Shown here: one piece after another, positions 1 through 64,000 of the stretch
Layout: every line of letters starts with the position of its first letter
How positions within the stretch are numbered: the stretch's first letter is position 1
Source: Stenocarpella maydis
Lineage: Eukaryota; Ascomycota; Sordariomycetes; Diaporthales; Diaporthaceae
Length of the DNA: 64,000 nt
Reading direction: 5' to 3'
Assembly (NCBI GenBank): GCA_002270565.1
Contig: NQMI01000006.1
Location: 816,583 to 880,582 of the forward strand
Program-made: the position numbers and the translations under genes
Notes under the pieces: model-generated
Databases searched by the model: none
Told to the model about the DNA's origin: nothing
What the model saw: only the letters and a program-made list of their open reading frames with translations

Positions 1-3000
1 TTTCTCTGTGCGTCATCACAAAAAATCCCTGGAACCATGGACCCGTTCGTCTATTCAGCCCTGGATATGTGGCACCCAGCCTCTTTACACTTGTGAGAGC
101 CGACTTGGAACCGTACCAGCAAATGGAGCCCAAACCACACCACAGCGGGCCATGCACGACTTTTTGCCCTCAGGCGCGACACCCGGCCATCTGGACTTGG
201 CGTCTTGTGTTTCTTGTTCAGCAGCGATTAGGACTGCGAGGCTGGGGGAAACGGGCTGCAATAGGGCGACACGGCATAGCCCACTAGTCTTCCGAAAGCC
301 CTGGTTCTACGAGAAGCTTGCGAAGATATAGAAGATCGTGGGGCCCGGTATCGAACTCGATGGTTCCAGAGGCCAAATAGCAGTGGAGAAGGCCGCGCAA
401 GCAATGCCACAGGATCGACCGCGCTCGACTCTGACGCAAGCAAAACAAAATTCTGGCCGCTAGTCTCTGCATCTATCTTGATGACTGCGCGAAATTTAAG
501 CTGTCAGGCTTGAGTGCGGTGGCAAAATGCGTAAATTTGCGGAGAAGGACTCGCCTGGGAAACCGGCATCTCCGTGAATATCGATTCTGCGACTGTCGGA
601 TACATGGACGCAAAATTAGGGAAAACTCGGAAATTGGGCGCAGAATATGTTCTTCCGGGACCACCAACGATGCCTCCGGACCCAGGCGTGATGCGTCGGC
701 CTTGTTCCAGTTTCTGCCGCCTCAGCACCATTCGACACGCTCACAGTCACCACGGACTTGTGAGGCTGGGGAGCACGTCGCAGCACCGCGCAGTCTGCGC
801 TGACACTTGACGTCTGTCGCCCTGCAATCCTTGCAGTCTCAGGGCGGTGGGCTGTCACGGGTCTGCTACGGGGCAGAACATCGAGACGAGGTCGCATGCG
901 CAGAATTGCGTATCGGTCCTGGGTTTTTTCCGCCGACACAGGCAGCTCGTCTGCCTCCGCGCGGCTATCGTCGCCGCAAGCTTCAGTGGCTCTCTCTCTG
1001 CGATAAAACCTTCGGCCAACAGGCAGGAGCAGTTGCTGTTCTTCCTGGTGTTCCAGCCATCGACACGCTGAAACGAAATGCTGTGCATATTCTGACGTGG
1101 ACAAGCCTGGGTTAAACAATGTACACCAGCTCGGCTCGACCCAACATGACTCGCTGACTACTCACTGTGGACACCAAGTCGAGCGGGAGTCTACCTGGTT
1201 TTCTGAGCAGAAACCAGCTGGTTGCACTGGAGCGGAGCCTTTGAAGGTGCTGGGGCCTATTCTTCGTTGCGCCTCACTCCACCATATTGGTCTCTTTCGG
1301 CGCCTTGGTCCGGGAATCGAACCGTGGATTCAGTTTTTCTCCCGACAACATTTTGGAATATTGCAAGCAGGGGGGCTCTATCAGAACTTCCTTTTGTGCA
1401 TTCTCTTGTGCATTTCTTGCCGGACACACTGCACTCATCCACTACAGATTTGCCTCTGCTTCGTCGGACATTTGGCATTCTTTGAGTACCCTTACTAACA
1501 CAGCTTCAGTCACCTTCTGCCAATACTTGATCTCAACCTTTCTTCAGGAGTCATCATACTCTGCTTCGACCACAGCCTCAGAACTCTCCGACCCGAATCT
1601 CAACATTGTCCCGCTCTAGGTCTTCCGCACAAGACTCTGTTTTCAAGGCGTGTGGCGTCAACGTAATCAAAAGTCCGCTGATTTGGTGTCTCGGGAGTCG
1701 TTTCGACAACAGACTTGAAACTTATTCACGTCTGTCACGTGTTATCCTTGTAGGTGTCCTCCCTCGCGTTTTTTCCTTCTGTGATCTCGTGGTTTGAGTA
1801 CCGAGACCCCTTTTAAGGGGCACGGGCCGTGGGCGCTGCGGACGATTTGTGCTGTTATGACTTGTCTGGTACACTTTGGTTGCCGCACGCATTCGCTTTT
1901 GCCACCATCTGGGATACGCACGAAAGGATATTGCACCTTTTGAGGCGTGTATTGCAACAAGGGCGAGCTCAACAATGGTGACCCCGGATGACATCTGGAT
2001 GAGGTAGCAGCTGGGCTTGGTGCAGTATCATCCCGTTGGCCAGTGTCAGCGATCTCGTCCATGTGACATATGTTAGGGTGTCGCAAGTCGGGCCAATCTC
2101 CACTGCTAAGACTTTAGTGTCCCTGGCGAAGTCTGCTGCTGGCCTGGCTGCCACCTCTGTTGTTTCTTAACCAAGATCATAAAATACTTGCCAAGACGCT
2201 GACCTTCGTTTTCCGCCAGCTTTCACAGACTCAATCAACAAGATCAAGGCATCATCCTCTGCAGTCTGAACATCCCTTTCAAGCAAGCAATTCCCGAATT
2301 TGTCACGGGTGCGTTCATTCTTTTCTTGGATTTGTACCATTATCGCTAATAGCACCGCAGATAACCCTCCAATTCAATTTCATAGAAGTGTCACCCATTC
2401 ACAACACAAGTAAGTGATGACTATCATATTTTTATTGCTTTGTTTTCCGTGCGTGGCCACATCATGTTCTGGATCTTCACCTGCAAAGCTAGGCATCAAT
2501 GACTATGTACGCATCGTTTGGGCCCCAGAAATTCGCGAAAGGCAAACCTGTATGCCGACCTGTTGACCTTCGGAAGTACCGAAGCTGAGGGCCATGGGAC
2601 ACACCCAACATTGCATAACTTGATATTTAGCTTGTCGTCTCAAAGCTCCCAGTTGGAGTAGTGTCGGCCTTGTGGTCTTGATGCCCGAAGTTGGGCAGGG
2701 ACACGCATTTGGTCCTGTATCAATGCGAACAGGGCTTCATCACAGTCAAGCTTCAGTCAGCCGTGCAGTATTCGTCCAGAGGAATTGTATCTTGGGACGA
2801 GACCAGCCACCGCTGCTTCATTGAGGACCACAAAGGCAACCGGCTTTTTGATATTACAGCCTCGCGAAAGTGGCCCAAAGCAGACTTGGCTGTTACATTA
2901 ACTCTATCATCGTCAACATTCTTGCACTCCTCCATCTTACACCATCATCCTCACCACCTGCATTATATTGTTGGTTTTCACAGTCAAAGGTCTGCTCCCT

Positions 3001-3397
3001 CTCCAGACCCAAGCGCCCCCAGCCCCTGCCTTGCGTGACACCAGTTTGCAATTCTGCAGAATTCCGCAGACCAGAATATCACGATACTTCTCAAAGTTTT
3101 GAGACGTCGCCTTCTGCCTTTCCTGCTGGCCCCGGTTGCCTTTTGCTCCGCCTGCCCCACAGCCTTCAGCCTCTAGCCTCTGCCACACCCTTCCTTCATC
3201 CCACCCTTCCCTTTCTGTCCTTTTGCGTTGCCTGTCACTCGCATTCTCTTCCGGTCCCTCCTTCCTATCACCGAGCCTGCTTCTTGCAGCAGAATCTCAC
3301 CTCATCCAACCAAACACGCCCCATCTCCTCGATCAACCGTTTCCAACCTCATTTGATACGATCTCGATCTCGACGGCAAGCTTACATACCTACAGCA
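1..3397. other. Upstream intergenic DNA and long 5' leader of the RNA-binding protein gene
   Basis: No convincing protein gene was found. Open frames here are short, lack recognisable motifs and overlap on both strands. The last several hundred bases (about 2900-3397) are pyrimidine-rich (CT/TC runs), typical of a fungal promoter and 5' leader, and probably belong to the csx1-like gene that starts at 3398. A frame at 2691-3038 has a plausible-looking composition but no family I recognise and no start or splice support. Confidence 0.4.
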
Positions 3398-5143
3398 ATG
3401 TCTTTCCCGAACAACAACGGCGGTCTCCCTGACGGATCCACTCCGATCAACGGTGGCGGCATGGACGGCCAATTTCCCCCTGCGCCTGCTATGCAGGGCC
3501 CTCCTTCGGGCCAGAATGCCGCAAATGAATCCGCACGTACCCTCTGGTAAGTCCCCAAAATGGCTGAAGGTCGACGATCACTCCTGACAAGGTCACCACC
3601 AGGATGGGTGAGCTCGATTCTTGGATGGATGAGCAGTTCATCAAGAGTCTGTACCAGAACCAGACCGGAGACAACGTCAATGTGAAGATTATCCGCGACC
3701 GCGGCACTGGGTAAGCTTTTACTTTTCTCCCCACCGCTAGTCGATCACTCCAGGCCTATTTGCCTCCCTCACAGCGCCTTTTCAAGGTATCGGTTAAGTG
3801 CTGTTAAGTTATGTCGCGTCTCCAGGGCCTCTACTGGTACCCATGAACCGATGAACTCTGGTATTCCTACACTTCTGTGGCTCTTTTAGTGCAATTTCTT
3901 TTCCCCATGTTTGATTGTCACTTCGTTCTTGCGCCTGGGATATGCTTTCCAAGTGTTTCGAGATATGACTTGGTTGCGCGGATAACTAACAAGTGTGTTG
4001 TAGCAACGCCGGCTATTGCTTCGTCGAGTTTCCCACCCCTGAGTCTGCCAACAAGGCCCTGACCCTCAATGGCACTCCAATCTCTGGCTCCAACGGTCGG
4101 CACTTCAAGTTGAACTGGGCCTCTGGTGGCGGCTTGGTTGACCGACGGTTCGTGGTCCTTGATCCCATTATTGCCACGCTTTCAAACCTGACTTGTGCAT
4201 TACAGTGACGAGCGTGGTCCCGAGTTCTCCATTTTTGTCGGAGACCTCGGCCCCGAGGTCAACGAATTCGTTCTCGTGTCTCTGTTCCAGGCTCGTTTCC
4301 CTTCCTGCAAGTCCGCTAAGATCATGACGGATGCCACGACCGGACAGTCGCGCGGTTATGGGTTTGTGCGCTTCGCCGATGAGAGTGACCAGCAGCGCGC
4401 TCTGCACGAGATGCAGGGCGTCTACTGCGGGAACCGTCCCATGCGTATCAGCACTGCCACTCCAAAGCAGCGGTAGGTCTTGGCTGCCCACCACAACTGA
4501 GACTTGTTTACTCATACCCATCTCTTCAGTAGGAACCAGAACCCCTACAACGGCGGCGGCCACGGCGGCCAGATGATGGCGAACCCCATGCAGCCTGGCA
4601 TGGCTTGGGGTATGCCTCAGCCTGGTCCGTTCTACGGCGGCGGCGGCGGCTATCCGGGTGCCGGCATGGGTCAAGCTCCCATGAACCAGTTCACTGACCC
4701 GAACAACACCACCGTCTTCGTCGGCGGTCTTTCGGGCTACGTCACCGAGGATGAGCTGCGCTCTTTCTTCCAGGGCTTTGGCGAGATCACCTACGTCAAG
4801 ATTCCTCCCGGAAAGGGCTGTGGTTTTGTCCAGTTCGTGCACCGCCACGCCGCCGAGATGGCGATCAACCAGATGCAGGGCTATCCTATTGGGAACTCTC
4901 GCGTCCGCCTTTCTTGGGGCCGCTCGCAGAACAACTCTGGCGTGGGTACTCCTTACCGTCCTGCTCCTCCTCCTCCCCACTACGGCATGACGCCTCATGG
5001 TGGTCCTGGCCCTTACGGTCCCCACCATTTTGGTGGTGGCAACCCTCCTCCTCCCCCGATGGCGGTGAGAATCTTCCCTCTGCCCCCTTGCCCCAATCCT
5101 CCAGTTCATCAAGGCCCCTGACTGATTCATTCCTCTGCAGTAA
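3398..5143 (+). CDS. csx1: Three-RRM RNA-binding protein, Csx1/Nam8/TIA-like (five introns)
   Basis: Post-transcriptional regulator that binds mRNA through three RRM domains. My model joins 3398-3546, 3603-3710, 4004-4147, 4206-4472, 4530-5064 and 5141-5143, giving 401 aa. RRM1 is at about residues 48-126, RRM2 at 141-218 (RNP1 RGYGFVRF, RNP2 IFVGDL) and RRM3 at 282-352 (RNP2 VFVGGL, RNP1 KGCGFVQF). A Gly/Pro/Met-rich linker joins RRM2 and RRM3, and the C-terminus is Pro/Gly/His-rich. Every junction is GT-AG and keeps the frame. The last exon is tiny: the stop codon TAA directly follows the final acceptor (5140). The acceptor of exon 5 is a tandem CAG-TAG (4529/4532), which can add or skip one Arg. 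Domain order matches fission yeast Csx1 and the budding yeast Nam8/Ngr1 group. Family assignment is strong; the exact orthologue name is less certain. Confidence 0.93.
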
Positions 5144-7542
5144 ATTCGCGTCCTGCTTCAGCCGTGACATTGCCTTGATGCATCGCAGCAGGCGTTGGGC
5201 GTGCGGCGTTTCGGCTGACAAAAAGTCACGATGATATCCGGAGTTTACGCTCCCTGTACCAGTTTTCCTTTCCTTCGTTGCGGTCCGCTTTCGTCGTCAA
5301 CTGCTTCATGCGTCGAGATACCCCTTGAGTTCTTGCCACTTACCGTACCGGCTGCCTCTCGCGTTCTGCCGTTCTGGCTATGCTCGAACTATTTCTCGAC
5401 ATTCCTTCTTTAGAAGCAGTTCCTTTCCTATGCGACCACAATCGTTTTCATGGTTATATGCCCACCGGACGGCACGAATACTCACGACAACCTCTGACTA
5501 CTCGAAAATCTACGACCGAACACGACCGTCACACTGGCACGATTTTTCAACAGCGACCTGGGGCGGAGTAGAGGACAGGAGTGTTGGCGACGTGGCGTTC
5601 CGACTTGTCACTGAAGGCACAAAAAACAAGACGAAAAAGAACTTTCCTTGCCCTAACATCTTTCTACTTTCCGACACGTCGTCTTTGTGCGGCTTGGATC
5701 TTGCCGAATGCTCTACTTGGGCACGGAGTGGGCCTGGCGACTGGCCATGCGGGTGAATATCCTCGGGGGATTTGTATTATTCTTCACATTCAGTCAGGTA
5801 GTGCGTCTGAGCGCGGCGGCGTAGCTGCTCTCCATGGTGTTGAATCTCGTCCTCGTTGAGCTGCGTCGGTGGGCTCGCAATTGATTTCTGCTTTCTTACA
5901 CACGCTGTCTGTCTGTCTCCTGTTGTCCCGAGCCTAAAATGCGAGCGTCCGTCTGGCTTGTATATTGTCTTTTGCTATATACCCCTGACATCCTCGTTGC
6001 GTAGCCCCTGATCCTGGTGTCTGCGAGTTCTCGGACTCGGTTTTCCTCCCTTTCTTCTGCGCTCTGGTTTTCCTAGCCCTTTTCTGTTCACTACTGAGCG
6101 GCTCTTTTCCTTGCCCGGTAGCTCGAACCTGAGCGGTGTTGTTTGCTCATCATTTTTGGGCCAGACGGATGACAGAATTTCTCGCACGGGATAGAAGCTT
6201 GCACAAGAGATGTATGTGGGGTCGAGTTTCTCTGCTGTAAAGTTAGATATTCTTCCTGGCTGCCCTGTCCGGTGTTTTGGGGGGGCGCTTGGGTCGTCCG
6301 GGTTTGCCTGGTTGGCGCTGGCGGAGCTCTTTTTCGTTTCTAACATCATCGTCTTGTACTTGGGCAGGCATGGTTCATTCTGAGATGGAATGAATGGGAG
6401 AGGTATTTATCTGAACTTTGAGCTTGGAGAGTAATTTTTTTTCCCTCTCTGATGCCTGTGTGACTAGAGGGAATGGGACAAGGCTACCGTTTTCTTTTAC
6501 TTGGGGAAGGTTCCAGAGATTTCCTGGGTAATAGGAGAATTTAACAGAGGTCACTGCTATCCATGCATACATGCCGGGCGCGTGAGGGGGGGTTGTCCTG
6601 TCATGCAGAGGGGAAGAGTATGATTTATTCTCGTAACATGGGGAACACTTCGAGTGTGTAATTTTGTGAAAGTTGGGCGATGCGCGTGAAAACGCCGTAC
6701 AAAATGGCGGCCCAGGCCATATAATATTATGTACACTCCATTTCCGACGAAATGATTGCGATGCGGTGGTGGTGATGGCTTCAGCCTGCCTGATGAGGCC
6801 CCACTGCATTGCCGAGTTCCCACAGCTTGAGTGACGGCAGGATACATGCATCAAATGGAAGCAACATGCAATGGGACATATGATTCCTAAATCGGCATCC
6901 CGCGTCTTCATACTTGCACAGCATTGGCCGTTAATGCAAACAAATATCTGATGCAGGCCCAATTGGCTCCGTCCAGACGACGTCGTTCTCTACGAGAAAG
7001 GTTCACATGCGGCTCTAACGCATTGCTGATCCGATAAGTCGCTAACAGACTGGCAGGAAGAGTCCCGGGTAGTGTGATAGCGTGCTAAGGCGGCTCTAGT
7101 GACCTGGCGCGGGCAAATGTTTTCACCAGCAAGCTCGGAAGAGGGAGGTTTTAAGCCCTTGGGCCGAGTTTGGAGCGAGCGGCGCAGGTCAGTAAACCGA
7201 GGAGCTCCGAATTGGTGGATCCCTGCGCCAGCAGTTGACCAAGCACCGCGACAAAGCTATCGACAATTTGTTTTCTGTTGCGGCATTTGCAGGGCTTCTC
7301 TACTCTGCTCTTCTTGTTCTGAATCCTTCCCTAACCTACTACTGCTGCCACTACGTCCGGCCTGTTTCTGCTTCACTTGTCTCGCCCTTCGCGTCTCCTC
7401 TCCTCCGACGGTTTCCTTTGTGTGTGCCTCCGTGTGTCTGTGCTGGACAGCGCTTGACGACGTCACCAAGCAGCTTCTCTTCAACAGCCTGCTTGCCTCT
7501 TCCCTCACACTCCCGAGGTCCAGTCGATCCCAGTCGGCAAAG
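5144..7542. other. 3' region of csx1-like gene and promoter/5' leader of IDH1
   Basis: No supported gene. T-rich, CT-rich sequence follows the RNA-binding protein gene and probably includes a long 3' UTR. Minus-strand open frames at 5975-6349 and 6375-6962 lack motifs and look accidental. The open frame from 7099 runs into the IDH1 coding frame but lies upstream of the good mitochondrial-presequence ATG at 7543, so I treat it as leader. Confidence 0.4.
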
Positions 7543-8826
7543 ATGCTTTCTAGAAACTCGGCCCGGACGGCCCAGGTGAGCCACATTCCCCTCCCCCCAA
7601 CGATCTGCGTCCTCGTCCCTAGCCATGCGCTCCGCGCGGATGTTGCTAGGCGCAGACTGCAAGCTGGCAGAGGGACAATTGCTGACACAACTTGTCCTGT
7701 AAAGAACCTCCTGCGAGCAGCCTCCAGGCAGGCGCAGCCCTCGGTCGCCGCACGATCCTACGCGACCGTCCAGAGCGACGTCTTCAAGCCTGCCAAGTAT
7801 GGCGGCAAGTACACCGTGACCCTGATCCCCGGTGACGGTATCGGATCCGAGGTGGCGGAGAGCGTCAAGACCATCTTCAAGGCAGATAACGTGCCCATCG
7901 AGTGGGAGCAGATCGACGCATCCGGCCTCGACAACAGCGTGAGCGGCAGGTCGGCAGAGGACATGTTCAAGGAGTCGGTCGCCTCCCTGCGCCGCAACAA
8001 GCTCGGTCTCAAGGGCATCCTGCACACCCCGCTCGAGCGCTCCGGCCACAAGTCCTTCAACGTCGCCATGCGGCAGGAGCTCGACATCTACGCCTCCATC
8101 TCCCTCATCAAGAACGTCCCCGGCTACGAGACCCGCCACAAGGGCGTCGACATGTGCATCATCCGCGAAAACACTGAGGGCGAGTACTCGGGCCTCGAGC
8201 ACCAGTCCGTCAACGGCGTCGTCGAGTCGCTCAAGATCATCACCCGCGCCAAGTCGGAGCGCATCGCAAAGTTCGCCTTCAGCTTCGCCCTGGCCAACAA
8301 CCGTAAGAAGGTCACCTGCATCCACAAGGCCAACATCATGAAGCTCGCCGACGGCCTGTTCCGCTCCACCTTCCACCGCACCGCCGCCGAGTACCCCACC
8401 ATCGAGGCCAACGACATGATCGTCGACAACGCCTCCATGCAGTGCGTGTCCAGGCCCCAGCAGTTCGACGTCATGGTCATGCCCAACCTGTACGGCGGCA
8501 TCCTGTCCAACATCGGCGCCGCCCTCGTCGGCGGGCCGGGTATCGTCCCCGGTTGCAACATGGGCCGCGATGTCGCCGTCTTCGAGCCTGGCTGCCGCCA
8601 CGTCGGCCTCGATATCCAGGGCAAGGACCAGGCGAACCCCTCGGCTCTGATCCTGTCCGGCAGCATGCTGCTGCGCCACCTCGGCCTCGACGACCACGCC
8701 AACCGCATCTCCAAGGCCATTTACGCCGTCATCGCCGACGGCAAGGTCCGCACCCGCGACATGGGCGGCGTGTCCACCACCCACGAGTTCACCAAGGCCA
8801 TCCTGGACAAGATGGAGACCCTGTAA
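7543..8826 (+). CDS. IDH1: NAD-dependent isocitrate dehydrogenase, subunit 1, mitochondrial
   Basis: Subunit of the octameric mitochondrial NAD-IDH that converts isocitrate to 2-oxoglutarate in the TCA cycle. In yeast the Idh1 subunit is mainly regulatory and binds AMP. Exons 7543-7575 and 7705-8826 encode 384 aa, the usual length. The start is the ATG that opens a basic, Ser/Arg/Ala-rich mitochondrial presequence (about residues 1-30). The mature part opens with the beta-decarboxylating dehydrogenase motif TLIPGDGIGSEV. It continues through RENTEGEYSGLEH and NLYGGILSNIGAALVGGPG and ends with the typical helix near KAILDKMETL. The 129-nt intron has GTGAGC at the donor, a CTGAC branch site at 7682 and AAAG at the acceptor. 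It is a multiple of three and has no in-frame stop, so retention would only lengthen the presequence. Codon use is GC-rich and C-ending, as in highly expressed fungal genes. Confidence 0.97.
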   Translation: MLSRNSARTAQVSHIPLPPTICVLVPSHALRADVARRRLQAGRGTIADTTCPVKNLLRAASRQAQPSVAARSYATVQSDVFKPAKYGGKYTVTLIPGDGIGSEVAESVKTIFKADNVPIEWEQIDASGLDNSVSGRSAEDMFKESVASLRRNKLGLKGILHTPLERSGHKSFNVAMRQELDIYASISLIKNVPGYETRHKGVDMCIIRENTEGEYSGLEHQSVNGVVESLKIITRAKSERIAKFAFSFALANNRKKVTCIHKANIMKLADGLFRSTFHRTAAEYPTIEANDMIVDNASMQCVSRPQQFDVMVMPNLYGGILSNIGAALVGGPGIVPGCNMGRDVAVFEPGCRHVGLDIQGKDQANPSALILSGSMLLRHLGLDDHANRISKAIYAVIADGKVRTRDMGGVSTTHEFTKAILDKMETL

Positions 8827-9795
8827 GCCGACACACAATTTGTCAGCTACGGTGTGTGTGTGTGTGTGTTGTGTGGGGGAGGGGGGAGACAACCAGTTAT
8901 TACAGGCCGGGGTCGCTCCGTAACGATCCCCACGGAGACCTTCCACACAGATCGGAAAAGTAAAATGGAAATCAAATGGGCGGAATGCAAGGTGGGGCAC
9001 GCACGCTCTCGTGTGGGGACGAGGATTAAAGGCAGTGCCGCGAGGCATTGTGGGCGAGGCGGGATTGTCGGTAGAGGATGACACGGTGCAAAAGTGGGCG
9101 TCGGGGTGGTATTATGCGCCTGCAGGATAAGAATACCGTGTATAAAATAGGACGTCCATATATCGATGCATTGCATTTGCTACCAAGCTTATGGGTCAGA
9201 GCGTATTCGTCGGTTAAACCTCTGTTTGGCCCTCAAGTTCTGGCCGCTGGGGAGTTTCGTTCTGTGAGGTCCGAAGCATGGGAGGGAACAGGGCAGCAGC
9301 AGGATTAGGCCAGATATGAAGAACAAACCGAAGGAATTGCGGAAATAATTCAAGAGCCACAAACCCACGCATGCAACTAGCGCTCAAAACCAAGAAACTG
9401 AAGTTAGCTTGGGTTCGGTGAAGTAAAGAGAAATGTCTGGCCGTCTAAGACGTCGGCCGCCCGGGACGTGGACTTGATCGCTCGGCCTGACGTAAGCAAA
9501 TTCCAGGCCTGCAACTGTTGGATGCGGCCGTCGTCTCGTGGCCGACTCGGGGGCGAACACTCAAGGCAAACCATTTGATGACGAAAGCCATTGTGCCCTT
9601 TTACTTATATCAACACCTCGCCCGCCATACCCGAGTCGGCGTGTTATCCGTGGGAGCTGCATGGGAGGGAATATTGCAGCCACACTCGTCTTCCCACTGT
9701 AGAGCTACTCCGGCTCACAGTCGCTCGCTCTCTCACCCCCACCATTCACGTTGCGAACCGCCAGCCACTTATGAGCGACGCTGCTCAGTAATAAC
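8827..9795. other. Intergenic DNA between IDH1 and ECM29, with a GT microsatellite
   Basis: This is the 3' UTR of IDH1 and the promoter of ECM29. A GT dinucleotide run lies at about 8851-8874, just after the IDH1 stop. A TGACGTAA element (CRE/ATF-like) is at about 9488. No gene is seen. Confidence 0.5.
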
Positions 9796-12700
9796 ATGGG
9801 CTCCACCGAACAGCGGGAGCTCGAGCTCGTCGACAAGGTCAACTTGCGCATCCTCAATGTCGCCAACGATGCGCCCAAACTCACCCAACTTCTGAAGCCC
9901 TACCTGCCGGCCCTGCTGCTCAAGGCCGGCAGCGACCATGCCTCGGTCCGCACAAAGGTCGTCACCATCTGCCAGCGGCTCAAGGTCTTCATCAAATCTC
10001 CCGATGTGGTCCTGCCGGTCACCGCCCTGCTGGATCAGTACATCGCCAACAACCACCCCGTCATCAGGCAGCTGGACATAACCTTCATCCAGCACAGCCT
10101 AGGGAGGATCAGCGCCGACGAGAGGAGGAAGATCGTGCCGACCATCCTGAGTGGCATCCATGCGACGACACACACTACCCCTGCCAGGTTCAACATGTTC
10201 CTGCATGCCCTCAAGGACATCAACATCCCGCCAAGAGGCAGCAGGGAGGATGACGTCTTTCGGCAAGAGGTAGGGCTGACGGACAGTAGGGACGCTGAAT
10301 TCCTCGCAAAGTGGCTAGGGAAGCTCCTCCTGACCCCGAGCCCGCACAAGAAACCGCCCGGCCTGACCGACGACGACATGGCTTTCCTCACCCTGGGGAA
10401 ACCTGGCCAGCCAAAGCCGGAGGGCACCCTGGTCGCGGACTGGCCCGGCACCATGATCAAGGCCGCCAAGCTGCTGGAGAGCGGGGCGTTCACGGACGAA
10501 GAGCGCTTCATGCCCGCGCTGTACGCTGCCGCAAGCAGCGACTACCGCATCAACTCGGTGGGGAGTGCCATGTTGATGAGGAACCAGGTGTCGCTGGAGG
10601 ACGAAAGGAGGGTGAGGCTGCTCTTTGAGTCCCATTCTCGGCTGCCGCCTACGTATCGCATCCGGATACTCAACCTCTTGTCCAAGTCGGGGCTGTCGAC
10701 GACCTTCACCAAGGAGATACTGGACGTCGTGCGCCGGGACATCAAGCCCAAGGACGAGGCCGTGGATGGCCTGCAGCTGACGAAGCTGCACAAGGCGCTG
10801 TTTGAGTATATCAACTGGGTTGCCCGGATAGGCCCGGGCAAGGGAAAATTTGACATCGGCCCCACGTTGATCGAGTTGCTGCGAGGCTTTATTACTGAGG
10901 AACAAGGGTGGCCAAAACCGAGCCAGGAGAAACGGGCGCTGGATCCGTTAGACGACAGGAACCTCCGAGCGAGGGCGTATGAGACGATCGGAGTGCTGGC
11001 GAAAAGGTCGTCTATGGAGCAGGCTAGCCTGCTTGAACTAGTTGCGTGGCTGTTTCGCTCGCTCTCCGAGGATCCCACACCCGAGGTCGTGGTCAACATC
11101 GAAGGCGCTCTTTCTATCATGACGTCGGTCTTCAAACACGACAGCGGAGAGGTCGATAGGTTACGCATTATCCTCCTGACATACATGACACTAGCAGATG
11201 GCGGTGACTCAGTCAGAAGCGCGCGGCACGCAGCTACTAAATGGGCAAATCAATGCCTCGCGTTCTCAGACCCCATAGCAAGATGGGTTGATATCCTGGC
11301 CATTAATGGACGCGGCGAGGAAAGGATGGAAGTTATTGAAGAGGGTCGCAAGGGCCTGGATCCTTGGACATACAGGGTCAACGACGCGACGGTCACGAAC
11401 GACCTTCCCGACTGGCAGCAGCTGGTCCAGACCTTCTTTCAGGAACCCATCGGGTATGGTGCCTCTGCCATGATGTCAGATTGGCCTTCTATTACGCAGA
11501 ACTTTGTCGACCTGTCTCCGAGCGCCTTTCCGACAGCCATCACCTACTGTAAACGCATGCTCTTCCTCGCAGCGCTGAAGGATGAGTTCAGCATCGAGCC
11601 AGGATGGGAGCAACAACTCGACAACCTAGTGAGGTCGGACAAACAGACGAGAGAGTTCATACGCAAGTACTTGGGGAGCCTGAGCGGCCATGCCCTGGGG
11701 TCGTTTTTGGAGGCCGCCCTCGAGGGGATACAGGAGGACAAGCCCACCACTGAGGAATGCGCGCGCAGCTTTGTTGAGGTGGCTTCTCTCGCACCCAAGA
11801 CCGAGCTGATGCCTTTGATTCTCGAGGGACTCCCGAGGCTCCTGGCAGTCGTCACCTCGAACAAGAAGGAGGTCCGGAGTCTTGCCGCGAGGGCTCTCGG
11901 CATCCTGGGGGCGCACCCGTCGGTGTCATCGCCGCTGTTCAACCTCATCAGCCACGTGCTACGCCAGCGGTCCCAGTCGTGGCGGACGGCTGTTGGCGCC
12001 GAGATGAACGCTGCCCAAGGAGCATTCGTTGCGCTGGGTCACTTGTGGTCGCGGGCGATGTATTACCCTCATCCTACCCTCGCTTCCAATGGCGAGGGAG
12101 CAATTACGAGCAATGAGGTATGGCTCAATATAGCAATGGCGCACAAAAAACAGTATGCTGACATGATATCAGGAGTCTTCCGTTGACAGCGAGGCCCTGC
12201 TGCACGGACTTAGGAACAAGTACGTCAAGGGCAATGACCCGCCACCCACGACAAAACCGAGCGCGGAGGAATGGTTGCCCTCTGTCACAGAACTGGGCGG
12301 CAGTCAGTTGTCTTTCCAAGAAGTAATATTCGATACTCTCACACAACTATGGACCGCCCTCATTGTTCCCGAGGAAGCCTCAGTCACGCCCTACATCGAC
12401 GTCTTGGTGCCTCAGTGCAGGAAAGGCAACGAACGTGCTATCACTGCTCTCGGCCGGCTGGCGCTCGGACTGAAAGATGGCAATGCCGCCCTCGATACTA
12501 TACTCTTGAAACTCTACGAGCTCCACGAGCTCAAGCAACCCGAGGTACACTTCGCAATCGGGGAAGCCATCACGGCCGCTATTGCGCGATGGGACTCGGA
12601 CATCGTGCAGCTCACAGTGGATGTTGAATCCAGGACAGAAAAGTACCGCGTCGAAAAGCGAGCCGACAAAGTCCAAGAAGTCTTAGACAAGATATTAAAC

Positions 12701-15430
12701 GACTGCAAAGCCACGAAACCGTCCCTCCTGAAGGCTTCTGGGATATGGCTCTTCTCTATCATCCAGCACTGCTCTCACCTGCCCGAGATCCAGGCGCGCC
12801 TGCGCGAGTGCCAAGTCGCCTTTATGCGCCTGCTCAGCGCGCGCGACGAGCTCGTGCAAGAGACAGCGTCGAGGGGCCTTTCTTTGGTCTACGAGAAGGG
12901 CGACCCCTCGCTCAAGGACAGCCTCGTCAAGGACCTCGTCGGAGCTTTCACCGGCTCAGGCACGCAGCTGAAAGTCGAGGAGGACACGGAGCTCTTTGAG
13001 GCCGGCGCATTGCCTACGGGCGAGGGCAAATCCGTCACCTCATACCGGGATATCATGAACCTTGCCAATGAAGTCGGCGACCAGAGTCTTGTCTACAAGT
13101 TCATGTCGCTCGCGTCCAACGCCGCAACGTGGTCAACGCGCTCGGCGTTCGGGCGCTTCGGACTGAGCAATATCCTCACCGAGTCCGAGGTCGATCCCAA
13201 GCTCTACCCGAAGCTTTTCCGGTACAGGTTTGATCCGAACACGAACGTCCAGCGGTCGATGAATGATATCTGGAAGGCCCTTGTCAAAGACTCCAATTCT
13301 GTGATTGAGGAGCATTTTGACGCCATTATGAACGACTTGCTTAAGAGCATCCACACAAAGGAGTGGCGGGTGCGGCAGGCCAGCTGCTCCGCCATTGCTG
13401 ACCTCATCAGTGGCAGACCGTTCCAGAGGTACGAGAAGTATTACGGTGAGATCTGGATCAAGGCCCTCAAGGTGCTTGATGACGTAAAGGCCACGGTCCG
13501 CAACGAGGCGTTGAAGCTCTGCATGAGTATGGCAAACACCCTGACACGCCAACTTGAAGAAGGCGGAGTGTCGGCGTCCGCCAAGGACATGATGAGCTCC
13601 ACACTGCCCTTCCTGCTTTCTGACAAGGGTATCGAGAGCAACGTCAATGAGGTCAAGGGATTTGCGATCGATACCGTTATCAAAATCAGCAAGACCGGGG
13701 GCAGCGCACTGAGGCCGTATATTGCCACCATCGTGACGCACCTGCTGGGACTGCTTAGTACCATCGAGCCAGACGCGATTAACTATTACTATCAGCGCTT
13801 TGGTGAGGATGATCGGGAGAAGATCGACAAGATTCGGAGCCAGATGGTCAACCAGAGCCCGATATCCCAGGCCATCGAAAACTGCCTTCGGAATGTGGAC
13901 GAGAGCGTCATGCCTGATCTCGCCTCAGGCCTCGAGGAAACGATTAAGACTGCCCTGGGCATGCCTACGAAGGTTGGGTGTGCGAGGCTATTGGGAACAC
14001 TGGCGACACGGCACACGAATGACTTCCGCCCGTATGCGGACCGTTTCCTGAGGCTGCTGGAGAAGCATTGCCTTGACCGCAACGACGAGGTCAGCCAGGG
14101 GTATGCCAAGGCAGCAGCGTACATCATGCGGCACGCACCATCGGAGGCCAAAGAGCGCTTCATATCCAAGTTTGAAATATTGTACTTCTGCGCCGAGGAC
14201 GAGGCTCGCAGGCAGAAGGTGGCAGACGTGGTGCTGTCGCTCTCCAAGATCAGCCCGGACCACTTCAACGCGCTGGAAGGCAGCCTGCTCCCGTTCAGCT
14301 ACTTGGGCATGCACGACCTGGATGAGTACGTGGCCAAGGCATTCAAGGAAGTGTGGGAGACCCACGCCGGCAGCAGCAGGACGGCGACGCGCTTCGTCCC
14401 TGAGATTGACGCCCTCGTGCAGCGGGCCCTCGATACGCCGCAGTGGAGCCTCAAGCACGGCGGCGCGCTGACGGCAGCCAGCGCCATGTCGGCCGTGGCC
14501 GCCGTCGCCGGCGATAACGCGGGGGCCTCCGGCTCCAGCGCCGCGCAGCTCGCGAAGCTATGGCCCGCGTTCGACCGTGGGCTCGCGCTCAAGACGTTCG
14601 CGGGCAAGGAGAAGCTCCTGGACGCGCTGGCCGAGGTGACGGCCAAGGGAAAGGCGCTCTGGCAAGGGGATGCAGCCGTCGCGGCGCAGATGAAGAAGGT
14701 CGTGTTGCGCGAGGCGAAGCGTAATAATGAGGCGTACCGCGTGTATGCGTTCCGGTGCCTGTGGAGGTGCGCTGCGGCGCGCGAGGATGTGAACATATGG
14801 GAGGAGGCGGTGCGGATCGCGCGGCCGTTCCTCGAGGAGTATGCCGATGAGGACCGCATGGACGTCGATGGGGATGACAGTGGCAAGGCGACCAAGGAGA
14901 AGGAGGCGCTTGCCTACAAGACGGCGGTCGCGGCCGTGGAGGTCGTCGCGAGGGCGTATAACCGCCCGCTGATGCGCCGCCGGCCTGTCACCGTGTCGCA
15001 GGGCGTGCTGGATGTCCTAGGGCTGTTCTTTGCGAAGAGCCGGTTCGACTCCATACGCCGCGAGGTGTGGTACAAGGCCGTCGAAGACATGGCCAAGGAT
15101 GCCAGTGGCGATGATGCTGCTGCTGCCAACGACCGCGAGGAGGAGGAGGAGGAGAAGGCGGAGGCTGACGGTGCAGAGGTCGCCCGGCGGTTCTTTTACA
15201 GCCTGGACGTCGACAAGCCTGACCTCGGGGTCGAGACGCAGCGCGATTCCCGCGCCCGGGCGACCTTCGAGCTGGCGAGGGCTGTTAGGAAGGGGGTGTT
15301 TGGCGCGGATGCGGCGAGAGCGGACGGGGTCGTCGTCGGGATGATGAAGAAGGTTGTTGCTGAGGCTCGCGCGGCGGAGAGGAGCGCGGATGTCAGGAGG
15401 GTCATGGACGAGGCGCTGGCTGAGCTTTGA
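9796..15430 (+). CDS. ECM29: Proteasome adaptor and scaffold protein Ecm29 (HEAT repeats)
   Basis: Large HEAT-repeat protein that binds the 26S proteasome and tethers core to regulatory particle as a quality-control factor. Exon 1 is 9796-12117 and exon 2 is 12173-15430, giving 1859 aa, close to the yeast protein (about 1870). The 55-nt intron starts GTATGG and ends ATCAG, and joining keeps the frame (Glu-Ser-Ser-Val across the joint). The N-terminus (RELELVDKVNLRILNVAND and a Leu-rich helix pair) is characteristic of the family. Repeated amphipathic helices run throughout, including LARDELVQETASRGLSLVYE-like and DLLKSIHTKEWRVRQASCSA-like segments. Near the C-terminus is a Glu-rich low-complexity stretch (GAGGAGGAGG around 15140). 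The reading frame before the intron stays open to 12186 and the downstream one opens before 12275, so without splicing the gene would look like two proteins. Confidence 0.95.
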
Positions 15431-16233
15431 TTGGCGCAGATGTCTCAATGGATGGTTTTGGTAGATTCCGTGTGGGGATGGATTTTTTTTCTCTCTTTCT
15501 GTGATATAGGAATGCAATCTGAAGTTTGTTGACAACCTGGGGCCGTGAGGGGAGATGTGGAAGGAGTAAAGTGCTGGGTGATACAAGTGAGGCTTTAGTC
15601 TTCGCATATTCTGGACATCAGCAGAGGCGCCGCCAATAGCATCTATAGGAGTTGTCCGCCCAGTCAGGGACACGAGACTGCCGGACACCGCACGCACATA
15701 TTCACCGGCAAGATCGCAGGAAAGAGTCAGAGCAGAGGTCTATTGTCGGAGGCAGGCGTTGCAAAGCCGTGGGGAAAATGGACGTACCTGTGCCCCTGAA
15801 CGCGGTTGGGGCCTCATATAGTGGCTTCCCTGATTCAACAACCCTCCTGCATGTGGATTTCCTAGTATTGGCCCTCTGAGTTGTTGAAGCCACACCTCTC
15901 TTCAGGAGAAAGCCGCTTCTCTAAAGTCTGGGGTGGCAACCTGCTCCAGGGATCCTTGGATATGGTTAGGCAACATCTGTAGTTCGCACCGGACTCTTTG
16001 ACTCGAGCGATATATTTCTTGCTATATGTGGTCCCGCCACTTAAGTATTAGTTATATTTCTTGCTATATTTCGTCAGGCCACTTAAGTATCAGTCCTCAA
16101 TTCCTGAACCTCCCCCTCCCCCCAAAAAAATCGAAAGTTCCCCTTCTCTCTCAACCCATCGGTACAATTCTACAACACCTGCTGATCGTGAACCTCGTTT
16201 CAACCTCAATATTACACAAGACACATTGAGATA
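15431..16233. other. Intergenic DNA, ECM29 3' region to 2EXR promoter
   Basis: No gene is seen. A short duplicated motif containing TTCTTGCTATAT, GTC and CCACTTAAGTAT appears twice, at about 16016-16050 and 16052-16092. The leader just before 16234 is C/A-rich and typical of a fungal 5' UTR. Confidence 0.4.
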
Positions 16234-17264
16234 ATGGCGAAGTTTTCAGGCCTCCCACAAGAAATCCGTGAAATGATCTGGGACTTGGTGGCACGGCCTC
16301 AAATGCCCGGAGCCCACTACTTCACTGCCCAACACGACTCAAGGAACACCCAACCAGTGGTGCCGCGCTGGTTTATTACATTCCCAGCATCGGCCGAACC
16401 CTCTGACGATGGGGTCGCCGGAGTCATACTGCCCACCTCTGCCGCACCCCGCCGCGGCCCGGCCGGCCACCGCCTCCCATGGACACAGGGCACCCCTCGA
16501 CGTACATGCGCGACTCAGCCCTGTGGACGCTCTCCTGGGACTCACGGGTGTACATGAACCGCATGTTCCGGCCGGGGGGTACCCGCGGCCTGGTCGCGCG
16601 GGAGCACTCGAAGGGGGCGCTCCTGGATACCGATTATGCCACCGCGGCCGCGAGGCCGCCGGGGGGTAACGGCGGGGAATGCCAGTATTTCACGATCCGG
16701 CCCAGGGAGGATCTCGTGATCATCCAGACCCCTCCCGATCTGCCCGACGGAGACGGCCAGGGCAGCAGCGGGCCCTCGCTTCCGTCCCGGAACGCCCTCC
16801 TCACCTGGAACCAGCACCTCCGCACGGTCTGTGCGCCGCGGCACATCGCCATCGAGTTCGACCCGCACCCGGGCTGGTGGAGGCGGGTGTCCAGGTACAT
16901 CCGCGACGGGCTCAGGTATGACTTCTGGCTTGACAAGGTCGAGACCGTCTGGCTCGTGGACTACCAGCTCGAGCGGGGCGGGCGCGTCGGCGGCGCCGAG
17001 TACGCGCACCCGGGCCCGGGCTCGCAGTCCTTTTATGCGCTGGACCGGCGGTTTGCCGAGGCCCGTGCCGACCACGGCTGGTACGTCTGGGACGAGGAGG
17101 CGCAGAGCCCGGCCACCAGCCTGGTGTTCTCCTTCGTAGCCAGGATGGAGGCCCTCGTGCGCTTGGAATCTAGAATTGCTTGGGACATGTTGGCCACATT
17201 CCTGGGCAGCAGCGATAGCGCTCCGGTGCCCAAAGTCAGGGTCTTGGCTTGTGAGTTGCCGTAG
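16234..17264 (+). pseudogene. 2EXR-domain protein, reading frame broken or unusually spliced
   Basis: The first frame (16234 onward) begins with a classic 2EXR/F-box-like fungal motif, FSGLPQEIREMIWDLV, followed by an RP..PG pattern. A second frame (about 16407-17264) carries the rest of the family pattern. That frame includes PSTYMRDSALWTLSWDSR, then FDPHPGWW, WLVDYQLE and a Tyr/Trp-rich C-terminus. The two parts are offset by one frame, with the change somewhere in 16371-16479, a very GC-rich stretch. No canonical GT-AG intron keeps all conserved parts. One possible 53-nt intron, 16371-16423, has a CTGAC branch site but a poor donor (GTTTAT) and a GAG acceptor. The alternatives are a real frameshift mutation or a sequence error in the GC-rich run. 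Function of 2EXR proteins is unknown. Confidence 0.6.
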
Positions 17265-19066
17265 GCCGGGGGACGGATGGGTCTGGATGGGATGGATGGG
17301 CTGCAACAAAGTTTCGATTTCCGGGCATGCGGCCGGGCAACAGATGAGCGCCTTACGGGACATCTATTCACACCCAAGTTAGCCCGGAGGCGCCCCCCAG
17401 GAAGTCAACTCACACGAGGCTACAATACGAGATGGATATGCATGCATGCTTGGAGTCTGTACGGTCAACTCGATTTATTTGGGTGGTACAGTTTCCCCTT
17501 GAACCACCAGCTTCCGCCCATGAACAAGTACACAGACAAGAAATTGCGTCTCCACGCTAGCTCTGCTCTTTCGGTCAGATTACCAGGCGACACCGCGAGG
17601 AGGTGTGGAGTCCGGCTTCGTCGCCCACCTGGCTTGCCTACAGCGAGGCCAAGCCGCCGGCGCCCGAGTCTAGGGCTTCAGGTTACTACTCTTGAGAGCA
17701 GGCAGATTTCCAATCCGGCAACTCTCAGTTGATGAGGTCACCCACTTGACACGTGACTCCGGAGCGCAGTCCGTCTTACCACCCTTGCGGGCAGGTCAGG
17801 TGTGCCCTCAACCAAAGTCTGGGGCATTGCCATGCGCACAGTGGCGACGACAACCAGGGGAGGACATGCGATGCTCCCTTCCGCTGGCTCCAACGCCAAG
17901 TGCTTTTGCATACATCTGTCAAAACGTGTCCGCAGTCAGGTTTTCGAAAGAGTGCCATGGTGTGTTAATTTTAGTGTTTGAGGGCTTGGGACGAGGGCAC
18001 AGGTCAATGCTGCAGACAGGACGATAGCTTTGGTGCGTGGGGAAGAGGTTCAGGGGTGTTGTAATGAGTTCAGGCTGTTCAATAAAATAATTATCCTGTG
18101 CAGGCGAGCAGGTCAACTTACGGTGTCAGACTAAACCTCTCAGCCGGCGAGCAAGATGGGTCGTGCGACCTGCCAGCGCAGTCAACACATCCTTTCAAGC
18201 TGAAGAAAACCCTTCAAAAGGCTAGACAGACATGCCTCGTGGAGGAGATATCCACATGAATCGGTGAGAGGAGTGCTTTGGGTACCAAGATTGTTGATAG
18301 GGGGAGCCCCGAAAACGCGCCTCCGAGGGAAGGGAGGTCGAAAGATGCCAGCGCTGCCTTAGTAAGCCGGCAGGTACATGGTCAGGTAGATACCTGGGTA
18401 CTTTGGTACCTTGGCCGTGACGCCATCTCATGGCCGCCTGCGTGTGGGCGGCAGTACGGCGTACCTCCGGAATCTCTAACAAGTCCAGAGGCGTCATCCA
18501 TCATCCCTCAATATCCAACGCCCATACCGATACCGCCCATTCTCCCTCCCCACACATTCTCCCTCCCCAGGAGTCAGTACTTCAGATCACATGTTCAACA
18601 TAGCTTGCGACGCCACTACAGCCCATTATCAATGATCTGAAGCGAAGCTCTAGTGGCACCGCCGTCCCCGCTCCGAGCTGCCACTCACTCGCCTCTTCAA
18701 CCCCACCACCAAACCCTCGATCAAACAGGGGCCGAGCTTCGCCTGGCCAAACCGGTCCCGACCCGACCAGACCAGACCAGACCAGACCAGACCAGACCCG
18801 AAGCCAGCCCAAGCGATCTGCTTTTGGACACCTGCCTGCCGTCGTCGCCTCCCCTCTGGCCCCTCAGAACTTCCAAAGGAAAGACGCCCCAGGCTGCGTG
18901 GTTCACCCACTCGACGCAGCGACACCGGGCCCACCCAGTCTTCCATCGGCTTGACCACCCCACGAAGGGAAACCCCGACTTCCCACCTACCTCGACTTGC
19001 CCGCAGACGAACTACCATCGAAGGCAATATCACACAAGAACAGCACCTACACCGCGAACCGGCAAC
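17265..19066. other. Intergenic DNA and 5' leader of the UBX gene, with a GACCA repeat
   Basis: No supported gene. A pentanucleotide repeat (GACCA, about six units) lies at 18765-18797 in the leader of the UBX-protein gene. GGTACC-like motifs recur at 18395-18415. Open frames here (17277-17732, 18278-18640) have no recognisable features. Confidence 0.4.
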
Positions 19067-20803
19067 ATGGCCGACGACCCAGTCGCCCAATTTATGTCCA
19101 TCACGGGCGCCAACAACACAGTCGCCACGGGCTGCCTGTCCATGACCGAGGGCGACGTGATGGCCGCCGTCAACCTCTTCTTTGAAAACCCAGAAATTGC
19201 GAGCTCCTTCACCGCTCAGGCCTCCTCCGCCGCGCCTGCCTCCTCCTCGACTACCGCCACTTCCCGAGCACAAGGCACATCGTCGAGCCGGAACCTCGGC
19301 CGCCAGGATGACCAAGGCGTCATCCATATTGATGATGACAATGACGGTGACGATGACGACCCAATTCGCATCGACGACGACGACGATGATGTGGACCACT
19401 CCGACCTCGAGCGCATCGCGCAGGAGAGTGATGATGCCGCCATGGCCCGCCGCCTGCAGGAGGAGATGTATGGCGGTGGCGGTCCCCCTCCCGCGGACGA
19501 TGTGCGGGCTCCCATAGCTAGGACGACTGAGACGCTGGTCGCGCCGAGCGGGTATGGCGCACCGGTGGATGATGATGGCTTTGGCGGGCTGGAACAGCTC
19601 CAAAGACAGGCCAGGCCTCGACGTGAGTTTACTCTGACATTCTTGTTCTCCTCTTAGGCGGCCCAGCCTCGCTAACACCCGACTAAAGCTACTGGCAACC
19701 CCTTTGGCCAGTCGATCTGGGAGGACACCGACAGCCCACGCCCACCATCTTTTGCCCAGGCAGCAGGCGGCTCCAGCGGGGAGCGGAATAGAGCACAGCG
19801 CCTCGCGGATCTGTTCCGCCCGCCCTACCAGCTGATGCAGCACGTTGCCTGGGATGAGGCGCGAAACATCGGCAAGGCGGACAAGAAGTGGATCCTGGTT
19901 AATGTGCAGGACATGAACGACTTCAACTGTCAGGCGTTGAATCGAGACATCTGGAAGGACGACGCCGTTGTGGCCCTTGTGAAGGAGAACTTCATATTTC
20001 TCCAGTACGCCAAGGACGACCCACGCGCGGAAGAATACAACACCTTCTACTTCCCCCCGCACGCCCAGGAGAACAAGGACAACTTCCCGCACGTGTCAAT
20101 CATCGACCCACGGACAGGAGAGCGGGTCAAGGTCTGGTCAGGCATTCCTTTCCCCAACGCACAGGCCTTCCACGCCGACCTGGTGGAGTTCCTCGACCGG
20201 TACTCGCTGGAGCAGAACAAAAAGAACCCCGTATCGAAACAGAAGCGGCCCCGGCCGGCTGTTGACGTAGACCGGATGACGGAGGAGGAGATGCTGGAGA
20301 TGGCGTTGCGGAACAGCCTCGAGGGGAATGGTGGAACGGGAAGTGCTGGCAACCTGAACGCGCTGCCGGACCCTGACGACCTTACAAAGTCTGTGGAGCT
20401 GGGAAAGGGCAAGGGCAAGGCGGCCGCAACGTCCAGCTCGGACGAGATCATGGGAGGAACCCCACAGGCCGAGGCACAAGAAGCGCCGTCGGCATCGTCG
20501 GCATTGTTTGCCTCTATTGCCTCGGACAGGCCACACTCTGAGCCTGCCAACGGCTCGGCGATCACGAGAATCCAGTTCCGCCACCCCGAGGGGCGAGTGA
20601 TCCGGCGGTTCAGCGTGACGGACCCAGTCCGGCAGATCTACGAATGGCTCAAGTCGGAACCGATCACGGCGGACAAGACGGGTGTGGAGTTTGAACTCAA
20701 GACGGTGCCCGAGGGCAAGGACCTGATCGAGCTGCTGGACCAGACCATCGAAGAGGCTGGTCTCAAGCAGGCTACAGTTATGATCGAGTACATTGAGGCT
20801 TGA
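19067..20803 (+). CDS. UBX5: UBA-UAS-UIM-UBX protein, Ubx5/UBXN7-like Cdc48 adaptor
   Basis: Adaptor that links the Cdc48/p97 segregase to ubiquitylated substrates. Exon 1 is 19067-19622 and exon 2 is 19689-20803, giving 556 aa. The 66-nt intron has GTGAGT, a CTAAC branch site and an AAG acceptor. Domain order: UBA-like helices at residues 1-45 (starting MADDPVAQFMSITGA), an acidic Asp-run at about 85-115, and a UAS thioredoxin-like domain at about 235-365 (WILVNVQD, then FPHVSIIDPRTGE). A ubiquitin-interacting motif follows at 383-398 (EEEMLEMALRNSLE) and a UBX domain at 475-556 that ends the protein. This order is that of yeast Ubx5 and human UBXN7. The usual UBX loop FPR motif is changed (VPEGK region). 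The start ATG is the first that gives the UBA domain. A 480-aa minus-strand frame overlaps but is a shadow. Confidence 0.92.
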
Positions 20804-22494
20804 TCATGGGACAAGATCACTACCGACAGAGCACTGCGCCAAACCCTCCTGGTGCTCTGCTTGCAAGTCGAAAAGGGTGGGAGCCGCGAAACCCTGAATC
20901 ACAGGTCACATATCATATCGCGTCTGCGGTGTTTAATGCTGGTACGCTTCAGCCATGGCCCGTGGACCCTGCGATCGGTCCCCCCCCCCTTTTCTTTTTT
21001 TCGGTCTTCTTTGAAAAGGCGTCACGGTCATGAGTTTTGGGTGGGAATTCGGTTCAGTTAGACACGAAAGCTTGGACGGTCTGGACCAGGCCGAGGCCGG
21101 CTTCCATTAGCATAGAGGGAGACAAGACCTTTTTACACTAGCATTGCACCCAAGTCAGAGTGAGGAGGGGAAGGGATAGATGCAGACTCGCACGCACATG
21201 GCAAATCAAACGAGATAAAACGGCATGACATCACAATACGAGGGCTGGCAGAGGATCCGAGATGTGTTAGTTTCTCATGCTGGGACGGCGGCAGCCAATG
21301 AATCCATGCGGAGGGGCGGCAGGCTGAGACCCCTAGTTTCCAAGCATTAGCCGCATTGCTGTTCGAATTTCCGGGCGGCACTAGGGGATGCATCCAGGCA
21401 CGAGGGGCACCCCTGGCCAATGGGTGAGTGGGTGTGGGGATGTTGTGTTGTTATGTTTTGGATGTGAAGAGAACGTGGGGTAAAAAAAATACAGAGGCAG
21501 GTAATCACTGGGAGAGATGTGTGTGTGTCTCTGTGTGTGCGCGTGTGGTAACGTGCACTTGTTGGAGTCCCACTCGGTTAAGTGCCCACTTTCAGCTCCC
21601 ACACTAGTGTACTACTCCGTACTCCAACACTACCGAGGACTACTCCTCCTACTACACTACTCATGGCCCTTCCGATCACAGGCTGATGATCGCCATGCCA
21701 TCATCCACTCGTCCTCTTTGTCACTGTCACTGCACTGTCGCTCTGCACGCTCGTGTGCACTTGCTGCCCGGCCATGAGCGGATCTGAGCTGAGCTGAGCC
21801 GAGCCGAACTGCCCTTCGTTGACCTGCGTGGAGTGTTCTGACGCGTCCTGGAATTGCTGGACTGCTGCTGTCGTCTATGCCCCAGTTGTGCTTGTGCTTC
21901 CTGGCCGTTATTCCTCGCGCGTTTGAAATCAATTTCATTTCATCCCACTCGTCACATCTCGTCCCCTCCTTCTCACACGCCTGCTGCTTCTCCTTAGTCT
22001 CGACCCAGGTTGTTTTCATTTGTCTCGGAGCTTCCCTCCTGAACTTCCTCTCTCTGCCCCTCCCCTCTCAACCCCTGTGTCAGTCCCTTCTTCATCTGAT
22101 AAACCACGGGCAGAGAAACAAAAAAAAATAAAATAAAAAGGAAGCTTGTACCGCTTGCTAGAGGAACACCCCCGGAAACCACGATCTACCTTGTTACGGA
22201 AGCCCAACCCCGCCACAGCTTCTCGACCTCGATAAGCCCGCCCCTCTCTCCCCGACCCCCTTTGACGCACCTGGCCAGCCCAAGAGGTACCGAGTACCCA
22301 CTCGCTTCCCAGCCGAACCGACGATCCCCACTCTCCCGACCTGAGCATCTGAGCATCTGCTCACGCGCCAGGGAACTGGTCGCCTGTTGCTGGTCCCCTT
22401 CTCTCACGAACCGCTGGTTGTCGATCCGGATTGATTGTCCAGTCTCGACAAGAAAAGGAAAAACAAACACACACGGTCACACCGAGAGGGCATC
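20804..22494. other. Intergenic DNA and long pyrimidine-rich leader of the kinase gene
   Basis: No gene is seen. Simple repeats are a TG-rich run at 21516-21548, GAGCT/GAGCC units at about 21785-21806 and an A-rich stretch at 22119-22139. The C/T-rich segment at 21900-22100 looks like promoter or 5' UTR. Confidence 0.4.
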
Positions 22495-24946
22495 ATGGCC
22501 GGCCGGGAGAGGGACTGGGACGAGAATGCCCACGGGTCCCCAGACCCGGAGACCCTCTACACCAAGGAGTACTGCATTGGTTCGTCACATGCGTCGTGGC
22601 TGTCCCCGGGCAGGAAGAAGCAATTGGGGGTCCGAACATCTGGACTGACCTGACTGTGTAGGTGGTGGCAGCTTCGGCAAGGTCTTCAAAGGGTACGCTT
22701 CCTCTTGCGTTCCCTCCCCCCACCCCTCCTCTACTTGCGTAATCCCCCCAGTCCATCATGTCAGCACTTTTGCCCTGCAGCTACAGCGGCTGACATTGCT
22801 CTCTCCCCCTGGGCAGTGTCGACAAGCGTACCGGTCAGGCAGTAGCTATCAAGATTATCGATATTGAGAGCGCCGAAGACGAGGTCGAGGACATCATCCA
22901 GGAGATCGCCATCCTGTCCGAGCTGCAGTCCCCCTACGTCACCAAATACTACGGCTCCTACGCCAAAGGGGCCGAGCTATGGATCGTCATGGAGTTCTGC
23001 TCCGGCGGGAGCTGCGCAGACCTCATGAAGCCCGGCAAGATCGAGGAGGAATACATCGCAATCATCGTCAGGGAACTCCTGCTGGGCTTGGACTATCTGC
23101 ACTCGGACAAGAAGCTACACCGGGACGTGAAGGGTATGTTAGGTTCCTAGCATCCTATGGGCAGCAGAAGAGGGGGCTCGGCCCGGCCCGTGGAAATGCT
23201 GACCAGTTTACAGCTGCCAATGTGCTCCTGGGCTCCAATGGCCAGGTCAAGCTGGCGGATTTTGGCGTTTCCGGCCAACTCTCAGCGACCATGACCAAGA
23301 AGAACACCTTCGTCGGCACACCCTTTTGGATGGCACCCGAGGTCATTAAGCAGTCGGGCTACGACCACAGGGCTGACGTCTGGTCACTCGGAATCACTGC
23401 CCTCGAGCTCGCAAATGGAGAACCGCCCTACGCAGATATCCACCCCATGAAGGTCCTCTTCCTCATCCCAAAAAACCCGCCGCCGAGGTTAGACAAGGAC
23501 ACCTTCAGCAAGGCCTTCCAGGACTTTGTTGCCTGCTGCCTACAGAGAGACCCCAAGGACAGGCCAACCGCCAAGGATCTTCTCAAGCACCCGTTCGTGA
23601 GGAAGGCCAAGAAGACGAGCTACCTGACTGAACTGATCGAGCGGCATACCCGGTGGTCTGCTACCCACAAGAGCGCCGACGACGATGATCCATATGACGA
23701 GGTTGGCGAGCCGGCATATCGGGAGCCGGTCAACGAGGACATGTGGGATTTTGGTACTGTGCGTCTAGTGGGCAACCAGGGCGGAATCGTGCGGAATCCG
23801 GCTCTGAACGCCATGGGCGAGTCGGCTACGAATGCGCGGTCTTCGAGACCACTTGAGAGCGAATACGGGGACTCGAGAAAGGAGACGACACCAACCAAGT
23901 CCCTGCTGGAGCGGGAGCGGGAAACGTTCAAGACGGGCGGATCGACGTCGGGCACTGCGAGGCAGGTATCACCACAGCGTAAGCCTGTTGGTTCAGCTTC
24001 TGGGCCTCAATCACCGGCCAAGGTGCCCTTGCCCCCGTCCCCTGCGAAATCCACCACAAGGCCGCAGGATCCGTTGCACGCAACCCCGAGAGCCTCCCAG
24101 ATGAAACCTCTGCCACAGCCTGTCGACAGCGCCCCAGAACATGAGAGGTCATTACACGAGCAGCTTCAGCGGGATATGGGCCACTTGAACCTGGGCTCGG
24201 ATATCAACCCGGAACGACGCGTTTCCGGCCCGCGGATGATGCCCCCGCCAGCGATGCAGCATCACCAGATACAACGGCAGCCATCGAAGCTGGGCCCGCT
24301 GAACCTGCCCGAGATACCTCCCTTCCGGGCCAACGAACAGCAGCAGTATGCTGTACCACAATCGCCCCTGACGCGAACCCCGAACCATCAACACGCATTA
24401 CCCGCCCAGCCGCAAGCAGCGAGACAGCCTCCGCAACAGCCAAATTATTTCAACCAACAACCCCAAGCCCCGCGGTCCGTACAAACCCAGAACATCAACC
24501 CGCTGACTTCAAAAGAGGGTAACCGCGGAACACCCTCGTCGTCACACTCTTTCACACCCGAGCCCCAAACCCCGACCCCGCTCACCTTCCCACCGCCTGC
24601 ACCGGCCAACCCGAACGGCGACCTCGACGCCCTGAACGACGTCATCTTCCCGGCCCTCGAGGAGAGCCTCAAGAGGCGCCAGATCCACCTGCAGCAACTA
24701 TACCCGGGCCGGCCGAACAGTGCCAGCAGCGGCGCGCCGACACCCAAGCAGCAGAGGGCCGAGGCGTCGCACGAGAAGATACGGAAGCTCGTGTACAAGC
24801 TGGCCCACGTGTGCAAGGAGATTGACCACTTTGACAAGACGGAGCCGGTGGGCATGGGCAAGGACGTCAGCACTTTCCTGGAGGGCCTGCTTGAGGAGAT
24901 CCTGGTGCGGGTCGAGCCGCTCGATGACGATGATGAGGTGATGTGA
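22495..24946 (+). CDS. Ste20-family Ser/Thr kinase, GCK-III/MST type
   Basis: Germinal-centre-type protein kinase, probably upstream of an NDR/polarity or septation module, as known for fungal relatives such as Neurospora MST-1 and Sid1-like kinases. Exons 22495-22579, 22662-22692, 22817-23133 and 23214-24946 give 721 aa. All kinase motifs are present: glycine loop GGGSFGKV at about 29-36, VAIK lysine at 51, HRDVKAANV with catalytic Asp at 142, DFG at 160 and VGTPFWMAPE. The Ste20 signature DVWSLGITALELANGEPPY follows. After the kinase domain comes a long Pro/Gln/Ser-rich, probably disordered region. The conserved C-terminal helical part (KIRKLVYKLAHVCKEID, then STFLEGLLEEILVRVE) is shared with fungal GCK-III proteins. 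The first two exons are short and intron 1 has a GTTCGT donor, but the glycine loop is only complete when it is spliced. Confidence 0.93.
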
Positions 24947-27311
24947 GGGCCATGCGGTATTGACCGCTCCATGAGGCGACCATTACAGGAATATCCAAAC
25001 AAGGAAAGAGTGCCTTGGGTACGTGGAGAAGGTGGTAACGTTTATTGAGAAACATCGTGAGTGACTTGTGGTCCTTGTGTATTGCTTGTCATGCTCGGCG
25101 CGAGTACCGTGACAATGTGGAATACCCACGGGGATCAGGGGGTGACCTCTTACAATTGGAGAGGATCCTACAGAATGTTTTCGATACAAGGATACCTTAT
25201 AGGTTGTCCTAAAGGAGTGAGCCTTAGAAGAAAGCGCCTCTCTGGAAGCTGTCCAATAGGGGGTTACACGAGAGGAAGCTAAGCGGACAGCTGGCACGAA
25301 CCAGGGGCTCCCGGGCCGCTATTGGCGTGGTCTATTGTATATATCAACGAGCACTGCTCGCCCCATTGCCATAGCACCAGAACTAGTCAGGTCGCTCAAT
25401 TCGGACACCGCGCCCAGGATCGTGACAATGGCAGACTACACTAATGTCCCACCAAGAGATGCTGTTATCAATTGCGGAAGTATAGATGTTGACAACTTGG
25501 ATTGTATGAGGTTATTCGCGCTTCTGTTGAGCTAGAAATAAACAGTAAGCAGGTTTGAAGACGAGTTCCTCCACTCGTAGCTTCCGGGCCGATCATGTCC
25601 AAGCAGACTGGCATAGCCAAACCCCCGAGATATTTTTGGCAAAACTCAGTCGGTCTTCTGCTGGGCATTTCGGAATGTCCGACCGACCTTTCTAAGTTAC
25701 ACGTCTGGAGATGTGCTCCGCGCGTGCGCCGCCCGAAGGATGAATAAAGCCTTCTCCTGGCAGGGTGCTCTTGTAAGGGCTCGGACAATTGCGGCAGCGC
25801 AGACGGTTCTCACCCTCGTTGCCCCTGCTGTCCCGCGGCGCAGGTGGCTCCTCCCCGGACAGGTGCGACACAAGTGACAGCATCGCGCGTTGGAATTGAT
25901 CCGTAGGCCGGGTTCCATTGCACGCACGGGGCTTATGGCAGCCCGGATCGTCTCGAGCCAGGCATACGGCCAGCGTGAGGGCTCCGACATCGCGAATGGC
26001 TGTGTGGAGAACGGGTATGCATGCGGGGGGCCTTTTCGGTAGCCCGGTTCCACGACAGCGACGTTGTGCTCATCAGCAAAGGTGCGGTTCCGCTCGTCGG
26101 GGTCCCCGACGCGGAATCCGCCCCCACGGGTGTTGAAGCAATATGGGAGGTGGTGGGGGTGGGTGGGGAGGATGGTCCCGTGTACTTGGAAAAAGAATGC
26201 TTGATCTCGATTAGCTGCATACTAATAAGGACATAGGATGGAACGTCTGGAAAAACTTCGTACTGAACAGTCTTGAGTGAAAGGCGACAGCCGTAGGTCT
26301 TTACGAAAGTCGGTGCGATGCTGGATGGTGGTTGAATACCCATTCATATCGCCATGAAGTAAGTCATTTGTATGAGCCTGTGGTTAAAGCCGGTGCAGGT
26401 TGCACATCCTGCGCCTCGACAGCCAGGAAGATGAGGAGGTATGGCTCATCTCGCACTCGGTCTAACTAGTCGACAGGCAGTAGGCCTGGGACCGAGAGAC
26501 AGACGTGGAAAGGAACAATATCCATGTCCCACCGAGACGTACTCTTCCTCATGGAGCGCTCACCGTCTTGGTTCTCGGACACCCCTCTGGCCTGCATAAT
26601 TCTGCTTTTTCAAGCATGCCCCCAATTGGCACAGTACCATCGTGCGAATCCCTCGGCCCCTGTGGCTTCAATTAATAAGCTTGGTGAGCGCGTAGGGTGG
26701 GTAACTGAGAGAGCAGAATTTTGATGGAGACACGATGACCAAGAGAAATACTTGCAATTGGAGGGCATCCCTGCCTGCACTACCTCCTCCCAAATAATGT
26801 GTCTGGAGTATCACTCATCATGGAGCCCGGCCAGGCAGAGTATTACGTGTGATGCAGTGTGATGTTGACCAAACCATCGCATGGGTCACGGCGGCGTCGG
26901 ATTTGTGAACTACTGCTGGCCGTAAATGGCAACTCGTAAATCAGATCATTACTTTTAAAGGCCAAGGGCATGCAGGCTCTGTCCCCGAGATTACAGTCTG
27001 CTCCAAAATTCCCTCACCCTCTTCGCAATTGGGCCCTCCTAATACCCCTTGTACCACGCAGGATCGGTCTTGCAGTTGATGTCGTACAGGCGAGTGCGTG
27101 CCGCAGCGGGGTCCAGTTGTGCAAGTAAGGACGACTCGGACATTTCGGTGACTCTGATGAGAATCATCAGTCTCCTTTCTACTGATGTCTTTGGATAATA
27201 AGCACTCGGAACTCGATTTCAGTCTTTGCCAAGGCGTGGCAGCTCGAACTCCTCGGCGGATCTGGCCATCGTGCTGGGCCATAGCTTGGTAACTATTTGT
27301 GCCAGTTCAAG
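24947..27311. other. Intergenic DNA with decayed sequence; start of the accessory region
   Basis: About 2.4 kb without an intact gene. The only recognisable content is the alpha/beta-hydrolase remnant at 25919-26134, listed separately. Open frames are short and lack conserved features. Confidence 0.4.
25919..26134 (-). pseudogene. Alpha/beta-hydrolase (HSL/hydrolase_3 type) remnant
   Basis: Read on the minus strand, this stretch encodes GGGFRVGDPDERN, then FADEHNVAVV, then PGYRKGPPHAYPF. That is the oxyanion-hole HGGGF region and the following YR..P...YP motif of alpha/beta-hydrolase-3 esterases; here the His is replaced by Arg. Upstream residues are scrambled and there is no start. Downstream, no GDSAGG nucleophile elbow or catalytic Asp/His can be read in the same frame. 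I take it as a fragment of a dead esterase gene. Confidence 0.5.
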
Positions 27312-28321
27312 ATGGCAGCCGGCGAATGGACGACTAGCCTCTTGCCCAGGCAGATAGACTACCCATCAAACGGCCCCTGGGGTACGGGCCTGCCTCCTTG
27401 GGCTTCAGTATGGCTGACCTGCGCAGGCCACGAAGGCTATAATGGATGTCCGCCCTTTGCCGGCGGGGGGTGCTGCCCTCAGGGACTGGTATGTCAGGGC
27501 GGCGGGCTCTGTGTCGCTGGCGCTACCACTTCTACCACCGCGACGGTACTGTGCGATCGAGGATGGTTCGCGTGCCCCACAAGTCAGGGAGGTAGGTCTA
27601 TCTGCATCTCCACAATCTGGCGACGAGGCTCACCATCCCACCAGGAGGCTGTTGCCCCGGAGGACAGGTCTGCGGCTCGGGCGTGTGTACTGCATATATA
27701 CCGGCGACAACTACAAGCATCGGCACGACTGTCAGCACTATTACTTCCGAGTCCGTGTCCAGTCAGATCAGCCCGAACCTGACGGCTCTTGTTTCAAACA
27801 TAGTCGCAGCGACAGAGACCGTGACTCAACTGTCAAGGACAGTGTTTGCCACGGTCACTTCAAGCAATAGCCCGGAGGGTGGCCAAACCGCGGCCGCCAG
27901 TAGCGAGAGCAGCCCGACGGCAAGTCAGACAGCGACCAGCAACACTGGAAATAGTCTATCGGCGGCTCAGATCGGGGGCATCAGTGCAGGTGTCGTCGTG
28001 GGCTTCCTGATCCTGGCAGCACTGGCCTGGCTGCTGGTGCGGCATCTGCTCCGTATCTCACGGTTCATGAACAAGTTCAGCAGCCATCCTCATGAGCAAC
28101 CGGCAGTCGAGGGTGTGGATGGTGGCACAAAAGGCCCAGAGACGAAGATATTTAATGACGAAGGAGATGCCAATGCGCAGCAGCCAGCGGAATTGTCACC
28201 ACAGGAGAGGCCTCAGCTGCTTGATGAGTGGGGGAGGCACGGGAGCCGTGGGACGGAGCTGGCTGGTACGCAAGAGGCTCACAACATATCTGAATTGGAC
28301 GGTACTAGTGTACCTAAATAG
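27312..28321 (+). CDS. Cys-rich, Ser/Thr-rich single-pass membrane protein (possible surface sensor)
   Basis: Exon 1 is 27312-27591 and exon 2 is 27645-28321, giving 318 aa. The 53-nt intron (GTAGGT...CCAG) falls inside a GGGCCP repeat and splicing restores it exactly. The ectodomain has two Cys modules: CPPFAGGGCCPQGLVCQGGG at about 46-65, and a second with GGGCCPGGQVCGSGVC at about 93-108. A Ser/Thr-rich stalk (about 110-200), one transmembrane helix (about 203-225, GGISAGVVVGFLILAALAWL) and a roughly 90-residue charged cytoplasmic tail follow. This is the layout of fungal wall-stress sensors and CFEM/WSC-like surface proteins, though I do not recognise a named domain. No signal peptide is visible at the chosen ATG. 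The true start may be in an unseen upstream exon; I searched 27150-27310 without finding a convincing one. Confidence 0.7.
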
Positions 28322-28901
28322 GGAGAGCGTTTACAACTTTATGGAGGGACCGCCACAGCTCCTTTTCCTTTTCCTTTTCCTTTTAGTGTTCTTCTTCTTC
28401 TTCTTCTTTTTTTTTAAAAAAAAAGAAAAAAGACAAGGGAATTGTGACCAGATTAAAATCGAACCCAACTAAATAGGGAGGCCATGGAGCCAGCGCGGCT
28501 GGCAAGGTGCCAATGCAGCACATCCAGTCGCAATCGGGATGGGTCCCAAAGATGCAATTGTTTTTGGCAGTGCTACAGACTCTTATATAAGGACTGGCCT
28601 AATGAATATTCAAGACACAGAAAATAATTCAAACGTAGTTCTATAAAAAAAAAAAAGCATTTGTTATCAGGAAAACATCGAAGTGAGAGAGATTATGACG
28701 GTTTGATTGAAGAGATTAATTAGAACCACTCCGTAGTACACCTGCCATCACACGTAATTATACTCTGGCATCCTCCTTGAGTTATAGCAAGTATCATCAC
28801 GCAAGAACCACCAATTTTGCCCGCCAAAACGCAGTGATCCGACCCTACCTCTTCTCGAGCCGGTTAGTTACATCCGTATCGCATCACCTGCCCTCGCCAT
28901 A
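28322..28901. repeat. Low-complexity intergenic DNA (CCTTTT, CTT and poly-A/T runs)
   Basis: CCTTTT repeats (about 28360-28385), a CTT run (28391-28407), then T and A homopolymers up to 28435. An A-run also lies at 28647-28658. The interval separates two genes whose 3' ends face each other (convergent). Confidence 0.6.
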
Positions 28902-31415
28902 TCACAAATCCAATTGATCAGTCTGAAGTAAAGCATGTGGATCGAAACTGCAGCATTGGCCCTCACAATTCGCACCTGTCTCGAGTGGTCCTCTCGCACA
29001 CCGACACGACTGTTCCCTGAGGCCTGAACTGTTCTCACAGTAGCGATGACACCAATGCTCGCAGACCAACCACCTGGCCGGGTTCCCATTGACCTTCGCA
29101 ATCGTCTCATCCTGGCGTTCATTGTGGCTCAGACTGCCGTACATGGACTTGTTTGGATGGAACTTCAGACACAAGCTGCCACGCTCGTCCATGCCAGGCC
29201 GTGCAACATGGCTCATGTAACCCGCGAGAAATCTCAGGCGCTTTTCCTCGCCGTCGTACTCGGCCATCCACCGGAGGTAGTCCAAAGCAGTGTGCCCTTC
29301 CTGGTTCCTGGTGGAAAGTGCAGCCCCGTGCTCCTGCAGCAGCGCCATTACAGACTGGATGAGCGAGCCCCGGGCGTAGAAGTTGTATCGGATTGACGCA
29401 CCCTCCCAGAGCCGCATCAAGTTGAAGTTGCTGCCGTGGATGCACCGCAAAAAGGAAACCATGGCTGTGTCGCCGCCCCTGCCGACCTCTTCCGGGCTGA
29501 AACCGGCCTTGAGGAGAGCGTGCAGGATGCATGCGGCGTTCTTGCGTATAATCTCACAGGGTGTCGTTGACTGGGAGTCACGCAGCGCCATTGCCACAAA
29601 AGGCCCGAACCTGTTCAGAAATGCCGTTGGCCTGGAGGGGTGCCGGTTGATCCCCGACGCCTGCAGAATGGCCAGGGTTGTGTTACCGATATCAAGCGGC
29701 AGGGCTCCCGTGGTTACGAGACCTTCTGAGATCACCGTCTCAAGGGGGCTTGCCATCGTTTCCGACATTATGCCAGCCAGGATATCGGCTCCGTGTCTGA
29801 ACATGTTGGATACCATTTGCATGACCTCGCTATGAGGGCTGGCAATGCGAAGGCACCATCTGATAAGCCTGGCCAAAGGGGTGAGTTCGTCTGCATCCAG
29901 GCTGTTGACGTGTTCCGCCGTGCATCTTGCGAGGATAGCGTCAAGGAGTTCAATCCTGGAGGGTACCACCATGGAGTAGGGTGTTGATATTGATAGTGGT
30001 GGCCCTGTGCATACAGCGTGGAGCATTGTGAGCCGCGTGCCCGAGGAAGTCGTATCCACCTTGGCACCATGATCCAGCAGTAGCTTGGAGATGTTGAATT
30101 GGCCTCTCCTGGCAGCCCAAACAGCAGGCGTGGCCAGCTCAACGGCTGCATGGACGGTCCGGGTTGAAATGTACGACGCGCCCCTCGGGCAAGGGCCTGG
30201 GGTGTCTGGGTCCGCGCCATAGCCTAGGAGGAGCTTTATAATGTCATATCTCGCGTTTTCAAGCCCCTGGACGGCATTGCATGCAATCGAGAGTGGCGTC
30301 AAGCCCTCGTGGTTGGTTTCTTGGAGCCGGTCCGCGTATCCGTTCCGGAGGAGGAATTCGACGAAGTCGTAGTCGGGCACCGAACCAGCTGAACGTATGG
30401 ACAGCGCGGCGTGGAGAGCGTTATCGGTGATCCATTCCCGATCGTCATGGCCGCTAAACACCATTGCCACCCTTTGCGCACCGTGGGTCACCAGGACCCT
30501 GGCCGTTGCGTAGTTTTGTAGGCATATCGCCACATGGAGTGCTGTGTAGGCAACGAGGCAGTTTTTCGGGAGAGTATCCCCCCAGCTTGACGGCATGCTG
30601 TGCTGATGGCATTCGCATACCCGGACAGATGTCCCATCCATGTCTGCTCCTTCCTCAAGCAGAGCCTCTGTGATGGCAGGATTGTCGTGAAAGGCCGCAG
30701 TATGAAGCGGACTGCACCACCATCGAAATAAGTTGACGAAGGCAAATTTGAGTTCTGGCTGGTCCGAATCTTCCTGGAAAGTATGACCAGGAGAGGTGAC
30801 CAGACCATACTTGTACGAATCTGAGAGGGGGTCCAACGCACGTGTCACGCCCGACTTCGGGAGTTGCGGGCAGTAACGCTGGCTCCAGAGGGTGAACAAT
30901 GGCCCTGAATCCGCCAAAGAGAGCCTGGGTGAAGAGAACCACGCGGTACCCCAGTGCGAATGCTGACCCGCCAGAGGATGGATAGCCTCGTTCATGCGGG
31001 TGAGCTGTCGCCGGATAGCCATGGCGAGTTCCATGGTCGTGTTGAGGCGCCAACTGGCTGGGCGAAAGATGCCCGCACCGGCGCTCGCAGGTCGTCTTGT
31101 CCGCAAATCATTTGGGCTTGCGCCATTTGCAAGTGCTAACTGCAGGGTCTTGATGCGGTTCTGCTGCGCGGCCCAGTGCACAATGTGAAACGTGTTGTAC
31201 TTGCTGACGAGCTTGTACAGCTCGCAATTGAGAGTGCGGTGCATTTCCTTGTTCGTTCTGGCTAGAGCAGACACGTCGCACTCTCGTCCCATTGCGACAG
31301 CAATGCCAATGATGTCAAATAGAATCTCTGTTGGGAGGTCAAACAGGCAGGTCGGAGTCTCCGTATGTGTGCGCTCCATGCTGCCTATGGATGCTTGACT
31401 CGACACTGAAGCCAT
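28902..31415 (-). CDS. F-box-like and ankyrin-repeat protein with Cys-rich C-terminus
   Basis: Intronless, 837 aa, starting at the ATG complementary to 31413-31415. An F-box-like segment lies at about residues 22-65 (CLFDLPTEILFDIIGIA, then ALARTNKEMHRTL). It is followed by ankyrin repeats across most of the protein, for example HWAAQQNRIKTLQLALANGA, CSPLHTAAFHDNPAITEALL and GLTPLSIACNAV. F-box/ankyrin proteins are candidate substrate receptors of SCF ubiquitin ligases and are highly expanded in filamentous fungi. The last ~60 residues are unusual: a Cys/His cluster (CEHWCHRYC ... CRC ... C.GQCC) that could bind zinc. Codon use is less GC-biased than in the core genes. Function is not known. 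Confidence 0.8.
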   Translation of the reverse strand: MASVSSQASIGSMERTHTETPTCLFDLPTEILFDIIGIAVAMGRECDVSALARTNKEMHRTLNCELYKLVSKYNTFHIVHWAAQQNRIKTLQLALANGASPNDLRTRRPASAGAGIFRPASWRLNTTMELAMAIRRQLTRMNEAIHPLAGQHSHWGTAWFSSPRLSLADSGPLFTLWSQRYCPQLPKSGVTRALDPLSDSYKYGLVTSPGHTFQEDSDQPELKFAFVNLFRWWCSPLHTAAFHDNPAITEALLEEGADMDGTSVRVCECHQHSMPSSWGDTLPKNCLVAYTALHVAICLQNYATARVLVTHGAQRVAMVFSGHDDREWITDNALHAALSIRSAGSVPDYDFVEFLLRNGYADRLQETNHEGLTPLSIACNAVQGLENARYDIIKLLLGYGADPDTPGPCPRGASYISTRTVHAAVELATPAVWAARRGQFNISKLLLDHGAKVDTTSSGTRLTMLHAVCTGPPLSISTPYSMVVPSRIELLDAILARCTAEHVNSLDADELTPLARLIRWCLRIASPHSEVMQMVSNMFRHGADILAGIMSETMASPLETVISEGLVTTGALPLDIGNTTLAILQASGINRHPSRPTAFLNRFGPFVAMALRDSQSTTPCEIIRKNAACILHALLKAGFSPEEVGRGGDTAMVSFLRCIHGSNFNLMRLWEGASIRYNFYARGSLIQSVMALLQEHGAALSTRNQEGHTALDYLRWMAEYDGEEKRLRFLAGYMSHVARPGMDERGSLCLKFHPNKSMYGSLSHNERQDETIAKVNGNPARWLVCEHWCHRYCENSSGLREQSCRCARGPLETGANCEGQCCSFDPHALLQTDQLDL

Positions 31416-33327
31416 CTTTGGTTTGTTGTTAGAAGTGACGGCGGACTTGGTTTAATGGTAGATTTGATTGAGCGTGGATTTGGTTGAAGCTACACTTGGG
31501 CGACAGTGTGCTGTGATGAAGATTTGATTGATGAAGAGACGTCTCAGAAATAGTGTCTGGTGAATGGATAGATGCGTTATTAAGTCGTAAGATGAGTCGC
31601 TTGAGTTTGTCTGTTGGCAACGAGCCTTTAAATATATTTCATTTCGCCCAATAAATCCATTCGCTCCTCCTGAACGAACTAGTGACTATCTGCCAGTGAC
31701 ACTACGAAAGCTTGGATGTAACTATGTGGTACGCTATATCTTTAGCTAGCTACTATGAGAAACGATATAATGTTAGAAAATTTGGACTGGCTTGAAAATT
31801 GGTCAATATTCATAACATTTACTGTCTTCCGAAAAAGAAAAAGAAAAAGAAACCGAGCTAGGACCAACATTATATTTGTCTAGACCACACTAATCTGAAC
31901 CAATGCGACTAGTCTGAGTTTCCCCGAGACTATATCTGCCGTTAGGGCCACGCCTCGAAACAACCATGATTGCGACAGATTTTCACGGCTGGCCAGAGAC
32001 AGAGATTCAGAAACCGAAGGTTCTCGCTCGCACTGGCGGGCAACGAGGAAACACCGCGCCAGAGTGAGTCCTCGTTTTCAACCAGTGCTGCATCCAGTCC
32101 AGTATGATCGCCCAAGGGAATTTTGGGGTGCAACTGCTGCAGAATCCTGCATATGATGTCCCAGATTACTACCTTGGCCAGGACCACGGTCTACATTATA
32201 ATATGCTTAAGTATGTAGCGTTAGTATCTACCCGGGTACTCGTCCTTTCGCTATTCCCCATTAGCAGCGCTCCACTTCTAAGTTATAGATGCCGCATGAG
32301 GCTATCTGGAAATGCGAGCCAACTTTTTACCGCAAGTCATTCTAATCGTCTGCCGGGCTGTGGTGCTGCATTTTGCGCGTCCAACCCTAGATTACCTGGT
32401 TTCGTTCTTACCCCAGATTAGCAAGGGCAATTTTCCCCGGGTTTTGCTGTTGCGTTGACGTCAATCTCCCCACGATTACATCTGGTTTTAGCTCGGACTT
32501 TTGACAGGAAGAGTGGATTCGGAAAATACAGACCCTCCACGAGAGGAGATAGCCTCGAGCCGGGTCCTAACAGGCCCCACGAGATGCGCAACTCGCTGAC
32601 CGCGCCCAGCCCGGATGATACCTAAGTTGATAATCTCAGGCATTCCAGGTAGATACCTAGGTGCCAATGGCTCCCGGACGCTGAACCAAATGAATGTGCA
32701 GTGTATTGAGCGAGCCACGCTTGTACTTCCAGTAACGCGTTGCGTAACGCTGGACGTTGGCCTGGAGATAGTTCTATATTAAAGGCGCTATGCCTCAACC
32801 CCCTGTACGTTACGTTACGTAAGTACCTAGGTGACTTTGGCTGATACTGATTAGTAATAGGGCATAGAGAGATTTTAGTAGTGTTCCAGGCCACGGAGCA
32901 GAGCAGCCGGGGCAAAGTGTGTTCAGCTGCTGACGTGAGGAAAATACTGAAGTAGACTGCATTCGGCTCTAAATCCCCTTACAAACCACCATAGCGCTGA
33001 ATATTTAGGACAATAATACTTCACAACAAAAATATATGCTTAATTCTTTTATAATAAATTATTTAGCTATGAAATTTTATTTCAAAATATTAAATTTAAA
33101 AGACATAACTTATAATTAAACTAGGTAAATAGATAGAAGGATTTTAAGGTCCTAATTCTGGTTCTAAGCTGAATGCAGCTTAATCTTTCATGCTGACTCT
33201 GAACAGTGGACGAAGGCACTACATGTGCATCTACACGCCCAACGACGAACATGGGTAACTTGCCACCATCAACACCACCACCAACACCAACAGCAACAAC
33301 ACTAAATAACAATCCACACCATCATCA
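31416..33327. other. Intergenic accessory DNA, in part AT-rich
   Basis: No gene is seen. A GAAAAA microsatellite lies at about 31832-31852. CCTAGGTA-type palindromes occur around 32650-32835. A strongly AT-rich patch at 33000-33125 looks RIP-like. CAACA/ACC trinucleotide-rich sequence at 33262-33325 is probably the leader of the next gene. Confidence 0.45.
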
Positions 33328-33732
33328 ATGTCTTGGGCCCAAAAGCTCTCCGCAGCAGCCGCCACGGCCTACGGCGGGCTGTGCATAGCGTCAGCCCTCC
33401 CCTTTGCCGGCGTGTCCGTCCCCTGGATCACATCCCGGCGCCGCGGTGACTCGTGGGTCGACTACTATGCCGAAAAGAACGCGTGGATGGCCCGGCTCTC
33501 GGGCGGCCGCCTGACCCCCCGCCAGGCCGGCTACGCGGGCGCCGCACTGCGCGTCGCCGTCGGGGCCTGCTGCGTCTGGGGGCCGCCCGCGGCGCGCGAG
33601 GCCGCGCTCCTGGCCAACGGCGCCATTGTTGCGCGGGGCACCGTTCTTGCGGCGCGGGACGGGCGGCCCATGATCCCGCAGTGGACTATGCTCGGTGCTA
33701 TTGCCTTGTGCCTCTTGTTGGGGAGGTTGTGA
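33328..33732 (+). CDS. Small hypothetical membrane protein
   Basis: Intronless, 134 aa, very GC-rich, sitting between two AT-rich patches (33000-33125 and 33835-34100). Hydrophobic segments at about residues 8-30, 67-85, 92-106 and 116-132 suggest three or four membrane helices. A polar stretch (RRRGDSWVDYYAEKNAWMAR) lies between the first two. The layout resembles small DoxX/DUF-type fungal membrane proteins, but I do not recognise the family. The ATG is preceded by a CA-rich leader and the ORF keeps fungal GC-rich codon use, which argues that it is a real gene rather than chance. Confidence 0.6.
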   Translation: MSWAQKLSAAAATAYGGLCIASALPFAGVSVPWITSRRRGDSWVDYYAEKNAWMARLSGGRLTPRQAGYAGAALRVAVGACCVWGPPAAREAALLANGAIVARGTVLAARDGRPMIPQWTMLGAIALCLLLGRL

Positions 33733-34089
33733 GCATGGTGATGGTGGTTGTGGTGCTCCTCGAGGATAGGATATGTTGCAAATGCTGGTTCTGTTCGTTC
33801 CGGTATTGTTGCGGCCGGGCCGCCCGGGCGGCGAATGGAATTAATATAAGTCTTATATTTGTATGTATTAAAACATTAAATCTGTAATTTAATATTTGTA
33901 TAAGACTTACTTAATATAGATGTATTTTATACTGATATTACTACTTCTACTTCTTATTTTATAGGCTGAGATAAAACTTACATAAATACTTGTATTATCC
34001 TTAGCTAACATGCCCTTAACTGAGTTTGCCTTATGAATTATCTCATGTACCCTAATGAGTGTTGAACTTAAATAGTTAGGGTAAGTATA
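33733..34089. other. AT-rich, RIP-like intergenic patch
   Basis: From about 33835 the base composition turns strongly AT (TTAATATA, TATTTGTA and similar). No coding potential is seen. Confidence 0.5.
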
Positions 34090-36095
34090 CCATATAGGGT
34101 ACTCCGCCAGCTAAGCATCGAAACCGGCATCTTTCCACTTCTGTGCTGTTTCCCGCGAGAAGAAGATATATCGCAGCAGTCTGTCATCATATATCCTCGT
34201 CTCAGTCAATTTGAAGAATCAAGACGCACAAAGGACTTCTTCTACAGTAGGTGCGCAGACGCTCCCAAGCAATTCTAAGGAGGCAAGACGCTGTGAAGCA
34301 AGTTCTTGTTCGCGAATCTTTGCCTTTTAGAGGCAAGAGAAAGAGGATGTATTGGTTCTGCTATCGAGGCAAGATGGAAAAGCTGCCGTGCTAGGCGGAG
34401 CGTCTGCTCTGACTGGGCAATTGTGGAAGGGAAGGCAGAAGGTTCTGTGTGCCGCTAGCTGCGCCTTGGCTGTCACCTCCTGCAGTCTGCCCCAAGCAGA
34501 CGGGGTAGCCTGAGAAAGTTGTTGTGATGCCGGCTTCAACACCACTCCAGGACTCCGCATCAAGAAAACAGACAGCTACTTCAGATGGTTCGTTTGCCTT
34601 GTCCCCTTATACACCCATAAGAAGCATTGACGCCAGTAAAATAGCTTGCCTACAAGTTGAGTAATCCATCGTCCAGCTGTCTTTGCATCATTCACGCTGA
34701 TGGTATCATCAAGTGATTGAATTGTCAGCGACTATATGCAGGTTAGTAGCAACTCTGCTACCTCAAAAAGTTCAGACACACAGACCATAGCAGTGTGTCC
34801 AGTACCTTGACATGGGAACGGATCTCCGGTGATTTTCTGCCAAGATTGAGTGTTGCTCAGCTGGTACACCAATTAAATAGTCTGATATTTATGATGAACA
34901 GGCAATCATTCCTCCAACCATTAATGCTGTACGTTGGGAGCAAGGGAGGGAAGGTGAAAATACTAGGTCCCTAGGTATATAGTCTATCTTGAAGCGCCAT
35001 ACCTTCCTTTGGCCACAATAATATGAAGATATCTGCACTCTCATCCGCCGCAGAAGATATTGCCATTGAAATACAACTTGTATACCCATTTCTTTGTTGA
35101 ATATCCATCTGGTAAACTGGAGTGGCAAAAATTGCATCTGCAAGCTTTGAGCCAAAAAAGCTACCGATACTATCGAGGCGGCACTCTCGGAGAAGGAGAC
35201 GCGGGTAAGGACTAATCTTCTGGCCATTTGGCTGACATAGATACCGAACCCGATGCTCCGTCTCTAGCTGTACACCAAATAACTCCCAGGCAATATGTTC
35301 AACTTTGCTGCTTGCAACCTCTATCCTGACCAGATACTTTGTAAAGCCTTGAAAAGGGAGTGCTATTGAAATTGCTGCTGCTAGTGTGCCATCAGGTAAA
35401 GCTTGCCTAGCAATAGCCCTTGCGAGATATGGAGGGAAGATGGAGGTGCATTCGGCGATAGAGGCATGTTTGAGGACATGTCGGTCTTCGGAGAAAAACT
35501 CGATCGGATTGAGGATGCTAGCACTCATCGATGCGAATTCGGGGAGAGTGAAGCCTTGTGTCGTTGCAAGCGGTGTAAGCTGGGGGGGTTGTTGCGGAGG
35601 CAGTTGGCTCGACATAGAGTCTGGGCTTGCACTTCGTATCTCGCTCTGTTGTGAGCTCTCCCTTTGTAGTTGATCGTCTCTATTGTCCTGGGAGCCCTCT
35701 GTATAGATGGGTTCCATCCCATTGCCTTTACTGCTTCTTGCAGGTCTACCTTGAGCTGCACGGTAGAAGCGCTGCCGTTGTAGAGGCTCTATTCGTGCAC
35801 CAAGTTGCTCTGCTAGTGATTGTCGTGATTCGATACTTTGCTCTTCTATATGTTCTAGAAGACGCCGGCGTTTTCTCTTGCGCGCGACATGCGCAGTAGT
35901 TTCCGTTGCTTTTTTGACTAGGACATATGCCGTCCAGGCAGGCACGCCGCCGTAGTCGTGAAAGATTTTCTCCGTGGTGGTCTCGTCAGCCCCCTGTAAG
36001 TTCTTCAATGCTTCCGGTAATGACCGTGGGAGATTACGGCGGTTTTGAATCTCCTCGAGAAATATGCGAATATTCTCGTCTTGTTCGGTGTTCAT
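34090..36095 (-). pseudogene. Unrecognised protein gene, intact first exon and decayed 3' part
   Basis: The 5' part (36095 down to 34971) is an intact 374-aa frame with a basic segment (KKATETTAHVARKRKRRRLL), a Gln/Pro/Ser-rich linker and a C-terminal half of mixed alpha/beta character. It has no family I can name. Past its stop, the same strand continues to read like protein in changing frames. Near 34560-34720 there is SVNDAKTAGRWITQLVGKLF; near 34327-34450, SEQTLRLARQLFHLASIAEP; near 34090-34330, EEVLCAS then a stop then FFKLTETRIYDDRLLRYIFF. The downstream pieces contain a few stops and frame changes. Either the gene has introns I cannot place, or only its first exon is still intact. It may derive from a mobile element; this is a guess. 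Confidence 0.45.
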
Positions 36096-36300
36096 CGCTG
36101 GTCAAATTGGTCGCGTAGAGTAGGAAATTGGCTGGCTGGATGTCTTGTTCAGGACAGCACTACCTCCAGGCTAAATGCCGCCGGCATGAGGGTGACGTAA
36201 TATTCGCTGATTAAGCACAGCTAGGAGCTACCCGAGCTCCCAGCGAAAGCTCTCGCAGCTGCACAAACACCATCAACTCTCACGAGACAGCCGTCTACGG
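36096..36300. promoter_or_regulatory. Divergent promoter interval
   Basis: Short region between the minus-strand gene starting at 36095 and the plus-strand frame starting at 36301. No specific motif is recognised. Confidence 0.3.
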
Positions 36301-36816
36301 ATGCCGTATATACCATCAGCATCGAGCTCTTCAGTGGAAAACACCAAAAGAAGACCTAGTCAACCTTCATGCCAGCGATCACGATCACGCGACCTTCTCG
36401 AGCACTGCACACAGCCTGTTCGACCGCTGCGCAATACCAAGATTTCAAGAAGCAATCCGCGATACCATCAAGTCCACGACAAAACAAGCCCACGCATGCC
36501 CACGCGAGGACAATACTCGAGCCGACTGCACCCCAAGGTCGTTTTTCAAGTGCAGTCAGACCCACCGACAAAGGCGACACCTAGCACTCCAAACAGTACG
36601 CCACCATTATTTCCCCGTCACGATGCGTCCCCCCCCCCCCGGAAAAAAAAGAAAACCAAACAAATACACTCTGCCCCACGTGAATTAGGACAAGTCAGCC
36701 TGCCGGGCAGTGCTAGCATCCGGGCGCCACCACCTGCGGATGAATGGTCTGAGTACGAAGGATGCGCGGGGTTCGGACTAAAAGACTGGCATTCTGGTAG
36801 TCTCTTGACTACATGA
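36301..36816 (+). CDS. Hypothetical Ser/Pro/Arg-rich protein
   Basis: 171-aa frame, mostly Ser/Pro/Arg/Lys and probably disordered, with a homopolymer-encoded PPPRKKKKTK segment (poly-C followed by poly-A at 36630-36655). No family is recognised. The homopolymers make the frame sensitive to sequence errors. It overlaps the next small frame by four bases (ATGA at 36813-36816). It could be a lineage-specific gene or noncoding DNA. Confidence 0.3.
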   Translation: MPYIPSASSSSVENTKRRPSQPSCQRSRSRDLLEHCTQPVRPLRNTKISRSNPRYHQVHDKTSPRMPTRGQYSSRLHPKVVFQVQSDPPTKATPSTPNSTPPLFPRHDASPPPRKKKKTKQIHSAPRELGQVSLPGSASIRAPPPADEWSEYEGCAGFGLKDWHSGSLLTT

Positions 36817-37040
36817 AAATGGCAGGACGTATGATCCTCGCGGTTCCCCCTTTCCCCGCCCACTTTCTACTGTTGGTGTTGTTTGCGCCCATCCACGCCA
36901 GCCCAACTATTCCAACACAAATCTGGCAGAGCTTGGCCCAAATGCCCCAAACATTAGAACATGGCGGCTACGCCAGGATGCACGGCCCTATAGACGCCAT
37001 AAGGATGGGGACTCAATTCTTCAACGAAAGCGTTACGTAA
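36813..37040 (+). CDS. Possible small secreted protein
   Basis: 75-aa frame that opens with a signal-peptide-like N-terminus: a basic start, a hydrophobic core (FPAHFLLLVLFAPIHA) and a plausible signal-peptidase site after HAS or IHA. The mature part is about 45 residues with no Cys. It lies in the accessory region, where small secreted proteins are often found. There is no homology evidence, so this is only a candidate. Confidence 0.3.
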   Translation: MKMAGRMILAVPPFPAHFLLLVLFAPIHASPTIPTQIWQSLAQMPQTLEHGGYARMHGPIDAIRMGTQFFNESVT

Positions 37041-37349
37041 TCCACCGTCGCAATCTTCGATGCCAAGAGTAAAAGCGCTTCTTTTTCTCTGGAGCCTCTC
37101 CCGCTGAAGCGTCTTCCTAGTTCTTTTGAAAAGGAGAGGCTGTAATACCTAGTCAGAGTCACCTTCGGTGCGTTAGAGAAGGACGTGGTATCAGTGTGTG
37201 TGCAAAGAACTGAATTATATTGATTTTAAGCGGGTAACCATTCACCTTCCTCACATACTCTCCAATATTATCTCACCCTATAGTGTAGTTATATATATAT
37301 ATATTTAATGAGCGCTGATGTTATCTGTGTTGGGCTGATAGACCTATAC
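37041..37349. other. Intergenic DNA before duplicate A
   Basis: No gene is seen. It includes a TA run at about 37291-37304. Confidence 0.4.
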
Positions 37350-40000
37350 TCGACCGTGTCCTTGTGGGTGCAGGTGGCTGTAGACAGAAAGGAAGGCTTG
37401 ATCACTGGAGGGGAACAGTAGGACGAAGCAGCTGCTTGAATGTCCTGGGATACGATGTTGTAGAGGAGAACAGAGTGCGTAGGAATTGTGAGCACGAGAG
37501 GGACCCGTATCCGGAATTGACAATGACCGCCGACGCATGGGTGCAGACCCGTGGGATAATATCATTGAGATGAGAAAGTGACATGGATTGAAGCCGGAAA
37601 CCATATATAGAAGCAGAACGAAGGAAACAGTTCGGAAGAGTCGAGGGCGCCGCCCGACATCTCTAGATAAGACAGCCAAAGGCTTTCGGACCTTGAACCA
37701 AATCATGTGATCCACCATACCAGCATGTAGCTCTGGTGTGAATACCCATGAAGCCTGTCCGTCCAGGTTTCGAGGGGATGTTGTAAGGTGAGAGATAGTG
37801 AGGGGTTCCTGTGGTTGTCACCCGCCTCCTTATGATGCAGCCCACGACCCCACGCCCCTCAGGTCTTGAGATTGTCTGGTCAGAGATGGCCTCGGCGATA
37901 ACCTCGGAGCTGCCGTACCGACGGGCCTGTCTGGCAGGAATACCAGGCGGTTTCCGTTTTCGAGAGGTTCGGCCAGGAATGCGTTGAGTCTTGCTTGCTG
38001 GAGTGGCTGCTGTTGCTCGACGCTTCGGTTCGTGGGGGTCTGGTTGTCGGGGTATGGAGATGATCTTCGAGGTATGGCCAAGGTCATCAGTAAGTCTCAC
38101 TAATTCTATAGGACATGAAGAAGTGGGACAGTGCATGGCGACCTCACCCGCTGACAGACTGTGTGGATCGGGCGCTCATGGTGACTCTCAGTCAAGATGG
38201 GGAAGTCATAGACGCCCTGGATCGAAGCCGGAAGCGTGGCCGGAGGACGGAGGACGGGGTAGGTAGCGTCAGCCTTCAAATTCGACTCCGGGGGCGGAGA
38301 CCTGATCGGTATCAGATGTGAATGGGCGGGGCAGGTCTGAATAGTGGTCGTAATCTTCGCAGGTAGACGAGAATACGAATTTTCCGATATTCATAGACCA
38401 AGAGAATTGCAATCTGGTTGATATTCAGAAAGGAGGCTGATTCCGAATTTTGGCAATTCAAAGAGTCACTGGTTCGAGTATGCTGTTTTTATGCTGAGGG
38501 GCAATCGACTACTTAACGTGCACTCCTTACGCATACCAGAAAAATCAGTCGAAACAGAGCCGCTGGCGCATGGTTCGCATGACAGGCGTACTTGGGACTA
38601 ACACATCGGTCGTCACGAGAAGCAGGTTCATTTGAGATTGCGTCCCCAGGCCTTGGCACTCTGATCTGACGCGCTGGAAGTCCGTAGTGATTGGCTGAAT
38701 CGGGAGGTCGGGAGGTCCCCCGGCTCTCGACGACATGTCTCCTCCACCACCGGTGCCATCCAGAGCCTGGCGCGGTCATTATCAGCAGCCCCACCCCCCT
38801 GAGCAGCAAGCCTTCCCAAGGAAAATGGTCGGTGACTTCTCCGAGAATCGTCGATGGCCTCTGTAGTCGTCGTAATGTGGGATGTAAACAGTAGTATGAG
38901 TGATATCGTGCCGTCCTGTGGGATATCATACTGGAATTCTAAGATAGGCACGGAGCATCACTACTGACAGAATGAAGTGTTCGATGATATTTCGAATGTT
39001 GATGCATGTTGCTGATGACCTCTCGTTGTGTGTGGTTCGGTTCGTCTCGAGCTGAAATGGGTCTGAACTTGATCTGCAATATACTTGGAATTCTCCAAAG
39101 GCAATCGTGTCTTAAGCCATGGCGCGAGACGCCATCAATGATTTGAATGACATTGGACCTTCCTGGCAATGGATATATGCCAGTAAGGCAACGAGGTTGA
39201 GCTCAAGAACAACAGTGCTTGTCTTCCAATCCGCCTTCGAGGCTTCTCTGGACGCGACTGGACGATGCTCAAGTGCTTGATGCTCATCGCCCTGCCTTCG
39301 AAGGCTGAACACTTGTCCGCCATCGAGGAACCCATGAGTTTATGTGTGCCATAGTTTACACATCACATCCCAACGACTTCGGAGACTTCTCAAACTGAAC
39401 AGTGCCAATTTGAGATACTTCCATTGCATACTTCCACAATGAAGCGTAAACACCTCGCCGTTGTACATTCGGATTCTATAAGCAGCAATTCTCAGACTTC
39501 TGAGCCGAGACCCCAGTGGTGAGTATATGCCAAAGGGGTCAAAGATGAACGAAGAGGGTGAGGTCATGGGACCTGCACGACAAAGGCGTTGATGAAAAGT
39601 GAGGCGGGCGAAAGAGGGGTATTTCGCCCGACTAGTATTGAAAGAAGGGTGTTGATACCGCATATGTCGTCACAACCTTCGCCTCGCTGGAGACGGGGCC
39701 TATGAGGACTGCAGCATAGCCGCCGGCCACCAGCCAGACCTCACCGACGAGCCCTTGGCTACGGGGCAGCAAGGCAACAAGGCGGCCAGGCATCCGTGTA
39801 GAGCCACACCAGTGTCCCAAGGCAGACATGTCAGCTTCGTGATGACGCTGCTGCCTGGACGTCTTCGGAAGAGAGCGTGTGATGGCGCGGTGCCCGCCGT
39901 TGATGACGACGCCGGCCGGAAGTTGTGTAATTCCGGAACCCGAGACTTGGAGTTGCTGAGATGCTGACTGAGCAAGTTTGGGGGCCAAGTCTGGCTTGGA
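37350..40000 (-). pseudogene. Segmental duplicate copy A of an unrecognised gene-like sequence
   Basis: Diverged direct duplicate of 45170-47770 (offset about 7.7 kb). Matching landmarks: ACCTTGAACCAAATCATG at 37692 with a near copy at 45403; GCAGCCCCACCCCCCTGA at 38785 and 46503; TTTCGCCCGACT at about 39627 and 47297. On the minus strand several reading frames are conserved between copies. Copy A has LQQARLNAFLAEPLENGNRL where B has LQQQRIKKYMAEPWESGNRL, and EVWLVAGGYAAVLIGPVSSE where B has EVWPVGGTCTAVLTGLASDE. This points to a minus-strand coding origin. The frames are interrupted in both copies, so I call it a pseudogene of unknown function. Confidence 0.5.
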
Positions 40001-40791
40001 TTGGGGGCCACGTTGTGTTTTGCGATGGTGTTGTGGAGTATCGATGGACATGGTGACCGAAGCTTTACATGAAAATAAGGGGCATCAGTGACTGATCTCC
40101 AGAGCATATGGTTATGGGAAGGGTCTTAAAAGAGAATAAGAGTGACCACAGCAATGCAGGAATCGGAATAGTCAAGGCCGTTTGATACTCAAAGCATATC
40201 GTGAGGAGATGGGAGAGAGCAAAGGGCCAGATTGTAGATATGAAGGGGTAGCAAGCTAAGACTCTGAGGAACTTACAATCGCCATGAGTACTGAAAGGTC
40301 ATCAACTCGCCCGAGGATGAACTCCTCAGGCAACGAGATGATGGGGTCCAAGGGTCGGAATTTCCAGTCAGAATTGAATTCCGCCATCTGAGTGCCGCAG
40401 AAGAAGAGGAGGAAGCTGGTAGGGAATTCATAAATGGCATTTGAAGAGGCGCTTCGTTATTATAGTAGGAGGCATCAAAAATAAGCCACTGTCCAAGACC
40501 GCCAGACCTCAAGAGGGGTGCGTGTCAACATGGAGGACAAGGAGGAAACCGACATCCTTCTAGGGCTGGTCTTAAAGAGGGGAGGGGCTGGTTCTTATGG
40601 TGCCGGTTCAGCCCTACGGGCGTCAACGTGCAAGGTATTTTGTTTGCAAAAAGTCCAATCACATGTGGCAGTATTGATCTTGTCGTGATGGTTCCCACCG
40701 TGGCAGTCAGCATGAAAATTGGCTTCCGAATTATGGTGGTGGGGGCATGTGTATCTCACCCAGTTCTTGACGTGGGCATGGGCTTGTTCAT

Positions 40792-40856
40792 AGGTCAGCC
40801 ATGCCGTGGGGTGTCATCCGGCAGCACACCAGCTCTTGATCGGGCATGGCTGACCT
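40792..40856. repeat. Perfect 14-bp inverted repeat (hairpin)
   Basis: AGGTCAGCCATGCC at 40792-40805 is matched by GGCATGGCTGACCT at 40843-40856, with a 37-base loop. No mismatch. It may be a chance hairpin, a protein-binding palindrome or part of a mobile-element end. Confidence 0.7.
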
Positions 40857-40967
40857 GTGAATCCTTCGTGATGCATATGCAAGGACACCACCCAGCGCTT
40901 CGCCGAACGCCCAGACGCTTCGCAGAAGCAATCGCAGAAGCCATCGAGAAGACGAAAGGAAAAAAAT

Positions 40968-40997
40968 GGGCAGGGGCAGGGGGGAGGGGGGCTGGGG
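40968..40997 (+). other. G-rich run with quadruplex potential
   Basis: Five G-tracts of three or more, separated by one or two bases, fit the simple G-quadruplex pattern. No gene link is visible. Confidence 0.6.
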
Positions 40998-41218
40998 AAA
41001 GCTACTGCAGCCAGCCATCATCCTGAACTTTGATTCGTCTGGGGCTGCATTGGTGCAATGCACCACACCAGATTTGGGGGCGGTCCAGTAGGACTTCCCG
41101 GGGTGGTCTACATAGAAGTTTTGTCTGACCACCATCTTGGAGTCCAGGATTCGAGAAATCACACTGACGAGGCGCTGCAGCTGACACAGCGCACCTTAAC
41201 TATGTGCCTAGCCAGCAG

Positions 41219-41408
41219 TGTAAACAGATAAGGCTTCTGTGGCAATAACAGTGGGCAACTGCAAGTGTGCTGACTCAGCACTAGCTTAGTCAGCGTAGAC
41301 CAGTATATATTGCCCAGTTGCTGTGAGGGCTACGTCCACAACACGAACACTTCTTCAATAGCAGTGAATCAACAACCATTACCCTCCTCGTATTGCAATA
41401 CGTAACCC
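41219..41408 (+). mobile_element. Possible solo LTR remnant
   Basis: The stretch begins TGTAAACAG and ends near AATACGTAAC. It has a TATA-like box (TATATAT at about 41304) and a downstream transcript-leader-like segment, the usual layout of a small fungal LTR. I could not confirm a clean target-site duplication or a second copy in this window. Weak call. Confidence 0.25.
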
Positions 41409-42365
41409 GGGCAAGAGCTTCAGCTGTATTTTATACTTTCATTTAAGTATGAATGTTACTTTGCTACCTAGGTATCCAGGAGCTTGTTATTAAAAGACGG
41501 TCGATGTTGGAATATTGCCCTATTGGACCGCACGCAACTCTATTGGGTTAGGCTACCTGACTAAGCCAGGGGCTTGGCAGGGGAAGAGGCTACTTTTCCT
41601 ATTCATACGAAACGCCCCCGCTTCCTCCAGATAGCTAAAAAAAACAGCAAGCAATTACAGACCCATCGAACAGAACCCCACGTACGTACGTACTATCGCT
41701 ATATGGCGAAGGCCATTCAACAGTCGAGTTGTAATGCGGCTGTTGGGCCTTGGCCACCCCTTCCCCCCAACCGCTTCCAGTTGAGGCGTTTCAAGGCTCT
41801 TTCATAATAGGCATCAAGGGCCGCGACATCTGGGCATGGCACAACCCACGCGGAAACCTGCGCCGAATCTGGGGTACGCGAAAAGTAGGCCAGGCATGTT
41901 ACTCCTATAAGATTAAACCCGGTGCTACATTTCATGAGTAATAATAAAGAGCTAATAATAGTAGCTGTGTTGGTGTGAACTCATTCTTTGTGCCTGCCTT
42001 ACAAGTCTAGGCACATGTGTTAACCCTGACTTCTAGGGCTGACAAGATAAGCTCCCTTATTCGCATGTTGCCACATGAAGGTTGTCTCTCGAGGGTTTCT
42101 TGCCGTTTTAATAACATGGCTATGTCGGCCAGACCTCATGCATTACTCCATATAGCACACCAGATATGACAACGCGTGTGGCATGTGAAAGCTCTGCAGG
42201 GACAGCAGCTGTAATGTGAAACATTATTCCAACATGGGTGAACCTCATGTCCCTGTGCTCTCCTTTCTTTTGCCAACAGCTTCATGTATCAATTGCGACA
42301 CTCGAGGGTAATTGCCTTGTTCAAGACCATCCAGATAATACCCAAAGAACAATTACGAATTCAAA

Positions 42366-43700
42366 ATGCCGGGTCTGGCTGACAAAATCTACGAGGGCCT
42401 TCTCCATAACCAGGCCAAGAAAAACGTGGAACGATTATCGCTCTTCGAGGCTCCTCCGCCCCCGCCCCCACCGCCTGCTGATGTGTCGTCTCCAGGTCCG
42501 CAACCGCAATTCGAGAAGCTGTCACAGGCGGTTACCTACTCCCCGAGTGAGACGAAACCCCCGAGCCTTCGGTCTAGACTCATGTAGTAGGTTGCGACGT
42601 GGCTAGTAAAATGGATCAGGAAAATCGGGTAATGCTCGGTGCTCCGCGCATCATGGATTTTGGTTTGGCCCTGAAACTCCTGGAGACGTGGAGCCACGAT
42701 ATCATGGAAAACATCAATGCGGCCAAGCGGGCACAGGTCTTTGGGGGGAAATACGACATCAACTGGCAGACGACAATCCTGCCCTTTCTGGAAAGCATAG
42801 GCATGTATCTCCGTGGTGTTCAATCGCACGGGGCCTCCTGGGCCAAGTGCCGAGACTTCAGAATGGGAGGCCGGCAGGACTCCCAGCTTGAATCCGAGGC
42901 CTTAGCCCTATACCGAGAGGCCCACACAGACACCGACAAGCTTACCAAAGGCTTGGGGGATGCGCTTCCTCCCAACCTGCGACCTCTCCGACCTCTGCCC
43001 TGACGGCCAACCCCACTGAGACGGCCCGTTCTGCGGCATATTCTTCACGACCAAGGAGTAGACAGACAAGGCCTTCATCGGCAGAGCATTTAAGGGCACC
43101 AACCCCGTCAACCTCAGGGAGTGGGCCGTCGACTTCCACGACCAGCTCGCCCCGGCGGCTCAGCAGTAAGTACCTCGGCGGCAAGAGGGTCCCGGTGTCC
43201 AAGGGGGTGTATACAAGCCTCTTCGGGGATTATAGGGGCAAGAGCATCGCCTCGTACCAGCAGATCCTCAACGCGGTACGGGATGCCGCCACGAGGCTGC
43301 ACAACACGACCGGCGAGGCGGTGCCCGTCCACGCCACGGGCCACTCCCTCGGTGGCTCGTACTCGCCGTTCTGCTACGCGCAGCTCCTGGTCGACGTGCC
43401 GCCGTCGTGGCCCGCCGCGGGCGGTGTGGTGATGGGCAACGAGAGTATACCTTCGGGTCGCCGCGCCTCGGGTCTGGCGAGTGGTCTCGGCTGGTGGCTC
43501 GGCTCGCCGGGGTGCAGAAGGGCCGGTCGTGGCGCATCGTCAACAACAACGACCTCGTGCCCTGTGTGCCCCCGACCAAGCTGCAGCACAGGCAGACGGA
43601 CTTCCACCATGTCGGCACGGGTGTCCGGATCTAGCCGTACAAGCACCCCGTGCGGCTCCGACCGAGGTGGACAAGCCGAACCCAAAGCCATACCCCATCT
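42366..43700 (+). pseudogene. Class 3 lipase pseudogene
   Basis: Remains of an alpha/beta-hydrolase lipase (Lipase_3 family). Recognisable pieces in order are an N-terminal frame (42366-42587, MPGLADKIYEGLL then a Pro run), a second frame (42599-43003, including INWQTTILPFLESIGMYLRG and GASWAKCRDFRMGG), and CGIFFTTKE. Next come FIGRAFKGTNPVNLREWAVDF, the nucleophile elbow ATGHSLGG at about 43334, YTFGSPRLGSGEW and the catalytic-His region DFHHVGTG near 43605. Stops (TGA near 43016, TAG near 43060, TAG at 43633) and frame changes (near 42970, 43165 and 43440) break it. All catalytic motifs can still be read in one frame or another, so the loss looks fairly recent. Confidence 0.8.
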
Positions 43701-45169
43701 ATAGCATCCTGTACCTGGTTCCCAGCCTGATCATGGTGCTGGACCACTGTGAGTTATTAATTATAGGTTCACTACTAGTAGTATCTGGCTGTTGAGCAGC
43801 GAGGGTCTCACTAACGACCTTGTCCTCAGTACCTCACAGATATCATGATTCACTACAGTTTGCAATTAATCATAGCGGCAGGGGTCTTAAAATAAATCCA
43901 GCTAAGGGTGGCCTTAACCAGATATCATAGTATGCTAATATGATAAAACTACTATACTGTAGTATTTTATCTTTTATTAGTAATCTAGCTAGCTGGGTAT
44001 GTTAAGGCTATGTTTATAATTAGGTATGTTTCAGGTTAGCTTACGAGTTGTATATTTAGGACGGTCTGAAAATAAGTGGTTGAGGACGGCTCACTTAGAT
44101 GAAACTGATGGGGAAATCAAAGATGGAATTTAAGTTGTAATTTGAATAGGATTGGTTCTTTAAATTCCTGCTTTACAATGAAGTTAATCTCCTTGATATG
44201 CCACGCTCGGAAACTTAACAGATCTTCGTAAACACTATGTAGACGTTCGGAGGCCGCCCTGTTACAGCACCGTCCTCGGACCTTGCATCAAGTACACAAT
44301 CTCTACGCCTGGAAGCCTAAATCTAGACTCAGTCAAGTAGTTACCAATAACGCATTGGCGTTTGAAAATCAAGAATTCGTCCCTTCTTTGCTCATTTGAC
44401 TATACAGACGTGCCTGGTCCTTCGTTTTGAATTTCAGTTCAAAGGCCTTCAAATCACAACTACAAGCACTCATTATCCAATGAAGTCACAAGCACCTTGC
44501 CCGCTACGATCACCGCCAGATTCCATCCCTGGAGAAGCTAGTGTGTAGATATCTGCGTAACAGCTTCGCCGGAGCTGGCGCAGACCAGCAGCAACGGGTT
44601 GGAAATGTACTTGTTATCGGGGGTCGCGATAGTAGAAATGCAGGGCTCAGAGAGCACACTGCAGAGATAGCTATGCCATTCTTCTAGGATGATATTTGTT
44701 ATGTAGGTGAGGTGGCTGGAAAAAGATGGGGGAAGCCTATTTGGAGGACTTACTTCTTGACATGGTTGCAGACTCGATGGGATTTAAACCAGCTTAGTTT
44801 AATGGTTTCAATTTTAATGATATCGCATAATCGTGGCACCGTGGCATTCCCCAGACAGGTTTGCTGTCTTTCCCCATGTTGACTCTTTGGGAAGGTACAT
44901 ATATATAGAAGATGCGGAGTACACGCCGTGTCCACCCGAATTTGAGGACGGTGTTGTCGGGTACGAAGTGGCACTCGAGCAGATGACACAGGACCTAGAC
45001 TTTTCTGTTCTTGTTTTGTTGCGCCTATGGTTATTCAAATCTCACACAATACACATAGGCGATTATGGCCACTGGGGAACGATTGGTCTTTGGGCAATCG
45101 AAACAAAGAAAGGATCCAGTGGGCGCCTCAGGTAGGGGACGACTTAGACGAGGACTGATTATGTCAAGG
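43701..45169. other. Intergenic DNA, partly AT-rich
   Basis: No gene is seen. The part from 43850 to 44100 is AT-rich. A plus-strand frame at 44833-45135 (100 aa) has no recognisable feature. Confidence 0.4.
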
Positions 45170-47770
45170 CGCATATCCTTGTGGGGCTGGTAAGGAAAGG
45201 GACCAAGTGGATAGCGGACGCCCGAAGCGTTCAATATTGGCAGATGTAGACTTTGGGGACAATGATGACGGAGACAGAGAAATTTGGCATTGATTGAAGC
45301 CGCCTGTGGTATAGAGTAAGAAAACAAAGGGAATAACTCGAAAGAGCTGAGGACACCGTCTTCCCGGCGTCCATAAACTAGACGAGCAGCAAATCTCTTT
45401 TGAACCTTGAACCACATCATGACATCCACCCTATCAGCATGTCGGCATAACACCCATCAAAGTCATCTGTCGAGGTTCGAAGGAAGCTGCTTGAGGTGAC
45501 GGCGAAAGGTTTTGGGACTATCACTTGCGTTCCTGGGTGTCAGTCCACGACCCTATGCCCAGCAGGTATTTGGAGTGCCTAGCGAGGGACGGATCCTGTG
45601 CCAATCTCGGTGATTCCGCGGCAACCGATGTGAATGATAAAGCCACCAGACGATTGCCGCTCTCCCAAGGCTCGGCCATATATTTTTTGATTCGTTGCTG
45701 CTGGAGGTAGGTCTGTTGCCCAAGGTTTCCATCCGCTGAGGCTTGACTAACGGGTGACGATCTAGGGGGCAGGCGAGGTCATCAGCGGAGGAGTCCAACG
45801 ACGTGGGAGGATCAACGTAGAAATATAGGGCCGCAGCCTTACCCGTTGGTGGACTGAGTGGATCTCGAACTCATTTTGACCTTTGTAGCGAGGTATTGGA
45901 GCCGGGTGACAACACGATTCTCCGGTTCAAAGACGGGGCTTGCGTCCGGTGGACGGAGGGAACTTGGCCGTAGCGATGGGCAGGTTGAATCTTGATCGGG
46001 TCCAGGCCCGACTGTGCGTGGAGACTTTAAAGGCTGTGTATATTGTCTTCACACAGCGGACAAAATCACCATTTCGGATAGGGCAAGATGTATATAATCA
46101 AATTTGAAGAAGCTGGGGAGCCGAACAGCATGAAGTGTTGGCCGGCTGGATTACGCTGATTTCCCGGGGTATTGGTTGTTTTAAATATGGGTTTTCATTG
46201 CAACAGAATGTGCAGTCCAGCGAACTGCGAACTGCTGTATTAGACCCTGCTGAATTAGACGGTCCGCACGGTCAGCGCCGATGCAAATATTAGTCCGGTT
46301 GCAAGGCAGAGCCAGGTTGAGCGGCAATTGTGTAGTCTGTTCGGACGCCTTGTTACTCTCCCGAGGTCACCCCAGATAGTTTGCCATTGGCTGAATCCAC
46401 GAGCTTCCCCTCCCCTCACCACACACAACTAACAGAAAGACCGTCCCTCGACAACACTCCTCCACCCCGCCATAGTCAGAGCCTGGTCGGCGTTATTGCT
46501 CGCAGCCCCACCCCCCTGAATAGTCTCTTTACCCAAGGCAAATTGTTGCAGAGGCCTGTGTAGTTGGTGGTTTCGGTTGTTGTGGCCTGGAAGATGTGTA
46601 ATCTTGAGCCGTGTCGTCCTGTCAGCTGTCCTGTCGATGCTCTGTAAGAGCCGTGGAATATTCCCACCACCAGCTTTAAGGGAGGTAATATCGCGATTGT
46701 AAATGAGATGCCAGAGATCTGTCTCTTCGTGTCTCTCCAATTCAACCGTGCGCCGAGATAGTTGCATTCCGAAACTGTGGAACACCCGGGAGCCATGGGC
46801 GAAGGATAACACAAGACACGAAATCAAAATAATTGAGATTTTCCAGCAGTAATGAACTACCTGTCGCATGAGCACAGGCTCTTACTACAAGGCCATTTTG
46901 CAGTCTCGCCAGATGCCTTCAACACACGATTGTACACGCTGGACTGCACACGTGGTACCTGAGTCTCTTTCCGTTTTCTCGAGGGCTTGACACTAGTCAC
47001 ACATCAAAAAGCATTCGAAAATGTTTACCGACATTGCAAACGAGGAATTCAGATGAGTCTGGAAACTCTCAACCCACGAGACCCATCCACTGTATATTCG
47101 CTCATGGAGTGAAATTCTCTTGCCATCACCTGGGCCCTGACAGAAACATCATGGGCACTTTTCCCCAGACTACTGAGGCCAGACCGGTGGGGTGGCAATA
47201 ATAAAAACGATCCAAAATAGAGAAAGAAACAACGCCACAGTGCCTGCACGGCAAAGGGGTCTGACTAAGAGTGAGGCGGAGAAAAGAGGGGTAATTTCGC
47301 CCGACTTATGAGGCCAAGACCAGGAATATGCAGGCCTCGTCACCTCGCCAGCCTCATCGGAGGCGAGACCAGTGAGGACTGCAGTGCAGGTGCCACCGAC
47401 CGGCCAGACCTCGGTGGACAGCCTCCCGGCTTGAGGCAACGAGGCAGATAAGGCAATAAGGCAGCTGTGTCAAGTGCCAACCAGCATGCCTAGGCAGACA
47501 CGGTTAACCTCATCGCCACCTTGCTGCCTGATCGCGTCCGACTTCGCAGGCTGTGACATCCTCTGAGGACTGCTTGTCGTAGTGAAGGGTCCGGCGGCCG
47601 GAGTCGATGACAAAACCCGTCGGTCATCCACTTGTTCCGCAAGCCGAGCCTGGCTCCTGTAAGGCTGGCTAAGCAGTGATCCAACTTTGGGGGCCGTTCT
47701 TGGGGGCTCGATCTTGGGGGCCGGCCGACTTGGGAGGGTAGATTGGGGGCAGAGTAGTCGCGCCGTGATG
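45170..47770 (-). pseudogene. Segmental duplicate copy B of an unrecognised gene-like sequence
   Basis: Second copy of the segment described at 37350-40000, in the same orientation. Conserved minus-strand pieces are QQQRIKKYMAEPWESGNRLV near 45690, the MMWFKVQK piece near 45410, FALGKETIQGGGAA near 46530 and EVWPVGGTCTAVLTGLASDE near 47400. Frame is lost at several points relative to copy A. Copies differ by many substitutions and small indels, so the duplication is not recent. Confidence 0.5.
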
Positions 47771-49543
47771 TTTTTCTCATCGTGATAACTTTCCAAGACA
47801 CATCACGTGCAATGATGTCGATTAACCTTGGGAGTTCCCAGGGCGCAGACTGTGACGCCGAGGGGTGAGTATGTACATGAGGCAGGGTATGGTGAATCCA
47901 CGATAAGGGGAAGGCAAAACGCCAGGAGGGTGATCGAGATATATAGTCTGGTCATAACCTGTTGGAGGAAGACCGCCTCAGAAGACGAAAGGGTGGGGAA
48001 GGTGGAGGAGGGGTTCGTAGGACACGTATGAGATGATAGACAGACCATGGAAGACAATAAGAGATGGATAGACCTAAGGCTGAATTGCGCATAAAGTGCT
48101 TTCAGCAGAGACGTAGTGGTGCCGTCAATTTGACAGGAACGTCTAGGGATCAAGAGACCGAAAGGAACAGGGGAGCCAACTGGTGAAATGGGCTGGGCCA
48201 CCTTGCGGTTGAATATTAGATGGCGAAGTGTTTGAGTTGTCTATTTCTGAACTGTATGTCTGGAAGATTGGTCGGGTTGATGGGCTGCATAGTAATATAA
48301 GCAAGAGCTGCTCTGATGGAGTTTGAAAGTCGGCAGCGCGAGAATCGTGGAAGACGTGAAGCGATCAAAGCGAAAGGAAGAGGAGGATGACCAGTGAGTG
48401 GGTGACAGACGCTGGGGGAGGGAGGACTGGATATAAATGTGAAGATGTGCAGGGCAAGCAGTGCCGACTAGGATGAATTGCCTATGGTGACGGCAGACGG
48501 TCAAATGCTTATACCGGGTTCGCTTGTGCCAACTTGAGCACATGCAAGGACCCTACCATTGCAGCGTGTCTCAGTGTAACACACCAACCATCAGGGGGGG
48601 GGGTGGATTTTGTGTGTGTAGGCTTGAAGCCTAAGCCTGGAAAAACTCATTGTAAATGATGCCTGTGGATTTCTGGTTTGCGAGATGTTATATTAACTTG
48701 TGACATTCTCTTCCTAGAGGACGTCCCCTCTGCAGCCAAAGCCCAGGTCAACTGGTAGATATCATCTTGGTCCTCCGTGGTGGAGCCTGCCCAGTGCACT
48801 GAGGCTTGCTAAATGCAGCATAGTCACCAGCTGCAAAGCGAACCATTTCAGTTGCCTCATTGCCCATTTTAATTTAATGGGCCCTTTTTATGCTATACAA
48901 CGGCACCCAGGTAACAGGGCACCACCTTGGGGTGGCTGTAGCACCTTTGGGCGGCCGCCCCATGTGCCAGCCCAGGCGGGCTGCGAAAGAAACCGCCTGC
49001 CCGCAGCTGGGAGGGTGGTCAGACCCCCAAGTCAGTCTCGTACTACATGTCAGCCGAAACCCGCTTAAGTGAATGGGGCTCAAACCCTTAAACCTAATCT
49101 TGGAACCCAAAAAAGACAAGCGACCAGCACGTTGGCGGGGTAGCAGTATGGGACGCCTATGCCCAGGTGTGCCACCCTAGTGCTCTGACTGGGCAGTGCA
49201 CTGTGTGTAGGGCTATGCCCGATTTGGCGACTATGGATGAGCAGATCCCCCGTGTACTGTCCCAATGTCCCCCCGGAGTGTCCACTAAAAGGCATGCAGC
49301 AGAGGAGGATAAAACTAGACCAACCCGGATACAACCTCTGCCCACCCTCCATGCCCAGCAGGCTTCCCACGGCCACACATAAGACTAGTGGTGCCACTAC
49401 CTAGATGTTGCCAAATTTCACCGAGAAGCGGTGATAGCGCACGTACTTAGCGTCAAGCACTATTTTACTGTAGTATAGCTTTTGCCCTGTTATTTAGGTG
49501 AGTAGTCTACATCCCAAGGTTTGCAGCCACACTTCGGCATGCC
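47771..49543. other. Intergenic accessory DNA
   Basis: No supported gene. A poly-G run lies at about 48594-48603. A minus-strand frame at 47803-48201 contains a hydrophobic signal-like stretch (MTRLYISITLLAFCLPLIV) but no start context or Cys pattern that would make a gene call safe. GC-rich sequence at 48900-49380 is unexplained. Confidence 0.35.
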
Positions 49544-52189
49544 TCACTGCTTAAGCGCTTCTACAAGGACATCCCAAGCATGCTGTCTTCTATCCCCCGC
49601 AAAGTTTGGGCTCAGGTCCTTCCAGAGAAGGCCTGGGTGGATGTAGGAATACCTGGTCGTGTCCTGGCCCTTCTTGCTGACGTGCCCCAACACCTTTCCC
49701 ATCCCACCAAGTTCCCGCAACTCGTCGAGGTCAACCGAGTGCACCCTCTGGGCCTCCTCCCTCTCTTTCCTGCACATGTACTGCCATGCGAACCCGAGTA
49801 TCAAAGCAGCCATCGCAGCGACGGCAGGCGTGGCAAATGACGTGCCCTCGGCCAGCCTGAAATCACCGCCCTTGGCCTCGGGCCACAGGGTGATGACATT
49901 CTCGCCCACAAACATGAAGTTATGGGGCGAGAGATGCACGTATGGCGGCGTGAACCCAGACGTCCGAGACCCCCACTTGTCGCACGAGTGCACGCCTATC
50001 GCAAGCTCCGGGTCCCTGGCTGGCCAGGCTGCGTGTTCGACATTGTTCCCGCCGTTGGACATGGCCGCAAACACGAGGATCCTGGAGTCGCGTGCTGCCT
50101 TAAGCGCTGCCTTGACCTCCCTGTAGCTATCGTGAAAGCCAAATGACATGTTGATGATGTCTACATTCTGCTCCCGGGCCCAGTGTATGGCCTTTGCGAC
50201 GATATCTTGCTGAGGTCGCTTGATAGGGTTGTCTGTTGGCGGGGAGCGGGTCGGCGCGCCGCGGTTGATGTCCCCTTCGCATATGCGAGCGATGTATAGG
50301 TCCGCTCTTGGGGCGAGCCGGAGAATTAGCTCTGCAACCTGGGTTCCGTGGCCGTCGACATCTTTCATATCGTCCTTCTCCGTCACTGTTCTGTGACCTG
50401 TGAAGTCTTTACAAGTCTTGATTCTTTCATACTGTGATGGTTCATCTTTGGACCATACTGGTGTGTTACCATCGAAACGCTTTACCCTCGGCTTTTCAAA
50501 GTGCTTGTGAACCACGTCCAACCCAGTATCTAGGACTGCAACTTTGACTGGTCGGTCGTACTTCCTCTTGAAGTCGAAATTGTCGTCCCAAAGGCGCTGT
50601 AGCATCTCATATGAGGAGCCCATGCTGGAGGCTTCGAGACTAACAGATTACATATATCAGCTTCTGAACGGATTGACATAGCCTACAGCTCAGACTTACT
50701 TCGTGGATGGGAGAGAATAGAAAGTTCCATCGAATGAGCCACCCGCGCCGGGTACATGAGGGTCTGACGGGACCGAAGGCTCAGATTCAGCTCGTTCGAC
50801 ATCAGATTCAGAGTTCTTATTACTGTCGTGGTCATTTCCGGGTCCCTGGTCGTCTTGCTGCCCGCTGAGATTGGCGAGATGATCCTTGGCCCTGGCGTAA
50901 AGATCGAGAGCTTCATTTCGCTTCGTTTCATTCGTCAGATATTGAGCATGTTGCCCCAAAACGTCCAAACTCTTCGCATGGCGCCCAACCGCGGCGATCC
51001 CAAAGGCAGTGACTCCTGCGGACGAGCGGGAGGTCTGAGATCCCTCGGACGCCGCTGGATTAGGGACCTGGCCGGTGACAGCAAGTATGTCTGCTCCATT
51101 TTCTAGCAGCACTCTCAGGGTTCTCGGCCTCCCTTTCTCTGCAGCCAGATGTAAAGGCGTCCACTTTTGCCTGGCAGTCCTTGCATCTACCACCGCTCCA
51201 CGGTCCAGAAGGATCTTTACAATGCCAGGTTCTCCCCCCCAAGACGCATGATGAATCGGCTTCCAGCCTTTTTTCAGGCCTTGGGATTCGATGACCTCAG
51301 AAGGCTTGTTGACCATAAAGCCCAGTATAAACTCCACGAGGGGTGCAGGTCCCTTCTCCGATGCCCATGATAGCATGGCCGACTTATCGATCTGCCCCTC
51401 TGTGGTGACGAAACGAGACAGCTTCGGCAGGATTTCCCTGGTCTGCTTCCCACAGGTCTCCCACTTGGCCAAGATATCAGCCATTGTGACTCTGGCATTA
51501 TCCCCCAGTGCTCTTAATGAATCGAACGCGTTCTTGCCATCATTGTTCCTGAGAGATGAATCTGCACCAAATGCACACAGCGCCCTGGCGTTCGAATGCT
51601 TCGCAGCCAACACTGCACCCTGCAGTGGTGTGAGCCCTTTTTTGTCCTGGGCGTTGCGATCCGCCCCGCGAATCAACAGAATGACGAGCAGATCCTGTTC
51701 GTTTCGTTTCTCCTTCTGGGCCGCCTTATGCAGGGGCGTCCAGCCCTCTCTGGTCTTCGCTTCGAGGTCGGCGCCGGAGTCAAGCAGGGTCACTACGACA
51801 TCGTGGCGGGAGCTCTCGGCGGCGAAGCTGAGGGGCGTGTATCCCCCCTTGGACCGGGCATCCAAGCTCGCCCCACGTGAGATGAGCAGCTTCACAATGT
51901 CGTTCTGCCCATCCTGCGCGGCCACGTGCAGGGGCGTCCGGCCGCGGTCGTTCCGCGCCTCGATACAGTCTGGCGAGGCCCGGATGATGCGCGCTGCTCC
52001 TTCTACGTCCTTGCGGCCGACCGCGTCGTGAAGGGCCTGCCCAGGGGTTCTGACCCTGAACGCGATCGAGGGTGATGGACTGTTGGCGGCGCTCGGGTCA
52101 TCACCCTCTGGAGCCTGGGGACTCGGAGTCCGACGTGTTCGGGAGCTCTGGGCCTCGGGCTTGAGTCCGTTTCCTCCTGAGGGCGACAT
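49544..52189 (-). CDS. Ankyrin-repeat subtilisin-like (S8) serine protease, HET-Q2-like
   Basis: Fusion of an N-terminal ankyrin sensor and a C-terminal peptidase S8 domain. Exon 1 is 52189-50700 and exon 2 is 50624-49544, joined by a 75-nt intron with a GTAAGT donor and CCAG acceptor; total 856 aa. Ankyrin repeats (about 8-9) run from residue ~50 to ~400, for example GRTPLHVAAQDGQNDIVKLL and KWTPLHLAAEKGRPRTLRVL. The protease part begins near 515. The catalytic triad is complete: Asp at about 529 (VAVLDTGLD), His at about 589 (VDGHGTQVAE) and Ser at about 759 (EGTSFATPAVAAMAALIL). The oxyanion Asn is at about 687 (AAMSNGGNN). There is no signal peptide or propeptide, so it should act inside the cell. 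It is divergently paired, 429 bp apart, with the gasdermin-like gene, the setting known for het-Q1/het-Q2. Likely role: protease that activates the gasdermin on an ankyrin-sensed signal. Confidence 0.9.
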
Positions 52190-52618
52190 ATCGGGCGTGG
52201 CCAGAACTGGTTATGATTTTGAATCGACCCAACCTGTAATGTCCAAGGCTGTTCTCAACTTTGCTCTCACAAGAGAAGTTGTCACTTGTTTCGTCTCATG
52301 CTGACAGCACTTGAGAATGTGCTCTAAGCCGCAAAAAGTAAACTTGATAACTACCTACTATCCCCGCTGACAGGATTGGTGTTGGGGGCAGGACGGAAAC
52401 CCCTGCTTACTTGCTGCGCCACCCTTGTAGGCTGGGGGATGTGGTGTAACCGCATCAGAGTCTATATCATGTGTTCGATATTTCTTAGCTCTTACTTCGA
52501 AAAGACACAAATATCTCCGACCAAATCCAGCAATGATATCCCGAACGGCTTGGTTCACTCATCCCTCAACCAGAGCGTATTCGGGCTGCTGAAACAGTGA
52601 CCAACGTGACATCCTGCC
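52190..52618. promoter_or_regulatory. Shared divergent promoter of the protease/gasdermin pair
   Basis: 429 bp between the two start codons. No known operator is recognised. The shared interval suggests coordinated expression, which is inference only. Confidence 0.6.
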
Positions 52619-53428
52619 ATGACGAACTTGTCGGGCCTCAAGGGAGACAAGCTCTGGCATGTCTACCGCTACCCCCAGAGGCCAAACACGCTCATGGTCC
52701 TCGGCAGCATTCTCACCAAGGCAGACGACCTGGAATCCTCACTTAACCACGAAAGCGGCATCGAGGCGTTCCCCCCGGACAAGATCCAGGACCAGACTGG
52801 GGCTGTCCGCCTTTTCATGAGGTCTGGACTTTCCAAGACGCATGGGGGAAGAGTCAAGGCTCTGCTGCCATTCTCTCCCTTTGCCAGCGCAGGAGGCGGG
52901 GTGGGGGTGACCTCTTCGCAGAGTGTGGATGCGACTTTCGAGGCTTCTGGAGTCCGGGCTGTAGCTGTGTTGCCACAGACAGCCCAAGATTACGTGGAAA
53001 GAGCCTTGAAGACCCCCAAGGTGGTCGAGTACGTTCGGAAGGGTATATTCTCAGAACCCCTGTACATGATTGTCGGCGTTGCCACATGCAAAAGGTTATC
53101 TGGGGGCGATGGTTCCGGTCAGGGCAGTTCCGCATCTATTGACCTCGATGCCAGTGTTGCTGCTGGAGCGGTCGAAGCTGGCGTCGGGCTCTCGAGAGAA
53201 AAGGGTTCTTGGGCAGATTCGGAGCGGGAAGTGATCGAGGAATGTGATTTCGCATATCGTGTGAGGGAGTTTCAGTACTCTCGAAGGAAGAAGCGAATCA
53301 AAAAGTCGGCCAACGTGACGGATGGGGCAATGTTTGGGAACGACACTTCAAAGGAAGAGGGCGAATTTGAAGAGGTGCCTGTGTTTGAATATTTTGAAAG
53401 CGAGGATGAAGACGTTGATTCTATATGA
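52619..53428 (+). CDS. Fungal gasdermin-like cell-death protein (HET-Q1/RCD-1 type)
   Basis: Intronless, 269 aa, no signal peptide. The fold pattern matches the gasdermin pore-forming domain. An N-terminal strand (about 11-33, KLWHVYRYPQ, then LMVLGSIL) is followed by a first hairpin with small residues (91-119). Next are an amphipathic helix (121-141), a strand ending in LYMIVGVATCKRL (148-160) and a second Gly/Ala/Ser hairpin (168-200). A final strand then ends FAYRVREFQY (211-220), equivalent to the AFRV strand of mammalian gasdermins. After this come a basic patch (222-229) and an acidic tail (about 245-269). HET-Q1 has a short inhibitory tail of this kind that is removed by the subtilisin HET-Q2. 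Size agrees with HET-Q1 and RCD-1 (roughly 240-280 aa). The neighbouring divergent subtilisin supports the call. I have no alignment, so distant homology remains to be tested. Confidence 0.78.
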   Translation: MTNLSGLKGDKLWHVYRYPQRPNTLMVLGSILTKADDLESSLNHESGIEAFPPDKIQDQTGAVRLFMRSGLSKTHGGRVKALLPFSPFASAGGGVGVTSSQSVDATFEASGVRAVAVLPQTAQDYVERALKTPKVVEYVRKGIFSEPLYMIVGVATCKRLSGGDGSGQGSSASIDLDASVAAGAVEAGVGLSREKGSWADSEREVIEECDFAYRVREFQYSRRKKRIKKSANVTDGAMFGNDTSKEEGEFEEVPVFEYFESEDEDVDSI

Positions 53429-53933
53429 GATGAGGGCAAGAGCGGACTACTTGTTATCAATTATCCCGAAAGCTTAGATGCTGCAACAGCAATCCCGGGA
53501 TCACCATGGGAGCAGCGGCAAGTTGAACTTCCTAATGTTGACGAGGACTGGAGATGTTCAGTTGGCGTAGGCAAGGGAGGGGACCCGCGTGTATCTCAAG
53601 GTTGTACCAATGCGAACATTCACCCTGCAAAAGCACATCATAACATGACACACATGCACCCACCGGCACCCACCTGCACCCACCTTCATTGGGATGGCAT
53701 TGCAGAGATGCCATGGCTGGGCTCACACACGGTGGCCTCGGTTGCACAACACGATGATGAGCGTGGTCACGGATGCCGATCTTGGGTGCGGGGAAGTTGC
53801 TTACATGTACCGGGGCACAAGAACATACCTACAAGTACCCACATTCAGAGTTGGAATATGAACAACCGAGGGTCCTGAACCAAAGCCTCGAGGAGACATT
53901 TCGGCAGACTACTGATATCCCCAGCATACAACC
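53429..53933. other. Intergenic DNA after the gasdermin-like gene
   Basis: No gene is seen. A CACC/TGCACCCACC-rich short repeat lies at about 53650-53685. Confidence 0.4.
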
Positions 53934-54371
53934 ATGTCTCGCCGCCTCGAGGGAAAGGTTGCCATCGTCACGGGCGGCGCCTCCGGCTTCGGCAAGGGCA
54001 TCGCCACCAAGTTCGTGCAGGAGGGCGGCAGGGTCATCGTCGCGGACCTGTCGGCCGAGGCCGGCCAGGCGCTTGCCGGTGAGCTCGGGGAGTCGGCCAC
54101 CTTCCAGCGGGCCGACGTGACCAGGCGCGAGGACTGGGAGCAGCTGCTCCGGACGGCGACGGAGCGCTTTGGCGGCCTGGACGTGGTGGTCAACAACGCG
54201 GGGACGACGTACGCGAACAAGCCGACGGAGCAGGTGACAGACGCCGACTTCGACGCGTGCTTCACCGTCAACGTCAGGTCCATCTACCTGTCCACCAGCG
54301 TGTTGCTGCCCTACTTCCTGGGGGGCGGCCGCCCGGGGAGCTTCGCTCACTCGGTTCGAAATAAGATATGA
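53934..54371 (+). pseudogene. Truncated short-chain dehydrogenase/reductase (SDR)
   Basis: The N-terminal half of a classical NAD(P)-dependent SDR is present: the TGGASGFGKG cofactor-binding motif (residues 13-22), a VADLS acidic residue after strand 2, an ADVT motif and VVNNAGTTYANK. It ends in the helix before the catalytic region (SVLLPYFLGGG). The frame then runs into unrelated sequence and stops at 145 aa, against about 250 normally. The catalytic Ser and YxxxK are missing, so it cannot be an active SDR. The loss coincides with a change from GC-rich to AT-rich DNA near 54340, which suggests a breakpoint or insertion. Confidence 0.85.
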
Positions 54372-54426
54372 ATGGATCAATTTGACACTTTCCCTCCTTG
54401 GATCATAAGTTGCTAACCCAGTATGA

Positions 54427-54471
54427 AAGTGTGCGTACGGTACCCAATATTAATGAGTACCGCACACACTT
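54427..54471. repeat. Imperfect inverted repeat
   Basis: AAGTGTGCGTACGGTAC is matched, with a small internal difference, by GTACCGCACACACTT; the loop is about 13 bases and AT-rich. It lies just past the SDR breakpoint and could be part of an inserted element's end. Confidence 0.5.
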
Positions 54472-56408
54472 GAATGCCGTCATGATAGCCCCTTGCAAGC
54501 TATTTTCATGGACGGGATACCAGATAGTAAAGGTCGAGTTGACCAGGCAAAATTGTGAGTCAACCGGGTTGGTTGTAGTGGGTTGTATTCCCCACATTTA
54601 TAAAGAGGCTGTCCTTTAGCACTTAAGCCCTACCTAGGTAGTTATTCTACCAGTTAACATCTACCTACCCAGCTCTTCTACCGGCTAGGTAACCAAGAAA
54701 GTTGCCTAGGATACTATTCTTGAAATCATAGCACTTGAAGTCTCAGCTCCCAGGGTGGGGGCACAGCCTCATGACTATTGCTCCAGGAGGTCATCTTTTC
54801 ATTCCATAGCTGCCTCTTCATCATGCATCCTACTCAGCATTGTCACGTGGGAAGTTAATACCTTAATACTCATCACACTCAGACTGGCTCAGGAATGCGT
54901 AACACGTGCATGCTATAAGGACTACTGTATCTTTCATTCCAAAGCATACCTAAGTATTTGAGACGTTAGCCAACGTTTCATAAAGCTTACTCATTGGACA
55001 AGATCACATTCATGAGTGCGCCAATAATGACAAGACCCTATGTCCTGGTTCTCCCTGACAAGACTCGTTTATTATGCCGTTGTTGCAGTAATACGTCAGC
55101 TTCAATGTGGTTGAGCACTGAGAATGCTGATGAGTAGCCATTTCGTCGGAACACTTAACCGCTTCACACTTGAGCATGCGTTAAAACTCGGCACGCAGGC
55201 ACTAAAGCCGGTTTCAAGCAAGATACTACTGCTCATTAAATTAAACTATAGCTCCTATTAGAGACCACATGTTGACTTTGAGTGTTTTGTAGTCTTCCAT
55301 AGCTGGTTTCTTCACGCAGCTACACCCCGCGTGAATGTCAGGACATGGCAAGCACTTTGGGACGATGTAGATACTTTGCTCGCCCTGATTTGAATATTCT
55401 GTCCTAAATCGATACCATGTGGAAACCCCTGCCGGTTGTTACTCGCTCCGCTCGCTCCTCCGGCGAACCCCCTCCACGCCTCCCAGTAGCGCCCTCCGTA
55501 TACCTAGAGAGAGGGTCCCCTTCCTAGGCCCCCTCTCCCTCTTCGGGTTAGGGTTCTCACCTAGACTAGGGGTTTTTCTTTGTATTTACTCCAGTCAATC
55601 AGTATACAATCATTAACTGGCCTCTGATTAGTCTAAGTTTTGAACTACTATATCTGGAAAAATAAAACCTACCCCTCCTAGTTGGTTGTTAACTAATCTG
55701 TCTCCCGCCTCTAATTTATATAATTTGTATTAGAATATTATTAACAAGAACTTAACTGCGCTGCAAGCAGCGACAGCAGGGATAAGTGCAGATAGGAGTA
55801 ATAGGGCCGAGCTAATACCCTAGGGGTTTAAGAAAGAAGGGGCCCTTTAGGTAGGAAGGGGGCCTTCTAGGGAGTAAGAAGCCCTCCTTATTTAGGTAGG
55901 TAGGAATAAGATCCCTATAGGAAGTAAGAAGCCTTAAGGGGATCTAAAAAGGAAGGGGGTCTTCTAAAAGGAAGAGGCCTTTTAGGGGGGGAGGGGAGGA
56001 AGGTGGGTCTGGGAAGAAGGCTTGTGCTCCCTTTTATCTTATCCCAGATTCATATCTAATCTAACTTTTGTATTAAACCCAGTAGTAGGAAACTTTATAG
56101 ATTTAACTTAAGTATAGATAGGAGCGTTCCTTATAAGTACGGCTTACTTCTATATATATTTAATAATAAGCCTATTAGTATAATTAAAGCTATTATTAAC
56201 TTTATTTTTATATATTACTTAAATAATTAGAAGTTATATTATTAATTTAAGCCTTTTTTAAGAGGTTGCATGTATGCTAATAGCCCTAGGATAAGGTCAT
56301 GCTGGCATACCTATTTAATTATTAGCTTATCCACTTTGCTGCTTCTGCCGCCCTAGGATCATCTATACAAGATGGGCCCTCTCCCTCTAGATAACGAGCA
56401 AGAGGGCA

Positions 56409-56530
56409 GTTGGGCAAGTTAGTAGGTAGGTAGTTGAGTAAGTAGGTAGTTGAGTAAGTAGATAGCTGGGTAAGTAGGTAGCTAGGCAAGTTAAAGAGTA
56501 TGTAGCTAGGCAAGTTGGTAAATAGGTAGT
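56409..56530. repeat. Minisatellite, ~16-bp unit
   Basis: Degenerate tandem units of the type TAGGTAGTTGAGTAAG, alternating with TAGGTAGCTAGGCAAG. About seven copies. Confidence 0.8.
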
Positions 56531-58874
56531 TAACAGTATTATTAACTGTTATTATTATTGTTATAGGTTAATTGTTGGGGGTTCCGCGTTTTGATGCAAA
56601 TTAGAGGCAGCAGACGGATTAGTTGACAACCGACCAGGGGGGGGGATAGGTTTTGTTTTCCAAACACAGCGTCTGGCGCGTGCGCGTGTGTGTCAAGATC
56701 CCGTTCATAGACTATTCTGGACGAATAGCAAATGCTGGGGTACAGCTTCCTCGATTTACCAAGAAACATGCACAACATTGCCAGTACGTGATAGAGGTCA
56801 GCTGCTTCCAAGTGAAAATTAACCGGGAAGCCCAGAGCCCCCAGCCTTACTTAAATTGCCATGTTTTGTCGAAGGCTAGGCGGGCCGCGATGTCAAAATC
56901 GGTATGGGTGATGGTCACACATCGAGATAAGCAGGCTGTCGTAAGACCTTGCAGTCACTCGCGCGAACCAAAAGAATTTGGCTGACAGTGGAAGCCGTTG
57001 GCAAAGCCGCGTCGAATGATGCCCGCCAAGTGGAACCACGGCATCTATAGACGTTCCGTCTGGCCCAGCACACAACGCCTGCAGTGGCGGCCAAGTAAAA
57101 CCGGCTGATGTGTTAGCAGAGCATCCTCTACTATAACAATAACTGGAGTTCCTTATGTACCATTCAGTCAAACGCCTGCCAACCGATAAAGAGGACGAAG
57201 CTGTGCTAGAGCATGAAGTGGTGGTGGCCAAGCGGCCAAGAAGGAAGTCAGTACCTTTAACATTGAAGCTAGCCTCTTTCCTGTTCATATAAGCTTGGGT
57301 CTTTACGCAATGACTCGAGCACTGGGACAGGTCGCTTATCAAGTCCTAGGTATGCCTGGGATCGGTCCTGAATCAGACAACATATGCTGGTAAAACCACG
57401 CGTACATCATTATAGCCCACGGGAAGGAGAATAATTTGATGCATGCCTCTGCTTTACTGTTGTCTGCGTCTACACCAGTACTATGTTATTTACTCGTCAT
57501 GCTTGTCTTTGTCCGTGGGTGCCGCACCAATAATTACGAGTCAACAAGGCCGGCGGGAATAAGGTCGCTCAACAGTTATATGAACAAGAACGGCACGTCC
57601 CATATCGGAAACAGCCGTGCCGCCGCCATCACCAATAAGCCCGAAACTCGGTGATACTTTCCGGCTTGGCGCCGAACCAAACACGGCTCAATCTACATCT
57701 GAGAGCAGTGAAACATTTCGAGCCGTGATCCAATTGGCCCAAAACATGCTGAGACAAGTGGGCCGCGTGTGTCGTCGAGAGCCCACGGCACAAGGAGAGG
57801 CTGCGTCGGAGGCATAGGGAGGGGACAAAGACCCTCTCGGTCAGCCCTTCTGGGCCATTTGGAGGCTCTTGGGCCACTCCGTCAAGGTTCATGTCTACGT
57901 CGACCATCCGGCATGCGCGCCCAGCGGGCTCGACCACCCCATCTCCCCTGAGGCTACCGGATGGTGCCCCCCGTCTCAAGTTTGCCAAATGGCAGCTCGA
58001 GCGCCCGCCGAGGGCAAGCTGTCGCCGGCCAAGGTCACCCCGCCAAGTTCGCCAAGCCAGTTCAAACCCGAAAGGTCGGTTTGCGCCTTCATGCTCTGCT
58101 GTCGCCTCGACGGCAGTACCGCCCTCCCAAGACATCTTGGGACAAGTCGGCAGCCCTTCTGGGGGCCCGCCATCTGAAAGAGTAAAAAAAGAAACCGCCG
58201 AACCTCGAACAGCTGGGGACGGGTCGGGTCCGCGAGAAGTGATTGGCAGTGACGAAGGTCTTGCTTCAATGTCTCTACCCTCCCCCCCCCCCCCCAGGCC
58301 ACCGCTCGGCGCCGCGGTAGTCGCATGCGCGCCAGACGGGCATCCTCAGACACGCCGGTGTGGGAAGGGCCGCGGCGTGGACTTGCCTTGCCTGCGGGTC
58401 TCTTGAATGTAAACCCTGCGGTCGCGAGAGCCAAAAATAGTAACAGATACCAAGCAGAGGACACCCGTGGTCTGAAGTTTAATGTCGGATCCGGGGCCGG
58501 ACGTTGATTTGATTTGGCTGTCACACTTGCGAAGCTATCCTGGGCCACCTGGGGCCGTTGATGTTTCTTGGTGCCCTAGGCTTGGAGGCTTCATTATTCA
58601 TGTGTTCGCCCTGTTGCTGGGTGGGCGCAATGCAAGGAGGACGCAGATCACCCTCCGCCGGCCCGGCCTACGAGATGGGATTATAATAAATATACTTCAT
58701 CCTGCACCTGCTCGGACGATCGACGCGCCATCAGACGGCGGCTGACGACTCTCTTCTTAGACACAGCATATACTCCGTCATTGCTGGAGTGGCTGTGCTC
58801 TGCTGGCATACTCAGAGCCGCAACTCTCCTCGCAACTCGGTGGACCCGGGAGTGGAGTGAAGCACAGAGTAGCG

Positions 58875-60634
58875 ATGAAGAACATATTCAAGGAGGCCAT
58901 CAATGGCCTCAAGGAGTTCTCGCCGAGTGAGAGGCGCAACATCGTACTGTACATCATTGGCATCATGATCTACAAGTTCGGCCTGGAAGCCTTCAACGGG
59001 TCCATCGTCGCCCTGGCCACCAACAGATACGACTACGATGCATTCCTGAGCGGGACGAGCTCCAAGACGTTCGAGAGGGTGGGCCTGCTCACCGGCCTCA
59101 ACCAGGCCATGCAGTGTGTGGGGTCCATTACCATCGCGCCGCTCATCAAGCAGTTCCCTACAAAGAATGTGCTCTCGGGGGCTATCATCGCCTTTGGTAT
59201 CTTCACTGCCATCCTCTTGATTGTTGATGCCGCGGCTGGAGGCTCGTGGATACCAGAGGAGTACAAGGGTCTCAACCATCCTGACGACAGGTATGCACCT
59301 CCGAGATCCAGACAATGCCATGAGACTCGTCTAACCCACCCGGGAACGAAAGCTTTGAGTACTATGGCAGGTTCAACACCGACGGCATGATCCCCATCTA
59401 TGCTGTATGCGGAATAGCCTACGGGATGGTCGAGTTGATCCGTCGTATCATCCCAAGAGACATAGTTGGAGGTGATGTGCTGAAGTTGAGGAGGATGGAC
59501 TCGATCGTACGTCTCTCACACAGGCCCGCAACAGTGCTGGCATCGCGTAGCTCACAAGTGCAGGTTCACGTCTTTTATGAGGTCTCGGGGACGATGGGCG
59601 CCTTCCTCACGGCCCTGGTTCTGATTCCGCAGCTGGGTAACAACCGCGCCTTCATCATCACGCCGGTGGCCTTCCTCTTCTGCGCCGTCGCGTGGTTCTT
59701 CATGTCGGACCTCGGCCACGAGAAGAGGAAGAGCCAGGTCCTTGCCAACCAGCCCGGGTACGTCAAGGCCACCCTGGGCGGCTTCTGGCTCTTCTTCGAG
59801 TCCATCGGCGTCGGCGCCAAGATCCTTTTCACGTCGCGCAAGTTCATCTGGCTCGTGCCGGGCTACGCCATCGCGCTGTACGGCCACAGGTACATCGAGA
59901 ACGGAATCGCACCACAAGTTGCCAGGCGGTACCTGGGGCAGTCCGGCTGGGGCCAGCTGATGGTTGGAGGCTCAAATATGGGGGAGCTGCTGGGGGCGCT
60001 CGTGGTGTTCCTCTCCAACAACTACGTGCAGACGCCCATGCCGTGGCTACGCCTGGACTCCCTGTTCCTGCTGATTGTGTGGTACATCCCCTTCTGGCGC
60101 CCGCCCCGCAACGACGTGGGACAGGCGTGGCTCGTGGCGGCGACCTTCATGCCCATCTCGTTCGGCTGGGCGGCCGGCGACGTCTCGCTGGCCGCGTATA
60201 TCCAGGCGTCCCTCGCGCGGCTCGAGTCCAAGAACAAGAATGTGTCCGCCCTCGGCGCGGTCATGGCGTTCCTTTACTCCTTCTACATAGTCACCTACGC
60301 CATCCTGGGCACGTTCCTCGGGAGATACCTGGATGCCGTGTACAGCGCGAGCGGCGGCTCTGACGGGGGCTCCATCTCGGGCGGGCTCGTGTATACGGCC
60401 GGGGTGCAGTTCACCATCATCTGCGTGCTCGTGCTCGCGAGCACGTTCGTCCCCAAGGGTTCCATGGCCTTCAATCCCAAGATGCTAGACGACGAGCCTC
60501 TGGATGAAGAGGTTGATGTTGATATGCAAGAGGTTTACTTTGGGGACAACTCTTCCGAGATGCGACCTGGAAGTAGGCGTGACAACGACGGGTTCGACGT
60601 GTACGATGAAAAGAGTCCGGTTATCGTCGTCTAG
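58875..60634 (+). CDS. Major facilitator superfamily-like multi-pass transporter
   Basis: Exons 58875-59290, 59353-59506 and 59564-60634 give 546 aa. The in-frame GTG at 58857 is not used; 58875 is the first ATG. Introns are 62 nt (GTATGC, CTAAC branch, AAAG) and 57 nt (GTACGT...GCAG). The second intron is a multiple of three without a stop. About ten to twelve hydrophobic helices are visible, for example NIVLYIIGIMIYKFGLEAF, GAFLTALVLIPQLG and FAFLFCAVAWFFM-type segments. The loop RRIIPRDIVGGD and the sequence HVFYEVSGTMGAF resemble a conserved family of uncharacterised fungal MFS proteins. The C-terminal ~70 residues are acidic and cytosolic. The substrate cannot be told from sequence. Confidence 0.85.
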
Positions 60635-61660
60635 GGAGGTGGATTGCGGCGACTTCGGTTGTTTGCGATACTCACGATGCCTCGTGTAGTCGCGTTGCGG
60701 CACTAGAGAGCTGGTTGGGGGGCAACATATGCATGAATTTACCAACGGCCAAGACTTTGCCAGCATACATTCGGAGCACAAGGCAAGTGGCCAGAACATG
60801 TAGCTGTACGATATGGGTACCTCGGTTGTCGCGAAGTTCCAATCAGGCTCGATCCGTTCCGCCGCATGTTAGGACGGCTGGACGGGTGGATAAGCACTTA
60901 GGCCCGGAAAGGGCTTCTGAAGATGATGTGTCTCGGGCGGCATCCTGATGTGTCAGCTGATAATAAGCCTCATTGGCCTGCTTGGGTGGGATTCGTCGGT
61001 TGTGATTTGCATGTGACAGCCCAAGGCTGCGGGGAGGCGGATGCGACAGTGTCAATGGGGAACTGCAGGGTGGGATGTGGTCAGTCACCTGCTACTTGCG
61101 GTAGTCTTCACCGTGGTGAGTAACGCCGGCGCGGGGTGTTCAATGCCGGGCTTCTGCTTACAGCATCTGGCCGTAGAAGGGCCAATGGTGGTGCGGATCT
61201 ACGCGTGGTCGATCGCCAGTCTGTGCTGAGTGGCAGCGGCAGCGACGGTGGCATTCTTGACAGCTTTTGTCCTGGGAAGACAAGAACCAGGGACGGGTCG
61301 AGAATAGCGAGCCGGCTAGGCCAAGTCAACAATGGGTTACCGGTAGGCCGGGTCGGGCATATGGTAGTATTCTAGAAGCGGAATTAATGCGGCTGGACCA
61401 GTTTAATCTCTTATCTTTAACAACTGTACACTAAGCTAGAGCGGCAAGAGGGGTTGAGAGAACAAAGAGAGACGGATGGGCTAGAGGATGGTCGGCTAAA
61501 ACACCTTGCGTAGTGGGAGATATGGGAGAGGCGGCAAAGAGGCCGGGTAATTCCCAGTTGCCCCTGAGGATTTCTGCAGTACGTAGAGTAAGGGCTAGAA
61601 GGGCAACATAGGCCAGTATAATGTGTAACTTTCAAGAGTGGTTACAAGGGTGCCGTTAAG
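60635..61660. other. Intergenic DNA after the transporter
   Basis: No gene is seen. GC content falls toward the AT-rich block that begins at about 61660. Confidence 0.45.
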
Positions 61661-61851
61661 GTCTTAGCATTAACACTAGTCCTTAACTAGCAGTATTTTA
61701 AGTATATAAAAGGACTTATATATGTATATATATTAATATTAAGCCTTGGCATATACTTCTTATTTTAGTATAATTTGCTATTATCATTAGTTATATTTAA
61801 TATTAATTTATAAAAATATAATTAAAGTTATAATAGTTTACTATATAATAT

Positions 61852-62030
61852 ATAATTAATTATATGACTATATAACTATATATATATAGTTATATAGTTA
61901 TTATACAATTATATAATTAATTATATGACTATATAACTATATATATATAGTTATATAATTAATTATATGACTATATAACTATATATATATAGTTATATAG
62001 TTATTATATAATTATATAACTATATAAGTT
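61852..62030. repeat. Tandem AT palindrome array
   Basis: Three copies of a unit with the core GACTATATAACTATATATATATAGTTATATA, starting near 61866, 61927 and 61969. Each core is a near-perfect palindrome. Confidence 0.8.
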
Positions 62031-62278
62031 CTAAAAAAAGAAATATCTTTAATTATATGTTTTTAATATTAAATCTTTAAAAGTTTTTAAACTAATTTAA
62101 TTTAATTAGTTTATTATTTAATTCATTATTTTACTTATTTCTAATTATTAAAAGAGATTATAATAAAGAACGGTGTAAATATTTATCTTAACTGATTAAA
62201 AAATATAAATAAATGTACTAATAAAAATAATATAATTTATTAAGTAGTAGCTAGGTATTATATATAGCTATCTTAATT

Positions 62279-62616
62279 TTATATATAAAAAACATTTATA
62301 CTAACTCTATTAAAACCTTTAAACTAAGCCTAAAATGAATATAAATTTTAGTGTACCTTAAAAGTTTTATTGTTTGGCTATAGTTTCTTTTACTTAAATT
62401 TAAGACTTTTTTTACACTTGTTATATTAGAAGACTAAAATTATAGGCGTTTAAAATAAATTTCTTCTTAAATAATTAAACTGAAAAAACATCTCAAAATT
62501 CTAAAAAGAATTCATTAACTTATTTATTTACTTATAATTAAACCCTGAAATTTTCGTTTATTTTGGGCCTAGTTTGAAGGTTTTAGTAGGGTATGCACGG
62601 ATGTTTTTTACATAGG
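62279..62616 (+). mobile_element. MITE-like element, copy 1 (RIP-mutated)
   Basis: About 338 bp with ~75-bp terminal inverted repeats. The left end (62279-62355) contains AAACTAAGCCTAAAAT and the right end (62540-62616) its inverted counterpart ATTTTGGGCCTAGTTT. The interior is AT-rich and non-coding. Confidence 0.7.
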
Positions 62617-63157
62617 AAAGCAGGATGGCTACTTCCTAGTCATGGCTACTTCCTAGTACCCTATGTTCATAAAATTATAAATAAATAATAATATAATCTT
62701 AAACTAAATCTTAATTATAATAATATATTAAATAATAAATAGTTTACTTTCTTAAATATTTCTAAAGCTTAATATTATTTATTAATAAAGTATTGAAATA
62801 TATTTTTAACAAGAACTAAAGAATTATTTAACTCTAAAAATAAATAAATAAAGTTTAAAAATTAAGTAAATAACTTAGTGCTAAATTTAAATGGAAAATA
62901 TTTGAAAATAACAAAATAGTTGAATAACAAGGCTAAAGAAATAAAGTATAAAAAATAATAAAATAATTTAATAACTTAATTAAATAAATAAGGTTAAAAA
63001 ATAAGGATATAGTTTAATAATAACCCTAACTGAATAAAGTTTTTAAAAAGAAAATCATAACTAAATTCTAAGAATAAATAAATAGAGTTAAAGATATAAT
63101 ATAATTAAAATCTTGAAAAAAGTAAAGAAATAATTTAATAATAATACTATATAACGT

Positions 63158-63331
63158 AGGGTACCAGGAAGTAGGTAGGACCAGGAAGTGGCTAGTTTTC
63201 AGCAAATTTATCAACTTTAGGATACCCTAGCACCTACCTGGGGATAAGTAAGTAATAAAAGTTAGTACTAATTAGTACTAACTAACATAGTGTACCAGGA
63301 AGTAGCGGGGACTAGGAAGTAGCCACCCTAC
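63158..63331. repeat. CTACTTCCTRGT motif cluster
   Basis: The motif ACYAGGAAGTAG (or its complement) occurs twice near 62627-62660 and four times between 63168 and 63325. It marks a small repeat linked with the MITE flanks. Confidence 0.6.
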
Positions 63332-63336
63332 TTTCT

Positions 63337-63671
63337 CATATAAAAAAAGTCTATGCATACCCTGATAAAACCCTCAAACTAGGCCTAAAATAAACGAAAT
63401 TTTCAGGGTTTGATTATAACGATATAAATAAGTTAAGGTATTCTTTTCAGAATTTCCACATCTTTTTTTACTTAATTATTTAAGAATTTTAATCTTAAAC
63501 TCTTATAATTTCATTTTTCTGATATAGCTTATGTAAAAAAGATTTAAAACTTAAGTAAAAATAATCATAGCTAAATTATATAAATTCTAAGCTGCCCTGA
63601 AATTTCCATTCTTTTTAGGCTTAGTTTGAAGGATTTAGCAGGGCCGCCCACAGATTTCTTTTATATATAAA
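63337..63671 (-). mobile_element. MITE-like element, copy 2 (inverted)
   Basis: About 335 bp and in opposite orientation to copy 1, matching it along its whole length when reverse-complemented. Terminal inverted repeats are at 63337-63412 and 63593-63671. The inner flank (63284-63331) also matches the inner flank of copy 1 in inverted orientation, with repeated CTACTTCCTAGT motifs. Confidence 0.7.
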
Positions 63672-64000
63672 ATCAGGATGATCACATGTGATACCTGGCC
63701 AATTCCTGATAAATCACTCTATACTTAATTATTTAAATCTAATTTATTATAAATTTAGAGTAGTTAGAGTAGGTATAGTGCTAGTCTAAAGAGAGTAACC
63801 TTTAGTAGAAATAATATAGTTTATATTAATTCATACTAATTAGGCTAAATTTATCATTATTCATTTAAATTCTAACTTACTAAATTCTTTTTTATTCTTT
63901 TATAAGTTATTATAGTATACTTAGTCTTATTATAATTATTATATTATTATTTCATTAATTTACTTTAGGTTAAATTCTTATTATTATTAACTATTTTATT

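Follow-up and report, generated by a model that had tools for sequence, protein, structure and literature searches.

The window analysed here is a stretch of 64,000 nucleotides from Stenocarpella maydis. Within it a gasdermin gene and an ankyrin-subtilisin protease gene lie head-to-head and diverge from each other, their start codons 429 bp apart, at the positions given in the first-pass annotation (52619-53428 and 52189-49544). The features of the locus, with the evidence used for each, are:

49544 to 50639, minus strand: protease exon 2, subtilisin-type (S8) domain with Asp534, His594, Asn692 and Ser764 (Pfam, PDB)
50640 to 50699, minus strand: protease intron, 60 nt, GTAAGT...TTAG (exons join in frame)
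50700 to 52189, minus strand: protease exon 1, ankyrin repeats and low-complexity linker (Pfam, splice model)
52190 to 52618, no strand: gap between the start codons, 429 bp (coordinates)
52619 to 53428, plus strand: fungal gasdermin gene, HET-Q1-like, 269 aa, single exon (PDB phmmer, Smith-Waterman, profile)
53333 to 53335, plus strand: codon of Phe239, after which the activating cut is predicted (profile alignment with the HET-Q1 pore chain)
53336 to 53425, plus strand: predicted released, inhibitory tail, 30 residues (charge count; role predicted from HET-Q1)
53934 to 54343, plus strand: truncated short-chain dehydrogenase, context outside the module (Pfam adh_short)
54344 to 57165, no strand: 2.8-kb repeat starting where the dehydrogenase breaks off, context (copy on C255)

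The first in-frame ATG of the gasdermin ORF is at 52619, and the preceding stop is at 52607. When the stretch 52619-53428 was shuffled by mononucleotide and one frame was read, none of 1000 shuffles gave at least 269 codons, the longest open run being 182. In a single-sequence phmmer search of PDB, residues 8-235 of the product matched 9uv9_A, 'fGSDM/HET-Q1 pores', with E=3.2e-32. Identity to HET-Q1 is 35%, and the Smith-Waterman score of the two proteins is 304, compared with a maximum of 57 among 300 shuffles. A profile (A1) that includes the HET-Q1 chain reached RCD-1-2 (8jyz_B) with E=2.7e-9, while 8jyy_A was matched at only 0.026. Because the HET-Q1 chain is part of A1, the E-value of this profile for 9uv9 is circular and was set aside as evidence; the independent value for 9uv9 is that of the single-sequence phmmer search only. 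By its sequence, the 269-aa ORF is a fungal gasdermin (fGSDM), and a gasdermin fold would follow from homology to the solved HET-Q1 chain. The protein had earlier been called gasdermin-like from its strand pattern, a call that now has HET-Q1 homology behind it and RCD-1-2 by profile; the refuting outcome named along with that call, an unrelated fold, was not seen, since by sequence the protein falls in the gasdermin family. The gasdermin had no model match in Pfam (E<=1), NCBIfam (E<=1) or PADLOC (E<=10), and an AlphaFold model made from the one sequence, without relatives, had a pLDDT of 35 and was set aside as evidence. Searches for relatives gave 17 pattern matches in genome_contigs and 38 in viral_contigs, with none confirmed in either set, as expected for a fungal gene.

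The protease gene (52189-49544, minus strand) requires one intron, since the unspliced reading contains stops; when spliced it encodes 861 aa. The first-pass annotation had given an ankyrin-subtilisin protein of 856 aa and had not mentioned an intron. The family assignment stands, and the shorter length fits an alternative AG 15 nt further downstream that, on inspection of the sequence, is also in frame. Exon 1 matched the Pfam models Ank (2.1e-42, with five passing stretches) and Ank_2 (3.7e-40), and by eye the ankyrin repeats number about five, followed by a break and then about three more. Exon 2 matched Peptidase_S8 (6.2e-22, profile positions 3-255 of 288), and subtilisin BPN' (PDB 3f49) matched the S8 domain with E=1.1e-14. 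The catalytic triad reported earlier is indeed intact, with Asp534, His594 and Ser764 all present together with the oxyanion residue Asn692. In the alignment with BPN' 3f49 the His, Asn and Ser regions fall within the significant stretch, and the Asp region falls in a separate weak stretch where the aligned BPN' variant itself lacks the Asp. We also considered an NLR receptor and rejected it for the protease, because a Pfam search of both exon frames at E<=1 gave no NACHT match and no NB-ARC match. The protease shares with the Q2L (HET-Q2-like) proteins an S8 domain with its catalytic residues, an fGSDM neighbour and, like most of those annotated, a repeat domain. The two genes presumably share a two-way promoter in the 429 bp that separate their start codons.

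The gene next to the pair is a truncated short-chain dehydrogenase. A 151-aa frame at 53916-54371 matches positions 1-125 of the 195 of adh_short through its residues 14-137, and this dehydrogenase homology stops near 54326, just before the 2.8-kb repeat that starts at 54344. The repeat is a 97.4% copy of a sequence on C255 over 2854 columns (20 mismatches, 41 gap openings) and its dinucleotide ratios are RIP-like (TpA/ApT 1.30, (CpA+TpG)/(ApC+GpT) 1.02). Beyond the repeat, the lost portion of the dehydrogenase was sought with a crude motif search, which produced three motif matches, none of them convincing. Of 20 frames scanned with Pfam, 8 matched, 7 of these at 7-31 kb. The pair had been described as sitting among decayed genes, and this is partly right, the dehydrogenase next door being truncated. 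Such a neighbour beside a repeat would fit the possibility that one or both genes of the pair are inactive relics, or that the two are chance neighbours in a repeat-rich stretch, as would the broken state of a related S8 gene on C309, described below. Against this, each gene has a complete frame, the protease intron is canonical, neither gene has RIP-like dinucleotide ratios and the catalytic residues are intact, and we regard decay or chance as very improbable.

In single-sequence searches the gasdermin of the window is the only clear gasdermin in its genome. On C309 the best other relative of the protease domain has a weak gasdermin-like ORF 47 bp away; this ORF also carries the motif GAMF, and the S8 gene beside it is broken and shows no repeats. 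When used as a query this ORF found no gasdermin in PDB up to E=10. Its score against HET-Q1, 42, was not above chance, being reached by 41 of 1000 shuffles; it was not found in a genome search with HET-Q1 up to E=10, and tblastn on L011 with either the window gasdermin or HET-Q1 missed it at E<=1. Both gasdermin-like matches in this genome, one strong and one weak, adjoin S8 genes, and the other refuting outcome named earlier, homologues that are never next to proteases, was not seen here. Excerpts of PMC10197012 describe a 'pseudogenization' route to incompatibility systems. The pair could be the intact, sensor-bearing form of the module type that gives rise to het-Q systems, with the broken pair on C309 as a later, reduced form, though we give this idea little chance of being right. 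If true, one genome would hold two stages of that route, from a guarded death module to a self/non-self locus.

Alignment with HET-Q1 also points to a site of activation. In the profile alignment the end of the HET-Q1 pore chain, ...DWTGKVLF(232), aligns without gaps to ...NVTDGAMF(239) of the gasdermin; the last four HET-Q1 residues align with the profile only and lie outside the single-sequence alignments. HET-Q1 is cut by a subtilisin, 'likely' at F238, according to excerpts of PMC12881547. We infer the offset by which residue 232 of the PDB chain corresponds to the published F238, and since the chain end aligns ungapped to ...TDGAMF239, F239 probably corresponds to the cut site reported for HET-Q1. 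The 30 residues beyond it carry a net charge of -12, compared with +4 for residues 1-239, and a basic stretch (residues 211-230, +8) lies ahead of the predicted cut. By analogy with HET-Q1, the acidic tail may be inhibitory.

The tail is also what separates the gasdermin from RCD-1 of Neurospora crassa (8JYY/8JYZ), which by profile belongs to the same gasdermin family. In the excerpts of PMC12881547 and PMC11760362, RCD-1 is activated by the pairing of allelic variants and not by cleavage, and the latter source describes it as having no inhibitory C-terminal domain. Were the gasdermin to work in that cleavage-free way, the protease would be a neighbour with another substrate; that the profile reaches RCD-1-2 is consistent with such a mode. 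However, in the gasdermin an acidic tail of 30 residues follows a cut region like that of HET-Q1, and HET-Q1 is far closer to it than RCD-1, which is absent from the three matches that the single-sequence phmmer search of PDB gave at E up to 10. With tail and cut region present we rejected cleavage-free activation as the main reading and consider it highly improbable.

The pair is very probably a two-gene fungal cell-death module composed of an fGSDM and a Q2L protease sensor. Observed are both genes and the families to which they belong, the catalytic residues, and the position of F239 opposite the HET-Q1 chain end in the alignment. The first-pass annotation had likewise read the pair as a regulated cell-death module, and the homology to HET-Q1 and RCD-1-2, the catalytic residues and the aligned cut region support that reading; its suggestion that selection has kept the pair is weaker than it was put there. 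In the mechanism we propose, the gasdermin would be kept inactive in the cell by its short acidic C-terminal tail, while the ankyrin repeats of the protease would bind or guard a cue. Once triggered, the subtilisin domain would cleave the gasdermin after Phe239, in the motif GAMF, and so remove the last 30 residues. The remaining 239-residue body would bind acidic membrane lipids and then assemble into a ring-shaped pore, leading to cell death. The role of such a module may be in allorecognition or in defence.

The closest solved relative, HET-Q1 of Podospora anserina, is an incompatibility protein, and gasdermin genes are among the three families most recruited for allorecognition in the accounts excerpted from PMC10197012 and PMC12881547. 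The pair could accordingly be an active heterokaryon-incompatibility locus, polymorphic among strains as het-Q1/het-Q2 or rcd-1 are. Its likeness to HET-Q1/HET-Q2 consists of a homologous gasdermin (residues 8-235), a subtilisin partner, and an aligned cut region ending in Phe with a short C-terminal tail after it, of 30 residues here versus about 40 in HET-Q1 (278 minus 238). However, according to an excerpt of PMC12881547, het-Q1 and het-Q2 are idiomorphic, with different genes occupying one locus, whereas here gasdermin and protease occur together in one assembly. The partner is also larger, 861 aa with sensor-like ankyrin repeats, compared with the 388 aa given for HET-Q2 in an excerpt of PMC10989679. 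Since the genes coexist and the protease is larger and bears sensor-like repeats, a guarded death module fits better than an incompatibility locus, and we think the latter unlikely.

Since the window gasdermin is the only clear one in single-sequence searches, the genetics of the pair would be simple. A caspase-like CHAT partner was also considered and rejected, since the genome has no CHAT match at E<=0.001. Since it has a single clear gasdermin pair and lacks a CHAT match, this genome is a clean setting in which to ask about the stimuli of such sensors, named in an excerpt of PMC12881547 as a major question still open for the class. The two-gene logic of the anserina gasdermin/protease system excerpted from that paper is common to the pair, the protease here being a subtilisin. 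About 1900 fungal gasdermins are recorded in the excerpts of PMC10197012, of which about 63% adjoin S8 proteases, with ankyrin repeats among the partners; in annotated Q2L proteins, the protease domain is usually accompanied by ANK, TPR or WD40 repeats (PMC10197012, PMC12881547, in excerpt). Gasdermin/S8 pairing is thus already published and common, and the finding is of a known kind. What is new is the alignment of the HET-Q1 chain end to F239, which gives a predicted cut site and a 30-residue acidic tail. The pair adds a well-defined gasdermin/ankyrin-subtilisin example with a precise predicted cut site, and leaves knowledge of the fGSDM/Q2L class unchanged. It belongs to the fGSDM/Q2L two-gene clusters as excerpts of both papers describe them, in which a gasdermin adjoins an S8 protease that carries fused ANK repeats, and nothing compared here distinguishes it from them.

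The divergent pair of a gasdermin and an ankyrin-subtilisin protease described in the first-pass annotation was confirmed, and the interpretation given to it then was right in kind. The source assembly has 53.5 Mb in 312 contigs, and its intron, RIP-like repeats and gene content point to a fungus. The two genes are separated by 429 bp and are arranged as follows:
52619–53428 (+): gasdermin gene, single-exon ORF, 269 aa
52189–49544 (−): protease gene, two exons, spliced product of 861 aa
50699–50640 (−): protease intron, 60 nt, GTAAGT...TTAG
The ankyrin-subtilisin gene is present as annotated; its length is 861 aa by the splice model, and the 856 aa reported earlier corresponds to a downstream in-frame AG. 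Neither gene is RIP-like, with TpA/ApT and (CpA+TpG)/(ApC+GpT) ratios of 0.42 and 1.32 for the gasdermin and 0.48 and 1.36 for the protease.

Exon 1 of the protease gene matches Pfam Ank at 2.1e-42, with five stretches passing; by eye its ankyrin repeats form a run of about five, a break and about three more. Exon 2 encodes a Peptidase_S8 domain (Pfam, 6.2e-22). Of 71 PDB matches obtained at E ≤ 0.001, the best was subtilisin BPN' (1.1e-14). The earlier claim of an intact triad held: Asp534, His594 and Ser764 are present in catalytic motifs, as is Asn692. The His, Asn and Ser are covered by the significant part of the BPN' alignment; Asp534 falls in a separate, insignificant stretch, yet within the Pfam S8 match. 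Since Pfam found no NACHT or NB-ARC domain in the protease, its identity as an NLR was ruled out.

None of the Pfam, NCBIfam or PADLOC models matches the 269-aa protein. When it was searched singly against PDB sequences, three matches were found up to E = 10: 9uv9_A ('fGSDM/HET-Q1 pores', here the HET-Q1 chain) was the best at 3.2e-32 over residues 8–235, and the other two were esterases (0.12). The Smith-Waterman score against the HET-Q1 chain was 304, compared with a maximum of 57 over 300 shuffles, and identity was 35% (MAFFT). A two-sequence profile of both proteins gave 12 PDB matches up to E = 10. Two of them passed 0.001: the HET-Q1 chain itself, a circular match, and the RCD-1-2 chain 8jyz_B (2.7e-9). 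A second RCD-1-2 chain, 8jyy_A, matched weakly (0.026). By sequence, the protein previously called gasdermin-like is a fungal gasdermin. A structure model from the single sequence was worthless (pLDDT 35), so we infer the gasdermin fold from homology.

In the profile alignment, the terminal ...DWTGKVLF of the HET-Q1 pore chain, which ends at its residue 232, aligns ungapped to ...NVTDGAMF of the window gasdermin (residue 239); single-sequence alignments end four chain residues short of the chain terminus. HET-Q1 is described as losing ∼5 kDa when the subtilisin HET-Q2 cuts it, likely at F238 (PMC12881547, section 20). Equating chain residue 232 with F238 of full-length HET-Q1 requires an offset of six, which we infer. 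On this reading the window gasdermin would be cut after F239. A large hydrophobic residue ahead of the cut is suitable for subtilisins. Residues 1–239 have a net charge of +4 (+8 in residues 211–230) and the last 30 residues −12; the predicted cut would free this acidic 30-residue tail.

The surroundings were examined by a Pfam scan of 22 of the 27 stop-to-stop frames of at least 220 aa in the window. Among the genes to the left of the pair are those for ECM29, an isocitrate/isopropylmalate dehydrogenase and a kinase. The right-hand neighbour is a short-chain dehydrogenase (adh_short positions 1–125 of 195, Pfam), whose homology runs out near 54326, shortly ahead of a repeat:
54344–57165: repeat, 2.8 kb, 97.4% copy at L017:2638–5469, a stretch of contig C255
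The two copies differ by 20 mismatches and 41 gap openings, and the window repeat has RIP-like dinucleotide ratios; with so few mismatches, RIP may have preceded copying. Elsewhere in the window there is a second ankyrin gene, which does not adjoin the pair: an open frame of 849 aa (28902–31451, −) that carries ankyrin repeats and whose N-terminus looks F-box-like by eye. An open frame at 42892–43704 (+) has a lipase-like GHSLGG by eye and no Pfam match at E ≤ 0.001; it may be a lipase gene that has decayed or is split by an intron. The region 61500–64000 is very AT-rich (GC 0.15–0.28 per 500-base window) with RIP-like ratios, and 62235–62667 and 63284–63714 are inverted copies of about 430 bp with 76.7% identity.

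A genome search with the window gasdermin (E ≤ 0.1) returned two matches, its own gene and C309:166356–166616 (−) on contig C309 (E = 0.07, 26%). The HET-Q1 chain, searched up to E = 10, recovered the window gasdermin gene at 6.0e-31 and missed the C309 ORF; its other match, on contig C23 (4.3), was at chance level. By such single-sequence searches, which may overlook very divergent gasdermins, the genome has one clear gasdermin. The window S8 frame gave three matches at E ≤ 0.001: its own gene, C309:165325–165981 (+) at 1.9e-18, and one on contig C11 at 1.3e-5. The C309 genes lie in L011 (C309:161500–171400):
L011:4749–5492 (−): gasdermin-like ORF, ending at 4749
The S8 frame ends at L011:4701, tail to tail with this ORF, with 47 bp between. 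The ORF scored 79 against the window gasdermin (maximum over 1000 shuffles, 59) and shares FAYRV and GAMF with it. Its score against HET-Q1 was at chance level, being reached by 41 of 1000 shuffles, and neither gasdermin recovered it by tblastn at E ≤ 1. The C309 protease is collinear with the window protease over 343 columns (28% identity), has Tyr in place of the catalytic Asp and contains six in-frame stops, four of them clustered where an intron might lie. Three open pieces match S8 (9.1e-5, 2.5e-5 and 0.002), and a 91-aa frame upstream matches nothing. The locus probably represents another gasdermin/S8 pair, now decayed, whose protease is short; for its probable gasdermin half, the case is carried by motifs and adjacency, with no strong score. 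This convergent pair (L011 3601–5492) is flanked by a lipid-droplet hydrolase gene on one side and an MFAP1-like gene on the other.

The genome gave no CHAT match at E ≤ 0.001. A NACHT search, counted exon by exon and so a lower bound, gave at least 23 matches, 22 of them above cut-off, so NACHT-type receptors are probably present. One NACHT match, C309:143151–143621, falls within an open frame of 863 aa on the same contig as the probable decayed pair, ∼22 kb away from it.

Because both genes coexist and the protease has a sensor-like repeat domain, the two are more likely a guarded death module than an incompatibility pair of the het-Q type; their role may be in allorecognition or in defence. 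The analysis adds a predicted cut site and tail that are precise and falsifiable, the single clear gasdermin and the probable decayed second pair.

The pair belongs to an already published class of fungal gasdermin/protease pairs. Section 15 of PMC10197012 reports ∼1900 fungal gasdermins in 400 genomes: ∼63% adjoin an S8 gene and 19% have a CHAT gene nearby. About a third of the roughly 1500 HET-Q2-like proteases fall into 18 architectures, and those annotated have mostly ANK, TPR or WD40 repeats. Sections 20–21 of PMC12881547 agree and single out the question of the stimuli as a major one still open. HET-Q1 and HET-Q2 are given as 278 and 388 aa (PMC10989679), RCD-1 is described as having no inhibitory C-terminal domain (PMC11760362), and a CHAT protease is described as a het gene in Aspergillus fumigatus (PMC11138114). 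The features of the class that were checked by sequence are all present in the window pair.
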